NCBI GenBank assembly: GCA_014189435.1
Contig: CP050293.1
Coordinates: 5,001-69,000, forward strand
DNA: 64,000 nucleotides
Direction of reading: 5' to 3'
From: Mesorhizobium loti
Lineage (GTDB): Bacteria > Pseudomonadota > Alphaproteobacteria > Rhizobiales > Rhizobiaceae
A model generated the notes under the pieces. The model did not search any database. It was not told the DNA's origin and saw only the letters and a list, made by a program, of their open reading frames with translations. The translations under genes and the position numbers were made by a program. Below, piece by piece: positions 1 to 64,000 of the stretch. Numbering within the stretch: the stretch's first letter is position 1; the number at the start of each line of letters is the position of its first letter.

Positions 1-2145
<2,145 letters not shown>

Positions 2146-2420
2146 GTTCTCATTCCTTATGCTCATCGTGAAACACGATGGTCTTACCAGCGCTCACGCA
2201 TGAGCGGCCCCTCTGGGGCCTATGCTCCGCGAGGGCGCCGGAAAACCGGCGACGCGCAGTCGCGCTTGCGGGCTTATGCCCGAAGCGCCCTGTAGATAAC
2301 GTCGCCTTGGCACGGAAAGACGGGCAAATGGCACAAGCTTATAGCGAGCAGGTATCTCCTACTCACTATTCCCTACTGCCTAATCCCTAACCCAGCTTCT
2401 CGAACAACGTGCGTTTTGCC
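2146..2420 (+). other. 23S-5S spacer of the rrn operon
   Basis: No gene is visible between the 23S and 5S rRNAs. The stretch is GC-rich and partly self-complementary (for example GGGCGCCGGAAAACCGGCG near 2233), which fits processing stems, but I cannot place the cleavage sites. Confidence 0.7.
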
Positions 2421-2539
2421 GACCTGGTGGTTATGGCGGAGCGGCTGCACCCGATCCCATTCCGAACTCGGCCGTGAAACGCTCCAGCGCTGATGGTACT
2501 TCGTCTCAAGACGCGGGAGAGTAGGTCGCTGCCAGGTCT
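2421..2539 (+). rRNA. rrf: 5S ribosomal RNA
   Basis: The sequence begins GACCTGGTGG and closes with the complementary CCAGGTC, forming helix I. It contains the conserved 5S core CCCGATCCCATTCCGAACTC. Length is about 118 nt, as usual. It follows the 23S gene on the same strand by about 275 bp. Confidence 0.96.
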
Positions 2540-2596
2540 GCTAAACGCACGTTGAAATCTTCTCTCTACGAAAAGGCCCGCCAATCGGGAAACCTC

Positions 2597-2617
2597 GGGC
2601 CGCGAAAGCGGCCCTTT
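2597..2617 (+). terminator. Probable rrn terminator after 5S
   Basis: GGGCCGC-GAAA-GCGGCCC forms a perfect 7-bp stem closed by a GAAA tetraloop, followed by TTT. It lies about 60 bp beyond the 5S end. The T tract is short, so termination strength is uncertain. Confidence 0.65.
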
Positions 2618-2684
2618 CATTTGGTGAGCCATCTACCTATTTGTAAGCCATCCTATTCGTAGGCCTCGGCTTACGTCCAATAAA

Positions 2685-2728
2685 GCAAGCAAGTGCTTGC
2701 CTAGGAACGCAAGCAAACGCTTGCCTAG
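2685..2728 (+). repeat. Two tandem 20-bp hairpin repeats upstream of tRNA-fMet
   Basis: Copies at 2685-2704 and 2709-2728 differ only at two central bases. Each is itself a perfect 6-bp inverted repeat (GCAAGC-N4-GCTTGC) followed by CTAG. The second copy ends 6 bp before the mature tRNA 5' end, so in the transcript they would form two tandem stem-loops in the 5' leader. Confidence 0.75.
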
Positions 2729-2734
2729 AGGTGA

Positions 2735-2811
<77 letters not shown>

Positions 2812-2816
2812 AATAT

Positions 2817-2852
2817 CAAAACGGCCCGCTAATCGCGGGCCGTTTTGCTTTT
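2817..2852 (+). terminator. Rho-independent terminator after tRNA-fMet, possibly bidirectional
   Basis: A perfect 13-bp stem (CAAAACGGCCCGC with its complement), 5-nt loop TAATC, followed by CTTTT. On the minus strand the A/T-rich lower stem could also serve the oxidoreductase gene that ends at 2911. Confidence 0.88.
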
Positions 2853-2910
2853 GGGGGACTGCTTCTCCGAACACCCCGCAGGGCGCCATTGTTGATCAAT
2901 CTCGGAGGCT

Positions 2911-4200
2911 TTAGGAGCCTTTGTCCTGAAAGCGGTTCCAGGCGTGCATGCGGTTGGCCACCTGCACCGCGATCGGATGGAAAGGAACCGGCTTCATGTT
3001 GGTGACCGGGAGCGACATCTGCTCATCCGTGCGCCGCCCTGCCGCCCAGCGGCCGATTTCCTGGCCGAGCGACATCGAGAGTGCCACGCCACGACCCGAA
3101 TAGACTCCGCCAAACACAAGACCGGGTGCCAGACGATAGAGGCGCGGCCTGCGGTCGGGCACCACCGCGAACGTCCCGTGCCAATATTCCACCATCTCCG
3201 GTTCGCCGCCAAAGGCCGGGAAGGCTTTGCCCAGCATGCGCGAGACCTTGGTGCGGCCGCGATCGGCCTCGCCGAACCAGAATGTATGCGTGCCGCCGCT
3301 GACCAGCCGGTTGTCCCGGTCATAGTGGAAATAACGGATGTCGTTGCGCATGTCGGATACGGCCGGATTGCCGACGAGGATTTTCGCGCGCACCTCCTCC
3401 GGCAGGGGGTTGGTCGCAGCCTGGAACACCTTGAGCGGCACCAGCGTCTTCTTGAGCCCTGGCCAGATGTCGCCGGTCAACGCATTGGTCGCCAGCACCA
3501 CCTCCGGTGCGGTGACGCTTCCTGATGCGGTGAAAACGCGCCACCCACCTTCCACCTTCTCGATGCGCGTTGCCCGGGAGTTCTCGCAGATGGTCACGCC
3601 TTCGCGCTCCAGCGCCGCCGCAAGGCCGATGGTCATGGCAAACGGGTTGATATGGCCCGAATTGTGCACCATCCAGCCGCCGAGATAGGGACTGCCGATG
3701 CGCGCGGTGGCTTCGTCGCGGTCAAGGCTCGAGACATTGGCGCCGAAGGCTTTCCACTCCTCGTAGAACTGGCGGGTGCGGGCAAGCGTCGCCTCGGTGT
3801 GTGCAGGCTGGATCCAGCCTTCCTGCACCTGGTGCGCATCGATGTTGAAGCGCTGCATCAGGCCGAAGGCCACACCGGCCGCATCGGCGACCATGCGGTT
3901 GTAGCGGGTGCCGACGGTCTTTCCATATGCCACTTCGAATTCCGAAGGCGATGCCTTGGAATGGTGGGAGATGACGAGACCGTTGTTGCGGCCGGAAGCC
4001 GCCGAGCCGACCTCGTTGCCTTCGAGGATGATGACGTCGACGCCGCTGTCGCGCGCGCCGAGTGCCGCGGCCATGCCGGTGAAGCCGCCACCGACGACCA
4101 GCACATCGGTCTTCAAATCGCCCTGGAGCGCCGGCGCCGTCTGGCGCAGATCCGCGGTCTTGCGCCACAGATGCGGCGTCTTCCAGTCGACTTCAAACAT
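2911..4200 (-). CDS. FAD-dependent oxidoreductase of the D-amino-acid/glycine oxidase family
   Basis: A 429-residue DAO-type flavoenzyme. An N-terminal Rossmann motif (VVGGGFTG, residues 35-42) is followed by an acidic strand end (IILEGNE) and an SAASGRNNG segment typical of gamma-glutamylputrescine oxidase (PuuB/OrdL) and related amine oxidases. A near-C-terminal FGGVYSGRG flavin motif is present. Such enzymes oxidise the C-N bond of secondary or primary amines; the substrate here is unknown. It is the last gene of the importer operon and overlaps the LivF-like gene by 8 bp, so it probably oxidises the imported compound or a product of it. Confidence 0.85.
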   Translation of the reverse strand: MFEVDWKTPHLWRKTADLRQTAPALQGDLKTDVLVVGGGFTGMAAALGARDSGVDVIILEGNEVGSAASGRNNGLVISHHSKASPSEFEVAYGKTVGTRYNRMVADAAGVAFGLMQRFNIDAHQVQEGWIQPAHTEATLARTRQFYEEWKAFGANVSSLDRDEATARIGSPYLGGWMVHNSGHINPFAMTIGLAAALEREGVTICENSRATRIEKVEGGWRVFTASGSVTAPEVVLATNALTGDIWPGLKKTLVPLKVFQAATNPLPEEVRAKILVGNPAVSDMRNDIRYFHYDRDNRLVSGGTHTFWFGEADRGRTKVSRMLGKAFPAFGGEPEMVEYWHGTFAVVPDRRPRLYRLAPGLVFGGVYSGRGVALSMSLGQEIGRWAAGRRTDEQMSLPVTNMKPVPFHPIAVQVANRMHAWNRFQDKGS

Positions 4201-4942
4201 GAAGCACTTCCACGGTGGCGCCGCCGAGATAGTGCTCGCTCAAAGCTGAATGCTCGGCCATTTCCTGTGCGGGGGCGTGAAGCTTCACCTTGCCGGTGTT
4301 CAGCAGATAGGCGTAGTCGCCGCATTCGAGCGCGAGCTGAACGTTCTGCTCGACAAGGAGGATGGAAATGCCGTTGCGCGACAGGTCAAGGATGATGCGG
4401 AAGATCTGATGAACAATCTTCGGGGCGAGGCCGAGAGACGGTTCATCGAGCATCAGGAGTTTCGGCTCGGCCATCAGCGCCCGACCGATCGCAAGCATCT
4501 GTTGCTGGCCGCCGGACATGCGGCTCGCCATGCCGTTGCGCCGCTCCTTCAGCACCGGAAAGAGATCGAAGGCCTCGGCGCGCAGCGCCTCAAAACTCTT
4601 GCCGCCGCGCCCGACATGGGCGGCGACCAGGTTTTCTTCCACGGTCAGCCGTTGGAAGATCTGGCGGCCTTCCGGGCAATGGGTGATGCCCAGGCGCACG
4701 ACCTGCTCCGGCCGCAGGCCGGTAATGTCGCGCCCTTCGAAGGTGATGCTGCCGGCGGTCGCACGCGCAACGCCGGAGATGGAGTTGAGCAGTGTCGTCT
4801 TGCCGGCACCGTTCGGGCCGAGAACGACGACGATCTCGTGCGGATCGACGTCGACGTATATGTCTTCAAGAACGCCGACGCGTCCGTATCCCGAGCTGAG
4901 CCCGGCGATCCTGAGCAGCGGCTCGGATGTCGTCGATGTCAT
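4193..4942 (-). CDS. Branched-chain-amino-acid-type ABC transporter ATPase, LivF-like
   Basis: 249 residues. Walker A GPNGAGKTT is at 42-50, signature MSGGQ at 142-146, Walker B KLLMLDEP at 161-168. The small size and the GMASRMSGGQQQ context are LivF-type. With the LivG-like partner it would drive the LivH/LivM-like permease at the inner face of the membrane. Its start overlaps the LivG-like gene by 77 bp, so translational coupling is likely. The family imports amino acids, amides, urea and many carboxylates, so the name does not fix the substrate. Confidence 0.92.
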   Translation of the reverse strand: MTSTTSEPLLRIAGLSSGYGRVGVLEDIYVDVDPHEIVVVLGPNGAGKTTLLNSISGVARATAGSITFEGRDITGLRPEQVVRLGITHCPEGRQIFQRLTVEENLVAAHVGRGGKSFEALRAEAFDLFPVLKERRNGMASRMSGGQQQMLAIGRALMAEPKLLMLDEPSLGLAPKIVHQIFRIILDLSRNGISILLVEQNVQLALECGDYAYLLNTGKVKLHAPAQEMAEHSALSEHYLGGATVEVLHV

Positions 4943-5696
4943 TGGCGGTTCCCAGATAGGCGAGTTGGACGTCGGTGCTGGCCTGCACCTCGGCGGGTGT
5001 TCCCTGAAAAAGCAGCTTTCCGTGATGCATGACGATGATGTTGTCGCAAAGCGCCATCACCAGATCCATGTCGTGCTCGACGATGATCGTGATCCGGTCG
5101 GGCGCGCGCTGGGCGGCAAGCCTGGCGGTCAACTCCGCCGTTTCGTGATGGTTCAGCCCGGCGGCGGGCTCGTCAAGCAGCAGCAGGCGCGGATTGCAGA
5201 CCAGCGCGCGGGCGATTTCCAGCATGCGTTGCCGGCCATAGGGCAGGCTGCCGGCTTCCGCGTCGGCATGGCCTTGCAGATCGAAAAACCGCAAGATCTC
5301 CATGCATTTTTCACGCCGGTGGTCGCGCCGGGCCGAGGCATAGGGCGGCCACAGCACTTCTTTCCAGATGCCGCCGACATCGCTCGGATAGAAGCAGACC
5401 TCGAGGTTTTCGAGCGCCGTCATCTGATCGAAGAGACGGATGTTCTGGTAGGTGCGGGCGACTCCTGAATTGGCGATCTGATATTTCTTCAGCCGGTCGA
5501 GGCGTTTGCCGTCAAGCGCTATCGATCCGGAGGAGACGGTGTAGGAGCCGGCGGTCATGTTGATGAGCGTCGATTTGCCGGCGCCGTTGGGGCCGATCAC
5601 GCCGTGGATCAGCCCGGGGGCGAAGGAGGCGGTCACGTCATCGATGGCGACGACCTGGCCATATTCCTTTCGCAATTTGTCGAAGGCCAGGGTCAT
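4866..5696 (-). CDS. Branched-chain-amino-acid-type ABC transporter ATPase, LivG-like
   Basis: 276 residues from the ATG at 5696, which overlaps the LivM-like stop as ATGA. Walker A GPNGAGKST is at 35-43 and Walker B LLLLDEP near 171-177. The insertion with NIRLFDQMTALENL is typical of LivG. The signature is LPYGR (151-155) instead of the family's usual L(S)YG(Q/E), a mild deviation. About 20 residues rich in Arg extend the C-terminus beyond the usual LivG length and overlap the next gene. Confidence 0.92.
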   Translation of the reverse strand: MTLAFDKLRKEYGQVVAIDDVTASFAPGLIHGVIGPNGAGKSTLINMTAGSYTVSSGSIALDGKRLDRLKKYQIANSGVARTYQNIRLFDQMTALENLEVCFYPSDVGGIWKEVLWPPYASARRDHRREKCMEILRFFDLQGHADAEAGSLPYGRQRMLEIARALVCNPRLLLLDEPAAGLNHHETAELTARLAAQRAPDRITIIVEHDMDLVMALCDNIIVMHHGKLLFQGTPAEVQASTDVQLAYLGTANDIDDIRAAAQDRRAQLGIRTRRRS

Positions 5697-6688
5697 TTGC
5701 CGAACAGTCTCCGGATAAGCTTGTCTGGTCCGAAGCTGCGCGGAACGATGCCGGCCGGGCGTACAATGATCAGGAAGATCATCAACAGCCCGAGGAAAAG
5801 AATGCGCCATTCGGCGAATTCGCGCAGCACTTCCGGCAGCAGGATCAGGATTGCCGCACCGGCGACGATGCCGAGAATGTTGCCGATGCCGCCGACCACG
5901 ATCATCAGCACGATCAGCACGGATTCCTGTAGCGTGAAACTCTCCGGGCTGACGAAACGCTGAGAGGCGCCGAAGATCGCTCCCGCGATCGAGCCGATCG
6001 TCGCGGAGGTCGCAAAGGCGGCAAGTTTGGCGTTGGTCGTGTTGATGCCGATGCCGCGCGCGGCGTCCTGGTCTTCGCGGATCGCTGCCCAGGCCTTGCC
6101 AAGGATGGACCGCTCCAGCCGCCGGGCCAGAAGCCCGGCCAGGAGCACGACGACAAGCAGGAGCCAGAAGAAATCGACGGGCCGGGCGATCTGGATGCCG
6201 AGGATCGAAGCCTTGTCGAGGCGAGCGATGCCTTTCGGCCCACCGGTAAGCCAGTCGACATTGTTGATGATGATGCGCACGATCTCGCCGAAGCCCAGTG
6301 TAACGATGGCAAGATAGTCGCCGCGCAGTCTCAACACCGGGATGCCGAGCAATATGCCGGTGATCGCACCGAGGCAGGCGGCTACGACCAGAATGAGCAG
6401 GAAGGGCAGATGCAGGTCGAGTTGGGGGCTGGCGAGCAGCGCATAGCTGTAGGCGCCCACTGCATAGAAGGCGACGAAGCCGAGATCGAGCAGGCCGGTA
6501 TAGCCGATCACGATGTTCAGGCCGATGCCGAGCAGGATGTAGATCAGCAGGCTGTCGATGACGCGGATGTAGTAGTTGGGCAGGAAGGGCGTCGCCGCGA
6601 TCAGCGCGATCGCGATGGCGAAGACAAGGAACGCGACGGCCCGGCTCGAGCGCGGCCTGGCAGCCGTAAGGCTCTCGGCGACCGACAT
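5693..6688 (-). CDS. Branched-chain-amino-acid-type ABC permease, LivM-like
   Basis: 331 residues, strongly hydrophobic, with about eight to ten membrane segments. The family motif near residues 120-170 (GDYLAIVTLGFGEIVRIIINN...TGGPKGI) identifies LivM. The later GKAWAAIREDQDAARGIGIN segment is the coupling loop that contacts the ATPase. Overlaps the LivH-like stop by one base (TGATG) and the LivG-like start by four. Confidence 0.93.
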   Translation of the reverse strand: MSVAESLTAARPRSSRAVAFLVFAIAIALIAATPFLPNYYIRVIDSLLIYILLGIGLNIVIGYTGLLDLGFVAFYAVGAYSYALLASPQLDLHLPFLLILVVAACLGAITGILLGIPVLRLRGDYLAIVTLGFGEIVRIIINNVDWLTGGPKGIARLDKASILGIQIARPVDFFWLLLVVVLLAGLLARRLERSILGKAWAAIREDQDAARGIGINTTNAKLAAFATSATIGSIAGAIFGASQRFVSPESFTLQESVLIVLMIVVGGIGNILGIVAGAAILILLPEVLREFAEWRILFLGLLMIFLIIVRPAGIVPRSFGPDKLIRRLFGK

Positions 6689-7638
6689 CAGAACTCCCTC
6701 TTGTACACGATGCTCTCCTCGGACACGGCCTCGCCCAATATGCCGGCGGGGCGAACGAGAAGCACGAGTATGAGGATCGCGAAGGTGAGCACATCGCGAT
6801 ATTCGGTGCCCAGCACGCCATGGGTGATGACGGGCAGCAGCGCGGTTCCGCCCACTTCGACGAAGGCCAGGATGAAGGCGCCAAGCATGGCGCCGGGAAT
6901 GGAACCGATGCCGCCGAGGATCGCCGCGGTGAAGGCCTTCAGGCCAATGACGGCGCCCATCGTCGGCGACATGATGCCGTAATAGCTGGCATAGAGGATG
7001 CCACCGGCCGCGCCGAGCAGCGGGCCGACGAAGAACACCATCGAGATCGCGCCGTTGACGTTGATGCCCAGAAGCTGTGCGGTGGGGCGGCTTTCCGAAA
7101 CTGCACGCACGATGATGCCGATGCGGCTGCGGTTGACGAGGAAATGCAGACCGAACATCAACACGAAGGCGGCGACGAGGATGCCGATCTGCATCGAGGT
7201 GATGGTGCCACCCAGCACCTCATAGCGGACGACAGGGAAGAAGCTCGGAAAGGCGACAGGCTGCGGGCCGGCAAGAATCTGCATGCCGGTGACCAGTGAG
7301 AGCGAAACGCCAAGTGAGGACAGCATCGGCGCAAGCCGGGTGGAATTTCGCAACGGTTTGTAGGCGACGCGTTCAATGCCGACGCCGATGAAGCCGACCA
7401 GGAAGACAGCGACGACAAAGGCCACGGTAAGCGCGATCGCGCCCGCCATGCCGACATCGCCGACCAGCATGGAGAGGATCAGAAAGGCGACATAGGCGCC
7501 GAGCATGAACATCTCGCCATGGGCGAAATTGATCATGCGCAGCACGCCGTAGACCATCGTGTAGCCGAGCGCGATCAGCGCGTAAATCGAGCCGATGGTC
7601 AACGCGTTGACCGTCTGTTGAATGAGGTTTCCCAGCAT
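6688..7638 (-). CDS. Branched-chain-amino-acid-type ABC permease, LivH-like
   Basis: 316 residues with about eight membrane segments. The N-terminus (NALTIGSIYALIALGYTMVYGVLRMINFAHGE) is the LivH hallmark, and the coupling loop (VRAVSESRPTAQLLGIN) is present. Second gene of the operon, separated from the binding-protein gene by 120 bp that contain a strong hairpin. Forms the permease pair with the LivM-like protein. Confidence 0.93.
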   Translation of the reverse strand: MLGNLIQQTVNALTIGSIYALIALGYTMVYGVLRMINFAHGEMFMLGAYVAFLILSMLVGDVGMAGAIALTVAFVVAVFLVGFIGVGIERVAYKPLRNSTRLAPMLSSLGVSLSLVTGMQILAGPQPVAFPSFFPVVRYEVLGGTITSMQIGILVAAFVLMFGLHFLVNRSRIGIIVRAVSESRPTAQLLGINVNGAISMVFFVGPLLGAAGGILYASYYGIMSPTMGAVIGLKAFTAAILGGIGSIPGAMLGAFILAFVEVGGTALLPVITHGVLGTEYRDVLTFAILILVLLVRPAGILGEAVSEESIVYKREF

Positions 7639-7716
7639 GGGCCGGTGTCCTGTGCAATGGGTTCCCGATCGACGGTCCGTCGCACTCTTGTCGGGCGCGG
7701 CCGTCGACAGGCAAGG

Positions 7717-7746
7717 GGAGCCGCCTTTAAAAAGGCAGGCGGCTCC
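7717..7746 (-). other. Hairpin between binding-protein and permease genes
   Basis: A perfect 10-bp stem (GGAGCCGCCT and its complement) around a 10-nt A-rich loop. No T tract follows in either direction, so it is more likely an mRNA 3'-end stabiliser or processing barrier for the binding-protein message than a full terminator. Confidence 0.6.
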
Positions 7747-7758
7747 GGCGCCCGGCTG

Positions 7759-8871
7759 CTATTTCGAGCCGACAAGCTGGAACTTCGATCCCTCGACCTT
7801 GTAGAGGTACGATGGGGCAACTTTAAGTTCGCCCGTTTCGTCGAATTCCAGTTCACCCACGGCGGTCTTGACCTTGACCGCGTGCAGCGCCGTGTTGATG
7901 TCCTCGCGCGTCAGGCCCTTGGTCGTCTTCAGCACCTGTTCGAGGATCTGGCCCTGAACATAGCCATAGATCGAGTAAGGGCCGGCTTCTTCGCCATACT
8001 TGGCCTTGTAGAGTTTGGCGAACTCGGCGATCTCCGGCGAGGCATCCATCGGCGGCACCTGGATGGCGACGAGCGTGCCCTGGACGTTGGGCTCGCCGGC
8101 CTGCTTGATCAGGTCCGGCGTATAGCCGCCGTCGGGCACGATCAGCGTGGCGGTGATGCCTTGCTCATGCATCTGCTTTGCAAAGAGCGCCAGCTGCGGC
8201 ATGACGGCACCGAGATAGATGACGTCGGGCTTCTTCGGCTTGATCTGCGCCAGCACGGCGGCGAAGTCCACATCGCTTGGCGCGACCGAAATCGTGTCGA
8301 TGACCTTGCCGCCGCCATCCTGGAAGTTCTTGGCGAAGATTTCGGAGATTCCCTGTCCGAAAACCTGCTTGTCGTTGACGACCAGGGCCGTCTTGGCGCT
8401 CAGCTTGCCGAGCGCGTATTCAGCCGGCAGCAGCGCGCCCGCCAGATCGTTCGCGACCGGACGCACCATGAGCTTGTAGCCCTGCTTGGTGAGCGAAGGG
8501 TTGGAGCCGAAGGTCATTGTCGGCAGCGAGCAATCCTCGTAGATCGGCAGAGTGGACTGGGCGACACCGGAATTGAAGTTGACGAGGCCCAGAACCACCT
8601 TGTCATTGTCGCAGAACTTTTGCGCCACGAGCGTTCCCTCGCGCGGATCCGCCTTGTCGTCTTGCTGGTCATAGGCAACGGTCACGCCATTGACCCCACC
8701 ATCGGCGTTCAACTTGTCGACATAGAGCTTGAAGCCGTTATGCCATGTGGTGCCGAAATAGGCCTGCGGGCCGGAAAGTGGAGCGGATAGACCAATCGTG
8801 ATCTGCTCGGCCATGGCCGGACCCGCGAACAGCGATGCTCCGAGAAGGAGCGTGGCGATAAATTTTCTCAT
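7759..8871 (-). CDS. Periplasmic substrate-binding protein of a Liv-type ABC importer
   Basis: 370 residues. Signal peptide 1-21 (MRKFIATLLLGASLFAGPAMA, cut before EQ). The mature start ITIGLSAPLSGPQAYFG is the Peripla_BP_6 opening that lies near the ligand pocket. It binds the imported solute in the periplasm and delivers it to LivH/LivM. The ligand cannot be read from sequence. It heads the six-gene operon running to 2911; the upstream gap holds a GTGTCGACAC operator. Confidence 0.92.
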   Translation of the reverse strand: MRKFIATLLLGASLFAGPAMAEQITIGLSAPLSGPQAYFGTTWHNGFKLYVDKLNADGGVNGVTVAYDQQDDKADPREGTLVAQKFCDNDKVVLGLVNFNSGVAQSTLPIYEDCSLPTMTFGSNPSLTKQGYKLMVRPVANDLAGALLPAEYALGKLSAKTALVVNDKQVFGQGISEIFAKNFQDGGGKVIDTISVAPSDVDFAAVLAQIKPKKPDVIYLGAVMPQLALFAKQMHEQGITATLIVPDGGYTPDLIKQAGEPNVQGTLVAIQVPPMDASPEIAEFAKLYKAKYGEEAGPYSIYGYVQGQILEQVLKTTKGLTREDINTALHAVKVKTAVGELEFDETGELKVAPSYLYKVEGSKFQLVGSK

Positions 8872-8970
8872 GATGGTTCCCCTTGGCTACTGGTCACAGC
8901 AGGAGCGGCCGTTCCGGTCTTTTCTCCCGTGGAAGCCATCGAAGCAGACAAAGAGACTGCCGTCAAGAAA

Positions 8971-8980
8971 GTGTCGACAC
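8971..8980. promoter_or_regulatory. GTGTCGACAC operator upstream of the importer operon
   Basis: A perfect palindrome about 100 bp before the binding-protein start. A possible -35 (TTGAAC on the minus strand, near 8991) sits just upstream of it, so a bound repressor would block the promoter. It matches the sites at 9816, 17004 and 21798. Assigned to the adjacent GntR-family regulator by inference. Confidence 0.7.
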
Positions 8981-9011
8981 TATTGCGTTCAATTTTGTGC
9001 TCAGATATCGA

Positions 9012-9797
9012 TTATGCGTCGCGGGTCCTTCGCCGGCGCTTCAGATCGGCGCCATTGTCGGGCGCGAAAACCTTGAGCAGGGCATCCTTGAGCGCCTGCT
9101 GCGTGGCGGAGACGGTCATCTCGATATGTTCGCGCAACAGTTTCATGCCGTTTTCGACATCCCGCCTGACGGCGGCATCGACGATTGCCGAGTGAGAGGT
9201 GATCTGCGTCCTGTCATGCGAGGGATGTTCGATCTGGATGCGGCGGATGAAGCGGATACGCGCATTGATGGAGGTGAGCTGGCCGACGAGTTCCGGATTT
9301 CCCGACAGTTCGGCGATAAGCAGATGGAAGCCTTCGTCCTCGGCCAGGATGATGTCCGGCGGCTGGTTTTGGTAGGCGTCGACGATCGCTTCCCAGTAGC
9401 TCCGCAGCCGGTCGATTTCGCCGTCGTCGGCGCGTTCGCACATCAGCTTGAAAGCGGCGCATTCGATGATCGAGCGGAACTCGTAGAGGTCGAGCAGGCC
9501 CTCGGTGCTGAGGCTCCTGACGAAAAAGCCGCGATTGGGCGTGAGCGAAACGAAACCCTCGGAGGCGAGCCGGTTCAGCGCCTCGCGGATCGGTGTGCGC
9601 GACACGCCGAGGCTGCGCGAAAGCTGGACTTCGTTGATGCGTTCGCCGGGCTTCAGCTTGAACTCGACGAGAAGCTTGCGGATGGTGTTGTAGGCGCGTT
9701 CGCTGCTATCGGCAGCGCGGCGCGTTTCGGCCTCGTTGGCAAGGGACGGGTCGCTATCGGCGCTGGTCTCGGCTCGTTCGGTCACGACGATTCTCAT
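9012..9797 (-). CDS. GntR-family (FadR/FCD subfamily) transcriptional regulator
   Basis: 261 residues from the ATG at 9797; a longer frame exists upstream but lacks family character and would run through the divergent promoter. Winged helix at about 35-95 with recognition helix LGVSRTPIREAL (63-74), then an FCD ligand-binding domain (about 103-235) with the conserved D/E, H and H residues (LAEDEGFHLLIAELSGN, SHSAIVDAA, LREHIE) that bind metal and organic acid. Divergent from the ProC-like gene across a gap that holds a GTGTCTACAC site, suggesting autoregulation. Likely local controller of the island. Confidence 0.9.
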   Translation of the reverse strand: MRIVVTERAETSADSDPSLANEAETRRAADSSERAYNTIRKLLVEFKLKPGERINEVQLSRSLGVSRTPIREALNRLASEGFVSLTPNRGFFVRSLSTEGLLDLYEFRSIIECAAFKLMCERADDGEIDRLRSYWEAIVDAYQNQPPDIILAEDEGFHLLIAELSGNPELVGQLTSINARIRFIRRIQIEHPSHDRTQITSHSAIVDAAVRRDVENGMKLLREHIEMTVSATQQALKDALLKVFAPDNGADLKRRRRTRDA

Positions 9798-9815
9798 CTG
9801 ATTTGTATGCAGGCT

Positions 9816-9825
9816 GTGTCTACAC
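9816..9825. promoter_or_regulatory. GTGTCTACAC operator between the GntR and ProC-like genes
   Basis: Differs by one base from the perfect palindrome at 8971, 17004 and 21798. Lies 19 bp before the regulator start and 71 bp before the ProC-like start, so it can serve both divergent genes. A possible plus-strand -35 (TTGTAT, 9803) lies just upstream. Confidence 0.6.
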
Positions 9826-9895
9826 TTCGTAGAGCGCCTTTCTTTCCCAACTTCGCGTGAATGGCAAGCAGCAGGTTCAAATCCGGGGGACAACA

Positions 9896-10648
9896 ATGAT
9901 TGTAGGCATTCTTGGCGTCGGGCATCTGGCGGCGTCCATGCTGGCTGGTTTCCTGCGTTCCGGGCTCGATCCCGCGGCGATCGTGCTGTCACCGCGTGGC
10001 AAGGCGGCTGCGCTTTCCGCCCGGCACGGTTTTCGATTGGCAACCGACAATCGCGATCTCGTCGAACGATCCGATGTCGTCATTGTCGCCGTGCGTCCGG
10101 CGCATGCGCCGGACGCGGTCGCCGGCCTGCCATGGCGCACGGATCAAATAGTGGTTTCGGTTTGCGCCGGCGTAGCGCTGTCGCGGTTCGCTGTCGCGCC
10201 TGCGCGCGCGGTGCGCGCCATGCCGTTCACCGCTTCCGAAATCTGTGCCAGTCCGACAATCTATTTCCCCGACCTCGAGAAAGCGCGGGCGGTTCTCGAC
10301 CGGCTCGGCCCCTCAATCGCTCTGGCCAGTGAAACGGACTTCGAAGTGGCCACGGTCAATGCCGCCATCTATGGCTGGGTGCAGGATCTGATCCGCAGAA
10401 CGACTGAATGGTCGAGCACGCAAGGTCTCGATCCGGCAATTGGCCGCCGGCTGACGGCGATGACGTTCGTGGCCGCCGGGCGGCTGATTGAGGAGAAGGA
10501 CCAGCCGATGGATCAGATGCTCGAGGAGCTGGTGACACCGGGCGGCATCACCGAGCGGGGCCTGCGGGTGCTTTCGGCGCGCGGTGTGCCAGCCGCCTGG
10601 GAGGAGGCTTGCTCGGCCGTGCTCGACAAACTGACGAGCCCTTGCTGA
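9896..10648 (+). CDS. Pyrroline-5-carboxylate reductase-like NAD(P) oxidoreductase
   Basis: 250 residues from the ATG at 9896, which has a GGGGGA ribosome site five bases upstream; an in-frame GTG at 9857 is less likely. N-terminal Rossmann motif GILGVGHLA (4-12), then AVRP and a conserved MPFTASEI stretch in place of ProC's MPNTP. The C-terminal dimer helix contains the LVTPGGITERGLRVL segment typical of ProC. Probably reduces a cyclic imine or related product, as a divergent partner of the GntR gene. The altered MPN segment argues for a substrate other than pyrroline-5-carboxylate. Confidence 0.8.
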   Translation: MIVGILGVGHLAASMLAGFLRSGLDPAAIVLSPRGKAAALSARHGFRLATDNRDLVERSDVVIVAVRPAHAPDAVAGLPWRTDQIVVSVCAGVALSRFAVAPARAVRAMPFTASEICASPTIYFPDLEKARAVLDRLGPSIALASETDFEVATVNAAIYGWVQDLIRRTTEWSSTQGLDPAIGRRLTAMTFVAAGRLIEEKDQPMDQMLEELVTPGGITERGLRVLSARGVPAAWEEACSAVLDKLTSPC

Positions 10649-10667
10649 GGCGCAGCGCCACACGCGC

Positions 10668-11417
10668 TCACCGTTGCGGCGCGGGCGGATAGGTATGGCC
10701 GCCGGGTGCCTGTTCACTTGGTGCAACGATCAATTCGGCGATGTCGACATGGTCCGGCATCCGCAACGCGGCAACAAGCACGGCGGCAATATCGGCCGGG
10801 CCGAGCGGCCGCTGTTGCGAGTACATGCGCTTGCGCAAGCCCTCGCGGTCGCCGTCGAAGGCCTTCAGGTAGAAATCCGTTTCCACGCGGCCGGGAGCGA
10901 TCTCGGTCAGCCGCACGCCGGTGCCCGCGAGATCATAGCGCAGGATGCGGCCGGCCTGGGAAAGGCCGGCCTTTGCCGCACCATAGGTCGCCGTGCCGGG
11001 AAAGACGCCACTGGCCGCCGTGCTGGTCAGGTTGAAGATATGGCCACGCTTGCGGGCGATCATGCCCGGCAGCAACATGCGGATGAGCTGCAAGGGTGCG
11101 GTGAGGTTCAGCGCTACCACCTCGGCTGTTTCCTCCGCGCTCTGCTCATGCAGAGGGCGCACTGTCGCCAGACCGCCGGCATTGTTGATCAGCACATCGA
11201 TTTCCGCCGCACCGAGCGCGGACGCGATCGCTTCGGTGTCGCGCACATCGGCGACAAGCGGTTTTACGCGCGGCCCGAGCCTCTCCTGCAGGACCTGCAG
11301 CGCGCCATGGTTGCGCGCCAGCGCATGGACGGTCAATCCTTCCGCGACCAGGCTCTCGACGATCGCTGCGCCGATGCCTTTCGAGGCGCCGGTGACGAGG
11401 GCAGTGCGGTAGTCCAT
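10668..11417 (-). CDS. Short-chain dehydrogenase/reductase
   Basis: 249-residue classical SDR. Cofactor motif TGASKGIG (9-16), NNAG (near 88-91), catalytic Ser in STAAS and YGAAK near 145-150. Sequence style (YdfG-like, DVLINNAG, IAPGRVETDFY) suggests NADP-dependent oxidation of a 3-hydroxy acid or related alcohol. Last gene of the minus-strand operon that begins at 16966, set off from the preceding gene by a repeat element. Confidence 0.85.
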   Translation of the reverse strand: MDYRTALVTGASKGIGAAIVESLVAEGLTVHALARNHGALQVLQERLGPRVKPLVADVRDTEAIASALGAAEIDVLINNAGGLATVRPLHEQSAEETAEVVALNLTAPLQLIRMLLPGMIARKRGHIFNLTSTAASGVFPGTATYGAAKAGLSQAGRILRYDLAGTGVRLTEIAPGRVETDFYLKAFDGDREGLRKRMYSQQRPLGPADIAAVLVAALRMPDHVDIAELIVAPSEQAPGGHTYPPAPQR

Positions 11418-11443
11418 TGCCGTTCTCCTGAACCGTGACGATC

Positions 11444-11511
11444 AGAGCAATTCCAGGAAAAGTGTGAACCGGTTTTCCGTCCGGAATTGCGTCAAAACAA
11501 AAAGTTAGAGC
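11444..11511. repeat. Interspersed palindromic repeat, copy 1
   Basis: About 68 bp with imperfect inverted ends (GCAATTCCAGGAAAAG...CCGGAATTGC). A second copy in opposite orientation is at 38435-38502 with only a few differences. It fills the gap between two operon genes and also supplies the TAA stop of the upstream dehydrogenase gene. Elements of this kind are scattered in rhizobial genomes. Confidence 0.85.
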
Positions 11512-12431
11512 GCGCCGCGTTCGGCCACTGTTTTCAAAATGCCGACCAGGCCAGCTTCGCGTGCGGCCTTCAGGTCCCCGTGGCTGCGCCCGCCCACCGC
11601 CGCATTTGTCGAAGCCGTGATCGCGCGGATGGTCTCGCTGTCGAGCCTTGCGTCGAGCAGCGTGTCCCAGATCGCCTGATAGGTCGGGCCATATTTGTGC
11701 AGGAAGTCCTCGATGCCATCGGCGTTGAGGCTGTTGGAAATGAACGAACCTTGCAGGGTCCATTTCGCCCCCGGTCCGTACATGAAGGCACGATCCACGT
11801 CCTCGACCGAGGCGACGCCGTCGCGCACCAGCGCGATCGCTTCGCGCCACATGGCGCCCATCAGGCGCAAGGCGATATGGCCGGTCACTTCCCGGTTGAG
11901 CGTCACCGGTTTCTTGCCGATGGCCTCATAGATGGCGTGTGCCCGGGCGATCGCTTGTGGATCGGATGCCTTGCCGCCGACGATCTCGACCAGCGGCATC
12001 AGATGCGCCGGGTTGAAGGGATGACCGAGCACGACGCGGCCGGGCAGGCGGCACTCGCCCTGCATGTCGGACACCAGCAGGGCCGAGGAGGACGAAGCAA
12101 TGACGACCTCATCACCGACATGGTCTTCGATCTCGGCGAGCAGCCGGCGCTTGAGGGCCAGGTCTTCCGGACCGTTTTCCTGCACGAAATCGACGCCTTC
12201 GAGCGTCTCGGCAAGCGTCGGGAAAAGACGGATCGCACCGGGCGCGGCCGAGGATCCTTTCAACGCATCGAGGTCGGCCATGAGTGCAGGCAGCACCTCA
12301 TTGAAAGCCGCTTCGCGCCGCTCCGTCGGGTCGAACACGCGCACCGCGTGGCCGGCATGGGCAAAGCAAGCCGTCCAGCGCTGCCCGATGACGCCGAAGC
12401 CGACAATGCCGATGGTCAGTTTTTCCATCAC
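11505..12431 (-). CDS. 3-hydroxyacyl-CoA dehydrogenase-family NAD oxidoreductase (carnitine/gulonate dehydrogenase type)
   Basis: 308 residues. NAD motif GFGVIG (11-16), the SSSSALL and GHPFNPAHLMPLVEIV segments of the 3HCDH_N domain, then a 3HCDH C-terminal domain with NREVTGHIALRL. Size and HPFNP motif match L-carnitine 3-dehydrogenase and L-gulonate 3-dehydrogenase rather than fatty-acid enzymes. Probably oxidises a beta-hydroxy acid or beta-hydroxy quaternary amine. Start overlaps the next upstream gene (ATGA). The stop codon lies inside the repeat at 11444-11511. Confidence 0.85.
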   Translation of the reverse strand: MMEKLTIGIVGFGVIGQRWTACFAHAGHAVRVFDPTERREAAFNEVLPALMADLDALKGSSAAPGAIRLFPTLAETLEGVDFVQENGPEDLALKRRLLAEIEDHVGDEVVIASSSSALLVSDMQGECRLPGRVVLGHPFNPAHLMPLVEIVGGKASDPQAIARAHAIYEAIGKKPVTLNREVTGHIALRLMGAMWREAIALVRDGVASVEDVDRAFMYGPGAKWTLQGSFISNSLNADGIEDFLHKYGPTYQAIWDTLLDARLDSETIRAITASTNAAVGGRSHGDLKAAREAGLVGILKTVAERGAL

Positions 12432-13297
12432 CCGGCCCTCCTGCCGTCAAGCGCTGCGCGGAAGGCCTCGTTGAGGTCGTTCCATGGGATGAGAAGATCG
12501 ATCCAGGCGCCGACCCGCCCTGCAATCAGGATCGCTTCGTCGATCAGGGCATCGAACGGATAGCCCTCTTCCATCGCCGCGTTGAGCCGGAAAAGCAGGG
12601 CCGGCGTTTCCTCCATGTGGCAGAAGTCGCGCAGGCGGGTCGCTGTCTTGTCGAGCGCGATTGCCGCCGCCTGGCGCAGCACCAATTCGTCCTTCCTGCC
12701 GCGCCCAGCGCGGACCCACCAGAGGAATTCGTGCAGCACCCGCGCTTCCGATTCCGCGGTGAAGACAGGCCCTGCCGGGTGCATGATGGCGCGTGACGCG
12801 GTGACCCGGCTGATGTCGGCGGGACAGGTCGCCCACAGCGCCTTGCGCGCGGCAATGATATCCTGCGGCAGCGACGATGGCGGCGAAGGCTCGGACACGC
12901 CGCCATCCGACCGGACAAGCGTGCCTTCCAGAATACGGCGGCCCTGGTCCCGCTTCAGTGTCGCGGCAAGCTCGGCAATGCCTTCCACCGGGGCGTCGAG
13001 ATGGCCGAGAACGGTGATCTCGGCATTTTCCGCCTGAAGCGGCGCGAAGGTGATTTCGAGGAATTGGCGCACCGGCCAGTAGATGAAGGCACCGGCGGAT
13101 GCGGAAAGCACATGCGTTGCACCTTCGATATCCTCGACGAAGGGGGCATGCCAATAGATGTGGCTGCCGGCGATCTTGGGCGTATGGAGCTGCAAGCGCA
13201 TCGGCAGGGCCGAAAGCAGCGCACGGCGCGTGCGCTCGGCATCGCCGGTCAGGCGCAGCGGCCAGCTGCGCCCCTCGGCCGAGAAAATCAGGTCCAT
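12428..13297 (-). CDS. Two-part protein of unknown function, possible cyclophilin-like N-terminus
   Basis: 289 residues, no signal peptide or membrane segment. Residues 1-125 resemble the cyclophilin-like fold of the DUF3830 family (PMRLQLHTPKIAGSHIYWHAPF... HVLSASAGAFIYWPVRQFLEI...). Residues 150-285 are a separate alpha-helical region without a recognisable motif. It sits between the NIPSNAP gene (2 bp away) and the dehydrogenase (4-bp overlap), so it is part of the same pathway. The family assignment is from general resemblance only. Confidence 0.6.
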   Translation of the reverse strand: MDLIFSAEGRSWPLRLTGDAERTRRALLSALPMRLQLHTPKIAGSHIYWHAPFVEDIEGATHVLSASAGAFIYWPVRQFLEITFAPLQAENAEITVLGHLDAPVEGIAELAATLKRDQGRRILEGTLVRSDGGVSEPSPPSSLPQDIIAARKALWATCPADISRVTASRAIMHPAGPVFTAESEARVLHEFLWWVRAGRGRKDELVLRQAAAIALDKTATRLRDFCHMEETPALLFRLNAAMEEGYPFDALIDEAILIAGRVGAWIDLLIPWNDLNEAFRAALDGRRAG

Positions 13298-13298
13298 C

Positions 13299-13631
13299 TT
13301 ACTTTCCGGGATTGAAGAACGAGACGGGTTTGAGGATCTGGTTGCGCATGTCGAGAAGATAGTCGGTCTCGATCACCTTACGCCGATAAGCCTGCCATTC
13401 GGGATCGGCCTCCATGCGGTCGCGCCGCTCCTCCCGGTCGGCAAGGCTTTCATATTTCCACAGATGCACGGTGCGCGAGAGGTCGCCGATATGCGTCTGG
13501 AAGAAGCCGAAGGGCTCGCCCAGATAATGCTGCTGCATCGGCAGGCCGACGTCCTCGTAGAGTTTCAGGAAATGCGACAGCTTATTCGGACGGGCGGTAT
13601 AGGTGCGATGGTCGAAAATCATATCGAGCAC
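13299..13631 (-). CDS. NIPSNAP-family protein
   Basis: 110 residues matching one ferredoxin-like NIPSNAP domain: MIFDHRTYTARPNKLSHFLKLYEDVG at the start, HLWKYESLADREERR in the middle. These small proteins occur beside dehydrogenases and decarboxylases in catabolic operons; their chemistry is not well settled. The start may instead be the second Met (13622). Lies 56 bp after the E2 gene and directly before the unknown two-part protein. Confidence 0.85.
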   Translation of the reverse strand: MLDMIFDHRTYTARPNKLSHFLKLYEDVGLPMQQHYLGEPFGFFQTHIGDLSRTVHLWKYESLADREERRDRMEADPEWQAYRRKVIETDYLLDMRNQILKPVSFFNPGK

Positions 13632-13687
13632 TCCTTCTGGCGTTCTGTATCCGGTGCCTTCGGCGCCGGCGTGATGGTCTTGTCGGC

Positions 13688-15022
13688 TCAGCCGGCGCTT
13701 CGCACCGTCTCGGTGATCAGCCGGGCGGTGAGCGCCGGCGCTTCAATCTGCGGTACATGGCCGACGCCATCGAGAAGATGAACAGCAGTGAAGCCCGGCG
13801 CGCGGGCTGCATGAGCGGCCGGGATGACGCGGTCGAGCCTGCCCCAGATGAGCCGCGTCGGCACGGCAAGCTCGCCAAGCGCGCCCGCGAGATCGAAAGC
13901 TTGGGTGCCGTCCGGGAACAGGCTTTCGGCCATCGCGGCAAGCGCGTCACGATTGCCGGCCTTTTCCATCTGCCTGAGCGCAGCCTGCGCATAGCCGGCC
14001 GGCAAGGCCGAGGGGTCGCCGACCATCACCGTCAGCCACCGTTCGAGGGCCCGCGCCGTAGTCGCACGGGCAAGGCCGGCGATGAAGCCCGCATTGATCT
14101 CGGGGCCAAGCCCGCCTGGGGCAAGGAGCGTCACGGAGCGTACGGTAAAACGGCCCAGCCGGGCGAGCGCCAGAGCCGCCGCGCCGCCCAGGGAATGGCC
14201 GACGAGATGGGCATTGCCGACGCCCATCCCCTCCAGCCGGTCGGAGAGGAGGAAGGCGATCTCCTCGATGACGCTTGCAGGTCTTGCCGCTTCCGTACCA
14301 TGGCCGGGCAAGTCGAGGCTGATCGTCTCGATCCCCGGCCCGAGCAACGGGACAACCTGCCGCCACACGGAGCGATCCGCCCCGAAGCCGTGGATGAGGA
14401 CCACCGGCACCGTCTGCCGGGCCAGCGCCGGCGCGGCGACAGGCGATGCCTGGACTGCAGCTGGCGCCCGCTGGCCTGTACCGTCCTGTTCGTTCGCGCG
14501 GGCGGCCAGGGTGGCATCGATGTCGCGCTTCTTGATGCGCCCGTGCGGACCGCTTCCCGAAATGGCGGCAAGGTCGAGCCCAGCCGCGGCGGCAAGCCGC
14601 CGGGCCAGCGGGCTTGCGATTGCACGGCTGCCGGGCGACCGGATGGAGGAAGGCGCGTCGCTGGCCATAGGCTCGCTCGGATTGAGTTCCGCAGCCGTCG
14701 CAGTGGCCGGCGTGATCGAAGCGGATTGGCCAGCGATCGGCTTCTCGCCAACTATCGGTTTCTTATCGGAGATCGTGCCGAGCACGGCGCCCACTGGCGC
14801 TTCCTGTCCCTCGGCGAAGAAAATTTCCGCCAGCCAGCCGTCACGGTCGGCTTCGATTTCGGTCGCCGCCTTGGCAGTCTCGACGGTGACGAGAAGGTCG
14901 CCGGCCTTGACCGGATCGCCGGATTTCACCGCCCAGGCGATCACCAGCACGGTTTCCATATATTCGCCGCCGGCGCTGTCGATGCTGATCGGGTGGGTCG
15001 CCATCGCCGCCGCCCCCGTCAC
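13688..15022 (-). CDS. Lipoyl-domain E2-like protein fused to an alpha/beta hydrolase (AcoC type)
   Basis: 444 residues in three parts. Lipoyl domain about 8-85 with the lipoylated Lys in ETAKA (K51). Peripheral-subunit-binding domain about 130-170 (SPLARRLAAAAGLDLAAISGSGPHGRIKKRDI). Alpha/beta hydrolase about 205-440 with nucleophile motif GHSLGG (S277). This is the architecture of the acetoin dehydrogenase E2 component, in which the hydrolase fold replaces the usual acyltransferase. The GTG start overlaps the E1-beta stop (GTGA); an ATG at 15004 is the alternative. Confidence 0.88.
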   Translation of the reverse strand: MTGAAAMATHPISIDSAGGEYMETVLVIAWAVKSGDPVKAGDLLVTVETAKAATEIEADRDGWLAEIFFAEGQEAPVGAVLGTISDKKPIVGEKPIAGQSASITPATATAAELNPSEPMASDAPSSIRSPGSRAIASPLARRLAAAAGLDLAAISGSGPHGRIKKRDIDATLAARANEQDGTGQRAPAAVQASPVAAPALARQTVPVVLIHGFGADRSVWRQVVPLLGPGIETISLDLPGHGTEAARPASVIEEIAFLLSDRLEGMGVGNAHLVGHSLGGAAALALARLGRFTVRSVTLLAPGGLGPEINAGFIAGLARATTARALERWLTVMVGDPSALPAGYAQAALRQMEKAGNRDALAAMAESLFPDGTQAFDLAGALGELAVPTRLIWGRLDRVIPAAHAARAPGFTAVHLLDGVGHVPQIEAPALTARLITETVRSAG

Positions 15023-15993
15023 TTCAGCGTCTTCAGCGCGGCGGTGCGGATCTTCTCGGCACTTGGCAGCATCGCCGTTTCCAGCGGTTCGGAATAAGGG
15101 ATCGGCATATCCGGCAGCGTGACGCGCGCGACCGGCGCGTCCAGTTCGTCGAAGGCGTGGTCCATGATCGTTGCCGAAAGCTCGGCGGCATAACCGCAGA
15201 AGCGCCAGCCCTCGTTGACCACCACGGCATGGTGCGTTTTGGCGATCGAGGCAACGATGGCATTGACGTCGAGCGGGCGCAGCGACCGGAGATCGACAAT
15301 CTCGGCCGAAACGCCGTCGGCCGCGAGAAGCTCCGCGGCCTTCAACGCCTCGACCACCATCTTGGAGGTGGCGAATATCGAGATATCGCTGCCCTCGCGC
15401 AGGGTTGCCGCCTTGCCGAGCGGCACGGTCACATCGCCTTCCGGAACCTCGCCGCGAGTGTTGTAGAGCAGCTTGTGCTCGAGGAAGACGACCGGCTGGT
15501 CGTCGCGGATCGCGGCCTTCAGCATGCCCTTGGCGTCGGCGGGCGTCGAAGGGGCAACGACCTTGATGCCGGGTATGTGGGCAAGCATGGAATCGAGCGA
15601 CTTGGAGTGCTGCGCGCCGGCACCGGCGCCGCCGCCGCCCTGTGTGCGCAAGACGAACGGCATCTTCACCTGGCCGTTCCAGATGTAGTTGTAGATCGAG
15701 GCCTGGTTGACCAGCGCATCGAGCGTCAGCGGCACGAAATCCGCATACATGATTTCCAGCACCGGCCGTGTGCCGGTCATGGCGGCGGTCACCGCCATGG
15801 CGGTCAGCGCCTGTTCGGAGATCGGCGTGTCGCGCACCCGCGTTTCGCCGAATTCCTCCATCAGCCCTTTCGTCACCTTGAAGACGCCGCCATAGCGGCC
15901 GATGTCCTCGCCGAAGACGAAGACGGAAGGGTCGGCCTGCATCTCTTCGCGCAGTGCCGCATTGAGCGCTTCGGCATACCGCATCATGGCCAT
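15019..15993 (-). CDS. 2-oxoacid (acetoin/pyruvate-type) dehydrogenase E1 beta subunit
   Basis: 324 residues from the ATG at 15993, next to the E1-alpha stop. Shows the E1-beta sequence run: VFVFGEDIGRYGGVFKVTKGL, RVRDTPISEQALTAMAVTAA, then QGGGGAGAGAQHSKSLDSMLAHIPGIKVVAPSTPADAKGM. With E1 alpha it forms the heterotetramer that decarboxylates a 2-oxo acid or cleaves acetoin using thiamine diphosphate. No E3 (lipoamide dehydrogenase) gene is present in the window, so it would use one encoded elsewhere. Confidence 0.92.
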   Translation of the reverse strand: MAMMRYAEALNAALREEMQADPSVFVFGEDIGRYGGVFKVTKGLMEEFGETRVRDTPISEQALTAMAVTAAMTGTRPVLEIMYADFVPLTLDALVNQASIYNYIWNGQVKMPFVLRTQGGGGAGAGAQHSKSLDSMLAHIPGIKVVAPSTPADAKGMLKAAIRDDQPVVFLEHKLLYNTRGEVPEGDVTVPLGKAATLREGSDISIFATSKMVVEALKAAELLAADGVSAEIVDLRSLRPLDVNAIVASIAKTHHAVVVNEGWRFCGYAAELSATIMDHAFDELDAPVARVTLPDMPIPYSEPLETAMLPSAEKIRTAALKTLK

Positions 15994-15994
15994 G

Positions 15995-16966
15995 TCAGTG
16001 TGCCTCGCTGTAGGGGTTGCAGGCTTCGTCGAGCGAGAATTCTGGCATCGGGTCGGAGAGGGCGGCAGCGAATGCCTCGCCCACCTCAGCCTTGGCCGCC
16101 GCCTCGACTGCCGCGAGTTTCGCCTCGCCGACGTCGCCCAAAAGCGCCTTGCGCGAGACCAGCAGGGGGTCACGTTCTTTCCAGGCCGCAATATCCTCCG
16201 GCTTCTGGTAGCCGCCCATGTCGGAGGTTGAAAAACCCTCGATACGGTAGGTCTTGCATTCGACCATGCCGGGGCCTTCGCCGCGCCGGGCACGCTCGAC
16301 CATGGCCGACACGGCGCGATAGACGGCCACCGCGTCATTGCCGTCGACGATCTCGGCCGGCATCGCATAGCCGGCGGCACGGATCGACAGGTCCTCGACC
16401 GGCGACTGGACTTCGGAGGGAACGGTCAGGCCGAACTGGTTGTGTTCGAGCACGAAGACGACCGGCAGTTTCCAGAGCCCCGCCATGTTCATGGCTTCGT
16501 GACAGATGCCGGTTTGCGCGGCGCCGTCGCCAAAGACGCACATGGCGACATTGCCGGTGCCGAGGATCTGCATCGACAGCGCCATGCCGGTGGCGGCTGG
16601 AATGCCTGCGCCGACAATGGCGTTGCCGCCGATCACGCCCTTTTCGGCATCGGCCACCAGCATGTGGCCGGCGCGCCCGCCGCAGGCACCGGTGGCCCGC
16701 CCGAAGATCTCGGCCACAACCGGGTGCACGGCCATGCCCTTGCCGATATAGACCGCGTGGCCACGATGGGTGGTGGCGACCTTGTCGCCGACCTCCAGCA
16801 CGGCGGTCGCGGCGACACCGACGGCTTCCTGGCCGTCGCAGCGATGGATCGGACCGCGCGTGCGTCCTTCCTTGTGAAGCGCCCCAAGGCCCTCTTCGAG
16901 ATGCCGCACCAGCAGCATCCGGCGATAGATTTCCAGATGTTGTTCGACGGAAGGAGTGTTTTTCAC
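15995..16966 (-). CDS. 2-oxoacid (acetoin/pyruvate-type) dehydrogenase E1 alpha subunit
   Basis: 323 residues from the GTG at 16966; no ATG gives a full N-terminus. The thiamine diphosphate motif runs from GDGAAQTGICHEAMNMAGLWKLP to the following HNQFG. Also shows HRGHAVYIGKG and GRAGHMLVADAEKGVIGGNAIVGAG. The last two features are typical of the acetoin-dehydrogenase alpha subunit and its relatives. First gene of the minus-strand operon that runs to 10668. A GTGTCGACAC operator sits between its proposed -35 and -10. Confidence 0.9.
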   Translation of the reverse strand: MKNTPSVEQHLEIYRRMLLVRHLEEGLGALHKEGRTRGPIHRCDGQEAVGVAATAVLEVGDKVATTHRGHAVYIGKGMAVHPVVAEIFGRATGACGGRAGHMLVADAEKGVIGGNAIVGAGIPAATGMALSMQILGTGNVAMCVFGDGAAQTGICHEAMNMAGLWKLPVVFVLEHNQFGLTVPSEVQSPVEDLSIRAAGYAMPAEIVDGNDAVAVYRAVSAMVERARRGEGPGMVECKTYRIEGFSTSDMGGYQKPEDIAAWKERDPLLVSRKALLGDVGEAKLAAVEAAAKAEVGEAFAAALSDPMPEFSLDEACNPYSEAH

Positions 16967-16992
16967 TGATATCCCCGAGTTCGTGCCGAAAT

Positions 16993-17020
16993 TAAATACA
17001 AAAGTGTCGACACTTTGCAA
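16993..17020 (-). promoter_or_regulatory. Proposed promoter of the E1-alpha operon
   Basis: On the minus strand, TTGCAA (17020-17015) and TATTTA (16998-16993) are separated by 16 bp that contain the whole GTGTCGACAC palindrome. Such placement predicts repression by occlusion. It is a sequence match only. Confidence 0.5.
17001..17016. promoter_or_regulatory. AAAGTGTCGACACTTT operator between the E1-alpha operon and the SDR gene
   Basis: The longest copy of the motif, a perfect 16-bp palindrome. It lies in the divergent gap, 35 bp from the E1-alpha start and 54 bp from the SDR start, and can act on both. Confidence 0.75.
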
Positions 17021-17069
17021 GCGCTTCTGCAAGATAGGGCAAAACAAGTTTGTGAAAAGGGGATCGATC

Positions 17070-17816
17070 ATGCGTTTGGAGGGCAAAGCGGCCATCATCA
17101 CCGGAGCCGGCGCCGGTATCGGCGCAGCCGTCACGGAACTGTTTGTAAAGGAGGGCGCGCGCGTTCTGGCCGTCGACCGCGACGGCGCGCGGGCCAGCGA
17201 GGTGGCCGGCAGGACCGGAGTGCTGGCCTCGGAGGCCGACGTCTCGGACGAAGCCTCCGTGGCGACGATGGTGCGCCGCGCGCAAGAGGCATTCGGCCGG
17301 GTGGACATCCTGGTCAACAATGCCGGTTACGGCATACGCGGCTCGGTCGTCACCACTGCGGCGGCGGATTGGGACGCGCTCATGGCCGTGAACCTCAAGG
17401 GCGTCTTTCTCTGCTCCAAATATGTCATTCCCGTCATGACCGCGGGTGGTGGCGGGGTGATCGTGAACACCGCTTCCAACGTGGCCCATGTCGGACTTGC
17501 CGATCGGGCGGCCTATGTCGCCTCCAAGGGCGGCGTCGCGGCGCTGACGCGTGCCATGGCGCTTGACCATGTCGCAGACAAGATCCGCGTCAACGCCGTG
17601 GCGCCGGGTGTGACCTGGTCGAGCTATTTCGAAACCATGCTGGAAACCCATCCCGACCCTCAGGGGTTTGTCGCGGCATTGAATGCGCGTTCGCCGATGA
17701 ATCGCGTCGCGCAACCGGTTGAAATCGCCAATGCAATCCTGTGGCTCGCCAGCGACGAATCCTCTTTCGCCACCGGCTCGATCCTGACAGTCGATGGCGG
17801 CATGAGCGCCTGGTAG
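17070..17816 (+). CDS. Short-chain dehydrogenase/reductase
   Basis: 248-residue classical SDR, from the ATG at 17070 preceded by AAAAGGGGATC. Cofactor motif TGAGAGIG (11-18), NNAG, catalytic Ser in NTASN and YVASK, and the family C-terminus GSILTVDGGMSAW. The D at the end of beta-2 (AVDRD) favours NAD over NADP. Divergent from the dehydrogenase-complex operon and shares its operator, so it is probably a step of the same pathway. Substrate unknown. Confidence 0.88.
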   Translation: MRLEGKAAIITGAGAGIGAAVTELFVKEGARVLAVDRDGARASEVAGRTGVLASEADVSDEASVATMVRRAQEAFGRVDILVNNAGYGIRGSVVTTAAADWDALMAVNLKGVFLCSKYVIPVMTAGGGGVIVNTASNVAHVGLADRAAYVASKGGVAALTRAMALDHVADKIRVNAVAPGVTWSSYFETMLETHPDPQGFVAALNARSPMNRVAQPVEIANAILWLASDESSFATGSILTVDGGMSAW

Positions 17817-17856
17817 GGCGCGCGCCTGTCGATGGCGGAAAACGAAACCTGCCGCT

Positions 17857-19596
17857 TCAGGCAACTGACTGAATGGAACGCAGGGCGCGCAGCATCTCGT
17901 CGAGGTCGGCGCAGGGCAGGCAGCCAAGGTCCGCAATGTCCTTGGTCACGTCGACCGGCAGGCCTGAATTGGACTCCTTGGGCACTTCGTTCAATCGTCC
18001 GCCGATGAGCACCGGCAAGGCAAGTCCGCGTGCCGCCATTGCTGCTTTCACCGCCTGTGCATAACGCAGCGCCACGCCGTTGTAGGTGCTGACGGCAATG
18101 GCATCGGCCCCGGTTTCGGCGGCGCGGGCGACGAGCGTTTCCGGGTCGACGGCCACACCGGCATCGGCGATGGCGATGCCCAGGCCTTCGAGCGCCTGTT
18201 CGACCAGATATTTGCCGTGCTCATGCACGTCGGTGGTGCCGATGCAGACGGTCAGGGGTCTAGGGCTTTCCAGCGGCTTTTGCGTCGCGACCCAGGCGAC
18301 CGCCTTGTGGTTGAGCTCGCGTGCCCATTCGGCATGGATCAGCGGCGTGCGCCCGCGCGCGCCGTCGGCACCCGGGCCGAACAGCGTCTCCATGCGCTTC
18401 GGCCCCATGCGGCGGATGGCGAACATCAGCGCGGCCGGGTCTTCGGTATCCACCCCCCGCTCGGCCAGCCCCTTCATGACGGCACCGGCAAAGCGGCGCC
18501 CGCCTTCGACCAGCACATCGGCCATTGCCTCCACTTTGGTCCAGTTGAAAACCGGATCATAGAACGGTGCGTGCAGCGTGAGCCGGTGTGCGAAGGTCTG
18601 CGCATCGATAATCTCGTCGACATCGGGAATGCGCTGATTCTCGGTCACCGGCACCGGATTGATCGCGTGGCCGGACGGCCATCGCCCGACAGCGAGTATG
18701 TCTGCCAGGAGGTAGCTCGCCAGGCTCGCGTAATTGCCCGCCGGGGTCGACTGGTAGGAAACGGTGTTGCCGAAGATCATGGTGCCCGGCGTGTCGCTGA
18801 CCCGCACCAGCGCGGCATGGAAGGCAGCGCGCGACAGCGGATCGCTGAAATGGTGGCCGTAGCAATGGCCGAGCCGCGCGCCGATCAGATCCTCGACGAT
18901 GTGCTTTTCGACCAGCACCATGCCGAGCGCGCAAGCCATGTCGATGAACAATCCGGCGAAGCCGTCGTCGAGATTGGAATGGACGAGGATTTCGGCCTCC
19001 TGCGCGGCGATCAGGCCGAGCGCGGTGACGGTCGCTTCCGTGGTCGCCACGTCATCGTCCCAATAGGGCAGGCGGAAGGTGAAATACTGCCCCAGATTGC
19101 CGATGGCCGTTGCCCCGGCGGCGATCGCGGCGCGGGTGTTTTCCACCGCGCCCGGCAGGCCGAGCATGAAGTCGCCGAAATGCGCCGCGGCGGGCGCGGC
19201 ATTGGTGATGCGCGCGAAATCCTCTGGGCCGGTGAGCACGATGCCGGTGCCGCGTGCGGCCTTGGCGCGCATGGCCTGGGGATACCCCATCGACCAGTCG
19301 AGGGTGATGCCGAAACGATCGACTGTCACGCCTGCCTTGCGGCATTGCTCGTGCACCTCGCCGATTGCCACCACGGTGCGGTCGACGCTTCTGAAACCGA
19401 TATGGGCGTGCTGCATGACGCGCTTTTCGGCTGCCGCCTTGCGCTTCCATGCGGCTTCGGACGGCATTCCGGTCTCGGTGAGGAAACGGCAACTGCCGAG
19501 CCGCCAGTCGCGCGCCATGGCGCGTCCTTCGGCGAGGAGGTCGGCGCCAGGCTTGAGGCGCGGGTCGATGAGAGCGGGGGCGATTTCAGCGGTCAT
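17857..19596 (-). CDS. B12-binding protein with a mutase-like N-terminal domain
   Basis: 579 residues from the ATG at 19596. The C-terminal 135 residues form a cobalamin-binding Rossmann domain: DVHEHG (456-461, the DxHxxG base-off motif with H458), AVST near 502, and LIGG near 534. The long N-terminal region (about 1-440) has the look of a TIM barrel and recalls the catalytic chain of glutamate mutase (GNLGQYFTFRLPYW...), but I cannot match it to a named mutase. It probably performs a carbon-skeleton or amine rearrangement in one chain. Overlaps the hydrolase gene by 11 bp; last gene of a four-gene operon. Confidence 0.78.
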   Translation of the reverse strand: MTAEIAPALIDPRLKPGADLLAEGRAMARDWRLGSCRFLTETGMPSEAAWKRKAAAEKRVMQHAHIGFRSVDRTVVAIGEVHEQCRKAGVTVDRFGITLDWSMGYPQAMRAKAARGTGIVLTGPEDFARITNAAPAAAHFGDFMLGLPGAVENTRAAIAAGATAIGNLGQYFTFRLPYWDDDVATTEATVTALGLIAAQEAEILVHSNLDDGFAGLFIDMACALGMVLVEKHIVEDLIGARLGHCYGHHFSDPLSRAAFHAALVRVSDTPGTMIFGNTVSYQSTPAGNYASLASYLLADILAVGRWPSGHAINPVPVTENQRIPDVDEIIDAQTFAHRLTLHAPFYDPVFNWTKVEAMADVLVEGGRRFAGAVMKGLAERGVDTEDPAALMFAIRRMGPKRMETLFGPGADGARGRTPLIHAEWARELNHKAVAWVATQKPLESPRPLTVCIGTTDVHEHGKYLVEQALEGLGIAIADAGVAVDPETLVARAAETGADAIAVSTYNGVALRYAQAVKAAMAARGLALPVLIGGRLNEVPKESNSGLPVDVTKDIADLGCLPCADLDEMLRALRSIQSVA

Positions 19597-20398
19597 GATA
19601 TTGGCTGTCGGCCTTGGCAATGAAACGACGAATGACGGCGGCAAAACCTTCGGGGTCGGCGAGGGGATGAAAATGCGCACCGGGAACTGAAACAAACCGG
19701 GCACCCGGTATCGCAGCGGCGATCGCCTCTGAAAGGGCCGGGGGCGTCAAGATGTCGCCGGTGGCCGCAATCACCTGGACCGGGGCATCGATGCGCGGCA
19801 GATCGGCGAGGCGATCATGGTCGAGCAGCATGCGCACGCGTGCGGCGCTCACCGTCAACGGCGCCAGGGTGTCAGGGGCGGCGGCGACGGCTGCCTCGAG
19901 CTGTCCGGCATGGGTATCGAGGTAGGACGGCTCGTGGCAGAGCACATGGCCGAGGCGCTGATAGGTTTCGGCCATGCCGGCCTCCAGCAGTTCGGCGCGG
20001 GCGCTGAAGAGCATGCGGAAACGGCTGTCGGCTCGCGCCCAGGAGCTGCTGATCGTATAGCCCAGGCCGAGTTCCGCATGATCGAGCGCCAGCACCTGCG
20101 CGATGGCGCCGCCGGTGGAATGCCCGACAATATGGGCGGGACCGCCCGTTTGCGCCAGCAGGCCGGCAATGTCGCTGGCGATCAGGGGAATGGAGCAGGG
20201 GCTTTCCGGGCGATCGCTGCGACCGGCGCCGCGATGATCGGTGACGATGATGCGATGGTCGGCCGCAAGCAGGCGTACCACACCGGCCCAGAATCTTCCG
20301 TCACCGCCGAGCCCCGGGATGAGGACGAGGCGCGGGCCATGGCCGTCTGATGTCTCGTAGTGGATGCGGCAGCCATCGGCGGCGGTGAAGAAGGGCAT
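19586..20398 (-). CDS. Alpha/beta hydrolase
   Basis: 270 residues of the alpha/beta hydrolase fold: oxyanion region PGLGGDGRFW (28-37), DHRGAGRSDRP, nucleophile elbow GHSTGG (S94), acid Asp in ATGDILTPP and catalytic His in GAHFHPLAD. 3-oxoadipate enol-lactonase-like in style, so a lactone, ester or C-C hydrolase are all possible. Starts on the last base of the aspartate-dehydrogenase-like stop (TGATG) and overlaps the B12 gene. Confidence 0.85.
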   Translation of the reverse strand: MPFFTAADGCRIHYETSDGHGPRLVLIPGLGGDGRFWAGVVRLLAADHRIIVTDHRGAGRSDRPESPCSIPLIASDIAGLLAQTGGPAHIVGHSTGGAIAQVLALDHAELGLGYTISSSWARADSRFRMLFSARAELLEAGMAETYQRLGHVLCHEPSYLDTHAGQLEAAVAAAPDTLAPLTVSAARVRMLLDHDRLADLPRIDAPVQVIAATGDILTPPALSEAIAAAIPGARFVSVPGAHFHPLADPEGFAAVIRRFIAKADSQYHDR

Positions 20399-21174
20399 CA
20401 GTGACGGCCCTCCCTGTCGAGCAACTCGCCAAGCGCCGCGACGAGGCTGAGCGCGGTCAGCACCGAAGTCTTGGGATTGCCGGGCGAGGGCGCGTTGACG
20501 AGGCGAAAGGAGGCGGTGCCGGCGGTACTCTCGACCTCGATTTCATGCGTGTTGCCGGTAGCTTTCGGATCGGCAACCACGCTCACGGTGACCTTGTCGA
20601 TGCCTACAGCGAGCGCCACGGTGAAGGCGGCGTTGAGGTTTTTTGGATAGAGTTTTGCCGCTTGCGCCGGCGTGCCCTCGAAGAGGGATACCGCCTCGTG
20701 CTCGGCCGACAGGCCAAGGGCGGCAAGCTCGGCTTCCCAGGCTGCCGGTGGTTTGCGCGAGGTGTAGCGTACCCTGGCATCGGGAAGGGCGGCTATCGCC
20801 CTGAGATAATCGAGGCCGCCCAACGAGCCTGACGGCAGGACCAAGCACGGGCCACTGTTGCGCGAAGCATCGGTCAATCGGGCGGCAAGCATCGGATCGG
20901 AGAACGCACCGATCGAAGCGACTATGGTCGGGATGCCGGCGTCGAGAAGCGCGGGCACATAGGCGGCCACCGCCTCCTGGCTTGCCGCCTCCACCACCGC
21001 CCTGGGGCGCGCATCGATCAGCGCATCCAGCCGCGTGACAGTGCTGACGTTCGCCGGCAGTGCGGGGCGGGCGCCCTCGCGCGTCAGCGCTACCCAGCGA
21101 CATGAGTCCTGCGGGAAAGCGGAGACGATCTCGCGCGCGATCGTGCCGAAGCCGATGAGGCCGAGCGTCACCAT
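20398..21174 (-). CDS. L-aspartate dehydrogenase-like NAD(P) oxidoreductase
   Basis: 258 residues. N-terminal Rossmann motif GLIGFGTIA (5-13), then VVEAASQEAV, LPSGSLGGLDYLRA and the C-terminal LYPKNLNAAFTVALAVGIDKVTV segment characteristic of the NadX/aspartate dehydrogenase family. In this setting it may interconvert an imino acid or oxo acid and an amino acid rather than feed NAD synthesis: no nadA or nadC neighbour is present and it is embedded in the island operon. Second gene after the cupin, 11 bp away. Confidence 0.82.
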   Translation of the reverse strand: MVTLGLIGFGTIAREIVSAFPQDSCRWVALTREGARPALPANVSTVTRLDALIDARPRAVVEAASQEAVAAYVPALLDAGIPTIVASIGAFSDPMLAARLTDASRNSGPCLVLPSGSLGGLDYLRAIAALPDARVRYTSRKPPAAWEAELAALGLSAEHEAVSLFEGTPAQAAKLYPKNLNAAFTVALAVGIDKVTVSVVADPKATGNTHEIEVESTAGTASFRLVNAPSPGNPKTSVLTALSLVAALGELLDREGRH

Positions 21175-21185
21175 CCGAGGCTTCT

Positions 21186-21722
21186 TCAGGGATTCTGCTT
21201 CAGGGGATCGAACTTGTCGGCGAGGTCTGCCCCGAACACCGTCTTGCGCTCGATCTCCAGGACGTTTTCCGGGCGCGGGAAATTGGACGGCACGCGGTCG
21301 CCCGGCTTGCGCGGCTTGCCGATCAGGCGAAAGAAGTCCTCGAGCCCGTTCGGCACGATCAACCAGATCCAGCGCAGGCGCGTGTCGCCATCGTTGATGA
21401 ACATGTGCCGGACATTCTTCGGCAGGAACACAACGCTGTCCGGTTCCAGCGGATATTCCTTGCCGTCGATGACGGCGCGGCCATGGCCTTCGATGACGTA
21501 GACAGTCTCTTCGTTGCGGTCATGCGTGTGTTCTCGCACATAGCCGCCGGGCGCCACCGATTGCGTGCCCAGCGCGAAGGGGTGCTCCATGCCGACGATG
21601 TGCGGCGCGAGCGCGATGTCGATATGACCGTTTGCCGGCACCGGCTGCCAGTAGCTTTCGCGCGTTTCGGATCCGGAAACATGGATGCCTGACGGAGCGG
21701 GTTGAAGGCTGGTGTCGTCCAT
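21186..21722 (-). CDS. Cupin-domain protein
   Basis: 178 residues from the ATG at 21722, preceded by GAGAGGC. A single cupin barrel: motif 1 GGYVREHTHDRNEETVYVIEGHG gives His, His and Glu ligands and motif 2 is the LPKNVRHMFIN run. Could be a small metal dioxygenase, isomerase or ligand-binding protein. First gene of the operon cupin / aspartate-dehydrogenase-like / hydrolase / B12 protein. Its promoter region contains the GTGTCGACAC site. Confidence 0.82.
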   Translation of the reverse strand: MDDTSLQPAPSGIHVSGSETRESYWQPVPANGHIDIALAPHIVGMEHPFALGTQSVAPGGYVREHTHDRNEETVYVIEGHGRAVIDGKEYPLEPDSVVFLPKNVRHMFINDGDTRLRWIWLIVPNGLEDFFRLIGKPRKPGDRVPSNFPRPENVLEIERKTVFGADLADKFDPLKQNP

Positions 21723-21797
21723 GGCTCTGCCTCTCGAAAGGAGCTGCGAAGGTCGTGCGGGGCACGCTGCTGACCAAGAGAGGGTACAGCGCAAAAA

Positions 21798-21807
21798 GTG
21801 TCGACAC
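21798..21807. promoter_or_regulatory. GTGTCGACAC operator between cupin operon and flavoprotein gene
   Basis: Perfect palindrome flanked by an A-rich left side, as in the 8971 and 17004 copies. It lies 76 bp from the cupin start and 65 bp from the flavoprotein start. On the minus strand it overlaps a plausible -35 (TTGTGT) 17 bp from TACCCT. Confidence 0.72.
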
Positions 21808-21812
21808 AATAG

Positions 21813-21840
21813 TAGACAGATTAAATTTCCTGCCTCTATA
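21813..21840 (+). promoter_or_regulatory. Proposed promoter of the flavoprotein gene
   Basis: TAGACA and TCTATA with a 16-bp spacer, directly downstream of the operator. The ATG follows about 30 bp after the -10. Sequence match only. Confidence 0.45.
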
Positions 21841-21871
21841 GTGCCGTGGTGATGATGGCAGGGGAAGGCCG

Positions 21872-23476
21872 ATGGGCGAGTACGACGTTCTGGTGATCGG
21901 TTCGGGATCGGCGGCCTGCTCGGCGGCGCTGCGGGCCGCCAAGGGCGGCCTCAAGGTTCTGGTGATCGAAAAGAGCGAATGGCTGGGCGGCACCTCGGCC
22001 ATGTCCGGTGCCGGGGTCTGGATACCCGCCAACCATGTCGCAGCGGAGGCCGGCATCGCCGACAGCCGCGAGGATGCGCTCGCCTATCTGCGTGCGGTCG
22101 CGCCCGAAGGGTGGGAGCAGAAGGAAGATGCGCTCTGGGGCGCGTTCGCCAAGGCCGCGCCGGATATGCTGCACTTCCTGTCCGTCAACACGCCGCTCGA
22201 TTTTCGCCTGATCAACGAGCCGGACCCCTTTGCCGAAGCACCTGGCGGCAAGCTCTACGGCCGCATGCTTTCGCCGAGGCCGCTCAGCCGCCGTATCCTG
22301 GGCAAGTTTGCACGGAGCCTGCGCCGCTCCACCTTGCCGCACAGCTTCACCTACCAGGAGATCGTCGACCTCGATCTCTATCACCATCCCATCCGCGCCG
22401 GGTTCAAGGTCTGGCCGAAGCTTCTATGGCGATGGCTGACGAATTCCGGCGGCCAGGGCACGGCCCTGATGACCGGGCTCATCAAGGGCTGTCTCGATGC
22501 CGGCGTCACCTTTCAGCCGGGAACGCGCGCCGTCACCCTGCTTCAGGATCCGGATTCGCGCATCACCGGCGCGGAAGTGGAGCGCGAGGACCAGCGCACG
22601 AAGATCGTCGCGCGTCGCGGCGTCGTCATCGCCACCGGCGGCTTCGAATGGGACGCCGAGATGCGCGCACGCCACTTCCCAGGTGCGTTCGACCGGATCG
22701 GCAGTCCGCGCGGCAATGAGGGCGACGGCCAGAAGCTTGCGGCTTCCGTTGGCGCGCTGCTGGACCGCATGGATCAGGCGAACGTCTATCCCTGCCTGCC
22801 GACGCGCTACCAGGGAAAATCGCACGGCTTGCCTATGACCTTCCAGGCCGAGCCGCACTCGATCGTGGTCGATCGCGACGCAAAGCGCTTTGTCAGCGAA
22901 AACGCCTTCAACATCGGCGAGGCGATCGATGCGCGCGGGCCGGACGGCGCGCCGATCCATCTGCCCTGCTATCTCGTTGGCGATCATCGTTTCCTGAAAA
23001 CGTCGCTGCCTTTCCGCTGGTATGCCTCCTACGAGCGCGATTGGATCAAGAAGGCCGATACGATCGCTGGCCTTGCCGCCAAGCTCGGACTGCCGGCAGC
23101 GGCGCTTGATGAGACAATCGCCCGCTGGAACGGCTTTTGCGCGAAGGGGCACGATGCGGACTTCCAACGCGGCGACAATGGTTGGGAGGCATACAAGGCG
23201 CATGGCCCCGAGAATCGGCTGAAGCCGATCGACAAAGCGCCCTATGTCGGCATGACGATCAATCGCTCGATCCTCGGCACCAAGGGCGGCGCCCGCACCA
23301 ATGAGCGCGCGCAGGTGTTGAGGCCGGACGGTTCGATCATCCCCGGCCTCTATGCGGCAGGGCTTGCAATGGCCAACCCCATCGGCACGCGCGCCGTAGG
23401 AGCCGGCACGACGCTAGGCCCCAATTTGACATGGGGCTTCATCGCCGCCGAGACGATCCTGCATCAAAACCGGTGA
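21872..23476 (+). CDS. FAD-binding dehydrogenase of the fumarate reductase / ketosteroid-1-dehydrogenase family
   Basis: 534 residues. FAD motif VIGSGSAACSAALRAAKGG (8-26) and acidic end VIEKSEWLGGTSAMSGAGVW, VVIATGGFEWD in the middle, and the C-terminal GLYAAGLAMANPIGTRAVGAGTTLGPNLTWGFIAAE flavin loop. GGTSAMSGAG is typical of FAD_binding_2 enzymes that introduce or reduce C=C bonds next to a carbonyl. Cytoplasmic, no signal peptide. Single gene divergent from the cupin/B12 operon, sharing its operator. Confidence 0.88.
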   Translation: MGEYDVLVIGSGSAACSAALRAAKGGLKVLVIEKSEWLGGTSAMSGAGVWIPANHVAAEAGIADSREDALAYLRAVAPEGWEQKEDALWGAFAKAAPDMLHFLSVNTPLDFRLINEPDPFAEAPGGKLYGRMLSPRPLSRRILGKFARSLRRSTLPHSFTYQEIVDLDLYHHPIRAGFKVWPKLLWRWLTNSGGQGTALMTGLIKGCLDAGVTFQPGTRAVTLLQDPDSRITGAEVEREDQRTKIVARRGVVIATGGFEWDAEMRARHFPGAFDRIGSPRGNEGDGQKLAASVGALLDRMDQANVYPCLPTRYQGKSHGLPMTFQAEPHSIVVDRDAKRFVSENAFNIGEAIDARGPDGAPIHLPCYLVGDHRFLKTSLPFRWYASYERDWIKKADTIAGLAAKLGLPAAALDETIARWNGFCAKGHDADFQRGDNGWEAYKAHGPENRLKPIDKAPYVGMTINRSILGTKGGARTNERAQVLRPDGSIIPGLYAAGLAMANPIGTRAVGAGTTLGPNLTWGFIAAETILHQNR

Positions 23477-23624
23477 TCGCGGGGCCTTGCGCACCATAAG
23501 GCGCGCGCTCATCGCCACGATCCGCTGATGTCCCGTGGCCAAAGTGGCGGGAAGTCTCCAGGCCCTGCGGCATGACTCGATGACGCTCGCGCTCGCGACA
23601 CTTGGGAGCGTATCCTGAAATATA

Positions 23625-23638
23625 TTTCACTATGTGAA
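23625..23638. promoter_or_regulatory. Inverted repeat TTTCACTATGTGAA next to the -35
   Basis: TTCAC-TAT-GTGAA is a perfect 5-3-5 inverted repeat, with partial symmetry outside it, ending six bases before the TTGACA box. Probable operator for the local SorC-type regulator (27467-28447) or another sugar regulator. Confidence 0.55.
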
Positions 23639-23643
23639 TTATA

Positions 23644-23671
23644 TTGACAACGTGCGCCGCGGCTGTAATGT
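23644..23671 (+). promoter_or_regulatory. Sigma-70-type promoter of the sugar importer operon
   Basis: Consensus TTGACA (23644-23649) and TAATGT (23666-23671) with a 16-bp spacer, about 110 bp before the TTG start codon. Confidence 0.6.
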
Positions 23672-23779
23672 CCCGATCGTCGGCTTTCGGAGGAAGGTCG
23701 GCGTCATCAAATCCATACAGCAGCGCTCGTTGGGCGCCTGCGACGGTCATTGAGGATGGCTTCGGCCAAGGGAGGAAAC

Positions 23780-24811
23780 TTGCGCAAATTTCTGAGCACG
23801 CTCGCAATCGCGGCGGCTGCATCGACCTGCTTTGGGTCGATGCAGGTACGCGCCGAAACCCCAAACCCGTTCAAATGCGAGCCGGGTGAAAAATACGTCA
23901 TGAACGTCATGGTCTCGGGTGTCGAATACTGGTTCCCGGTCTATGAAATGTTCAAGCAGGCCGGCCAGCAGTTCGGCTGCGAGACCGCCTATACGGGTAC
24001 GCCGGAATACGACGTCAACAAGCAGATCGCCACCTTCGACCAGGCGCTGGCGCAGAAGCCGGCCGGCATATTGGTACATCCGATGAACTCCGATCCGTTC
24101 ATCGAGCCGATCAACCGCGCCATCGAACAGGGCACCGCGGTGGTGACCTTCGCCGCCGACTCGCCGAATTCCAAGCGCGTCTCCTACATCACCTCCGACA
24201 ACAATGCCGAAGGCACCTATGCCGCCGACGCCGTTGCCAAGGCGATGGATGGCAAGGGCGAATATGCCGTGCTGGAGAATCCCGGTCAGGACAACCACGA
24301 CAAGCGCGTCAACGCCTTCGTCGCCCGCATGGAAGCCAAATGGCCGGACATGAAGCTCGTCGGTCGCGCCGCTTCGAACCAGGATCCGACCAAGGCCTAT
24401 CAGGCCGTTCTGAGCCTGGCGCAGGCGCATCCTGACCTCGGCGCCGTGTTCATGCCGGAGGCCAATTCGGCCATTGGTGCCGCCCAGGCAGCCAAGGAAG
24501 GCGGCGGCAAGATCCGCGTCATGCTCGCCGACGTCAACGCCAAGATCCTCGACATGATCAAGGCCGGCGAGATCTTCGGCTCGGTCAATCCCAACCAGGG
24601 CATGCAGGGCTATATGGGCTTCATGCTGTTGTGGATGGCCAAGCATCCCGGCCTGATCGATCCGATGAACGATGCCAAGCGTTCGGGCTTCAATCCGATG
24701 AGCGTGCCCTTCGTCGACAATGGCTTCTCCATCGTCTCCAAGGACAATGCGGACGACTTCTACTGGGACAAGTATCTCAAGCGTCGCGGCACCAAGGGTA
24801 TCGAGGAATAA
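23780..24811 (+). CDS. Periplasmic sugar-binding protein, ribose/autoinducer-2 type
   Basis: 343 residues from a TTG at 23780, chosen because GGGAGGAAAC directly precedes it and the signal peptide then starts [15 protein letters not shown]; in-frame ATG codons at 23750 and 23756 lack a spaced ribosome site. Signal cleavage is probably after VRA. The mature chain is a Peripla_BP_4 sugar-binding protein ([46 protein letters not shown]). Cys residues (F-K-C, F-G-C) could form a disulfide. First gene of the polyol/sugar cluster. Confidence 0.9.
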
Positions 24812-24853
24812 TCTCGATCTCGCCGCCCGGCCTCGGCAAGGCCGGACCAACCG

Positions 24854-24877
24854 GGAAGGAGGCTTCGGCCTCCTTCC
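24854..24877 (+). other. TTCG-loop hairpin between binding-protein and ATPase genes
   Basis: A perfect 10-bp stem (GGAAGGAGGC and complement) closed by the very stable TTCG tetraloop. No T tract follows. Likely protects the binding-protein mRNA or reduces read-through. Confidence 0.65.
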
Positions 24878-24905
24878 TCCCCCGCAAGCATCGCAGGAGC
24901 ATGGC

Positions 24906-26441
24906 GTGACCCAGGCGCCCATTCTTGAAATCCGCGGCCTGTCCAAGGCGTTCTGCGCGGTCAAGGCGCTGAGCGACGTGCAGTTCGAGCTGCGGCGCGG
25001 CGAAATCCATGCGCTGTGCGGCGAGAACGGCGCCGGCAAGTCGACGCTGATGAACATGATCGCCGGTGTATTGCAGCCTGACGAGGGCGACATCCTGATC
25101 GATGGCGAGCGTGTTTCGATCCACTCGCCCGCGGCCGCCCAACGCCTCGGCATTGCGCTTGTCCACCAGGAGATTGCGCTCTGTCAGGACGCGACGGTTG
25201 CCGAAAACATCTATATGGCCGCGATCAACAGCCGGCGCGCGCCGCTGATGAATTTCCAGAAGCTCTACGCTGACGCCCAGAAGGTCATGGACCTGCTCGC
25301 GCCCATTCCGGTGCGCACTCGGGTCGCGGATCTCTCGATTTCCAACCAGCAGCTCGTCGAGATCGCCAAGGCGCTGACGCTCGACTGCAAGGTGCTGATG
25401 CTCGATGAGCCGACCGCGGCGCTGACCGAAAGCGAAGCGCAGCGCCTGTTCTCAATCGTGCGCGGGCTCAGGGAGCGCGGCATTTCGGTGGTCTATATCA
25501 GCCACCGCATGGCCGAGATCTTTTCGCTGTGCGACCGCGTCACCGTCTTCCGCGACGGCCGCTACGTGGCGACCGATCCGATCGCCGCCGTTTCACCGGA
25601 CGATGTCGTGCGCAAGATGGTCGGCCGCGAAATCACCCAGCTCTATCCCGATAAGCTGGCGCCGCAAGAGCCGGGTCGCTTGCTCCTCTCGGTCGAGGGG
25701 CTTTCCGATGGCCGCCGCTTCGCCGACGTCGATCTGCAGCTTCGCGCCGGCGAAATTCTCGGCGTTGGCGGCCTCATCGGCGCTGGCCGCAGCGAGATCG
25801 CGCAAACGGTCTGCGGCCTCAGGCCAATGACGTCTGGAACCGTCGCGCTCGACGGAAAGCAGCTCCGGCTGCGCGGCTATGGCGATGCGGTCAAAGAGGG
25901 GCTGGTCTATCTCTCCGAGGATCGCAAAGGCTCCGGCGTGTTCCTCGATCTGCCGATCGCGGCGAACATCTCCGCGCTCGACCTCGCCAGGCTTACCGGG
26001 CCACTCGGCCTGCTCGACCGCAAGGCCGAGGATCGTCAGGCGAGCGAGCTGACCGGCAGGCTCGGCGTGCGCATGGCCGGCATCGATGCCGCCGTCTCGA
26101 CGCTAAGCGGCGGCAACCAGCAGAAGGTCGCCATCGCCAGGCAGCTGTCCGTAGACCCCAAGGTCATCATCATGGACGAGCCGACACGCGGCATCGATGT
26201 CGGCGCCAAGGTGGAGATCCACCGGCTGTTGCGCCAGCTTGCCGGCAGTGGTGTCGGCGTCATCGTCATCTCGTCGGAACTGCCAGAGCTGATCGGTCTG
26301 TGCGATCGCGTTCTCGTGGTGCGCGAAGGCAGGATCGCCGGCGAACTCTCCGCCGGCGAGCTCGGCGAGGAAGCCATCATCATGCTCGCCTCGGGCGTCC
26401 AGAACAGTTCAACTCAAAGGCAGGCCCAGAATGTCGCCTAG
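24906..26441 (+). CDS. Sugar ABC transporter ATPase with two nucleotide-binding domains (RbsA type)
   Basis: 511 residues from the GTG at 24906, preceded by CAGGAG. First domain: Walker [10 protein letters not shown] near 39-47, Walker [12 protein letters not shown]. Second domain: degenerate Walker [11 protein letters not shown], signature LSGGNQQK, Walker [13 protein letters not shown]. The degenerate second site is normal for the RbsA/XylG/AraG family. Energises the permease encoded next, which it overlaps by 11 bp. Confidence 0.94.
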
Positions 26442-27441
26442 GCAATCAGGAGAAGCGCTCGTGCACGCCGAGATCAAGGCCGCCGGGCGGCGGATCAATT
26501 TCGCTCAGCTCGCCTCGATGCGCGAGGCCGGGCTGATCGTCATCATCCTGGCGCTGTGCATCGCCATGAGCTTTGCCTCGCCGCACTTCCTGACATGGGG
26601 CAATTTCCGCGCCATGCTGATGAGCTTTTCCATCGAAGGCATCGTCGTCGTCGGCATGACCATCCTGCTCATCGTGGGCGGCATCGACCTTTCCGTCGGC
26701 TCGGTCGTGTGTTTCTCGATGGTGGTCTCCGGCGCGCTGTTCCTCGCCGGCCTCGATCCCTGGACGGCAAGCCTGATCGGCATTGGCGTCAGCGCGCTGA
26801 TCGGCGCGGCGATGGGCTTCTTCGTCACGGTGATAGGCCTCAATCATTTCATCACGTCGCTGGCGGCCATGGTCGTCGTGCGCGGCATGTGCCTGGTCGT
26901 CACCAAGGGCACGCCGCTGTCGCTGTTCACCCTGCCGCCGGCCTTCAAGGCCATCGGCCAGGGCAGCTTCAACAACATCCCCTATGTCATCCTGATCTTC
27001 GTCGTCGTGGTGTCGATCTTCGACTTCCTGCTGCGTCGCGCCACGGCCTTCCGAAAAGTCTTCTACACCGGCTCCAACGAGAAGGCCGCGCAGTTCTCGG
27101 GCATCAGGACCAATCAGGTGAAGTTCTGGGTCACGGTGCTGTGCTCGACCCTCGCCGGACTGGCCGGCGTCATCTACATGGCACGCTTCGGCGCGGCGAC
27201 GCCGACTTTCGGCGCTGGCATGGAGCTCAACATCATCGCCGCGGCCGTCATCGGCGGCGCCTCGCTGAATGGCGGCTCGGGCACCATCTTCGGGGCGATC
27301 CTCGGCATGGCGTTGCTGTCGGTGGTGACGAGCTCGCTTATCCTGCTCGATGTCTCGGTCTATTGGCAGGACATGATCAAGGGATGCATCCTGCTGGCGG
27401 CGGTGTCGATCGATCACTTCCTGCACCGCAAGAAGCCCTGA
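26431..27441 (+). CDS. Sugar ABC transporter permease (RbsC type)
   Basis: 336 residues with about eight to ten membrane segments. Family motif [21 protein letters not shown] near 85-105 and coupling segment [26 protein letters not shown]. The only permease gene here, so it would act as a homodimer, as RbsC does. Confidence 0.93.
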
Positions 27442-27466
27442 ACCTCAAAGGCAGCGAAGCAAGACC

Positions 27467-28447
27467 ATGGCCCCTCCCAACACTCGTGACGACATCGCCG
27501 CTGTCCGCCAGATGCACCAGGCGCTGGTCCTGCATTATGTCGAAGGCAAGACCCAGGCAGAGATCGCCGGAGAACTCGGCATCTCGCACGCGACCGTCAA
27601 CCGGCTCATCAAGCGCGGCCACCAGCTCGGCCTCGTCGAGATCAAGATCAAGTCACCGATCGACCATCTGGTCGACCTGGAGGCGCGGCTGGTCGCGCTG
27701 GGCGGCATCGAGCGGGCGATGGTGGTGCCATCGGTCTCCGACAATCCGCACACCGCCCTGCAACGGGTCGGCGAGGCGGCGGCTGGGCTGCTGCTCGACA
27801 CCATCAAGGATGGCGATACGATTTCGATCACCGGCGGCAAGGGCGTCAGCGCGCTGGTCGCCGGTCTCAAGCCGGGGCGCCGCTACGATGTCGAAATCAT
27901 TCCGGCCACCGGGCTGGTGCAAGGCAAGCACTATACCGACGTCAATCACGTCGCGTCGCTGATGGCCGACAAACTCGGCGGACGCGCCTACCAGATCCAT
28001 GCGCCGCTGTTTGCCGACACCGCGCAGCAGCGCGAGATGCTGATGGGCATCAGCTCCGTCGCCGACGTGTTTCGCAAGGCGCGCGAGGCCGATGTGGCGG
28101 TGGTGGGCGTCGGCTCCATCCTGACCGACGATTCCAGCTACTACGACCTGCATCCGTCCTCGAACGCCGATCGCCAGGCGATCGAGAAGTCCGGGGCGAC
28201 AGGCGAGCTGCTCGCCCATCTCATCGATCGCCAGGGCAAGCTTTGCAACTACTCGCTCAACCGTTCGCTGGTCTCGTTGACGCTTGACGAGTTCGCGACC
28301 ATCCCGCGCTCGATCGGCATCGCAAGCGGCCCCAGCAAGGTCGCGCCGATCCTCGCCGCCATGCGCGGCAACCATCTCGACACCATCGTCACGGACGAGG
28401 CCACGGGGCTCCATATCCTCGAACTGGCCGAACAGGAGGCAGCATGA
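27467..28447 (+). CDS. SorC/DeoR-type sugar-binding transcriptional regulator
   Basis: 326 residues. N-terminal helix-turn-helix at about 20-60 (KTQAEIAGELGISHATVNRLIKRG), then a sugar-phosphate-binding domain of the SorC type (ISITGGKGVSALVAGLKP, VNHVASLMADKLGG, DVAVVGVGSI). EryD, the erythritol regulator of rhizobia and Brucella, belongs to this family. Probably senses a phosphorylated intermediate of the pathway. The stop overlaps the aldo/keto reductase start (ATGA). Confidence 0.9.
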   Translation: MAPPNTRDDIAAVRQMHQALVLHYVEGKTQAEIAGELGISHATVNRLIKRGHQLGLVEIKIKSPIDHLVDLEARLVALGGIERAMVVPSVSDNPHTALQRVGEAAAGLLLDTIKDGDTISITGGKGVSALVAGLKPGRRYDVEIIPATGLVQGKHYTDVNHVASLMADKLGGRAYQIHAPLFADTAQQREMLMGISSVADVFRKAREADVAVVGVGSILTDDSSYYDLHPSSNADRQAIEKSGATGELLAHLIDRQGKLCNYSLNRSLVSLTLDEFATIPRSIGIASGPSKVAPILAAMRGNHLDTIVTDEATGLHILELAEQEAA

Positions 28448-29439
28448 ATTCTCGACAGATCCAGCGGCAGATCGGCAAGTCCGGCATATCGGCGTCGGCT
28501 GTAGGCCTGGGCACCTGGGCCATTGGCGGCTGGATGTGGGGCGGCACCGACGAGAAGGAGTCGGTCAAGGCGATCGAAGCCTCGATCGACGCCGGCCTCA
28601 GCCTGATCGACACCGCACCGGCCTACGGCCTCGGCCGCAGCGAGGCGATCGTCGGCACCGCCATCAAGGGCAAGCGCGACAAAGTGGTGATCGCGACCAA
28701 ATGCGGGCTGAACTGGCATTCCGGCAAAGGGGGCCATTTCTTCGACCAGGACGGCAAGCCGGTTCACCGTTATCTCGGCGCCGACGGCATCGCCTATGAA
28801 GTCGAGCAGAGCCTGCGGCGTCTCGGCACCGATCATATCGATCTCTACATCACCCATTGGCAGGACCCGACGACGCCCATCGCCGAGACGGTGGCGGTGC
28901 TGGAAAAGCTCAAGGCAGCCGGCAAGATCCGCGCCATTGGCGCCAGCAATGTCAGCGCCGAAGATCTTGGCCACTATATCGACGCCGGCCAGCTCGATGC
29001 GATCCAGGAGCGCTATTCGATGATCGACCGCGAGATCGAGAGCAGCCTGCTGCCGATCACCCGCCGACATGACATCGCCACCCTCAGCTACTCCTCGCTG
29101 GCGCTGGGCCTGCTCACCGGCACGGTCGACCCAGCGCGCACATTCGGCGGCGACGACCAACGCAAGGACAACCCACGCTTCTCCACGGCCAACCGTCTGA
29201 AGGTGGCAAAGCTGAAAGAGGCAATCATTCCGATCGCCGAAAGCCACCAGGCGTCGATGGCGCAGATCGTCATCGCCTGGACGCTTGCCCAGCCGGGCAT
29301 CACTTTTGCCCTGTGCGGCGCGCGCAATCCCGAACAGGCGCTCGACAATGCGCGGGCCGGCGAGATCACGCTTGCGGCAAGCGAGCTTGCGGCCATCGAC
29401 GCCGCGGCAGCCGCGCATCTCACCGCGATGGATGCCTGA
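28444..29439 (+). CDS. Aldo/keto reductase
   Basis: 331-residue AKR barrel. Catalytic Asp near 55 and Tyr near 60 (SLIDTAPAYGLGRSE), Lys in VIATKCGLNW, His in YITHWQDP, and the NADP-binding region GARNPEQALDNARAGE. Related to the tas/L-glyceraldehyde-3-phosphate reductase group. Likely interconverts an aldose or small aldehyde and its polyol within the cluster. Confidence 0.9.
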   Translation: MNSRQIQRQIGKSGISASAVGLGTWAIGGWMWGGTDEKESVKAIEASIDAGLSLIDTAPAYGLGRSEAIVGTAIKGKRDKVVIATKCGLNWHSGKGGHFFDQDGKPVHRYLGADGIAYEVEQSLRRLGTDHIDLYITHWQDPTTPIAETVAVLEKLKAAGKIRAIGASNVSAEDLGHYIDAGQLDAIQERYSMIDREIESSLLPITRRHDIATLSYSSLALGLLTGTVDPARTFGGDDQRKDNPRFSTANRLKVAKLKEAIIPIAESHQASMAQIVIAWTLAQPGITFALCGARNPEQALDNARAGEITLAASELAAIDAAAAAHLTAMDA

Positions 29440-29459
29440 GCAAAAAGGCAACAGCCCCG

Positions 29460-31157
29460 ATGAACCGTAGCCATACGTTAGCCGGTCTGCGCGACCGGCC
29501 TGATATTGCCGTGCTCGTCATCGGTGGCGGCATCAACGGCATCAGCGTCTTTCGCGAGCTGGCCCTGCAAGGCGTCGATGCCGTGCTGGCGGAAAAGGGC
29601 GACTATTGCAGCGGCGCCAGTGCCGCCCTGTCACGCATGGTGCATGGCGGCCTGCGCTACCTCGAAAACGGTGAATTCAAACTGGTGCGCGAATCGCTGC
29701 TTGAACGCGACCGCCTGCTGCGGAATGCCCCGCACTACGTGGCTCCGTTGCCGACGACGGTGCCGATCTTCGATATGTTTTCCGGCCTCGCCAACGGCGC
29801 GGTGCGTTTCCTGGGGCTGACGCGGCGGCCTAGCCGGCGTGGCGCGCTGGTCATCAAGACCGGGCTTGCCATGTACGACCTGTTCACCGCCGCACGGCGA
29901 TTGATGCCGACACACAGGTTCAGGGGGCGCGCCGAGACCTTGAAAAAATGGCCGGCGATCAATCCAGCGATCCGCAATTCGGCGACCTATTACGACGCCT
30001 GGGTGAGCCGGCCCGAACGTCTCGGCCTGGAGATGCTGCTGGATGCCACGGCGAGCGCGGCGAACGCCCGGGCCTTGAACTACGCGCTGATATCATCGAC
30101 CGGCGACGGCCTTGCCATTACCGACACGTTGACCGGCGAGGAACTGCCGGTGCGGGCGCAACTGGTCATCAACGCCACCGGCGGCTGGATCGACCTGACC
30201 AACAAGGCCATTGGGGCGGCGGCGCAGAAAATGATGGGCGGCACCAAGGGCTCGCATCTCATCGTCGACAACGCAGAACTCCTCGACGCGCTCGGCGGCC
30301 ACATGGTCTATTACGAGAACGAGGACGGTCGCATCTGCATCCTGTTTCCCTATCTAGGCAAGGTGCTGATCGGCTCGACCGACATCCGGGTCGATGATCC
30401 GGACCAGGTCCGTTGCGAGGAGGACGAGCAGCGCTACATCCTGCAGTCGCTCGCCTTTGTTTTTCCCTCGATCAAGGTCACCGAAGACCAGATCGTGTTC
30501 CGCTTCGCCGGCGTGCGCCCGTTGCCCGCCAGCGAGGACAGTTTCACGAGCCGAATACCGCGCGATCATTTCTGCGAGTTCGTCGAACCGGCCGGCCACC
30601 TGCCGGCGACACTGTGCATGATCGGCGGCAAGTGGACGACCTTCCGCTCGTTCGGGGCGCTGGCAGCCGATATGGCGTTGAAGCGGCTGGGGCTCGCACG
30701 CAGCATGGGCACGCAGGACATGGCCATCGGCGGCGGTCGCGACTTCCCGGCCGATCCGCAGGCCTGGTGCGCATCATTCGCCGCCGAGCACGGCCTGCCG
30801 GTCGAGCGCGCGCACACGCTGCTGCAGCGCTATGGCACGTCGGCCAGGGATTTCGTTTCGCACCCGGCGGGCGAACAGATGCTGCCCCGGTCGGATTACT
30901 CGGCAAGCGAGATCCGCTACATCATCGAGCGTGAGCAGGTCCAATGCCTTGCGGACCTGTTCCTGCGCCGCACCACCATTGCCATTTCGGGTGGCCTCAG
31001 CTTCGACCTCGTCAACGCCGTTCTCGACCTGCTGGCGGCGCACAAGGGCTGGAGCGCCAGCGAGGCTGCCGCCGAATGCTCGACCTTCCTGGCCTTGCTG
31101 GCCGACCGGCACGGCATCGACCTCCAGACGCATCAAAGGAGCGCCCTATGCGCGTAA
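29460..31157 (+). CDS. GlpD-like FAD-dependent polyol-phosphate dehydrogenase
   Basis: 565 residues from the ATG at 29460. FAD motif VIGGGINGISVFRELALQG (20-38), then SGASAALSRMVHGGLRYLENGEFKLVRESL, the glycerol-3-phosphate dehydrogenase signature, and a GlpD C-terminal domain. EryB, which oxidises erythritol phosphate, is a GlpD homologue. With a sugar kinase and SorC regulator in the same operon, a polyol-phosphate other than glycerol-3-phosphate is the best guess. The C-terminus overlaps the aldolase gene by 10 bp. Confidence 0.88.
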   Translation: MNRSHTLAGLRDRPDIAVLVIGGGINGISVFRELALQGVDAVLAEKGDYCSGASAALSRMVHGGLRYLENGEFKLVRESLLERDRLLRNAPHYVAPLPTTVPIFDMFSGLANGAVRFLGLTRRPSRRGALVIKTGLAMYDLFTAARRLMPTHRFRGRAETLKKWPAINPAIRNSATYYDAWVSRPERLGLEMLLDATASAANARALNYALISSTGDGLAITDTLTGEELPVRAQLVINATGGWIDLTNKAIGAAAQKMMGGTKGSHLIVDNAELLDALGGHMVYYENEDGRICILFPYLGKVLIGSTDIRVDDPDQVRCEEDEQRYILQSLAFVFPSIKVTEDQIVFRFAGVRPLPASEDSFTSRIPRDHFCEFVEPAGHLPATLCMIGGKWTTFRSFGALAADMALKRLGLARSMGTQDMAIGGGRDFPADPQAWCASFAAEHGLPVERAHTLLQRYGTSARDFVSHPAGEQMLPRSDYSASEIRYIIEREQVQCLADLFLRRTTIAISGGLSFDLVNAVLDLLAAHKGWSASEAAAECSTFLALLADRHGIDLQTHQRSALCA

Positions 31158-31990
31158 ACAAGAAAGTCCGCATGAACCGGCTGTTCGGCGGTGGCCGCTG
31201 CCTCGACGTCGCCATCGATCATGGTGTCTGCAACGAACCGAGCTTCCTTGCCGGGCTCGAAGATATGGCCGGCGTCGTCACCCAGCTGGTCAAGGCGGGC
31301 CCCGACGCCATCCAGATGAATTACGGCCAGGCCGATCTGCTGCAGGCCGTGCCGGGCAAGGACAAGCCGGCGCTGGTGATGCGCATCGACATGGGCAATC
31401 CCTACAACAGGACACGCCACCGAGCGATGTGGGCGGTGCTGCAGAACGAAGCCGAGCCCTTGCTTGGGGCCATCGAGATGGATGCGGCTTGCGTCGTGGT
31501 CAATCTGTTCATGCTGCCCGACGAGCCGGACCTGTTCCGGCAATGCGTGCAGAACATCGCGCGCGTGCGCGCCGATTGCGAGAAATACGGCCTGCCGCTG
31601 ATGATCGAGCCGCTGGCCATGCTGCCGGTCACTGAGCATGGCGGCTACATGGTCGACGGCGATGCCGAAAAGATCGTCACCTTGACCCGGCTTGCCCGCG
31701 AGATGGGCGCCGATATCATCAAGGCTGATCCGACCACCGATCCCAACGACTTCCACCGCGTCGTCGAGGCCGCGCGCTGCCCGGTGCTGGTGCGCGGCGG
31801 CGGCAAGGAGGATTTGCGCGCTGTGTTCGACAAGTCGGCTGCCTTGATGGCACAGGGTGCGCTTGGCATGGTCTATGGCCGCAACATCTACCAGCATGCC
31901 AACCCGAGTGCTGTCGTGCGCGGGCTGATGGCGATCATTCATGACGATGCCGATGGCGGCGTGGCCTGGGACCTGTACAACCAAGCATAG
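31148..31990 (+). CDS. Class I aldolase of the DhnA/LsrF family
   Basis: 280 residues. TIM-barrel aldolase with opening GGGRCLDVAIDHGV, middle MIEPLAM, and ADIIKADPTTD carrying the probable Schiff-base Lys (K192), followed by VLVRGGGKED, the phosphate-binding GG loop. Relatives cleave fructose-1,6-bisphosphate or the phosphorylated autoinducer-2 product. Here it may cleave the ketose phosphate made by the GlpD-like enzyme. No dedicated ribosome site: the start lies inside the preceding gene. Confidence 0.85.
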   Translation: MRVNKKVRMNRLFGGGRCLDVAIDHGVCNEPSFLAGLEDMAGVVTQLVKAGPDAIQMNYGQADLLQAVPGKDKPALVMRIDMGNPYNRTRHRAMWAVLQNEAEPLLGAIEMDAACVVVNLFMLPDEPDLFRQCVQNIARVRADCEKYGLPLMIEPLAMLPVTEHGGYMVDGDAEKIVTLTRLAREMGADIIKADPTTDPNDFHRVVEAARCPVLVRGGGKEDLRAVFDKSAALMAQGALGMVYGRNIYQHANPSAVVRGLMAIIHDDADGGVAWDLYNQA

Positions 31991-32012
31991 GCCGCGGCCT
32001 CGGGAGGCGCCA

Positions 32013-33527
32013 ATGGGTAAGTATATTCTTGGCCTCGATGCCGGCAACACCGTCATCAAGGCTATCCTCTTCGACCTGTCGGGGCGCGAGCTGGCGCTTG
32101 CCGCCTGCGACGGCCGCTCGTCCATGCCAAAGCCCGGCCATGTCGAGCGCGACCTCAACGAGCTCTGGCGCAATGCGGTTTCGGTCATCGGCCAATGCAT
32201 CGCTGAAGCCGGCATCGACGCCGGCGAGATTGTCGCCATCGGCTGCGCCGGCCATGGCAACGGGCTCTATGCGCTCGATCGCGCGGGTGCCCCGCTGATC
32301 GGCATCCAGTCGCTCGACACACGCGCGGTCGGCATCGTTGCCGAATGGGCAGAGCAGAATGTCGGCGACCGCACCTATGCACACTGCCTGCAACGGCCGT
32401 GGGCGGCGCAGACGCCGACCCTGCTTGCCTGGCTCAAGCGCTTTTCGCCGGCTTTGTTCACCAGCATCGGAACTGTGTTCTTGTGCAAGGATTTCGTCGT
32501 CAACCGCCTGACCGGTGCGCGCAGCAGCGATACATCAGACATGTCGGGCTGCGGCCTGCTGCAGATGCGGGATCGGCGTTACGAGTCGGATCTGCTTGCC
32601 GCCTACGGGCTCGGCGATTGCGCGGACCTGCTGCCGCCAGTGCTGGAATCGGCCGACATTGCCGGCCATGTCAGCGAGGACGTAGCAGCCCTGACGGGAC
32701 TGCGCGCCGGCACGCCCGTCGTGGCCGGGCTGTTCGATGTCGTCGCCAGCGCGATCGGTTCGGGCGTGACCACAACCGGTGCCGCCTCGGTCATCGCCGG
32801 AACCTGGAGCATCAACCAGGTCATCACCGACGAACCGATCCGCGACCCCTCGATTTTCATGCTGTCGACCTTCGATCGCCAGCGCTATCTGGCGATCGAA
32901 TCCAGCGCGACCTCGGCCGCCAATCTCGAATGGATCGTTCGCGAATTCCTCGAGCATGGTGGCGAAGCCGGCAAGTCGCCATTCGAATTGTGCAGCGAAC
33001 TCGTCGCTTCCGTCGATCCGAACAGCGACATTCCGATCTATCATCCCTTCCTGTACGGCTCGCAGCAGAACGGCCATGCGCGCGCCGGCTTCTACGGGAT
33101 CGCCGGCTGGCACAGCCGGGCACATCTGCTTCGTGCGCTGTTCGAGGGCGTCGCCTTCGAGCACAAGCGCCATGTCGAGACCTTGCACAAAGCGGGCGCC
33201 GATTTCGACCAGGTGGTGCTGTCTGGCGGCGGCTCGCGCAGCACGGTCTGGCCGCAGATCTTCGCCGATGTGCTCGGCGTGCCTGTCACCGTGGCGCGCA
33301 GCCGCGAGACCGGCGCGCTGGGAGCGGCAATCGCTGCCGGCACCGGCGTCGGCATCTTCGCGGACTACAGCGCCGGTGCGGCCGCCATGACAGCGGCTGC
33401 CCGGCATTTTGTACCCAACGAAGCGGTTGCCGACGCCTATGCACGGCGGTATCGACTGTACGGCGAGATCAACCAGGCGATGACCCCGATGTGGGAGCGC
33501 ATCGCCGGACAGCAGGCATACACGTGA
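32013..33527 (+). CDS. FGGY-family carbohydrate kinase
   Basis: 504 residues from the ATG at 32013, with GGGAGG eight bases upstream. N-terminal phosphate loop GLDAGNTVIKAILFD (7-21), middle CAGHGNGLYALD, FLCKDFVVNRLTG, second ATPase loop GTWSINQV, and C-terminal VLSGGGSRSTVWPQIFADVLGVPV. Closest in style to L-xylulose/3-keto-L-gulonate kinases (LyxK). Phosphorylates the imported polyol or sugar in the cytoplasm. Confidence 0.92.
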   Translation: MGKYILGLDAGNTVIKAILFDLSGRELALAACDGRSSMPKPGHVERDLNELWRNAVSVIGQCIAEAGIDAGEIVAIGCAGHGNGLYALDRAGAPLIGIQSLDTRAVGIVAEWAEQNVGDRTYAHCLQRPWAAQTPTLLAWLKRFSPALFTSIGTVFLCKDFVVNRLTGARSSDTSDMSGCGLLQMRDRRYESDLLAAYGLGDCADLLPPVLESADIAGHVSEDVAALTGLRAGTPVVAGLFDVVASAIGSGVTTTGAASVIAGTWSINQVITDEPIRDPSIFMLSTFDRQRYLAIESSATSAANLEWIVREFLEHGGEAGKSPFELCSELVASVDPNSDIPIYHPFLYGSQQNGHARAGFYGIAGWHSRAHLLRALFEGVAFEHKRHVETLHKAGADFDQVVLSGGGSRSTVWPQIFADVLGVPVTVARSRETGALGAAIAAGTGVGIFADYSAGAAAMTAAARHFVPNEAVADAYARRYRLYGEINQAMTPMWERIAGQQAYT

Positions 33528-35140
33528 CTGAAGCTTCACCGTCCCCGTTCGGCAGTTACGACTACGTCATCGTCGGTGCCGGCTCCGCCGGCTGCGTGCT
33601 CGCCAACCGGCTTTCGGCCAATCCGCGCAACAATGTGCTGCTGCTCGAGGCTGGCGGCAGCGACCGCTACCACTGGGTCGATATCCCGATCGGCTACCTC
33701 TTCTGCATGGGCAATCCGCGCACCGACTGGATGATGAAGACCGAGCCGGAAGCCGGTCTCAACGGACGCAGCCTCAACTATCCGCGCGGCAAGGTGCTTG
33801 GCGGCTGTTCATCGATCAACGGCATGATCTACATGCGCGGCCAGGCAGCCGACTATGATGGCTGGCGTCAGGCCGGCAATGCCGGCTGGGGCTGGGACGA
33901 TGTCCTGCCTTACTTCCTCAAATCGGAAGACTTCCATGGCGGCAAGAGCGCCATGCACGGCAGTGGCGGCGAGTGGCGGGTCGAACGGCAGCGGCTGTCA
34001 TGGCCGATCCTCGACGCTTTCCGGGACGCGGCCGAGGAACTCGGCATTCCCCGCACCGAAGACTTCAACACCGGCACCAATGAAGGGTCGGGCTATTTCG
34101 AGGTCAACCAGCGGAAGGGCGTGCGCTGGAACACATCGAAGGCGTTTCTGCGCGGCATTGCGGCGCGCAAGAACCTGCGCGTGGTGCTCGGCGCGGAGAC
34201 CGAGCGGCTCGAATTCGACGGCCGGCGCGTCACCGGACTCGTCTTCCGAAAAGACGGTGTCCAGCACCGCGTGTCAGCCGGCCAGACCATTCTCGCCGCA
34301 GGTGCCATCAACTCGCCGAAGCTGCTCGAACTCTCCGGCGTCGGCCGTCCCGACCTGCTTTCGAGCATTGGCGTGGATGTCCGTCACGCCTTGCCGGGCG
34401 TCGGTGAAAACCTGCAGGACCATCTGCAGATCCGCACCGTCTTCAAGGTCGCCAATGCCGCGACGCTCAACCAGCGCTACCACAATCTGGTCAGCCGCGC
34501 GTCGATGGGGCTGGAATACGCGCTCAAGCGCAGCGGGCCGCTGTCGATGGCGCCGAGCCAGCTCGGCATCTTCGCCAGGAGCGATCCGCGCCTTGCAACG
34601 CCCGACCTCGAATATCATGTGCAGCCACTGAGCACCGACAAGCTGGGCGAGCCGCTGCATCGCTTTCCCGCGGTCACCGTCTCGGTCTGCAATCTGCGTC
34701 CGGAAAGTCGGGGCACCGTACATATGGGTTCGTCCGATGCGCGGGAGGCGGCGAAGATCCGACCGAACTATCTTTCCACCGAGGGAGACCGCAGCGTGGC
34801 CATCGCGTCGTTGCGCCATGTCCGCAGTCTGATGAAGGCCCGCGCCGTGGCGCGTTTTGCGCCGGAAGAGATGCTTCCCGGCACGCAGTATGACAGCGAC
34901 GAAGACCTCATCCGCAAGGCCGGAGATATCGGCACGACGATCTTCCACCCCGTCGGCACCTGCAAGATGGGGTCGGACTCGATGGCGGTGGTCGACGACG
35001 GCCTGCGTGTTCACGGGCTTGCCGGACTGCGCGTTGTCGATGCCTCGATCATGCCGACAATCGTTTCGGGCAACACCAACTCGCCGGTCGTCATGATCGC
35101 GGAGAAGGCGGCCGAGATGATCCTGCAAGAGGCCCGCTGA
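33524..35140 (+). CDS. GMC-family FAD oxidoreductase (choline/alcohol dehydrogenase type)
   Basis: 538 residues from a GTG that overlaps the kinase stop (GTGA). FAD motif YVIVGAGSAGCVLANRLS (14-31) with LLLEAGG; GMC signature 1 PRGKVLGGCSSINGMIYMRG; signature 2 GAINSPKLLELSGVG; C-terminal catalytic HPVGTCKMG and SGNTNSPVVMIAEKAAE. Oxidises a primary alcohol to an aldehyde, probably a further step on a polyol. No signal peptide. Last gene of the operon. Confidence 0.92.
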   Translation: MTEASPSPFGSYDYVIVGAGSAGCVLANRLSANPRNNVLLLEAGGSDRYHWVDIPIGYLFCMGNPRTDWMMKTEPEAGLNGRSLNYPRGKVLGGCSSINGMIYMRGQAADYDGWRQAGNAGWGWDDVLPYFLKSEDFHGGKSAMHGSGGEWRVERQRLSWPILDAFRDAAEELGIPRTEDFNTGTNEGSGYFEVNQRKGVRWNTSKAFLRGIAARKNLRVVLGAETERLEFDGRRVTGLVFRKDGVQHRVSAGQTILAAGAINSPKLLELSGVGRPDLLSSIGVDVRHALPGVGENLQDHLQIRTVFKVANAATLNQRYHNLVSRASMGLEYALKRSGPLSMAPSQLGIFARSDPRLATPDLEYHVQPLSTDKLGEPLHRFPAVTVSVCNLRPESRGTVHMGSSDAREAAKIRPNYLSTEGDRSVAIASLRHVRSLMKARAVARFAPEEMLPGTQYDSDEDLIRKAGDIGTTIFHPVGTCKMGSDSMAVVDDGLRVHGLAGLRVVDASIMPTIVSGNTNSPVVMIAEKAAEMILQEAR

Positions 35141-35152
35141 CCGCCATCGGCT

Positions 35153-36070
35153 TCAAGCCAGGGCAACGCCGCGCGATCGCCTCTTCTCGGCGGCCGCGAG
35201 CAGGTCGACGAAAGCGCGCACCTTGGCGGGCCGGAACCGGGCCGGTGGAAAGACGGCGTGGATGCCGCCGGTGGGCAAGGTCCAGCCGGCAAACACCGGC
35301 ACCAGCCGTCCTTCGGCGATATCGTCGCTGACACTGTAATCCGGAAACACGCCGAGCCCGATGCCGGCGAGCACGCAAGCCAGGGCAGCCGGGCTCTTGT
35401 CGCACATGACGACCGGATTGAGCTCGGTCAGCACCGTCTCATTGTCCCTGGAAAACAGCCATTGGCCGATGCCGCGCAGCTGGGCGTTGCCGACCCAGGC
35501 CAGCGATCTTGCCTGGCGCGGCGTCACGCCGGGCGGCAGGCTCGCCGCGAAGCCAGGGCTCGCCACCACGATTTGCCGGATTGTACCCAGGCGCCGCGCC
35601 TGGTTGGAGGAATCGGTGAGCCAGCCGACACGGATGCCGAGATCGATCTGCTCGTCCACCAGATTGCTGACCGCGTCGTCGAAGATCGCCTCGACGTGCA
35701 TATGCGGATAGGTCCTGAGATAGGCCGCCATGACCGGGGCCACCATCTTGGTGCCGTAGTCGAGCGGCGCGGTCAGTCTCAGCGTTCCGCTCGGTTCGAC
35801 GGCTCCGCGCGAGATTTCGCCATAGGCCGCCTCCGCTTCCCGCAGGATGATCATCGCGCGGTCATAGAAGAGGCGGCCCTCTTCGGTTGGCGTGACGCGC
35901 CGCGTCGTGCGTTGCAGCAGCGTTGCGCCCAGTTCTTCCTCGAGCTTGCCGATCTGATGGCTGACCACGGCCTTGGCGACGCCAAGCCGGTCCGCCGCCG
36001 CGGTGAACGAGCCGGTTTCCATCACCGTGGTGAAGTAGGCCAGCCGATTGAGGTTCAGAAGTTCAGCCAG
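35153..36070 (-). CDS. LysR-family transcriptional regulator
   Basis: Helix-turn-helix with SFTAAADRLGVAKAVVSHQIGKLEEELG, then a LysR substrate-binding domain. The first conventional start codons (GTG 36025, ATG 36022) would remove the conserved helix LNLNRLAYFTTV. The frame is open upstream to a CTG at 36070 with AAAGG eight bases before it, which gives the full-length 305-residue protein, so I place the start there. Convergent with the GMC gene. A perfect palindrome lies 12 bp upstream of the proposed start. Confidence 0.82.
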   Translation of the reverse strand: MAELLNLNRLAYFTTVMETGSFTAAADRLGVAKAVVSHQIGKLEEELGATLLQRTTRRVTPTEEGRLFYDRAMIILREAEAAYGEISRGAVEPSGTLRLTAPLDYGTKMVAPVMAAYLRTYPHMHVEAIFDDAVSNLVDEQIDLGIRVGWLTDSSNQARRLGTIRQIVVASPGFAASLPPGVTPRQARSLAWVGNAQLRGIGQWLFSRDNETVLTELNPVVMCDKSPAALACVLAGIGLGVFPDYSVSDDIAEGRLVPVFAGWTLPTGGIHAVFPPARFRPAKVRAFVDLLAAAEKRRSRGVALA

Positions 36071-36082
36071 GGCGGCAACCTT

Positions 36083-36101
36083 TGTCTGATTGAATCAGAC
36101 A
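36083..36101. promoter_or_regulatory. TGTCTGATT-G-AATCAGACA palindrome, probable LysR box
   Basis: A perfect 9-1-9 inverted repeat that contains T-N11-A, the LysR operator form. It lies between the divergent LysR and DsbA-like genes, about 100 bp from the latter. Confidence 0.65.
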
Positions 36102-36202
36102 GTTTGTATTATTAGGCGCCATTTATCGCAAGGCCCCTGACTGCCACATATGAGCAGAGGCATTCGACGAAGCCGGTGGATGGACCAAGGATGGCAGCGA
36201 CC

Positions 36203-36838
36203 ATGAGCAATTCAGAAGTGACCTATCTTTTTGATCCGCTCTGCGGCTGGTGCTATGGCGCCACCCCGATGCTCGACAGGCTGTCGGCCACCGGCGTGCG
36301 CGTCGAGCTGCTGCCGACCGGCCTGTTCTCCGGTGCCGGCGCGCGTCCGATGGATGAAGGTTTTGCCGCCCACGCCTGGGCGAACGACCAGCGCATCGAG
36401 CGCCTGACCGGACAAATGTTCACGCCGGCCTACCGGCACAATGTCCTCGATATCCGCGGGACCCTGCTCGATTCGCATGCCGCCACGCTTGGCATCAGCG
36501 CCGCCGGCCTGGAAGATCCCAGCCGCCTCGCCGCGCTGAAGACGATCCAGCGGGCGCGCTATGTGGATGGCCGCGATGTCGTGACGATCGGCGGCGTGGC
36601 CGAAGTGCTCGCCGCCGCCGGCATGGCGGACGCCGCCAGGTTGCTCAAGGCGCCGACCGAAGCATTGCTGACGGCCCATCGCGAGCTGGTCGGCCGCGGC
36701 CGCGCGCTGTTCCAGCGCCTGCATGCCGATGGCGTGCCTTCGCTGGCGGTCATCCGCAACGACGCGCCCCGGCTCATCGGTTCGAACGCGCTGTTCGGCA
36801 GCTTCGACAATCTCGTCGCCCATATCGCGGCGGCGTGA
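36203..36838 (+). CDS. DsbA-family thioredoxin-fold protein
   Basis: 211 residues. Redox motif CGWC (14-17) followed by YG, as in FrnE/2-hydroxychromene-isomerase-like cytoplasmic DsbA proteins; no signal peptide. DVVTIGGVAEVLAAAG and a helical middle are typical. Likely a disulfide oxidoreductase or glutathione-linked enzyme. ATG at 36203 is preferred because it starts directly at the fold; ATG 36191 is possible. Probable LysR target with the next gene. Confidence 0.85.
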   Translation: MSNSEVTYLFDPLCGWCYGATPMLDRLSATGVRVELLPTGLFSGAGARPMDEGFAAHAWANDQRIERLTGQMFTPAYRHNVLDIRGTLLDSHAATLGISAAGLEDPSRLAALKTIQRARYVDGRDVVTIGGVAEVLAAAGMADAARLLKAPTEALLTAHRELVGRGRALFQRLHADGVPSLAVIRNDAPRLIGSNALFGSFDNLVAHIAAA

Positions 36839-36882
36839 TCCCATCCTCCAGAAAACCTCCAACAAGGAACAAGGAAACAGAC

Positions 36883-37494
36883 ATGGCAAAAGTCGCTCTC
36901 ATTGGTGCATCGGGTGCTGTCGGTTCGCGCCTTCTCAGGGAACTCTCCGATCGCGGCCATACCGTCACCGGCATCGCGCGCAACCCGGAAAAGATCGCCG
37001 CGCTTCCCGGCGTGACGGCCAGGAAGGGCGATCTGTTCGACGAGAAGGGTCTGGCCGGCCTGATCCGCGGCCATGATGTTGTGATCAGCGCGGTGCATTT
37101 TCTGGACAGCGATGCCGATACGCTGATCGCCGCGGTGCGCGCCTCCGGCGTGAAGCGCTATCTCGTCGTCGGCGGCGCCGGCAGTCTCGAAGTCGCACCC
37201 GGCAAGCGGCTGGTCGACACCCCTGAATTTCCGGCGATCTACAAGGCCGAGGCCCAGAAGGGCGCCGACTTCCTGGACAGATTGAAGACGGTCGACGACC
37301 TCGATTGGACGTTCCTGTCGCCATCCGCCATGTTCGTGCCGGGCGAGCGCACCGGCAAATTCCGCCTCGGCAAGGACACGCTTCTCGCCTCGGACAAGGG
37401 CAGCAGCATTTCCTTCGAGGACTACGCCATCGTCATGGTCGACGAGATCGAGAAGCCGGCCCACATCAGGCAGCGCTTCACCGTCGGCTATTGA
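36883..37494 (+). CDS. NAD(P)-binding oxidoreductase, YwnB/NmrA type
   Basis: 203 residues. Rossmann motif LIGASGAVGSRLL (6-18), then VVGGAGSLEVAPGKRL and WTFLSPSAMFVPGERTGKF, typical of the short atypical-SDR group. Ribosome site AAGGAAA precedes the start. 44 bp after the DsbA-like gene, probably the same transcript. Commonly induced by thiol or quinone stress in other bacteria; the role here is inferred. Confidence 0.85.
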   Translation: MAKVALIGASGAVGSRLLRELSDRGHTVTGIARNPEKIAALPGVTARKGDLFDEKGLAGLIRGHDVVISAVHFLDSDADTLIAAVRASGVKRYLVVGGAGSLEVAPGKRLVDTPEFPAIYKAEAQKGADFLDRLKTVDDLDWTFLSPSAMFVPGERTGKFRLGKDTLLASDKGSSISFEDYAIVMVDEIEKPAHIRQRFTVGY

Positions 37495-37519
37495 TCGAAC
37501 GGGCGGCGGCGGCCTAGCC

Positions 37520-38302
37520 TCAATCGAGGCCGGCCGACGCCAGCCGCATCAGCGCTTCGCGAACGCCGGCACGCCGGTAGGTCTCGGTGACGAGCCCGTC
37601 CTGTCTCAGCGCCTCGCGGCGGCGTTCGACAAAGGCGCGTTCCTCGCCGGTCAGGTCGTGTTCTCGCTTGCGGAGCCATTCCTGGTAGGACGGATCGACC
37701 TCCTTGACCGGCTTGGCCGCTGTCGAAACCGAAGCCGGGCGGTAGTCGGTATAGCGAGGCCGCAAGGCGCTGTTGGGGTTGTATTCAGTTCGCCTGTCGT
37801 TGCCCGAAATGACGAGGTCGGGATCCGACACCCGGCCCGACGGGCTGTAGACGAATGCCGAGACAATCCGGTCGAGCGCCGCGTCGACTTCCTTCGGACG
37901 GTGTACGACGTCTCGCGGCTGGCGATCGGGGACAGCAAGCCGGGTGATGCCGCGATCGTTGATGGCGTCGAGTACCTCGCGGTGATCGCGCGAGGTGATG
38001 ACCTCGCGCCGGGCCGGCCAGAAATCATAGGGCGCATGCGCGCCATAGCCCTTGCCGATGCGGAAGGCATAGATTTCCGGATAGACCGTCAATTCGGTGC
38101 GGCGGCTTGGCTTGACGTCGTAGAACGAGGTGATGGCGATCTGCAGCAGATGGGTCGCGCCGATGCCGCCAAGCGCGTCGTCGATCACCAGGCCGAAACG
38201 GTCATGCGGGTTCCAGTCCGGCAAGGCCTCGGCGATCGAAGCGGGCTTGCCGCCGATCTCGACATCGAACATGTTCGCTTTCAACAATGTCACGACATGC
38301 AT
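37520..38302 (-). CDS. Protein of unknown function
   Basis: 260 residues from the ATG at 38302, with CAGGAG upstream. No signal peptide, membrane segment or recognised motif. The N-terminal half is mixed alpha/beta (GLVIDDALGGIGATHLLQIAITSFYDVKPSRRTELTVYPEIYAFRIG), with a charged C-terminal third (REHDLTGEERAFVERRREAL). Reads like a well-formed protein with codon use like its neighbours. Stands alone between the convergent oxidoreductase gene and a repeat element. I do not recognise the family. Confidence 0.75.
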   Translation of the reverse strand: MHVVTLLKANMFDVEIGGKPASIAEALPDWNPHDRFGLVIDDALGGIGATHLLQIAITSFYDVKPSRRTELTVYPEIYAFRIGKGYGAHAPYDFWPARREVITSRDHREVLDAINDRGITRLAVPDRQPRDVVHRPKEVDAALDRIVSAFVYSPSGRVSDPDLVISGNDRRTEYNPNSALRPRYTDYRPASVSTAAKPVKEVDPSYQEWLRKREHDLTGEERAFVERRREALRQDGLVTETYRRAGVREALMRLASAGLD

Positions 38303-38434
38303 TGGGCTCTCCTGACGGCCGTCTTTCGATTCGACAAGGCTTCCGATTCGCCAAGGCTTCATCAAACCAGCCATGAACACGCTTGTCAGCCCATATCGGG
38401 TTTGGCCCCCTCCTTCCCCACCGGTGCCCATATC

Positions 38435-38502
38435 GCTCTAACTCTTTGTTTTGGCACAATTCCGGACGGAAAACCGCTTCACACTTTTCCTGGAATTGCT
38501 CT
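38435..38502. repeat. Interspersed palindromic repeat, copy 2
   Basis: Opposite orientation to the copy at 11444-11511, with the same inverted ends and nearly the same 68 bp. It ends about 28 bp before the DeoR start, so it lies within or against that gene's promoter region. Confidence 0.85.
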
Positions 38503-38530
38503 AATGTCCTCGACTCGCGGAGGATTGATC

Positions 38531-39313
38531 ATGGAGCATAGCCGGCTGTCGAAGAAGGAGCGGCATGAGCTCATCCTGTCGGAAGTGCGCCGGTCGGCCT
38601 CGATCCGTATCTCCAGGCTCGCCATACGCCTGGGCGTCGCCGGCGAGACGATCCGTCGCGACCTCATCGAGCTTGGCGACGCGGGGCTGCTCAACCGAAC
38701 CTATGGTGGTGCGACGATCTCGCTGGTGACATCCGAGCCGGTGATTGCCGAGCGTAGCCAGACCATGGTCGAGGAGCGTACCCGGATCGGGCGTGGCGCG
38801 GCCGGGCTGGTCAAGAAAGGCCAGATCGTGATGATCGACGGCGGCTCGACAACCTACGAGGTGGCGCGCAATCTCTCGCAGCTGAGGCGCGACCTGACCG
38901 TCATCACCAACTCCATCGGCGTGGCCTCGGTAGCCGGCGCCAATCCGACTTTCCGGGTTGTCCTGTGCCCCGGCACCTATGACAGCCGCGAAGCCAGCGT
39001 GTTCGGCGAGGATACGGTCGAATTCATCAGGCGCTACAATGCCGATATTGCCATCATCGGCGCCTCGAGCCTGTCCGCGGATGGGCCCAGCGACATGATC
39101 TCGGGAGCAGCGGCGGTCAAGCGGGCGATGATCTCGCGAACGCTGTCGACAGCGCTGGTGGTGACCAACGACAAGTTCGGCCGCAACAGCCTCGAGCGCG
39201 TGTGCGGCATCGGCGAGCTTTCCGACATCGTCACCGATCGCGAGCCGCAGCCGGCGCTGCGCGCCGTCATCGAAGCGGCTGGAACGGAACTTCACATCTT
39301 TGGCGGCGGCTGA
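38531..39313 (+). CDS. DeoR-family transcriptional regulator
   Basis: 260 residues from the ATG at 38531, preceded by GCGGAGG; an ATG at 38504 is less likely. DeoR-type helix-turn-helix at about 20-55 (ISRLAIRLGVAGETIRRDLIELGDAGLLNRTYGGA), then a sugar-phosphate isomerase-like sensor domain with IDGGSTTYEVARNL and DIAIIGASSLSADG. Such proteins repress sugar catabolic genes and respond to a phosphorylated intermediate. No obvious sugar gene is adjacent; the target may be distant. Confidence 0.88.
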   Translation: MEHSRLSKKERHELILSEVRRSASIRISRLAIRLGVAGETIRRDLIELGDAGLLNRTYGGATISLVTSEPVIAERSQTMVEERTRIGRGAAGLVKKGQIVMIDGGSTTYEVARNLSQLRRDLTVITNSIGVASVAGANPTFRVVLCPGTYDSREASVFGEDTVEFIRRYNADIAIIGASSLSADGPSDMISGAAAVKRAMISRTLSTALVVTNDKFGRNSLERVCGIGELSDIVTDREPQPALRAVIEAAGTELHIFGGG

Positions 39314-39315
39314 GC

Positions 39316-39822
39316 CTATCCGGCATCCCGGTTTGTCAGCGCGATATGACAGCAGCCGGAGCCATGGTCCGGAGTCCAGGTGACATTGTCGAAACGCACG
39401 CCGGTCGCCTCGAACAGGCCGCGGTCGAAGGCGCCGGCAATGCGGCAGAGCGTGGCGAGTTTTTCGTCCCCAACGCCGGCCTCGACCCAGGCATCTTTCA
39501 GCGGGCAGCGTTTCACCTTGAAGGCGATGCGGTCGTCGCTGCGTTCGACATCGGTCGGGTACATCAGGCCGCCATCCGGGCTGACCGCCAGGAAGGCCTC
39601 GCCGATCGCGCCGGCGTCGTTGGCGCCGAAGCTGGCGAAAGCGACTGCCGCGACTTCCTTGCCGCGCTGTTCGATGGCGCGGATCATGATCGCTTCGGCC
39701 TTTTCGGCACCCAGCTCGCCGGTCAGTTCGTCGAGGAACAGGCGGTATAGATCGGCTCGGTTGCGAAAAGCGGAATCGAGTTCGCGCGACAGCTTCTCGG
39801 CTCTGGCTTCGGGGTCGGTCAT
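39316..39822 (-). CDS. L-2-amino-thiazoline-4-carboxylic acid hydrolase-like protein
   Basis: 168 residues. Helical N-terminus, then the family's Cys and Asp pattern: KRCPLKDAW, LCRIAGAFDRGLFEATG and a C-terminal GSGCCHIAL. ATC hydrolases open a thiazoline ring on the way to L-cysteine; many homologues have no tested activity. Last gene of the peptide-type importer operon, overlapping the ATPase by 4 bp, which suggests processing of the imported compound. Confidence 0.72.
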   Translation of the reverse strand: MTDPEARAEKLSRELDSAFRNRADLYRLFLDELTGELGAEKAEAIMIRAIEQRGKEVAAVAFASFGANDAGAIGEAFLAVSPDGGLMYPTDVERSDDRIAFKVKRCPLKDAWVEAGVGDEKLATLCRIAGAFDRGLFEATGVRFDNVTWTPDHGSGCCHIALTNRDAG

Positions 39823-40604
39823 GATGCGTCCTGGGTGGTCCGGTTCAATCTCGGTGCGGCCGCCACCAGCGCCTTGCCGATGGCCGATTGCGGCGCGTCG
39901 ATGACGGCACAGGCATCGCCACTCTCGGCAATCCGCCCGGCATCGAGAAGGACGACGCGGTGGGCGATCGCCCTGATGACGCCGAGATCATGTGAAATGA
40001 AGAGATAGGCGATCCGTTCCTGCCGTTGCAGGTCGAGCAAAAGGTCGAGGATCTGTCCGCGCACGGAAACGTCGAGCGCCGACACCGCCTCGTCGAGCAC
40101 GATCAGCGACGGCTTCGTCGCGACGGCGCGGGCAATGGCGACGCGCTGCCGCTGGCCACCGGAGATTTCATGGATCGCGCGCGGCGCGAGCTCCGCCGTC
40201 AGCCCGACGCGCTCCAGCAAGGCGGCGATGCGGCGCGGGCGCTCGGAGCGGGAGGCGATGCCTTGGATGCGCAAGGGATCGTCGAGCACACGCGCCACCG
40301 TGGCGCGCGGGTTGAAGGCGGCCAACGGATCCTGGAACACCATCTGCAGGCGTGCGCGGCGTGCTCGCAGCGCTGCGCCGCGCACGGCCAGGAAATCGTC
40401 GCCTTCGAATTCGATGCGTCCGGCGTCCGGCTCGATCAATCGCAGCACCAGCCGCGCGATCGTCGATTTGCCGCTGCCGGAGGGTCCGGCCAGCGCCAGC
40501 GTTTCGCCGGGGTCGATGTGAAAAGAGACATCGTCTACGGCAGCGATGGTCTTGTCGCCGCGACGGTAGCGCTTGGTGAGGCTGGACACCGTGAGCAGCC
40601 TCAT
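39819..40604 (-). CDS. Peptide-type ABC transporter ATPase, DppF/OppF-like
   Basis: 261 residues. Walker A GPSGSGKST near 40-48, Q-loop MVFQDPLAAFNPR, signature ISGGQRQR, Walker B LIVLDEAVSAL, with H-loop YLFISHDL. LDEA in place of LDEP is tolerated in this family. It pairs with the DppD-like ATPase; the four-base overlaps on both sides show tight coupling. It lacks the C-terminal oligopeptide-domain extension typical of many OppF proteins. Confidence 0.92.
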   Translation of the reverse strand: MRLLTVSSLTKRYRRGDKTIAAVDDVSFHIDPGETLALAGPSGSGKSTIARLVLRLIEPDAGRIEFEGDDFLAVRGAALRARRARLQMVFQDPLAAFNPRATVARVLDDPLRIQGIASRSERPRRIAALLERVGLTAELAPRAIHEISGGQRQRVAIARAVATKPSLIVLDEAVSALDVSVRGQILDLLLDLQRQERIAYLFISHDLGVIRAIAHRVVLLDAGRIAESGDACAVIDAPQSAIGKALVAAAPRLNRTTQDAS

Positions 40605-41446
40605 GCGCGGAGCTCGGCCCGGTTCAGCAATGGCTTGGCGTCGAGGCCGATATGGGCGTCGAGCAATGCGCGCGTATAGGGCTGGGTTGGCGCATCGACA
40701 ATCTGCGCCGTGGTGCCAAACTCGACCAGTTGGCCATGACGGAAAACGGCGATGCGCTCGGCAAGCTCGGCCGCCAGCGCGATGTCGTGGCTGATGAACA
40801 GCAGCGTCATGCCGTCCTCGGTCACCAACCGTCGGATCAAGGCGACGATCTCAGCCTGCACGATGGTGTCGAGCGCGCTGGTCGCCTCGTCGGCGATCAG
40901 CAATTTCGGACCGGCCGCAATGGCTGCGGCGATCGCCACACGCTGCCTCTGGCCGCCGGAGAGCTGATGCGGGAAGGCGCGCAAGGCTGAGTCCGGGTCC
41001 GGCAGGCGGACGCGCTCGAGCAGGCTTTTGGCCCTGGCATAGGACTGGGACCAGGTGAGGCCGAGATGCGTGCGCGCGACTTCGGCGATTTGCTTGCCGA
41101 TGGTCATCACCGGATCGAGGCTGGCGGACGGATCCTGAAAGACGAAGCCGATATTACGGCCGAGGAGGGGCACTCCATCGCGAAGATGAAAAGGTTGGCG
41201 CTCTACGGCGCCCAACCTTGGCGGCGGACGTAAGAACCAGTCTATCCGCCCATCGATCCTCGAAGAAGCCGGCAACAACCCCGCAATCGCCAACGCCAGA
41301 GTGCTCTTGCCCGAGCCGCTTTCCCCTATGACGGCCAGACGCTCGCCAGCCACTATGTCGAGGTTGATACCCTTCAGCGCCGCCAACTCGCTGCCGTCGC
41401 GGCGGTAGGTCACCGTCAGGTAGCGGATCGTAGCGAGCGCGGTCAC
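40601..41446 (-). CDS. Peptide-type ABC transporter ATPase, DppD/OppD-like
   Basis: 281 residues. Walker A GESGSGKST near 39-47, FVFQDPSASLDPVMTIG, signature LSGGQRQR, Walker B LLIADEATSALD. The loop between Walker A and Q-loop carries an unusual WFLRPPPRLGAVERQPFHLRDG stretch. Ends with a short C-terminal region (TQPYTRALLDAH) of the peptide-transporter type. Partner of the DppF-like subunit. Confidence 0.92.
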   Translation of the reverse strand: MTALATIRYLTVTYRRDGSELAALKGINLDIVAGERLAVIGESGSGKSTLALAIAGLLPASSRIDGRIDWFLRPPPRLGAVERQPFHLRDGVPLLGRNIGFVFQDPSASLDPVMTIGKQIAEVARTHLGLTWSQSYARAKSLLERVRLPDPDSALRAFPHQLSGGQRQRVAIAAAIAAGPKLLIADEATSALDTIVQAEIVALIRRLVTEDGMTLLFISHDIALAAELAERIAVFRHGQLVEFGTTAQIVDAPTQPYTRALLDAHIGLDAKPLLNRAELRA

Positions 41447-42270
41447 GACAGGCCTCTCCTGACCGCCGTCGTCTCGACGATGCCTTCACCGGCGAGATAG
41501 ACGCCGAGCACGGTCAGCACCAGCGCGATGCCCGGGACGATCGACAGGAAGGGTGCGGTGCGCAGGACAGCGCGGCCTTCTGATATCATGCCGCCCCAGG
41601 TGACCCGGTTGGGATCTCCCAGGCCGAGGAAAGACAACGCCGCTTCGGTGAGGATCGCGGCGGCGACGATCACCGACGACATCGCCAGCACCGGCGGCAA
41701 GGCATTGGGCAGCACCTCGCGAAAGGCGATCGCCAGCGGGTGCATGCCGATGACCCTGGCTCCGGCCACATAATCGCGTTCGCGAATGGAGAGGACTTCC
41801 GCGCGGGCAACCCGAGCAGGCCCCGTCCAGGTGCCGAGCGCGATGGCAATCACGACGATGCCGAGCGACGGTCCGACGACGCTGACGAAAGCCAGCGCCA
41901 GCAGGAAGCTCGGCACGGTCTGGAAGGCGTCGGTGATGCGCATCAGCACCTCGTCGACGAAGCCGCCGGCAAAGCCGGCCAATGTGCCGACCACGGCGCC
42001 GACGACAAGCGCCGCCGCCGCCGCGGCGGCGAGCCCGACGGCCAGCGATGTGCGGGCGCCATGAAAAAGCTCGGCCAGCACGTTGCGGCCAAGCCGGTCG
42101 GTGCCGAGCGGCAGCGACCAGTCCTGGAACGGCGGCAGCAGTGCCGGCCCGGCGATGGCTTGCGGATCGCCGGGGAACAGCAGCGTCGCCGACAGCGCCA
42201 TGGCGATCAGCGCCGCCAGGAGGATGGCGCCGGCGACCGCCTCGGGCGTGCGCAGAAAGCGTGGGCTCAT
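41443..42270 (-). CDS. Peptide-type ABC permease, DppC-like
   Basis: 275 residues with about six membrane segments. The start FPGDPQ...LPLGTDRLGRNVLAELFHGARTSLAVG is the DppC family hallmark, and the coupling loop SIRERDYVAGARVIGMHPLAIAFREVLPN identifies the ATPase contact. Four-base overlaps with both neighbours. Confidence 0.93.
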   Translation of the reverse strand: MSPRFLRTPEAVAGAILLAALIAMALSATLLFPGDPQAIAGPALLPPFQDWSLPLGTDRLGRNVLAELFHGARTSLAVGLAAAAAAALVVGAVVGTLAGFAGGFVDEVLMRITDAFQTVPSFLLALAFVSVVGPSLGIVVIAIALGTWTGPARVARAEVLSIRERDYVAGARVIGMHPLAIAFREVLPNALPPVLAMSSVIVAAAILTEAALSFLGLGDPNRVTWGGMISEGRAVLRTAPFLSIVPGIALVLTVLGVYLAGEGIVETTAVRRGLS

Positions 42271-43253
42271 GCGCCGGCCTCGCCAGCGCCGACGCGCGGA
42301 TCGAGGAAGGCATAGGCGATGTCGACGGCAAGATTGATGACAATGACCAGCACGGCGCTGGTGAGAATAATCCCGAGCAGCAACGGGGTGTCCCGCGCGG
42401 CCACCGCTTCCTGCGCCAGCCGGCCGAGGCCGGGCACGGAAAAGACGCTCTCGATGACGACGCTGCCGCCGAGCATCTGCGCCGACTGCAGCCCACGCAT
42501 GGTGACCAGTGGCAGCAGTGCGTTGCGGGCGACATGGGCGAGCACGATGCGGCGGCGTGACAATCCCCTGGCGCGGGCGGCCAGCACGAAATCCAAGCGC
42601 CAGACCTCGGCCATGCCGGCGCGCATCATGCGCAGATAGAGCGCCAGATAGATGAAGCCGAGGGCCGAAACAGGCAGGACGAGATGGACGGCGATGTCGG
42701 CTGCGCGATCAAGGCCGCTCTTGTCGGATGCCAGAGACTCAATGCCGCCGATCGGCAGCCAGCGCAGGTCGACGGCAAAGACGACGATCAGCACCAGTCC
42801 GAGCCAGAAACCCGGCACGGCATAGAGCGCCAGCGAGCCGATCGACAGGAAGCGGTCGCGGAAACTGCCTGGCCGCGCGCCGGCATAGATGCCGAGTGCC
42901 GAGCCAAGCCCGAAGGAGAGCGCGGTGGCGCTGACCATCAACAGCAGCGTGTTGGGCAGGCGTTCGAGGATGACGTCGCGGATCGGTCGGGAGAAGGTCA
43001 CCGACTGGCCGAGATCGAGATGCAGCAGCGCCCAGAGATAGTTGGCCAGTCGCGTCAGCTCCGACTGGTCGAGGCCCCAGCGATGGCGCAACAGCTCGAT
43101 CATGCCAGCGTCGCCGCCGGTCGAGACGATATAGGCGTCGACCGCATCGCCGGGGGCGGCTTCGAGCAGCAGGAAGGTGCCGACGACGACGATCAGCAGC
43201 ACGAAGATGCTGCCGACGAGGCGACGGCGGAGCAGGGTGAGGGCGCGCGTCAT
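42267..43253 (-). CDS. Peptide-type ABC permease, DppB-like
   Basis: 328 residues from the ATG at 43253; the longer frame upstream is repeat sequence. N-terminal membrane segment LVGSIFVLLIVVVGTFLLLEAAPGD, then LRHRWGLDQ, LPNTLLLMVSATALSFGLGS and coupling loop DFVLAARARGLSRRRIVLAHVARNALLPLVT, all DppB-type. First of the four membrane and ATPase genes, separated from the binding-protein gene by 246 bp holding a palindromic element. Confidence 0.93.
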   Translation of the reverse strand: MTRALTLLRRRLVGSIFVLLIVVVGTFLLLEAAPGDAVDAYIVSTGGDAGMIELLRHRWGLDQSELTRLANYLWALLHLDLGQSVTFSRPIRDVILERLPNTLLLMVSATALSFGLGSALGIYAGARPGSFRDRFLSIGSLALYAVPGFWLGLVLIVVFAVDLRWLPIGGIESLASDKSGLDRAADIAVHLVLPVSALGFIYLALYLRMMRAGMAEVWRLDFVLAARARGLSRRRIVLAHVARNALLPLVTMRGLQSAQMLGGSVVIESVFSVPGLGRLAQEAVAARDTPLLLGIILTSAVLVIVINLAVDIAYAFLDPRVGAGEAGA

Positions 43254-43262
43254 GGCCGCTTT

Positions 43263-43403
43263 ACCCTCCCCCTTTGTGGGGAGGGTCGATCCGCGAAGCG
43301 GAGCGGGGTGGGGGTCTTCAGGTTCGCGCGAGTACCCCCACCCCGCCGACCGCTTGCCGCTGCGCGGCAACCACTCGTCGACCCTCCCCACAAGGGGGAG
43401 GGT
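43263..43403. repeat. MITE-like palindromic element inside the peptide importer operon
   Basis: About 141 bp with near-perfect 26-bp inverted ends: ACCCTCCCCC...GGGAGGGTCGA at 43263-43289 and its complement at 43378-43403, and a second inner pair (GCGGGGTGGGGGT / ACCCCCACCCCGC). No coding frame. The tail to about 43440 contains TGTCCGGCAGGACA, also present in the element at 46683-46864. The whole unit could fold into one long hairpin in the operon mRNA. Confidence 0.85.
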
Positions 43404-43499
43404 GAGGCTGGAGATGTCCGGCAGGACAGAGGGGGGCGCGAAGGAACTCTCACTATCGAACCTGAGCACCCGAACAGACGATCTGCAAGTCGGAAGGGC

Positions 43500-45110
43500 T
43501 CAACCTGCCAAATACGTGTCCGCCCAGTTCGACACCGCCCAGCGCGGGTTGTTGGCGATGTTGCCGACCGTGTCGCGGGCGACGCTGATAAAACTCCATT
43601 CGGCGACGTTGATCAGCGGCAGGTCGGCGGCTACCTCCTTCTGGAACTCCTTGTAGAGGTCAGTGCGGGCAGTGGTGTCGAGCGTCTCCGATGCCTTGGC
43701 GATGAGCGCATCGAGTGCGTCGTTCTTGTAGCCGCCCTGGTTGGAGAACGGCACGCCGTCCGGAATGCCACTCTGCACCAGGATGGTGGTCGAGATCGCC
43801 GGATCGCCGCGAAACACCGGCGGGCCGACGGCGAGGTCGAAGGCGTGGTCGGTGTAGACCGCCTTGATGTGCGCGGCCGAGTCGTTGTTGACCAGCCGGG
43901 CGTCGATGCCGATGGCGGCGAGCGCCTGGCGCAGATAGTCGCCGAACTGCTTGGTCTCGTTGAAGTAGGGCGCAGGCAGCAGCTTGAGCGAGAAGCGGTT
44001 GCCGTCGGCGCCTTTCTTGTAGCCGGCCTCGTCGAGCAGCGCGTTGGCCTTGGCGACGTCGAAGGCATAGGTCGGCACGTCGGCGGTGTAGAATTGCGGA
44101 TCGTTCTTCGGCACCGGACCGGTGGCTGTCGCGGCATAGCCGAGGAACACCGTCTTGACGACGAAATCCTTGTCGATGGCGTGTGCGATCGCCTGCCGCA
44201 CCTTCACGTCGGCCAGTTCCTTGCGGCGATGGTTGATCTCGACGACGAGCTGATAGGTCAGCCCTTCATAGCCCTTGGAGATCACCTTCAGGCCCGGCAC
44301 CTTGGAGATGCGGTCGAGGTCGGCCAGCGGCACGGCGGAGAAGGCCGCCAGCTGGATCTCTTCGGCCTCCAGCGCGCTTGCCGCGGACGTGCGATCCGGC
44401 AGCACCTGATAGATGATTTCGTCGAGATAGGGCTCGTCCTTGCCCCAGTAATCCGTGTTCTTCGTCAGCCGGTAATATTGCCCGGCCTTGTACTCGCCGA
44501 ATTTGAACGGCCCCGTGCCGATGGGCGCGTTGTTGGCCGGGTTGTCCTCGATCTTGCCCACCTCGTAGATGTGCTTCGGCACCACGCTGCTCAGCGCCGG
44601 CAGCGCGTTGCGGATCAGCTGGAATGGGGTCGGCTTGGCGAATTTGAACACGGCGGTGAGATCGTCAGGCGTGTCGACGCTGGCCAGATCCTTGAACACG
44701 GTGCGGCCGAGATTCTGCAGCGGCTTCCAGATCTGCAGCGCCGAGAAGGCGACGTCGGCCGAGGTGAACGGCTTGCCGTCATGCCATTTGACGCCGTCGC
44801 GCAGTTTGAACGTCACGGAGAGCCCGTCGGCGGCCCCCTCCCAGCTCAGCGCCAGCCGTGGCGCGAGCCCGTCCTTGCCGTCGAAGGAGGCTTCGGCCAG
44901 CGTTTCAACGATCTTGCTGGAGATGAAAAACACGCCATTGGAGGCGACGATCGCCGGGTTGAGGTTGCGTGGTTCGGAATCGGCGGCCAGCACCAGCCGG
45001 CCGCCCTTCTTCGGCGTCTGCGCCCAACCCGATGTCGGCATGGCGGTCGAGGCCAGCAGCATCGCCGAGCCGGCAAGCATCGTGCGTCTGGAAATCGTGA
45101 AACCTGACAT
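43500..45110 (-). CDS. Peptide-type ABC substrate-binding protein (family 5), Tat-exported
   Basis: 536 residues. The N-terminus SRRTMLAGSAMLLAS is a twin-arginine signal; cleavage probably follows SGWA. Mature chain opens KGGRLVLAADSEPRNLNPAI and contains FKLRDGVKWHDGKPFTSADV, the SBP_bac_5 signature. The family binds peptides, opines, nickel chelates or glycosides. First gene of the operon that runs to 39316. Confidence 0.92.
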   Translation of the reverse strand: MSGFTISRRTMLAGSAMLLASTAMPTSGWAQTPKKGGRLVLAADSEPRNLNPAIVASNGVFFISSKIVETLAEASFDGKDGLAPRLALSWEGAADGLSVTFKLRDGVKWHDGKPFTSADVAFSALQIWKPLQNLGRTVFKDLASVDTPDDLTAVFKFAKPTPFQLIRNALPALSSVVPKHIYEVGKIEDNPANNAPIGTGPFKFGEYKAGQYYRLTKNTDYWGKDEPYLDEIIYQVLPDRTSAASALEAEEIQLAAFSAVPLADLDRISKVPGLKVISKGYEGLTYQLVVEINHRRKELADVKVRQAIAHAIDKDFVVKTVFLGYAATATGPVPKNDPQFYTADVPTYAFDVAKANALLDEAGYKKGADGNRFSLKLLPAPYFNETKQFGDYLRQALAAIGIDARLVNNDSAAHIKAVYTDHAFDLAVGPPVFRGDPAISTTILVQSGIPDGVPFSNQGGYKNDALDALIAKASETLDTTARTDLYKEFQKEVAADLPLINVAEWSFISVARDTVGNIANNPRWAVSNWADTYLAG

Positions 45111-45298
45111 GATCGAACTCCGTCCTCTCCGCGACCCGGTCGGGTGCGCTACCCCTCAGACGCCGGCAAGCCCGCCGGCATCTTGCGGTGGCGATTATGA
45201 GCCTTGCCGAGGGTTTCGCCAGAGACGGAATTGGCGCATCCTCGCTTGGCTTTGAAATTTTCGTCCGCTGGACCAGTTTGGAGGAAGCGGGTCAATTC

Positions 45299-45325
45299 GA
45301 TCAATCTGGTAGGACCAGATTGATC
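45299..45325. promoter_or_regulatory. 27-bp perfect palindrome with TGGT-AGG-ACCA core
   Basis: Arms GATCAATCTGGT and ACCAGATTGATC around AGG, with no mismatch. TGGTNNNACCA is a form often bound by GntR/FadR-subfamily regulators. About 155 bp before the M24 start. Weaker sites of the same core occur at 45380, 50162 and 50338. Confidence 0.75.
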
Positions 45326-45379
45326 TGATATGCGACGGATGACGATATGGTGACGTCGAACGGTGCTGTTTTTCCCATT

Positions 45380-45394
45380 TCTGGCTGGACCAGA
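45380..45394. promoter_or_regulatory. Second TCTGG/CCAGA operator before the M24 gene
   Basis: TCTGGCTGGACCAGA matches TCTGGTNNNACCAGA except for one base. About 85 bp before the ATG and 55 bp after the stronger site, which fits cooperative binding. Confidence 0.5.
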
Positions 45395-45480
45395 GCGGGC
45401 AAAATGGTGCAGATTTGAGCCATAGCCAAGGGATCGGGAGCAGAACAGCCGGCGATCCCAGGCAATTCAGGGAGAGAGAG

Positions 45481-46671
45481 ATGAACATTGCTCCGGGCAA
45501 GAATGCCGTCGGCAATATCCCGTTCGACCAGGCAAGGGTCGACCGGCTGATGGAGGAGGCCGGCATCGATGTGCTGCTCGCCACCTCCAAGCACAACACG
45601 CAGTATCTGCTGGGCGGCTACAAGTTCATCTTCTTTGCCGCCATGGATGCGATCGGCCATAGCCGTTATTTGCCGATCGTCGTGTACGAAAAGGGTGGGC
45701 CGGACCATGCCGCCTATATCGGCAACCGCATGGAGGGCGGTGAGCATCAGAACAACCCGTTCTGGACGCCGACGCTGCACGCCGCCTGCTGGGGCACGCT
45801 CGATGCCGCCAATCTCGCCGTCGAGCACCTGCAGAAGATCGGCAAGGGCAATGCCCGCATCGGCATCGAGCCCGGCTTCCTGCCTTCGGATGCCTATACG
45901 CTGATCCGCAAGGCATTGCCGGATGCCAGACTGATCGATGCGACCGACATGCTGGAGCGCATGCGCGCCATCAAGACCGATGCCGAGCTGGAGAAGCTGC
46001 GCACGGCTTCCGAACTGATCACCGATTCCATGCTGGCAACCATTGCCTGGGCGCACGAAGGCACGACCAAGAGCGAGATCATCGAACAGCTGCGGCGCGA
46101 GGAAACCAATCGCGGCATCCATTTTGAATATTGTCTGCTGACGCTGGGCTCCAGCCACAACCGCGCCGCCTCACCACAGGCGTGGAAGAAGGGCGAGGTT
46201 CTGTCGATCGATTCCGGCGGCAATTATCACGGCTATATCGGCGACCTCTGCCGCATGGGCATTCTGGGCGAACCGGACGCCGAGCTCGAGGATTTGCTGG
46301 CCGAGGTCGAGACGGTGCAGCAGGCGGCCTTCTCAAAGGTCAGGGCGGGCACGCTGGGTGGCGACATGATTTCGCACGCCGAGGGCGTGCTGAAGGCCTC
46401 GAAGGTCGCGGCCTACACGGATTTTTTCGCCCACGGCATGGGGCTGATCACGCATGAAGCGCCGTTCCTGATGACCAACCACCCGGTGACCTATGAGGGC
46501 ACCTATGCGGCAAAGCCGCTGGAGAAGAACATGGTGCTGTCGGTGGAGACAACCATGCTCCACCCGACGCGCGGTTTCATCAAGCTGGAGGACACGCTTG
46601 CGGTGACCGAGAGCGGCTATGTGATGTTCGGTGATCGGGGCAGGGGCTGGAACAGGGGTGGGATTTCATAG
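45481..46671 (+). CDS. M24-family metallopeptidase (Xaa-Pro peptidase/creatinase fold)
   Basis: 396 residues from the ATG at 45481. Creatinase N-terminal domain about 20-155 (VDRLMEEAGIDVLLATSKHNTQYLLGGYKF), then the pita-bread M24 domain with five metal ligands: D in LSIDSGGNYHG and in YIGDLCRMG, H in FAHGMGLITHEAP, E in ETTMLHP and E in KLEDT. Cleaves dipeptides with Pro at position 2 or hydrolyses a related C-N bond. Followed only by a repeat, so it is probably monocistronic. Confidence 0.9.
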   Translation: MNIAPGKNAVGNIPFDQARVDRLMEEAGIDVLLATSKHNTQYLLGGYKFIFFAAMDAIGHSRYLPIVVYEKGGPDHAAYIGNRMEGGEHQNNPFWTPTLHAACWGTLDAANLAVEHLQKIGKGNARIGIEPGFLPSDAYTLIRKALPDARLIDATDMLERMRAIKTDAELEKLRTASELITDSMLATIAWAHEGTTKSEIIEQLRREETNRGIHFEYCLLTLGSSHNRAASPQAWKKGEVLSIDSGGNYHGYIGDLCRMGILGEPDAELEDLLAEVETVQQAAFSKVRAGTLGGDMISHAEGVLKASKVAAYTDFFAHGMGLITHEAPFLMTNHPVTYEGTYAAKPLEKNMVLSVETTMLHPTRGFIKLEDTLAVTESGYVMFGDRGRGWNRGGIS

Positions 46672-46682
46672 GACCCAAGGCT

Positions 46683-46864
46683 GGCGCCGCCCCTCATCCG
46701 CCTGCCGGCACCTTCTCCCCGTATAGTGACGGGGAGAAGAGGGCAGCCGCGCCCTCGGCACCTATTTTGCGGCGTTGAAAATTGGCGAAAGCGCCGATGA
46801 CTGCGTCTTTCTCCCCGTCACTATACGGGGAGAAATGTCCGGCAGGACAATGAGGGGCGGCGCC
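46683..46864. repeat. MITE-like palindromic element with CTCCCCGT...ACGGGGAG arms
   Basis: About 182 bp between convergent genes. Outer ends GGCGCCGCCCCTCAT and ATGAGGGGCGGCGCC are exact complements; inside, each arm carries a CTCCCCGTATAGTGACGGGGAG palindrome-like block (46713-46736 and the complement at 46811-46833), with TGTCCGGCAGGACA on the right. No coding frame. Elements with this core are common in Mesorhizobium and related genomes. Confidence 0.88.
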
Positions 46865-46881
46865 ACCCTATAATAAGTTCA

Positions 46882-47298
46882 TCACTGCCCCGCCGGGATC
46901 AGCCTGAAATCCGGCAATTCTCGCAAGACCAGTTCAGGTCCTGCCGGCGAATAGACGACGAAAAGCTGCATCGGCCCGTCACCGGTGTTGAGCGTCGAGT
47001 GAAAGCGGCTTTCCGGCACATAGATGGTGCAGCCGGGGCCGACCTTCTCGACCACCGGATTGCCCTTCTCGTCCTCGACCATCTGTTCGCCATGACCTGA
47101 GATGACGAAGATGATTTCTTCCGCACCCGGATGGTTGTGGCGCGTGTGACCCTTGCCCGACGGTAGGTCGACGACGCCGCCGGAAAAGCGCGTCGCGCCA
47201 TTCACCTCGGGCGCCACCGTCAGCGCCAATTTTCCCCAGTCGAAACCGAAGGCGCTGACGTCCTTTGGGTACACGAACATTTTGCTCTTGTCGGTCAT
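46882..47298 (-). CDS. Cupin-domain protein
   Basis: 138 residues forming a single cupin barrel. Motif 1 GKGHTRHNHPGAEEIIFVISGHG provides two His and a Glu ligand; motif 2 is VPESRFHSTLNTGDGP. Starts 6 bp after the PEP-hydrolase-like gene, so it is the third member of that operon. Could bind or isomerise a small carbohydrate acid. Confidence 0.85.
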   Translation of the reverse strand: MTDKSKMFVYPKDVSAFGFDWGKLALTVAPEVNGATRFSGGVVDLPSGKGHTRHNHPGAEEIIFVISGHGEQMVEDEKGNPVVEKVGPGCTIYVPESRFHSTLNTGDGPMQLFVVYSPAGPELVLRELPDFRLIPAGQ

Positions 47299-47304
47299 CT
47301 CTCA

Positions 47305-48168
47305 TCATCCCTTCGTTTTCTTCGTGGTCTTTTCGCCGCCAAGCGTCACCGCCTTGAAATCGGCGGTCTGCTTGGCGATCGCCGCCTCGGCCGGCAGCCG
47401 TTCCATCGAGCTGGCGCCATAGAAGCCGTGCAGGCCCTTGGCATGGGAGAGAATGTAGCGGGCATCGTCCGGCATCGAGATCGGCCCGCCATGGCAAAGC
47501 AGGATGACGTCCTTGCGCACCGAGCGCGCCGCATTGGCAATGGCATCGATCTCGACGACGCAGTCGTCGAGCGACTTGGCCGAGGTGGCGCCGATCGAGC
47601 CGCCTGTCGTCACGCCCATATGGGCGACGACGATGTCGGCGCCGGCCTTGGTCATGGCGCGGGCCTCATCCGGGTTGAAGACATAGGGTGTGGTCAGAAG
47701 GTCTAGCTTGTGCGCCTCGGCGATCATGTCGACCTCGAGCCCGAAGCCCATGCCGGTCTCCTCGAAACTCTGCCGCATGCTGCCGTCGAACAGGCCGATG
47801 GTGGGAAAGTTCTGCACGCCGGAAAAGCCCATTGTCTTCAGCTCTGCCAGCAGCAGCGGCATGATGACGAAGGGATCGGTGCCGTTGACGCCGGCCAGCA
47901 CCGGCGTCTTCTTGACCACCGGCAGCACCTCGTAGGCCATCTCCTTGACGATCTCGTTGGCATTGCCATAGGCGAGCAGGCCGGCGGCCGAGCCGCGCCC
48001 GGCCATGCGGTAGCGGCCGGAATTGTAGATGATGATGAGGTCGATGCCGCCGGCCTCTTCGGCCTTGGCCGACAGGCCGGTGCCGGCGCCGCCGCCGACG
48101 ATCGGCACACCCTTGTCGATCATTCCCCTGAATTTCTTCAATATGTCCATGCGCGGTATGGCGGGCAT
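47305..48168 (-). CDS. Phosphoenolpyruvate hydrolase-family (TIM-barrel signal) protein
   Basis: 287 residues. Sequence run [54 protein letters not shown] near the start and [20 protein letters not shown] toward the end match the PF09370-type family described as TIM-barrel signal transduction or phosphoenolpyruvate hydrolase. Its true substrate in most bacteria is unknown. Always near Tm-1-like genes in rhizobia, as here (12 bp away). Confidence 0.85.
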
Positions 48169-48180
48169 TTTTTGGATCTC

Positions 48181-49377
48181 TCACTGTCTGGCGATGTCGA
48201 GGAAGGCCGCTGTTGCAGCCTTGGCGAATTCCGGGTCGTTGATGTGCAGCGGAAGGCGCGTTACGCGACGCTTGCCGTTCGGCTTGATCGTACGCTCGAT
48301 GGCTTCGAAGAGAACAGCGTCGGCTTCGGGGTCGAAGAAGGCGCCGCCCTCGATGTCGAGCGCAGAGACGCCCTTTTCCGGGATGAGAAAATGCACTGGC
48401 CCCTCGCAGCGGGCGAGCCTGGTGCCGATCCACTCGCCGATCGCACAGCATTCCTGCGCCGTGGTGCGCATCAGCGTGACGTTGGGATTGTGCTCGTAGA
48501 ACAGCCGGCCGCGATGGTGTTCCGGGATGGTCGAAGGCGCCCAGAAATTCACCATGTCGAGCGCGCCGACGGAACCGACATAGGGCAGCCTGGTGCGAGC
48601 GATCGCGCCGAAACGGTCTTCCGTCGCCGGCAGCACGCCGCCGAACAGCAGGTCGCAAACTTCGGTCGTGGTCATGTCGATGATCCCGGACAGCAGGCCG
48701 CTGTCGGCCAGCTTCTCCATGCTGCGGCCGCCAGTGCCGGTGGCGTGGAAGACCATGCAGTCATAGGTCGAACGGAGCTGGTCGGCGATGGCGGTCACGC
48801 AAGGCGTGGTGACGCCGAACATAGTGAGCCCGATCGAAGGTTTGCCGTCGGGTGGCGGCGCCGGTCTTGCCGCCATGCCAGAAATCGCCTGGGCGGCATT
48901 GTGCAACACGACGCGGGAAAGCCGGTTCAGCCCGGCCATGTCGGTTACCGATGGCATCATGATGATGTCGGAGATATCGACGTAGGGAGCGGTGTCGCCG
49001 GAGGCGAGCGTCGAGACCATGATCTTGGGCAGGCCGAGCGATAGCGTGCGCATGCCCGATGTGATGATCGATGTGCCGCCGCCGCCGCCAATGCCGATCA
49101 TCCCGCCGATATCATTGCGCGATTGAACGAACCGGGCGAAGGCGACGCCCATTGCGGCAACCGCGGTGCCGCGGTCGTCGATATCAAGCACGGCGCCGCG
49201 GCCGTCGGGGTGATGGCCGGCAATTTCCTTTGCGGTTATGTCGGCGGGAATGGTTGCGTCGCGCGTTCCGACATCGACGCGGCACACCGCTGCGCCCGCA
49301 GCAGTGATCGCATCGGCCAGGAAGGCAAGCTCCTCGCCCTTGGTGTCGGCAGTGCCCACCACATAGATGCGCTTCAT
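48181..49377 (-). CDS. Tm-1-like (UPF0261) protein
   Basis: 398 residues from the ATG at 49377. N-terminal MKRIYVVGTADTKGEELAFLADAI, then DRGTAVAAMGVAFARF, MIGIGGGGGTSIITSGMRTLSLGLPKIMVSTLASGDTAPYV, and the C-terminal FHATGTGGRSMEKLADSGLLSGIIDMTTTEV. These match the UPF0261 family whose plant member Tm-1 blocks tobamovirus replication by a nucleotide-dependent mechanism. In bacteria it is probably enzymatic and pairs with the PEP-hydrolase-like protein. First gene of the operon; divergent from TetR. Confidence 0.87.
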   Translation of the reverse strand: MKRIYVVGTADTKGEELAFLADAITAAGAAVCRVDVGTRDATIPADITAKEIAGHHPDGRGAVLDIDDRGTAVAAMGVAFARFVQSRNDIGGMIGIGGGGGTSIITSGMRTLSLGLPKIMVSTLASGDTAPYVDISDIIMMPSVTDMAGLNRLSRVVLHNAAQAISGMAARPAPPPDGKPSIGLTMFGVTTPCVTAIADQLRSTYDCMVFHATGTGGRSMEKLADSGLLSGIIDMTTTEVCDLLFGGVLPATEDRFGAIARTRLPYVGSVGALDMVNFWAPSTIPEHHRGRLFYEHNPNVTLMRTTAQECCAIGEWIGTRLARCEGPVHFLIPEKGVSALDIEGGAFFDPEADAVLFEAIERTIKPNGKRRVTRLPLHINDPEFAKAATAAFLDIARQ

Positions 49378-49460
49378 CGCGTTTCCCTGCCGGCTGTTTG
49401 CCCGGCCGTTCGGCAAGCGAAGGCCATTGCAATTTTTTGAGACGCGCGTATCGTATTGAT

Positions 49461-50157
49461 ATGGATGTCTCACGTCAACAATCCACGACAGGCGACGACG
49501 CTGAACGGGAAAGTGGCCCGGTGTTGGAACGTGGGCCGCGCGCGCGTACGAAACGGCTGATGCTGGAGACGGCAACGCGGCTGATGCAGGCGGGTGTCAC
49601 GCCGTCGGTCAGCGAGGTCGCCGAGGCGGCCGAGGTTTCCCGTGCCACCGCCTATCGTTATTTCCCGAGCCAGGCGGCACTCGTGCAAGCGGTGGTCAAC
49701 GAGGGGCTGGGGCCAATCCTCACCTGGCAATCGACCTCCGCCGATGCCGAGCGCCGGGTCGCAGAACTGTTCGACACGGCCATGCCGCGCATCGAAGCCT
49801 TCGAAGCCACGTTCAAGGCAGCGCTGAAGCTGTCGCTCGATCAATGGGCGCGGCGTCAGGCCGGCACGCTGGGTGGTGAGCCGGCTTTCACGCGCGGTCA
49901 CCGCATCGACTTGCTGAAAGAGGCGATCGCGCCCCTCAAGGGCCGTTTGCCGCCGCGCGACTTCAAGCGCCTGGCGCAGGCACTGTCGCTGATGTTCGGC
50001 GTCGAGGTGCTGATCGTGCTCAAGGATATATGGGGGGCTGGACAGTCGCCGGACGATGTCGGTCGCGCAATGGGCGGCCGGGGCGCTGGTGCGTGCGGCG
50101 GTCGCGGAATCGATCGGCGGCGGTGACAGCATCGATCCGGCGCCGGTCACGAAATAG
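49461..50157 (+). pseudogene. TetR-family regulator with a one-base frameshift near the 3' end
   Basis: The N-terminus from the ATG at 49461 contains a TetR helix-turn-helix (SVSEVAEAAEVSRATAYRYFPSQAALVQAVV). The frame as read runs to 50126 with an abnormal C-terminus (GGRGAGACGGRGIDRRR). Dropping one G from the run of six at 50032-50037 restores WGLDSRRTMSVAQWAAGALV... to a stop at 50155-50157, the expected helical TetR C-terminus. Either a real frameshift or a homopolymer error. Divergent from the Tm-1-like gene and likely its regulator. Confidence 0.82.
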
Positions 50158-50161
50158 CCCT

Positions 50162-50178
50162 ATCTGGTTCGACCAGAT
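50162..50178. promoter_or_regulatory. ATCTGGT-TCG-ACCAGAT operator
   Basis: Perfect 7-3-7 palindrome of the same core as the 45299 site. About 340 bp before the sugar binding-protein start and just after the TetR gene. Confidence 0.65.
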
Positions 50179-50337
50179 TTGCATGCCGACTACCGATCTT
50201 AACCGCAGTGCGGGGTAGCGGACAACACCCGTGCGTATCACTGAGTAGGAAAATCTTGGTAAAACAGGCAGATAAAGCCGAAATCCGATAGCAATGGGCA
50301 AGTCGAGCTGCCAAGAAAGGGCTTGACGCGCATGCAG

Positions 50338-50353
50338 AATTGGTAATACCAGA
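50338..50353. promoter_or_regulatory. TGGT-AAT-ACCA operator
   Basis: Core TGGTAATACCA with partial outer symmetry, about 165 bp before the sugar binding-protein start. The closest copy to the gene. Confidence 0.5.
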
Positions 50354-50515
50354 TCAGAGAAGAAAAGCGGATCGAAAGTGAGGGCTGCGATCCATTTTCC
50401 GGCAGGGCGAGGAGGCTCGAAACCGGAAAGGTGCGATCACGGGAGGAACTACCAGGGCCGGCCCCGTTGCCGGCTCGCATGACAAGGTAGAATGCGCACA
50501 AGGGAGGAAATCATT

Positions 50516-51832
50516 ATGCGCAAGTTAGTGACCAGCGTACTTGCTGGTATCGGCTTAACGCTTGCCTGCGGAACGTCCGTTTACGCGCAGGAAAAGTCAC
50601 TCACCATCTTCTGGGCGGAATGGGATCCGGCCAACTATCTGCAGGAACTCGGCAACGAGTACGAGAAGGAAACCGGCGTCAAGATCACGGTGGAAACCAC
50701 GCCGTGGTCCGACTTCCAGACCAAGGCCTTCACCGAGTTCAACGCTCATGGCGATGCCTATGATATGGTCGTCGGCGACTCGCAATGGCTCGGCGCCGGC
50801 TCGACCGGCGGCCACTATGTCGACCTCACCGACTTCTTCAACAAGCATAAGCTCGGCGAGGTGATGGCGCCGGCGACGGTGAAGTACTACGCCGAATATC
50901 CGGGCGGCAGCAGCAAGTACTGGGCCATCCCGCTTGAAGGCGACGCCGTCGGCTGGTCCTATCGCAAGGACTGGTTCGAGGATCCCAAGGAAAAGGAAGC
51001 GTTCAAGGCCAAGTACGGCTACGACCTCGACGTGCCGAAGGATTTCAAGGCGCTGCGCGACATCGCCGAATTCTTCTACCGGCCGGATCAGAAGCGCTAC
51101 GGCATCGCCATCTACACCGACAATTCCTATGATGCGATGGCGATGGGCTTCGAGAACGCGCTGTTCTCCTATGGCGGCGAACTTGGTGATTACTCGACTT
51201 ACAAAGTCGATGGCTTCATCAACTCCGACAAGGCGGTCGCGGCACTCGACGCCTACAAGGAGCTCTACAAGTTCACGCCTCCAGGCTGGGCCAAGTCGTT
51301 CTTCGTCGAAGACAACCAGGCGATCACCGAAAACCTGGCCGCGATGAGCATGAACTACTTCGCGTTCTTCCCCTCGTTGATCAACGAGGCGTCGAATCCG
51401 AATGCCAAGAATACCGGCTTCTTCGCCAATCCTCCCGGCCCGGACGGCGATCAGTTCGCCGCGCTCGGCGGGCAAGGCATCTCCATCGTTTCCTACTCGC
51501 AGAAGCAGGAAGAGGCGACGAAGTTCCTGGAATGGTTCATCAAGGACGAGACCCAGAAGAAGTGGGCGGCGCTTGGCGGCTACACCTGCAGTGCGGCCGT
51601 GCTGAAGTCGCCTGAATTCCAGAACGCCACGCCCTACAACAAGGCCTTCTACGAGACCATGTTCAAGGTGAAGGATTTCTGGGCGGTGCCGGAATATGCC
51701 GAACTGCTGCAGCAGCTCAACCAGCGCGTCTATCCCTACATGATCGGCGGCGAAGGCACCGCCAAGGAAACGCTGGACGCACTCGCAGCCGACTGGAACG
51801 CGACCTTCAAGAAGTACGGCCGCGGTCAATAA
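50516..51832 (+). CDS. Periplasmic sugar-binding protein (family 1)
   Basis: 438 residues from the ATG at 50516 with GGGAGGAAA upstream. Signal peptide about 1-24 (MRKLVTSVLAGIGLTLACGTS... YAQ). Mature chain begins KSLTIFWAEWDPANYLQELGNEYEKETGVKITVET, the SBP_bac_1 opening, with NFSYGGEL-like and EEATKFLEWFIKDETQKKWAALGGYT segments further on. Binds a sugar, oligosaccharide or polyol for import by the two permeases that follow. Confidence 0.92.
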   Translation: MRKLVTSVLAGIGLTLACGTSVYAQEKSLTIFWAEWDPANYLQELGNEYEKETGVKITVETTPWSDFQTKAFTEFNAHGDAYDMVVGDSQWLGAGSTGGHYVDLTDFFNKHKLGEVMAPATVKYYAEYPGGSSKYWAIPLEGDAVGWSYRKDWFEDPKEKEAFKAKYGYDLDVPKDFKALRDIAEFFYRPDQKRYGIAIYTDNSYDAMAMGFENALFSYGGELGDYSTYKVDGFINSDKAVAALDAYKELYKFTPPGWAKSFFVEDNQAITENLAAMSMNYFAFFPSLINEASNPNAKNTGFFANPPGPDGDQFAALGGQGISIVSYSQKQEEATKFLEWFIKDETQKKWAALGGYTCSAAVLKSPEFQNATPYNKAFYETMFKVKDFWAVPEYAELLQQLNQRVYPYMIGGEGTAKETLDALAADWNATFKKYGRGQ

Positions 51833-51843
51833 TATCGTGTCTC

Positions 51844-51880
51844 ACGGAGGGGGCGTTGGTGCCTCCTCCGTTTCTTTTTC
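51844..51880 (+). terminator. Hairpin plus T-rich tract between binding-protein and permease genes
   Basis: An 11-bp stem with one mismatch (ACGGAGGGGGC / GCCTCCTCCGT), loop GTTGGT, followed by TTCTTTTTC. It looks like a rho-independent terminator or attenuator; since the downstream genes are needed, partial read-through is likely. Confidence 0.75.
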
Positions 51881-51899
51881 TGCAAACGGGAGCAGGGTC

Positions 51900-52805
51900 T
51901 TGGCGACCACGATGATCACCACACTGGACAGGTCTTCAAGAGCGGCCGCACGCGGCCTCAGCGACATCTCGATCCGCAACCTTTTCATCATTCCGACGGT
52001 CCTGTTCCTGATCGTCTTCAACATCTTTCCGCTGATCTATTCGCTCGGCTATTCCTTCACCGATTTTCGAGCGTCGACCAACGCGCCGGCGAATTTCGTC
52101 GGGCTGCAGAACTATCGCGACCTGCTCAACGACCCGTTCGTGTGGAACAATTTCGCCATCACCGCCAAATACGTCATCGTCTCGGTCGCCGGCCAGTTGT
52201 TCGTCGGCTTCGGTGTGGCGATGCTGCTCAACCGTGACATTCCCTTGAAGGGATTGCTGACGACGCTGCTTTTGCTGCCGATGATGCTCTCGATGGCCGT
52301 TGTCGGCCTGTTTTGGAAACTGCTCTACGACCCGTCATGGGGGGTCATCAATTATTTCCTCGGGCTTGGCAATTTCGAGTGGCTCGCGGACCCCAAGATG
52401 GCGCTCTACGCGGTCGCGCTCACCGACATCTGGATGTGGTCGCCCTTCGTCATGTTGCTGTCGCTGGCCGGCCTCTCGGCGGTGCCCAAGCATCTCTACG
52501 AAGCCGCCGCGATCGATCGGGCCGGGCCGTTCTACACCTTCTTCCGCATCACGCTGCCACTGGTGGCGCCGATCCTGATGATCGCCGTCATCTTCCGTAC
52601 CATGGAAGCGTTCAAGACGTTCGATCTTGCCTACATCCTGACCAGCCAGCCGACAGCCGAGCTGATCTCGATCCGGCTCTACAAGATGGCGTTCCAGGAA
52701 TGGCAGACCGGGCGCTCCTGCGCGCTCGCCTACATCGTGCTGATCATGGTGCTGGCCATCACCAACATCTACGTCAAATACCTCAACAAGGTGAAGGAGC
52801 GCTGA
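51900..52805 (+). CDS. Sugar ABC transporter permease 1 (MalF/UgpA type)
   Basis: About 301 residues from the TTG at 51900, with GAGCAGGG upstream; the ATG at 51912 is the alternative. Six membrane segments; VGLQNYRDLLNDPFVWNNF and the EAAAIDRAGPFYTFFRITLPLVAPILM coupling loop mark the family. Pairs with permease 2, which starts 2 bp after its stop. Confidence 0.9.
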   Translation: MATTMITTLDRSSRAAARGLSDISIRNLFIIPTVLFLIVFNIFPLIYSLGYSFTDFRASTNAPANFVGLQNYRDLLNDPFVWNNFAITAKYVIVSVAGQLFVGFGVAMLLNRDIPLKGLLTTLLLLPMMLSMAVVGLFWKLLYDPSWGVINYFLGLGNFEWLADPKMALYAVALTDIWMWSPFVMLLSLAGLSAVPKHLYEAAAIDRAGPFYTFFRITLPLVAPILMIAVIFRTMEAFKTFDLAYILTSQPTAELISIRLYKMAFQEWQTGRSCALAYIVLIMVLAITNIYVKYLNKVKER

Positions 52806-52806
52806 G

Positions 52807-53766
52807 ATGGCCGCCGTCCGCACTTCTTCCGAAATCGGTCTCAATCGCGTCGCCATCGTCGCGGTGCTGGTGGTGACGATCATCTTCCTGGCGCCGATCT
52901 ACTGGATCGCATCGACGGCGTTCAAGCCGCGCAATCTCGCCACCACCATCCCGCCAACGGTCGTCTTCCAGCCGGAAATATCGCCATTCGTGAAGCTGTT
53001 CACCAAGCGCTCGCAAATGCGCAGCCCGCCGACACCGGAAGAGTATGCCGCCGCCCCGTGGTGGGAGCGCGTCGTCTTCGACGGCGGCGAGAAGATCGTG
53101 CGCGACGGCAAGGGCCAGGTGCAGTGGTCGGGATATCCAAGCCGCTTCCTGAACTCGCTGATCATCGCCATCACCTCGACGGTGCTGGCGGTCGGCATGG
53201 GAACGTTCACCGCCTATGGCTTTTCGCGCTTCAAGGTGAAGGGGGAGGCGGACCTGCTCTTCTTCATCCTGTCGACACGCATGCTGCCGCCGGTCGTGGT
53301 GGCGATCCCGATGTTCCTGATGTACCGGGCGGTCGGCCTCAACGATTCCCATATCGGCCTGATCATCCTCTACACAGCCTTCAACCTGTCCTTCTCGGTG
53401 TGGCTGATGAAGGGCTTCATGGACGAGATCCCGAAGGAGTATGAAGAGGCGGCCCTGGTCGACGGCTATACGCGCATGGAGGCCTTCTTCAAGATCGTGC
53501 TGCCCGAGGCCGCCACCGGCATCGCCGCCACCGCCGTGTTCTGCTTCATCACGGCGTGGAACGAATATGCCTTCGCGCTGATCATGACCAACCGCCGCGC
53601 CCAGACGGCGCCGCCGTTCATCCCCAGCCAGGTCGGCTCCGGCCTGCCGGACTGGACAGTGATTGCCGCCGGAACCTTCCTGTTCCTGCTACCGGTCGCG
53701 ATCTTCACCTTCCTGCTTCGCAATCATCTGTTGCGCGGCATGTCCTTCGGAGCAATCCGCAAATGA
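52807..53766 (+). CDS. Sugar ABC transporter permease 2 (MalG/UgpE type)
   Basis: 319 residues, six membrane segments. Coupling loop EYEEAALVDGYTRMEAFFKIVLPEAATGIAATAVF is present. Between the first two segments it has an insertion of about 90 residues (FVKLFTKRSQMRSPPTPEEYAAAPWWERVVFDGGEKIVRDGKG), longer than in MalG, probably periplasmic. Overlaps the next small gene by 4 bp. Confidence 0.92.
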   Translation: MAAVRTSSEIGLNRVAIVAVLVVTIIFLAPIYWIASTAFKPRNLATTIPPTVVFQPEISPFVKLFTKRSQMRSPPTPEEYAAAPWWERVVFDGGEKIVRDGKGQVQWSGYPSRFLNSLIIAITSTVLAVGMGTFTAYGFSRFKVKGEADLLFFILSTRMLPPVVVAIPMFLMYRAVGLNDSHIGLIILYTAFNLSFSVWLMKGFMDEIPKEYEEAALVDGYTRMEAFFKIVLPEAATGIAATAVFCFITAWNEYAFALIMTNRRAQTAPPFIPSQVGSGLPDWTVIAAGTFLFLLPVAIFTFLLRNHLLRGMSFGAIRK

Positions 53767-53984
53767 GCTTTCGCGCCATCAACCAGAAATATCTGGAGCC
53801 CGGTTCGCAGGTGCTGATGGTGCTCGGCATCATCGCGCTCTGCCAGCCCTGGAACCTGCTGTTGCACACCTACGGCCTGACCATCACCCTGATCGGCTTG
53901 ATCGGCTTCAACATCACCTCGAAGATTGCGCCTGAGGAGAAGGCCGGCACCGGCCAGGTGCGAAATCCGGGAGCACAGCATTGA
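53763..53984 (+). CDS. Small two-segment membrane protein in the sugar importer operon
   Basis: 73 residues, ATGA-overlapped with permease 2. MSFRAINQKYLEPGSQVLMVLGIIALCQPWNLLLHTYGLTITLIGLIGFNITSKIAP contains two membrane segments (about 16-33 and 37-52) joined by a tight turn, then a charged tail. Its stop overlaps the TTG start of the ATPase. No name known to me. The tight coupling on both sides argues for a functional accessory subunit. Confidence 0.8.
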   Translation: MSFRAINQKYLEPGSQVLMVLGIIALCQPWNLLLHTYGLTITLIGLIGFNITSKIAPEEKAGTGQVRNPGAQH

Positions 53985-55084
53985 CCCAGATCGAGCTTCG
54001 CGGCGTCCAGAAATTCTTCGGCGCCGTCCAGGTCATCAAGGACCTCAACCTGAAGATCAGCGACAACGAGTTCATCGTCCTGCTCGGCCAGTCGGGCTGC
54101 GGCAAGACGACGACGCTGCGCGCCATCGCCGGACTGGAGACGATCGACGAGGGCGACATCCTCATCGACGGCAAACCGATCCAGCATCTGAAGGCCGCCG
54201 ACCGCGACATCGCCATGGTCTTCCAGTCGTTCTCGCTCTATCCGCATATGAGCGTCTACGAGAACATCGCCTTCCCCTTGCGCGCCACACGCAAGAGCAA
54301 GGCCGAGATCGAACAGGAAGTGCGCTCGGTCGCCAAGACGCTGCAGATCACCGAATTGCTCGACAAGAAGCCGTCGGCGCTTTCAGGCGGCGACATGCAG
54401 CGCGTGGCCATCGGCCGGGCGCTGGTGCGGCGGCCGAAGGCGATGCTGATGGACGAACCGATCGGCGCGCTCGATGCCAAGCTGCGCGAGGAGATGCGGG
54501 CCGAGATCAAGCGGCTGCACATCAAGCAGGGCTCGACCACCATCTATGTCACGCACGACCAGATCGAGGCGATGAGCCTCGCCGACCGCATCGTCATCAT
54601 GCATGAAGGCGTGCTGCAGCAGGTCGGTTCGCCGGACGAGGTCTATTCGCGTCCGGCAAACCTGTTCGTGGCGCAATTCGTCGGCAGCCCGGTGATGAAT
54701 GTCGCCGATGCGGCGGTCGCCGAGACAGCGTCCTCGGTCTCGGTGACGGTCGGCGGCGCTGCCGCCGGCTTCGAGTTCCCGCGGGCGCTGCTATCAAAAC
54801 TCAACGGTCATGCCGGCGGCCAGCTGGCGCTCGGCATCCGGCCGGAAGGCGTCCTCATCCGCCACGATGCGGCCGACGGGTTCCTGCCGGTCGAGACGCA
54901 GATCGTCGAACCGCTCGGCTCCTTCGATATCGTCGACCTCAAGGTCGGCTCCAAGATGCTGCGGGCACGCACCAAGAGCGGCTTCGTCGGCGGTCCCGGC
55001 GAGAAGGTGTTCGCCAGGATCGATCCGGCCCAGGCGCATTTCTTCGACACGGCAAGCGGCAAGTCGCTGGAAGTGAGATTGTGA
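53981..55084 (+). CDS. Sugar ABC transporter ATPase 1 (MalK/UgpC type)
   Basis: 367 residues from a TTG that overlaps the previous stop (TTGA). Walker A GQSGCGKTT near 36-44, Q-loop MVFQSFSLYPHMSVYENIAFPL, signature LSGGDMQRVAIGRAL, Walker B AMLMDEPIGALDAKLR, switch His in YVTHDQIEAM. C-terminal TOBE-like domain with LGIRPEGVLIR. LSGGD rather than LSGGQ is the only departure from the norm. Confidence 0.93.
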   Translation: MTQIELRGVQKFFGAVQVIKDLNLKISDNEFIVLLGQSGCGKTTTLRAIAGLETIDEGDILIDGKPIQHLKAADRDIAMVFQSFSLYPHMSVYENIAFPLRATRKSKAEIEQEVRSVAKTLQITELLDKKPSALSGGDMQRVAIGRALVRRPKAMLMDEPIGALDAKLREEMRAEIKRLHIKQGSTTIYVTHDQIEAMSLADRIVIMHEGVLQQVGSPDEVYSRPANLFVAQFVGSPVMNVADAAVAETASSVSVTVGGAAAGFEFPRALLSKLNGHAGGQLALGIRPEGVLIRHDAADGFLPVETQIVEPLGSFDIVDLKVGSKMLRARTKSGFVGGPGEKVFARIDPAQAHFFDTASGKSLEVRL

Positions 55085-55097
55085 TGGCCAAAGGGCA

Positions 55098-55123
55098 CGA
55101 AAGGCCAACGATTTGGCCTTTCG
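55098..55123 (+). other. Hairpin between the two ATPase genes
   Basis: A perfect 10-bp stem (CGAAAGGCCA / TGGCCTTTCG) with loop ACGATT, 14 bp after the ATPase 1 stop. No T tract follows; possible RNA processing or attenuation point. Confidence 0.55.
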
Positions 55124-55190
55124 AACAATCGAACGCCCGCAGCCATAGCGGAGGGCAGACGCCCTCGAAAAAGAAATTGAGACGGTAGAC

Positions 55191-56275
55191 ATGGCCCATA
55201 TCCAGCTCAAGAACATCTCGAAGACCTTCGGCAACCACACCGCCTTGACCGGGCTCGATCTCGACATCGCCGACGGCGAATTCTTCGTGCTGCTGGGCGA
55301 GACGGGCGCCGGCAAGACGACGACGCTGCGGCTGATCGCCGGGCTGGAGAAGCCCAGCGAAGGCCAGGTCTTCATCGACGGCGTCGACGTTGCCGACTGG
55401 GGTGCGGCCGAGCGCGACGTGGCGCTGGTGCTGCAGCAATACTCGCTCTATCCGCGCTATACGGTGCGCGAAAATCTCGAATTCCCGCTGAAGCCGAAGA
55501 TCCGCCGGCTGCCCGACGCCGAGATCAAGGATCGCGTCGACCGCGCCGCCCGCACGCTGCGGATCGAGCATCTGCTCGACCGCAAGACCGACAAGCTGTC
55601 GGGCGGCGAGATGCAGCGCGTCTCCATCGGCCGCGCCATCGTACGCAAGCCGCGCGTGTTCCTGATGGACGAGCCGCTGTCGGCGCTCGACGCCAAACTG
55701 CGCGAGGCCCTGCGCACGGAACTGAAGAACCTGCAGATACAGCTCGGCGCCACTTTCCTGTTCGTCACCCACGATCAGATCGAAGCGATGTCGATGGGCG
55801 ACAAGGTCGGCGTGCTCAACCATGGCCGCATCGTCCAGACCGGCACGCCGCACGAGATCTACAACAACCCGCGCGACACCTATGTGGCGAGCTTCGTCGG
55901 CTCGCCGCCGATGAACCTCATCGACGGCAAGCTTGTGAATGGCCGCGCGGTGATGGCGCCGTTGAATTTCGAACTGCCATTTTCGGGGGTGCGAAGGCGA
56001 GTGCGGCGATCGATGGTCGCCCGCTCGTCTTCGGCATTCGTCCCGAGGATGTCTATCTCGAGAGCGGCGCGCCGGTGGAGGCACGCGTCCACGATGTCGA
56101 GAACCATGGCGTCGAAAAGATCCTGACGCTGCGTGTCGGCGACGCGACGCTGCGTGCCACCGTGCCAGCCAGGACCGATGTCGCCATCGAGCAGGCGGTG
56201 CGCTTTGCCTGGAATCCGGACAAGGTGGTGCTGTTCGACAAGGGCAGCGGGATTAGCCTTCGCCACGCCAGCTGA
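55191..56275 (+). pseudogene. Sugar ABC transporter ATPase 2 (MalK type) with a one-base frameshift
   Basis: The first 265 or so residues are a full ATPase domain: Walker A GETGAGKTT, signature LSGGEMQRVSIGRAI, Walker B VFLMDEPLSALDAKLR, VTHDQIEAM. After FELPFSG the frame drifts and ends at 56126. Adding one G to the run of five at 55985-55989 restores GAKASAAIDGRPLVFGIRPEDVYLE and the whole TOBE domain to a stop at 56273-56275. Either inactivated or a homopolymer sequencing slip. A second ATPase in such operons usually forms a heterodimer with the first. Confidence 0.88.
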
Positions 56276-56347
56276 GTTATCGGCTTTCATGCACGCCCAT
56301 GCCGCCGGCCAGCCAACGGGCAGAGCTCGCTGCCTCTGTGGATCCGG

Positions 56348-56779
56348 CTATTTCTGAAAGTAGGTTTCGTAGGGCGTGTCGTTGATCAGCAGGATCACGC
56401 ATTCCGTGTCGGAGACGCAGGCGTCGTCATGCATCTCATTGGCCTTCTGGGTCCAGTAGGATCCCGGAGGCAGCTCGACCTTGGTCGCCTCGCCGCCATC
56501 CATCTGCCAGTGCGCCCACAGCCCCTTTATGACCACCGCGCGATAGTCCGCGGTGTGCGCATGGACTGGTGCACGCCAGTTGCCGGGAACCTTCAGCAAC
56601 GTGCCTGCCGGACCCTTGGCCCGTTCGCCCCATAACGGGCCGAGGCGATGCGGCTGGTCGGGGACTTCCGCGACATAGGGAACCTTGTCGGCCGGCAGGT
56701 AGCTGTCCTCAAGCGCAAGCGCGCGCCCGGGAACCGCAAGCATGACTGTGAATGCGATGACCTTCAGATGTCTTGACAT
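56348..56779 (-). CDS. Periplasmic cupin protein (DUF4437-like)
   Basis: 143 residues with a signal peptide (about 1-22, ending ALA before LED). The mature chain is a single cupin: WRAPVHAHTADYRAVVIKGLW with two His, then GSYWTQKANEMHDDACVSDTECVILL. Two Cys near the end could form a disulfide in the periplasm. Related to the ChrR/DUF4437 cupins. Standalone, downstream of the AraC pair on the same strand. Confidence 0.8.
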   Translation of the reverse strand: MSRHLKVIAFTVMLAVPGRALALEDSYLPADKVPYVAEVPDQPHRLGPLWGERAKGPAGTLLKVPGNWRAPVHAHTADYRAVVIKGLWAHWQMDGGEATKVELPPGSYWTQKANEMHDDACVSDTECVILLINDTPYETYFQK

Positions 56780-56933
56780 AAGTTCTCCTCTTCGGGCCGG
56801 CTTGCCGCCGGCCTCCTACTGCTTGGCCATGGCAAGCTATTGCATGTGGTTGGCTCGGCCATGACATTGCGTCCGGAAGGCTTGGCAATTCATCCAGATC
56901 CGGCAATCCACGGCAGCCGGGGGCGGGATGGCC

Positions 56934-57905
56934 TCAGCGGTCTTCGGAGGTGCCGTCGACGGCGTGCAGATGGCTGGGCGCGATGCCGACGATGCGCTTG
57001 AACGCCCGGCTGAACGACGCTTCGGAATCGTAGCCCAGCCTCGCGGCGACTGTGGAAACCCGCATCCGATCGCCGATCAGCCACTGCCGTGCCTGATGCA
57101 TGCGTACCCGGGCGACATATCTTGCCGGCGTCTCACCGACGACGGCCGCGAAGCGTTCGGCGAAGGCCGAACGCGAGGCGCCCATTTCGCGGGCGAGCGC
57201 TTCGACGGTCCAGTTCCTGTCGGGCTGCAGATGAATGGCCGCCAGCACACGGCCGATGTCGCGATCCTTGATCGCCGCGATCCAGCCGCTGGTGTCGCCG
57301 CCACTGTTCTCTACCCATGAACGGATGATGCTTGCAGCCAGCACGTCGGCCAGCCGCGCCAACATGCCGCCGGAGCCGGGCCGGTTCATGGTGACTTCAC
57401 CGGCCATGGCTTCCAGCAGGTGCGGAATGCCGGGCTCGCCCGCCATCAATTCCTTGGCGCGCATCATGTCCGGCATCATGCCCAGCAAGGGGTGCGATCC
57501 GTCCAGGTTGAAGTGCATGCTGCCGCAAAACAGCAGGGTTTTCGGGCCTTGGCCTCCGTTCGAGACGCTGAAGACGTTGTCCTGCAAAGGCTCGACACTG
57601 TAGCTTTCGATCGGCACGGCATGGATGCCTGGCGCGCTGGCAAGGACATGCTCGGCGCCGCGCGGCAAGAGCAATGCATCGCCGGCCTTCAGTTCAATCC
57701 ATTCCCCGGATGGCGAAAACAGCCAGCATTCGCGGCGGCCGATGAAGTGAAACCGCGCCGCCTTCTGGGCTGGAAACAACACGGCCCACGGCTCACCAAG
57801 TTCGCAGCGGCCGTAGTCGACGCCATCGAGCCGCAATCCGCGCAACATGTCGGTCAGCGGACCGCCTGGGGCCGGCACGACAGTCCTGGATGGGGTGAAA
57901 ACCAT
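56934..57905 (-). CDS. AraC-family regulator with cupin sensor domain, copy A
   Basis: 323 residues. N-terminal cupin_6-type domain about 15-185 (WIELKAGDALLLPRGAEHVLAS, LLFCGSMHFNLDGSHPLLGMMPDMM) and a C-terminal double helix-turn-helix about 215-315 (WTVEALAREMGASRSAFAERFAAVVGETPARYV, STVAARLGYDSEASFSRAFKRIVGIAPSHL). Paralogue of the next gene 47 bp upstream. Members often activate drug- or solvent-efflux genes on contact with an organic effector. Confidence 0.9.
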   Translation of the reverse strand: MVFTPSRTVVPAPGGPLTDMLRGLRLDGVDYGRCELGEPWAVLFPAQKAARFHFIGRRECWLFSPSGEWIELKAGDALLLPRGAEHVLASAPGIHAVPIESYSVEPLQDNVFSVSNGGQGPKTLLFCGSMHFNLDGSHPLLGMMPDMMRAKELMAGEPGIPHLLEAMAGEVTMNRPGSGGMLARLADVLAASIIRSWVENSGGDTSGWIAAIKDRDIGRVLAAIHLQPDRNWTVEALAREMGASRSAFAERFAAVVGETPARYVARVRMHQARQWLIGDRMRVSTVAARLGYDSEASFSRAFKRIVGIAPSHLHAVDGTSEDR

Positions 57906-57951
57906 GCCGATTTCTAGCCTGGAATCACCAGTCCGTCACGGCCTCCATGCG

Positions 57952-58938
57952 TTAGTTGGCCTGACGGATATCAGCCTGTTCCTCGGCGCGCAGGTGGCTG
58001 GGCGCCGAGCCGATGACGCGCTTGAAGGCGCGGCTGAAGGCGGCATCCGATTCATAGCCGAGACGCGCGGCAACAACGGAGATCTTCATCCTGTCGCGGA
58101 TCAGCCACTGTCGCGCCTGATGCATTCTGACCTGGGTGACATATTTTGCCGGCGTTTCGCCAACGATGGTGGCAAAGCGCTCGGCAAATCCCGATCGTGA
58201 GGCGCCCATCATCCGGGCCAGCGACTCGACCGTCCAGTCATGGTTCGGTTCAAGATGGATGGCGGCCAGCACGCGGCCGATTTCTCGGTCCCTGACGGCG
58301 GCGATCCAGCCGGACGAGTCGCCGCAGCCGCGCTCGACCCATGAGCGGATGACGGTGGCGGCAAGCACGTCAGCCAGCCGCGCCAGGATGCCGCCGGAAC
58401 CGACGCGCTCCATCGTCACTTCGCGCGCCATCGACTCCAGCAGGTGCGGAATGCCGGGTTCGTAGGCTTCCAGCTCATGCGTGCGCATCACGTCCGGCAT
58501 CATGCCGAGCAGGGGATGCAGGCCATCGAGATTGAAATACATGCTGGCGCAGAACAGCAGCGTTCCCGGTTTGCAGTCCTTGCCGCACATCTCTTCGTTC
58601 GACGTGCAGTAGACGTCCTTGCAGACCTCCTCGAGCGCGTAGCCGTGGATTGGCCAGGTCTGGGCGCCGGGTTCGCTGGCAAGCACATGGGCACCGCCGC
58701 GCGGCAGCAGGATCGCATCGCCTGCATTGAGCTGCACCCATTCGCCGGACGGCTGCTTCAGCCAGCAACCCCTGCGGCCGATGAAGTGAAACCGCGCCGC
58801 GGGTTGGGCTGGGAACTGGATGCCCCAGGGCTCCTTCATTTCGCAGCGGCCATATTCGACGCCATCGAGGCGCAGGCCCCTCAAAATGTCGGTCAGCGGG
58901 TCGCCGGTGACTGGAATTTTGGACGAATGGTCAAACAT
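57952..58938 (-). CDS. AraC-family regulator with cupin sensor domain, copy B
   Basis: 328 residues from the ATG at 58938; an in-frame GTG at 58974 is possible but lacks a spaced ribosome site. Same architecture as copy A, with clear identity along the whole length, so they arose by duplication. The sensor domain has extra Cys residues (VCKDVYCTSNEEMCGKDCKPG) missing in copy A, suggesting metal or redox sensing. Divergent from the MFS transporter gene. Confidence 0.9.
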   Translation of the reverse strand: MFDHSSKIPVTGDPLTDILRGLRLDGVEYGRCEMKEPWGIQFPAQPAARFHFIGRRGCWLKQPSGEWVQLNAGDAILLPRGGAHVLASEPGAQTWPIHGYALEEVCKDVYCTSNEEMCGKDCKPGTLLFCASMYFNLDGLHPLLGMMPDVMRTHELEAYEPGIPHLLESMAREVTMERVGSGGILARLADVLAATVIRSWVERGCGDSSGWIAAVRDREIGRVLAAIHLEPNHDWTVESLARMMGASRSGFAERFATIVGETPAKYVTQVRMHQARQWLIRDRMKISVVAARLGYESDAAFSRAFKRVIGSAPSHLRAEEQADIRQAN

Positions 58939-58969
58939 GATGGGGTTTCTAGCATGGAAACTCCAGGTG

Positions 58970-58993
58970 GTCACTCCCTATGTTGCACTGCAG
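58970..58993. repeat. 24-bp direct repeat, copy 1, probable AraC binding site
   Basis: Pattern GTCAyTyCCTAyGTkGCrCT then GCAr, with 18 of 24 bases matching copy 2 at 59081-59104. A CTGCAGC-TAAAT-GCTGCAG inverted repeat overlaps its right end. Lies between the AraC copy B and MFS genes. Confidence 0.6.
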
Positions 58994-59080
58994 CTAAATG
59001 CTGCAGCGCAAACAAGCTGAAATCAGACCATAGTGCCAAACCGTGAGGGCAAGGCATGTAACGGGTGGAACTCCCGACCG

Positions 59081-59104
59081 GTCATTTCCTACGTGGCGCT
59101 GCAA
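59081..59104. repeat. 24-bp direct repeat, copy 2, next to the MFS start
   Basis: Same orientation as copy 1, 111 bp away (about ten helical turns). Ends 18 bp before the MFS ATG, so it would overlap the promoter or leader. Confidence 0.6.
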
Positions 59105-59122
59105 ACAGACCGGAGACTGACC

Positions 59123-60334
59123 ATGGCCGACCCTTCTACAGGCGTCATCGACGCCACACTAGTGAATGCAGATTCCGATGAGCGAACCGAACCGGCATGG
59201 GGTGCCGTTGTATCCCTGGCGCTTGGGGTGTTTGGACTGGTCACCGCTGAATTCCTGCCCGCCAGCCTGCTGACGCCGATGGCGCGCGATCTCGGCGTCA
59301 GCGAGGGCGTGGCCGGACAGGCGGTGACGGCCACCGCGATCGTTGGCGCCATTGCCGCACCCACCATGGCCATCATCACCAGGCGCATGGACCGCAGGCT
59401 GGTGATGTGGATGCTGACGGTGTTCCTGATCCTGTCCAACCTTCTGGCCACCTTTGCCTCATCGCTGCCCGTGCTTCTGCTTGCCCGCGTCGTGCTCGGC
59501 GTAGCACTTGGCGGCTTCTGGGCGATGTCGGCGGCCATGGCGCTGCGGCTGGTGCCGATGCGGCTGATGCCGCGCGCCATGTCGATCATTCTCACCGGCG
59601 TTTCGCTGGCGACCGTCTGCGCGGCGCCGGTCGGCGCCTATGTGGGTGACATCTGGGGCTGGCGCACTGCCTTCATGATCGCCACCGTCGTTGCCGCGCT
59701 GGCATTGCTGGTACAACTGGCCACCATTCCCAAATTGCCGCCCGTGGGCGTGGCGAGCTTCCGCACCTTGCTCGACGTGCTGGAGCGTCCGTCGATCAGG
59801 ATAGCCCTGCTGGTCGTGCTGCTGGTCGCTTCGGGACACTTTGCCGGCTTCACCTATGTTCGCCCCTTCCTCGAGAAGGTGCCCGTGCTTGACATCGAGA
59901 CGATCTCGCTGGTGCTGCTGGCCTATGGCATAGGCGGCTTCTTCGGCAATGTCGCGGGCGGCATCCTGGCCGAACGCAGCCTCAAGGCAGCGGTTGCGCT
60001 GGCGCCCCTGCTGATTGCGCTGGCCGCCGCCTCGATGCTGGTTTTCGGCGCTTCGCCGACGGTCGCCGCCGCCGCTGTTGCGGTCTGGGGCTTTGCCTTC
60101 GGCGCCGTGCCGGTCGGGCTGCAGAGCTGGCTGGTGCGGGCCGCGCCCGATCAGGCCGAAAGCGCCGGCGGACTGATGGTGGCGACGTTCCAGGTGGCGA
60201 TCGCGCTCGGCGCCGTCTTCGGCGGCCTGCTGGTCGACCATGCCGGCGTGGCCAGCGCCTTCGCCTATTGCGGCGCGGCGACGCTGCTGGCGGCCGTCGT
60301 GGTGTTCCTGCGCGGCCCGAAGCGCGCCGAGTAG
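59123..60334 (+). CDS. MFS transporter, DHA1 efflux type
   Basis: 403 residues from the ATG at 59123, with GGAG upstream. Twelve predicted membrane segments; motif A between segments 2 and 3 (TRRMDRRLVM), and AEFLPASLLTPMARDLGVSEGVAGQAVTATAIVGAI near the start as in the YdhP/PbuE-like arabinose/purine exporters. An exporter of drug-like or metabolic compounds is likely. Divergent from the cupin-AraC genes, its probable activators. Confidence 0.9.
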   Translation: MADPSTGVIDATLVNADSDERTEPAWGAVVSLALGVFGLVTAEFLPASLLTPMARDLGVSEGVAGQAVTATAIVGAIAAPTMAIITRRMDRRLVMWMLTVFLILSNLLATFASSLPVLLLARVVLGVALGGFWAMSAAMALRLVPMRLMPRAMSIILTGVSLATVCAAPVGAYVGDIWGWRTAFMIATVVAALALLVQLATIPKLPPVGVASFRTLLDVLERPSIRIALLVVLLVASGHFAGFTYVRPFLEKVPVLDIETISLVLLAYGIGGFFGNVAGGILAERSLKAAVALAPLLIALAAASMLVFGASPTVAAAAVAVWGFAFGAVPVGLQSWLVRAAPDQAESAGGLMVATFQVAIALGAVFGGLLVDHAGVASAFAYCGAATLLAAVVVFLRGPKRAE

Positions 60335-60370
60335 CCTGGACGCAGATCAGGCTTTCCTGACGCTGCGCAT

Positions 60371-60401
60371 CGGCCCGAGAACCATCACGGTTTTCGGGCC
60401 G
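60371..60401. terminator. Hairpin between convergent MFS and GFA genes
   Basis: A 13-bp stem with one G-T pair (CGGCCCGAGAACC / GGTTTTCGGGCCG) and loop ATCAC. No long T tract on either side, but its place 36 bp after the MFS stop and 30 bp after the GFA stop fits a bidirectional terminator. Confidence 0.6.
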
Positions 60402-60431
60402 CTGCCATTGTGATGGCAGGGACGAACGAAC

Positions 60432-60779
60432 TCAGGCCGACCGCCCGTCGAAATCGAAGACCGACAGGGTCGAGGGGTTGAGATCGGCCACGCAGTTGAT
60501 GTTGACATAGGCACTGCGTTCGCTGCCCTCGCGAACGTCCTCCGCAAAGGGATGAATGCCGCAGGCCCGGCAGAACCGGTGCGCGATGGCATGGTTGCCG
60601 AATGTGTAGGTGCCGAGGTCGTCGCCCCAAGCCAGGACCTGCAAGGTCCCGTGCGGGATGGCACACAACAGAGCACCCTTGCGCGAACAGATCGAGCAAT
60701 TGCACCTGATGGCGCCGGTCAGTTCGGCCTTGAATTCGAAGGCGACCTTGCCGCAGTGGCAGCTGCCTTTGTAAAGCAT
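60432..60779 (-). CDS. GFA-family zinc protein
   Basis: 115 residues from the ATG at 60779. Zinc-binding Cys set: CHCG (7-10), CNCSIC (26-31) and RFCRACG (near 74-80). These define the GFA (glutathione-dependent formaldehyde-activating) family, though most members have no proven formaldehyde role. Stands alone. Confidence 0.9.
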   Translation of the reverse strand: MLYKGSCHCGKVAFEFKAELTGAIRCNCSICSRKGALLCAIPHGTLQVLAWGDDLGTYTFGNHAIAHRFCRACGIHPFAEDVREGSERSAYVNINCVADLNPSTLSVFDFDGRSA

Positions 60780-60885
60780 CGGATTTTCCTCGTATTCGAC
60801 AGGGTGCAAAACCGCCTGCGCCGGGTTAAGTCTCGGCAAGCCATGCCCCAAGGACGTTCAAGGCGTCTGGAGTCCGACACCGAAA

Positions 60886-62181
60886 ATGCAATCAGTCCGT
60901 GATCAACTGGAAATCATCCTTGCGCGCCTTGCCGCCCGTGCCAGTGAAGAGCGCGCGTTCACGAAGCTTTATGCCGAAGCCGCGCGGGCGGCGGCTGACG
61001 CCAGCGATGCGCGCCAGCGGGCAGGTGTGAAGCTCGGGCCGCTCGACGGCAACATTGTCTCGATCAAGGATCTGTTCGATGTCAGCGGCGAGGCGACCAC
61101 GGCCGGTTCACTGATGCGCAAGACCGCCGCGCCCGCCTCGCACGATGCCGCTGTCGTCAGCCGGCTACGGCAGGCCGGCGGGGTCATCATCGGCAAGACC
61201 AACATGACCGAATTCGCCTTCACGGCGATCGGCGACAATCAGCATTTCGGCACGCCCGGCAATGCCGTGGACGCCAGTCGCATTCCGGGCGGTTCTTCCT
61301 CGGGCGCCGGCGTTTCCGTCGGCGAGGGGACGAGCGAGATATCGATCGGTTCCGACACCGGCGGCTCGATACGCATTCCGGCTTCACTGAATGGCGTTGT
61401 CGGCTTCAAGCCGACAGCGCGACGGGTGCCGCTTGCCGGCGCCTTCCCATTGTCCGCCACGCTGGACTCGATCGGACCGCTTGCCCGAACCGTCGCCCAG
61501 TGTGCCGCTGCCGACGCTGTGATGGCCGGCGAGGCGCCAACCGCGCTGGCGCCGATTGCGCTTGGTGAGCTTCGCATCGGCATCTCGCGCGGCGTCCTTT
61601 TCGAAGAGACGGAAGGCGAGGTCGTGACTGCATTCGACCGCTGCCTTGGCAAGATCGAGCAGACGGGCGCGCGGATCGCAGACGTGTCGATCGACGATCT
61701 GCTTGCCGATATGCGCGCGGCCACCAAGCGTGGTTCGATTGCTGCGATGGAAGGGGCCGAAGTGCATGCCGACTGGCTGGCGACAGGGGCACCGGTGCCG
61801 GTCGACCCGCATGTCAGCGGGCCTTTGTCGCGGGCAGCCATGCTGCCGACGCCTGTCTACATCAGGGCAATGCGCCGTCGCACAGCGCTCGTCGCCGCCA
61901 TGGACGAGCGGCTGGCATCGGTCGATGTGCTGGTCTTGCCGACCACACCGGTGACAGCGCCGACCATCGTTTCGATGGCTGAAGATGCCGAGCTGCGCGA
62001 CCACACCGAAGGCCTGCTGCTGCGCAACACGCAGGTCGCCAACCAGTTCGACCTCTGCGCGATCTCGCTGCCGATGCCAAGCACGGCGCTGCCGGCCGGA
62101 TTGATGCTGGTGGCGCGCAACGGGCATGACCGGCGTCTGCTGCGGATTGCTGCTGAAATAGAATCGCTACTTGGCGCGTGA
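60886..62181 (+). CDS. Amidase-signature family hydrolase
   Basis: 431 residues. Catalytic triad visible: Lys61 (SIKDLF), cis-Ser in GGSSSG (near 137-139) and nucleophile Ser161 in GSDTGGSIRIP. Hydrolyses an amide (indole-acetamide, acylamide, allophanate-like or GatA-related); GatA is unlikely because GatC/GatB are absent. No neighbour in operon. Confidence 0.92.
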   Translation: MQSVRDQLEIILARLAARASEERAFTKLYAEAARAAADASDARQRAGVKLGPLDGNIVSIKDLFDVSGEATTAGSLMRKTAAPASHDAAVVSRLRQAGGVIIGKTNMTEFAFTAIGDNQHFGTPGNAVDASRIPGGSSSGAGVSVGEGTSEISIGSDTGGSIRIPASLNGVVGFKPTARRVPLAGAFPLSATLDSIGPLARTVAQCAAADAVMAGEAPTALAPIALGELRIGISRGVLFEETEGEVVTAFDRCLGKIEQTGARIADVSIDDLLADMRAATKRGSIAAMEGAEVHADWLATGAPVPVDPHVSGPLSRAAMLPTPVYIRAMRRRTALVAAMDERLASVDVLVLPTTPVTAPTIVSMAEDAELRDHTEGLLLRNTQVANQFDLCAISLPMPSTALPAGLMLVARNGHDRRLLRIAAEIESLLGA

Positions 62182-62199
62182 CCAGGGCTGGACTGACTA

Positions 62200-62586
62200 T
62201 CAGTGCGACGAACAGTGCTTGCGTTCGCTGTCCTTGGCGGTGCGCACGATGCGGGTCGCGACCAGCCAGGGCAGGCTGTAGTCCTTGCCGGTAATGGTCT
62301 GGATGCGGTGTTCGATTGTCCCCCTGACGACGATCTTTCCGGCAGAAAGCGCATCGGAATGATCCGTTATCGCCTTGTCGGCCTGCGGCAATCCGCTGGC
62401 GTCGATCGACACGCCCTTGATGACCGTGCCGGTGGCAAGGTCGAGCGCGCTGTTGGACGGGCACGGCGCCTTGAAGCAACGCAGTCCGTTGTCGCAATAG
62501 ACATAGCTGCTTTCGGCCGCGAATGACGGCATGGCGCAGAGCGAACAACCGGCGACTATCAGGAATGCGAGGCGAGGACCGTACAT
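62200..62586 (-). CDS. Small secreted protein of unknown function
   Basis: 128 residues from the ATG at 62586, with GGGAG upstream. Signal peptide about 1-23 (RLAFLIVAGCSLCAMPSFAA). The mature chain has three closely spaced Cys (YCDNGLRCFKAPC), then a beta-rich stretch (SALSAGKIVVRGTIEHR) and a basic C-terminus with one more Cys. Weak resemblance to DUF6748-type proteins; I would not assign a role. Confidence 0.7.
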   Translation of the reverse strand: MYGPRLAFLIVAGCSLCAMPSFAAESSYVYCDNGLRCFKAPCPSNSALDLATGTVIKGVSIDASGLPQADKAITDHSDALSAGKIVVRGTIEHRIQTITGKDYSLPWLVATRIVRTAKDSERKHCSSH

Positions 62587-62628
62587 GGCTCCCAACGTTG
62601 CGGAGAATTGGGGCGAAACAGCGATGTG

Positions 62629-63609
62629 TTACACGCTCGTCGGAAACCGCCGCCGATAGTGATCGACCACTTCGGGATTGCGCAGATTGACCGGCAGTTT
62701 GCCCGCCAGCACCAGCAACGCCTCGCCTGCCGCGCCGACGCCCATGCGCATCATCGATTCCTCGGTGATGCCGGCCATGTGCGGCGTGATGATGACATTG
62801 TCGAAGCCGAAATAGGGATGGTTCGACGGCAGCGGCTGCGTCGCAAACACGTCGAGCGCGGCGCCGCCGATGCGCCGTTCCTGCAAGGCCTCGATCAGGG
62901 CGTCGTCATCGATGACCGGCCCGCGCGACACGTTGATCAGCAGCGCATGCGGTTTCATGCGCGCGATCCGCTCACGGCTGATCAGGCCGCGCGTTTCCGG
63001 CGTCAGCGGGCAGCATAGAACGATGATGTCGCTCTGCTCGACCAGGGCGTCGATCGACAGGAAACCGACCTTGTCGGGGGCCGGCTGCATGCTGCGCGTC
63101 GTTGCCACCACCTTCAGGTCGAAGCCGTGCGCGGCGATATGGCCGACCGCCTGGCCGACGGCACCAAGGCCGACGATGCCGATTGTCTTGCCGGCAAGCT
63201 CGATGTTGGCATTGGCGTGCTCGCGGCCGGCAAGCCAGCCTTTGCCGCGCAGGTCGCGGTCGACCCTGCGGAATTGCCGGAGCAACGCAAGCGCGGTGAA
63301 CATGACATGCTCGGCAACCGAGCGGGCATTGACCGCCGGCACGTTCGCCACCAGCACGCCGGCGGCGCTTGCTGCTTCCATCGGGATCATGTCGAGCCCG
63401 GCGCCATGGCGGATTGCCGCCCTCAGCTGCTTCGCGTCGTCGAAAAGCTGTGGCGGCAGCGGCGCGCGCACGATGACGATGTCGGCATTCCTTGCCTCCG
63501 CAGCCAGTGTGGCTGGATCGATGGCGGAGGCGACGACGAGCTCGCCGGCGCCGGCCAGCATAGCCGAGGCGCGCGGATGTAGAGGGTGGGTCGTGAGGAT
63601 CCGGGCCAT
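62629..63609 (-). CDS. D-isomer-specific 2-hydroxyacid dehydrogenase
   Basis: 326 residues from the ATG at 63609. Catalytic Arg in NVSRGPVIDDDALIEAL, His in ITPHMAG, and NAD motif GLGAVGQAVGHIAAHG (near 149-164). Similar to hydroxypyruvate/glyoxylate reductases and phosphoglycerate dehydrogenase, but without their regulatory domains. 5 bp after the GntR gene, so co-transcribed with it and probably its target. Confidence 0.9.
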   Translation of the reverse strand: MARILTTHPLHPRASAMLAGAGELVVASAIDPATLAAEARNADIVIVRAPLPPQLFDDAKQLRAAIRHGAGLDMIPMEAASAAGVLVANVPAVNARSVAEHVMFTALALLRQFRRVDRDLRGKGWLAGREHANANIELAGKTIGIVGLGAVGQAVGHIAAHGFDLKVVATTRSMQPAPDKVGFLSIDALVEQSDIIVLCCPLTPETRGLISRERIARMKPHALLINVSRGPVIDDDALIEALQERRIGGAALDVFATQPLPSNHPYFGFDNVIITPHMAGITEESMMRMGVGAAGEALLVLAGKLPVNLRNPEVVDHYRRRFPTSV

Positions 63610-63614
63610 GTCGA

Positions 63615-64000
63615 TCAGGCGCTTTCGAGCGCCGAGCTTTGCGGCTCCTCGCCATGGCCCTCGATCAGGCCTTTCCAATAGCTCTCGGCACCCTGCAGAT
63701 GGGCGCTCATCAGCGCCTGTGCGAGATTGCCGTCGCGGCGCAGCAGCGCCTCATAAATCTGGATGTGCTCGGCATGCGAGCGCACGTTGCGCTCGGGGTC
63801 GTTGAAATAGATCGGCAGGCGCTGCTCGCCCATCATGTAGTAGACGGAACAGACATTGTGGAAGACGCTGTTCTTGGTGGCGCGCACGATCTCCAGGTGG
63901 AATTCGCGGTCTTCCCTGGCCAGGCCTTCGCCTGCGGCGATGCGCTCTTCCGAAGCTTTCAGGATTTCGCGCAGCCGCTCGAAATTCTCCTCGGTGGCGC
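63615..64000 (-). CDS. GntR-family regulator, FCD domain; 5' part beyond the window
   Basis: The visible 128 or so residues are the FCD ligand-binding domain: EDREFHLEIVRATKNSVFHNV gives the first metal-binding acid and His, RSHAEHIQIYEALLRRD the second His, and HLQGAESYWKGLI the third. The helix-turn-helix lies upstream of base 64000. Directly precedes the hydroxyacid dehydrogenase. Confidence 0.85.
   Translation of the reverse strand, partial: ATEENFERLREILKASEERIAAGEGLAREDREFHLEIVRATKNSVFHNVCSVYYMMGEQRLPIYFNDPERNVRSHAEHIQIYEALLRRDGNLAQALMSAHLQGAESYWKGLIEGHGEEPQSSALESA

Follow-up and report, generated by a model that had tools for sequence, protein, structure and literature searches.

A GTGTCKACAC palindrome as the probable operator of a FadR-subfamily GntR regulator in a Mesorhizobium catabolic island

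GntR-family regulators of the FadR subfamily recognise operators of the consensus NyGTM-N0-1-KACNy, with the box TKGT/ACMA, according to the excerpted text of PMC4494728. In Pseudomonas aeruginosa, the FCD-type GntR repressor PrpR (PA0797) controls the 2-methylcitrate cycle, and the excerpted text of PMC9765439 gives ATTGTCGACAAT as its predicted operator and reports binding of PrpR to a 250-bp prpR upstream region containing this sequence. A literature search, with RegPrecise entries outside its scope, found no paper joining GTGTCGACAC with a GntR regulator. The shorter TGTCGACA together with GntR matched four papers, PMC9765439 among them, and was absent among the matches listed by a broad search; a search on the island as a whole matched one paper, by its listing apparently on another subject; no paper was found on the combination of NIPSNAP, acetoin, carnitine and GntR genes, nor any on the mutase cluster described below. 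Judged from its sequence, the GntR protein studied here belongs to the FadR subfamily, in which it is probably new.

The regulator (9012..9797, minus strand) is encoded in an island of about 20 kb with catabolic genes, lying in the 64-kb window, that is, the whole stretch of DNA analysed. Its GntR and FCD domains (PF00392, 59.8 bits against a cutoff of 27; PF07729, 92.1 bits against 24.3) bear out the family assignment made in the preliminary description, which also placed the gene beside a site. None of the named GntR equivalogs of NCBIfam (15 models matched) exceeded its cutoff, the best being PhnR with 95.2 bits against 271.5. To the left, on the minus strand, lie a DAO-type FAD amine oxidase (2911..4200), for which the nearest NCBIfam model is L-pipecolate oxidase AmaA, below its cutoff, and an ABC importer composed of livF (4193-4942), livG (4866-5696), livM (5693-6688), livH (6688-7638) and livK (7759-8871), the names livF, G, M and H being taken from sequence and the annotation of a homologous locus. 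To the right, a ProC-like NAD(P) oxidoreductase (9896..10648, plus strand) is followed on the minus strand by a first SDR (10668..11417), a 3-hydroxyacid dehydrogenase (11505..12431) related to carnitine 3-dehydrogenase though below the cutoff of that model, ORFX (12428..13297), which has no Pfam family over cutoff and a McbB-like predicted fold, a NIPSNAP protein (13299..13622, residues 1-105 scanned), an AcoC-like lipoyl/E3-binding/alpha-beta hydrolase protein (13688..15022), and the E1-beta (15019-15993) and E1-alpha (15995-16966) subunits of a TPP-dependent 2-oxo acid or acetoin-type dehydrogenase. Beyond a second SDR (17070..17816, plus strand) come, again on the minus strand, a fused B12 mutase-like protein with a glutamate-mutase-E-like barrel and a C-terminal B12-binding domain (17857..19596), an alpha/beta hydrolase (19586..20398), an aspartate-dehydrogenase-family protein (20398..21174) and a cupin (21186..21722), and lastly an FAD-binding, 3-ketosteroid-dehydrogenase-like flavoprotein on the plus strand (21872..23476). 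The count of genes in the proposed regulon is 21 rather than the roughly 18 given in the preliminary description.

The palindrome GTGTCKACAC occurs at four sites in the window, equal to seven strand matches; shuffled sequences give 0.15 on average, and none of 100 shuffles reached seven. The preliminary description had reported GTGTCGACAC at 8971, 17004 and 21798 and GTGTCTACAC at 9816, with no further copy in the window and with each of the island's four regulatory gaps occupied; positions, count and placement were all reproduced. All four sites are intergenic in the gene models of this analysis, and they are listed as putative operators to which no strand is assigned: Operator 1 (8971..8980, AAAGTGTCGACACTAT) in the livK/gntR gap, the weak Operator 2 (9816..9825) in the divergent gap between gntR and the ProC-like gene, Operator 3 (17004..17013, AAAGTGTCGACACTTT), the strongest, upstream of E1-alpha in the E1-alpha/SDR gap, and Operator 4 (21798..21807) in the divergent cupin/flavoprotein gap. 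Mechanical ORF lists also place spurious frames across these four sites. The consensus NyGTM-N0-1-KACNy is followed at all of them, by a GTC/GAC core at three gaps and by GTC/TAC at 9816, the weakest site in profile score (7.2-9.1 bits versus 14.2-19.2 bits for the other island sites).

Candidate promoter boxes lie close to three of the sites. A candidate -35 box of the importer operon (TTGACG) follows Operator 1 at a distance of 4 bp. Operator 3 falls in the spacer between the two candidate boxes of the E1-alpha promoter (TTGCAA-18-TTTAAT), a block of -35, operator and -10 that is kept in the Ochrobactrum locus L031, and Operator 4 stands 5 bp before a candidate TAGACA-18-TATAGT of the flavoprotein gene. 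The preliminary description had two sites overlapping or abutting plausible -35/-10 boxes. A promoter scan of the region gave one sigma-70-like pair, adjoining 21798 (shuffle mean 2.0); the remaining candidate boxes are weak matches chosen by a hand-set best-match script and by conservation.

The bare decamer was found by pattern search at 17 places in the genome, the four of the island and 13 others, and with these 13 copies outside the island it was dropped as a genome-wide marker. Nine of the 13 lie inside ORFs with a Pfam match, either inside or between Pfam domains (L008, L009, L011, L012, L017), in one long beta-helix ORF (L015, L016) or before the first Pfam domain (L005, L010); of the other four, L013 and L014 are in ORFs that match no Pfam family, and L006 and L007 are intergenic by appearance. 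None of the 13 has A/T arms on both sides. The 14-mer AAGTGTCGACACTT is matched without mismatch at 17004 and with one at 8971, the two best matches, with two at 21798, tied with four other places, and with three at 9816; since at up to three mismatches it occurs 126 times per strand, barely above the 119 of a reversed control, a profile was used for the genome scan. Trained without the Mesorhizobium sites, the profile reached E<=10 in the 8.33-Mb genome at three places, namely 8971, 17004 and 21798 (150 of 3079 first-look candidates scored), and with the Mesorhizobium sites included the same three strong island sites alone were returned (150 of 2631 scored), the two alignments being built from chosen sites, 38 in one and 29 in the other, and not from every site. 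Equal copies at unrelated genome places, which the preliminary description had named as counting against its proposal, are thus not what the profiles report.

Across related loci the palindrome accompanies the GntR clade. In 18 representative loci, two of them from Mesorhizobium (the window and L029), TGTCGACA (TGTC/GACA) came top of 2304 tested palindromes with 17 loci, while in 100 shuffles it was found in at most two loci and any palindrome in at most eight; the test omits the near-duplicates L018-L028, L032-L034 and L065 as well as L030, L052 and L055, and entering these last three as misses gives 17/21. Among the testable loci of the clade, the 250 bp upstream of LivK contain TGTNNACA in 32 of 35, and those upstream of gntR in 29 of 32. 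For E1-alpha, 29 loci with the GntR clade in the stretch could be tested, and 26 of them have TGTCGACA upstream of the gene. Many of the loci counted are close Mesorhizobium relatives (12 of these 26, window excluded), so that they are not independent. In the five loci whose stretch lacks the GntR clade, the 250 bp preceding E1-alpha do not contain the palindrome. The misses are L030, L053 and L054 for LivK, L048, L049 and L051 for E1-alpha, and L030, L050 and L067 for GntR. In L048 the site sits further up, before NIPSNAP, and in L053 and L054 livK is downstream of the E1 genes.

Where operons have been rearranged, the site stays at the promoter, as with the turned E1 operon of L050, the GntR-E1 gap of L053 and L054, the position before NIPSNAP in L066, and those before ORFX and between the B12 and flavoprotein genes in L068, L138, L139 and L141. 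Islands in several genera retain both site and GntR; the one described here lies on the 7.2-Mb replicon, while those of Sinorhizobium, Shinella and Neorhizobium are plasmid-borne. The regulator (E<=1e-60) was detected in 10 of 397 genomes of the order, all ten of which also have ORFX. A perfect site is absent nearby for three relatives of the regulator, in L030 (68% identity), where a gap contains only TTGTTTACAA, in L052 (50%), which is not beside an island, and in L055 (48%). The DNA-binding recognition helix is near-invariant in the clade, L052 and L055 having the same helix, and because it hardly varies, covariation of site and helix could not be shown. The joint retention of clade and site across genera and rearrangements lends comparative support to the assignment of the palindrome to this protein, which had been proposed from the window's sequence.

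With good confidence, then, the palindrome can be read as the operator of the FCD-type GntR protein, which would repress a local 21-gene regulon, its own gene included, until released by a ligand. The sites, their standing in the genome, their conservation and their company with the GntR clade are computed results; we infer that GntR binds the sites directly and that it represses and does not activate, and the extent of the operons and the nature of the inducer are likewise proposals. A GntR dimer would bind AA-GTGTCGACAC-TT at the island's control points and block transcription. At the E1-alpha promoter it would occupy the spacer between the -35 and -10 boxes, and at those of the importer and the flavoprotein it would abut the -35 box; the weak site at 9816 beside gntR would probably provide autoregulation. 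Binding of a pathway metabolite to the FCD domain would release GntR, and the importer, the oxidases, the dehydrogenase complex and the B12 protein would be induced together.

It is improbable that the same pair of GntR and operator works mainly in activation or as a dual regulator. The sites at 8971 and 21798, just upstream of candidate -35 boxes, have a placement that activators also use, but at 17004, the strongest site, the palindrome takes up the candidate E1-alpha spacer, the usual place of a repressor, in a block kept in Ochrobactrum, and PrpR, which has the same core, is a repressor (excerpted text of PMC9765439). Quite improbable, too, is an operator belonging to another FCD/GntR paralogue or to a regulator encoded elsewhere, with the neighbouring GntR merely linked. 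The persistence of site and GntR together in several genera, on replicon and plasmids, argues against it, as do the lack of a site at E1-alpha genes without this GntR in the stretch (0/5) and its presence in the gap beside gntR in 29/32 testable loci, as autoregulation would predict; on the other hand, the linkage could stem from common ancestry of the whole island, TTGTCGACAA is found near a GntR homologue of 36% identity in L097, and the TGTCGACA core is not private, as the predicted PrpR operator (excerpted text of PMC9765439) indicates. Chance, or a general genome feature such as a frequent palindrome or structural repeat, is barely credible: it would accommodate the 13 further decamers and a 14-mer hardly over control at three mismatches, but not the location of nine of those decamers in Pfam-supported ORFs, their lack of two-sided A/T arms, profiles that report island sites only, or conservation across genera.

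On this reading a loosely named enzyme cluster becomes a single probable 21-gene regulon under a defined switch, whose operator is specific enough for a reporter of the 17004 promoter to screen candidate substrates. McbB and KslB are Pictet-Spenglerases with a biosynthetic role. The predicted fold of ORFX matches McbB over nearly the whole chain, though identity to these enzymes (PDB 3x27, 9nst and others) is 15%, ORFX belongs to a catabolic island, and its profile found no sequence match among PDB chains at E<=10. The B12 protein, scanned without its start codon, has DxHxxG and the mutase barrel, with D455, H457 and G460 invariant in 72 sequences; barrel and B12 domain share one chain, whereas glutamate mutase has two subunits, and identity to the glutamate mutase E subunit, lysine 5,6-aminomutase and methylmalonyl-CoA mutase is about 10%. 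Relatives occur in 15 of 385 genomes of the class, this one included. In 14 stretches around them the B12 gene is paired with a ProC-like gene in ten, and E1, ORFX and LivK matches are found in none; having little to say on the operator, these relatives were dropped as regulon controls. The neighbours of such pairs (10 proteins, two loci) are varied, with no common hint of a substrate. Tentatively, and with the odds against it, the island may encode the breakdown of a cyclic amine or alkaloid-like compound by a pathway not described before: the McbB-fold ORFX would cleave or rebuild a Pictet-Spengler-type ring, the fused B12 mutase would rearrange the product and GntR would sense an intermediate. 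If so, the GntR operators would serve as a reporter with which to find the substrate. Fused B12 mutase-like and McbB-fold proteins are enzyme types whose new chemistry would draw wide interest.

Compared with PrpR, likened here by domains and predicted operator only, the island differs in the arms of the palindrome (AAG/CTT versus ATT/AAT in PrpR) and in the pathway; no prp-type (2-methylcitrate cycle) gene, the neighbour expected of a PrpR orthologue, is among the island genes identified. Shared with PrpR, as far as the excerpted text of PMC9765439 describes it, are the FCD-type GntR architecture, the predicted TGTCGACA core, the 2-nt spacing of GT and AC, the position upstream of the regulator's own gene and the association with a catabolic operon. 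With the FadR subfamily at large, as represented in the excerpted text of PMC4494728, the palindrome shares the GTM-KAC core without a central base. In our own alignment with the subfamily box TKGT/ACMA, the island's GTGT/ACAC departs from it at the outermost position, where G stands for T, and agrees at the other three.

The four sites of the preliminary description are borne out in their exact placement: the palindrome GTGTCGACAC stands at 8971, 17004 and 21798 of the window and GTGTCTACAC at 9816. Seven strand matches were counted, where 100 shuffles average 0.15. Reading frames and Pfam/NCBIfam matches place seven putative transcription units around them: livKHMGF with the amine oxidase gene DAO, 2911-4200 (six genes), gntR (9012-9797, minus strand) and a ProC-like gene, each single, the operon from the dehydrogenase gene E1-alpha to an SDR gene (seven), SDR 2 (single), cupin to the B12 protein (four), and the flavoprotein gene (single). 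The probable regulon, previously put at about 18 genes, counts 21 within 2911-23476, the operon limits being inferred from gene order and spacing. Next to the island, within 1-2811, a ribosomal RNA operon ends (by eye) and a tRNA-Met lies at 2735-2811; the contigs of three related loci (L018, L021, L022) stop at most about 300 bases past DAO.

Relatives of the GntR regulator were collected from named genomes (17 loci), from 397 genomes of the order, 10 of which matched at E ≤ 1e-60, and from 394 of the family (10 again), both tens including the window's own genome. Their islands were then examined in stretches no longer than 20 kb. When all 2304 half-site palindromes with gaps of 0-8 were counted in the intergenic gaps of 18 representative loci, TGTC|GACA came first, with 38 copies in 17 of the 18, and ranks 2-5 were longer frames of the same site. 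Dinucleotide shuffles gave TGTCGACA in a mean of 0.24 loci (maximum 2) and the best of all palindromes in at most 8. The sole miss, L049, carries the near form TGTAGACA; scoring L030, L052 and L055, which lie outside the set, as misses gives 17/21.

Where the regulator clade is present, the site lies upstream of LivK in 32 of 35 testable loci, of E1-alpha in 26 of 29 and of GntR in 29 of 32, counts that include many close Mesorhizobium relatives. None of five E1-alpha homologues with no clade member in their stretch (L122, L124, L126-L128) has it; the genome of L122, G004, holds a 48% GntR relative elsewhere (L055), itself without the site. ORFX (12428-13297, minus strand) is present in 10/10 order-sample genomes with the regulator, and seven further ones have it at 37-48% with the regulator absent. 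This protein of the catabolic operon has no Pfam family over cutoff and a predicted McbB (Pictet-Spenglerase) fold, its named relatives being hypothetical or uncharacterized proteins.

The site moves along with promoters when operons differ between loci. Mesorhizobium loci have it in the same gaps as the window, wherever the stretch extends to them. It stands before E1-alpha in L050, where the E1 operon is inverted, in the gntR-E1-alpha gap in L053 and L054, and before NIPSNAP in L066, within whose stretch an E1 gene was not found. Four further loci likewise showed no E1 genes in their stretches: L068 and those on plasmids of Sinorhizobium RAC02 (L138), Shinella H4-D48 (L139) and Shinella oryzae (L141). 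Their sites, part of them TGTAGACA or TGTCTACA, occupy the ProC/GntR and GntR/LivK gaps, the gap separating the B12 gene from the flavoprotein gene, and a position ahead of ORFX. Neorhizobium NCHU2750 (L140), which has the long form, carries sites on either side of gntR and ahead of both E1-alpha and the flavoprotein operon. A second GntR paralogue (42%; L067:2373-3167) adjoins a DAO gene, with TGTCTACA upstream. The B12 protein (17857-19596, minus strand) is fused and mutase-like; in 10 of 14 stretches from other alphaproteobacteria its relatives are paired, outside the island, with a ProC-like gene. In L098 it stands five times in tandem, one copy having an internal stop. Near such a pair, TAATTGTCGACAATTTG at L097:7939 adjoins a PhyH-type ORF and a GntR homologue (36%), and may be part of a related switch whose arms differ.

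The window covers bases 5001-69000 of a 7.22-Mb replicon in a genome of 8.33 Mb, in which the bare decamer occurs at 17 places. Thirteen lie outside the island: nine fall inside ORFs that match a Pfam family, two (L013, L014) in ORFs lacking such a match, and two (L006, L007) appear intergenic. A/T arms flank none of the 13 on both sides. Genome-wide, the 14-mer AAGTGTCGACACTT with three mismatches or fewer is barely commoner than its reversed control; its best matches are 17004 and 8971, and 21798, at two mismatches, is level with four other places. With a profile built from 38 sites, three places reach E ≤ 10, all within the island (150 of 2631 candidates scored), and a 29-site profile from other genera only reports the identical three (150 of 3079 scored). 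The three strong sites are therefore predictable from the DNA of other genera alone, and among the candidates scored they are all that these profiles report at E ≤ 10 in a genome-wide search of the kind proposed in the preliminary description. The site at 9816 scores 7.2-9.1 bits in a filter-free window search and is absent from the genome-wide profile matches reported. Elsewhere in this genome TATTGTCGACAATT occurs twice within a short distance (G000:C1:2199899 and 2200051, spaced 152 bp), perhaps as sites of another FCD regulator.

The putative operator fills the spacer of a candidate E1-alpha promoter, TTGCAA-[AGTGTCGACACTTTTGTA]-TTTAAT, a block conserved with its operator in Ochrobactrum (L031); it ends 4 bp ahead of the candidate importer box TTGACG and lies 5 bp ahead of TAGACA-18-TATAGT at the flavoprotein gene, the only promoter of these that a formal scan detects. 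The geometry is of the repressor type, and a repressor at the sites would cover the polymerase's place. The importer and flavoprotein sites, where the palindrome lies upstream of the candidate boxes, may instead serve activation. Under repression, by analogy with other FCD regulators, the inducer would be a pathway intermediate.

No description of the island site turned up in the papers searched. PMC4494728 gives the FadR-subfamily consensus as NyGTM-N0-1-KACNy and names groups with 2-nt spacing, PrpR among them; the half-site-like TAGACAG at 21813-21819, 5 bp past the operator at 21798 and present in L068 too, resembles the extra half-sites of GntR regulators described there. According to PMC9765439, PrpR binds a 250-bp region upstream of prpR containing its predicted operator, ATTGTCGACAAT, and deletion of prpR makes PrpB constitutive. 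The island site shares the eight central bases of that predicted operator and has the arms GTGT/ACAC. Judged by its sequence, the putative island operator belongs to an already known kind of switch, of which it is an additional example.
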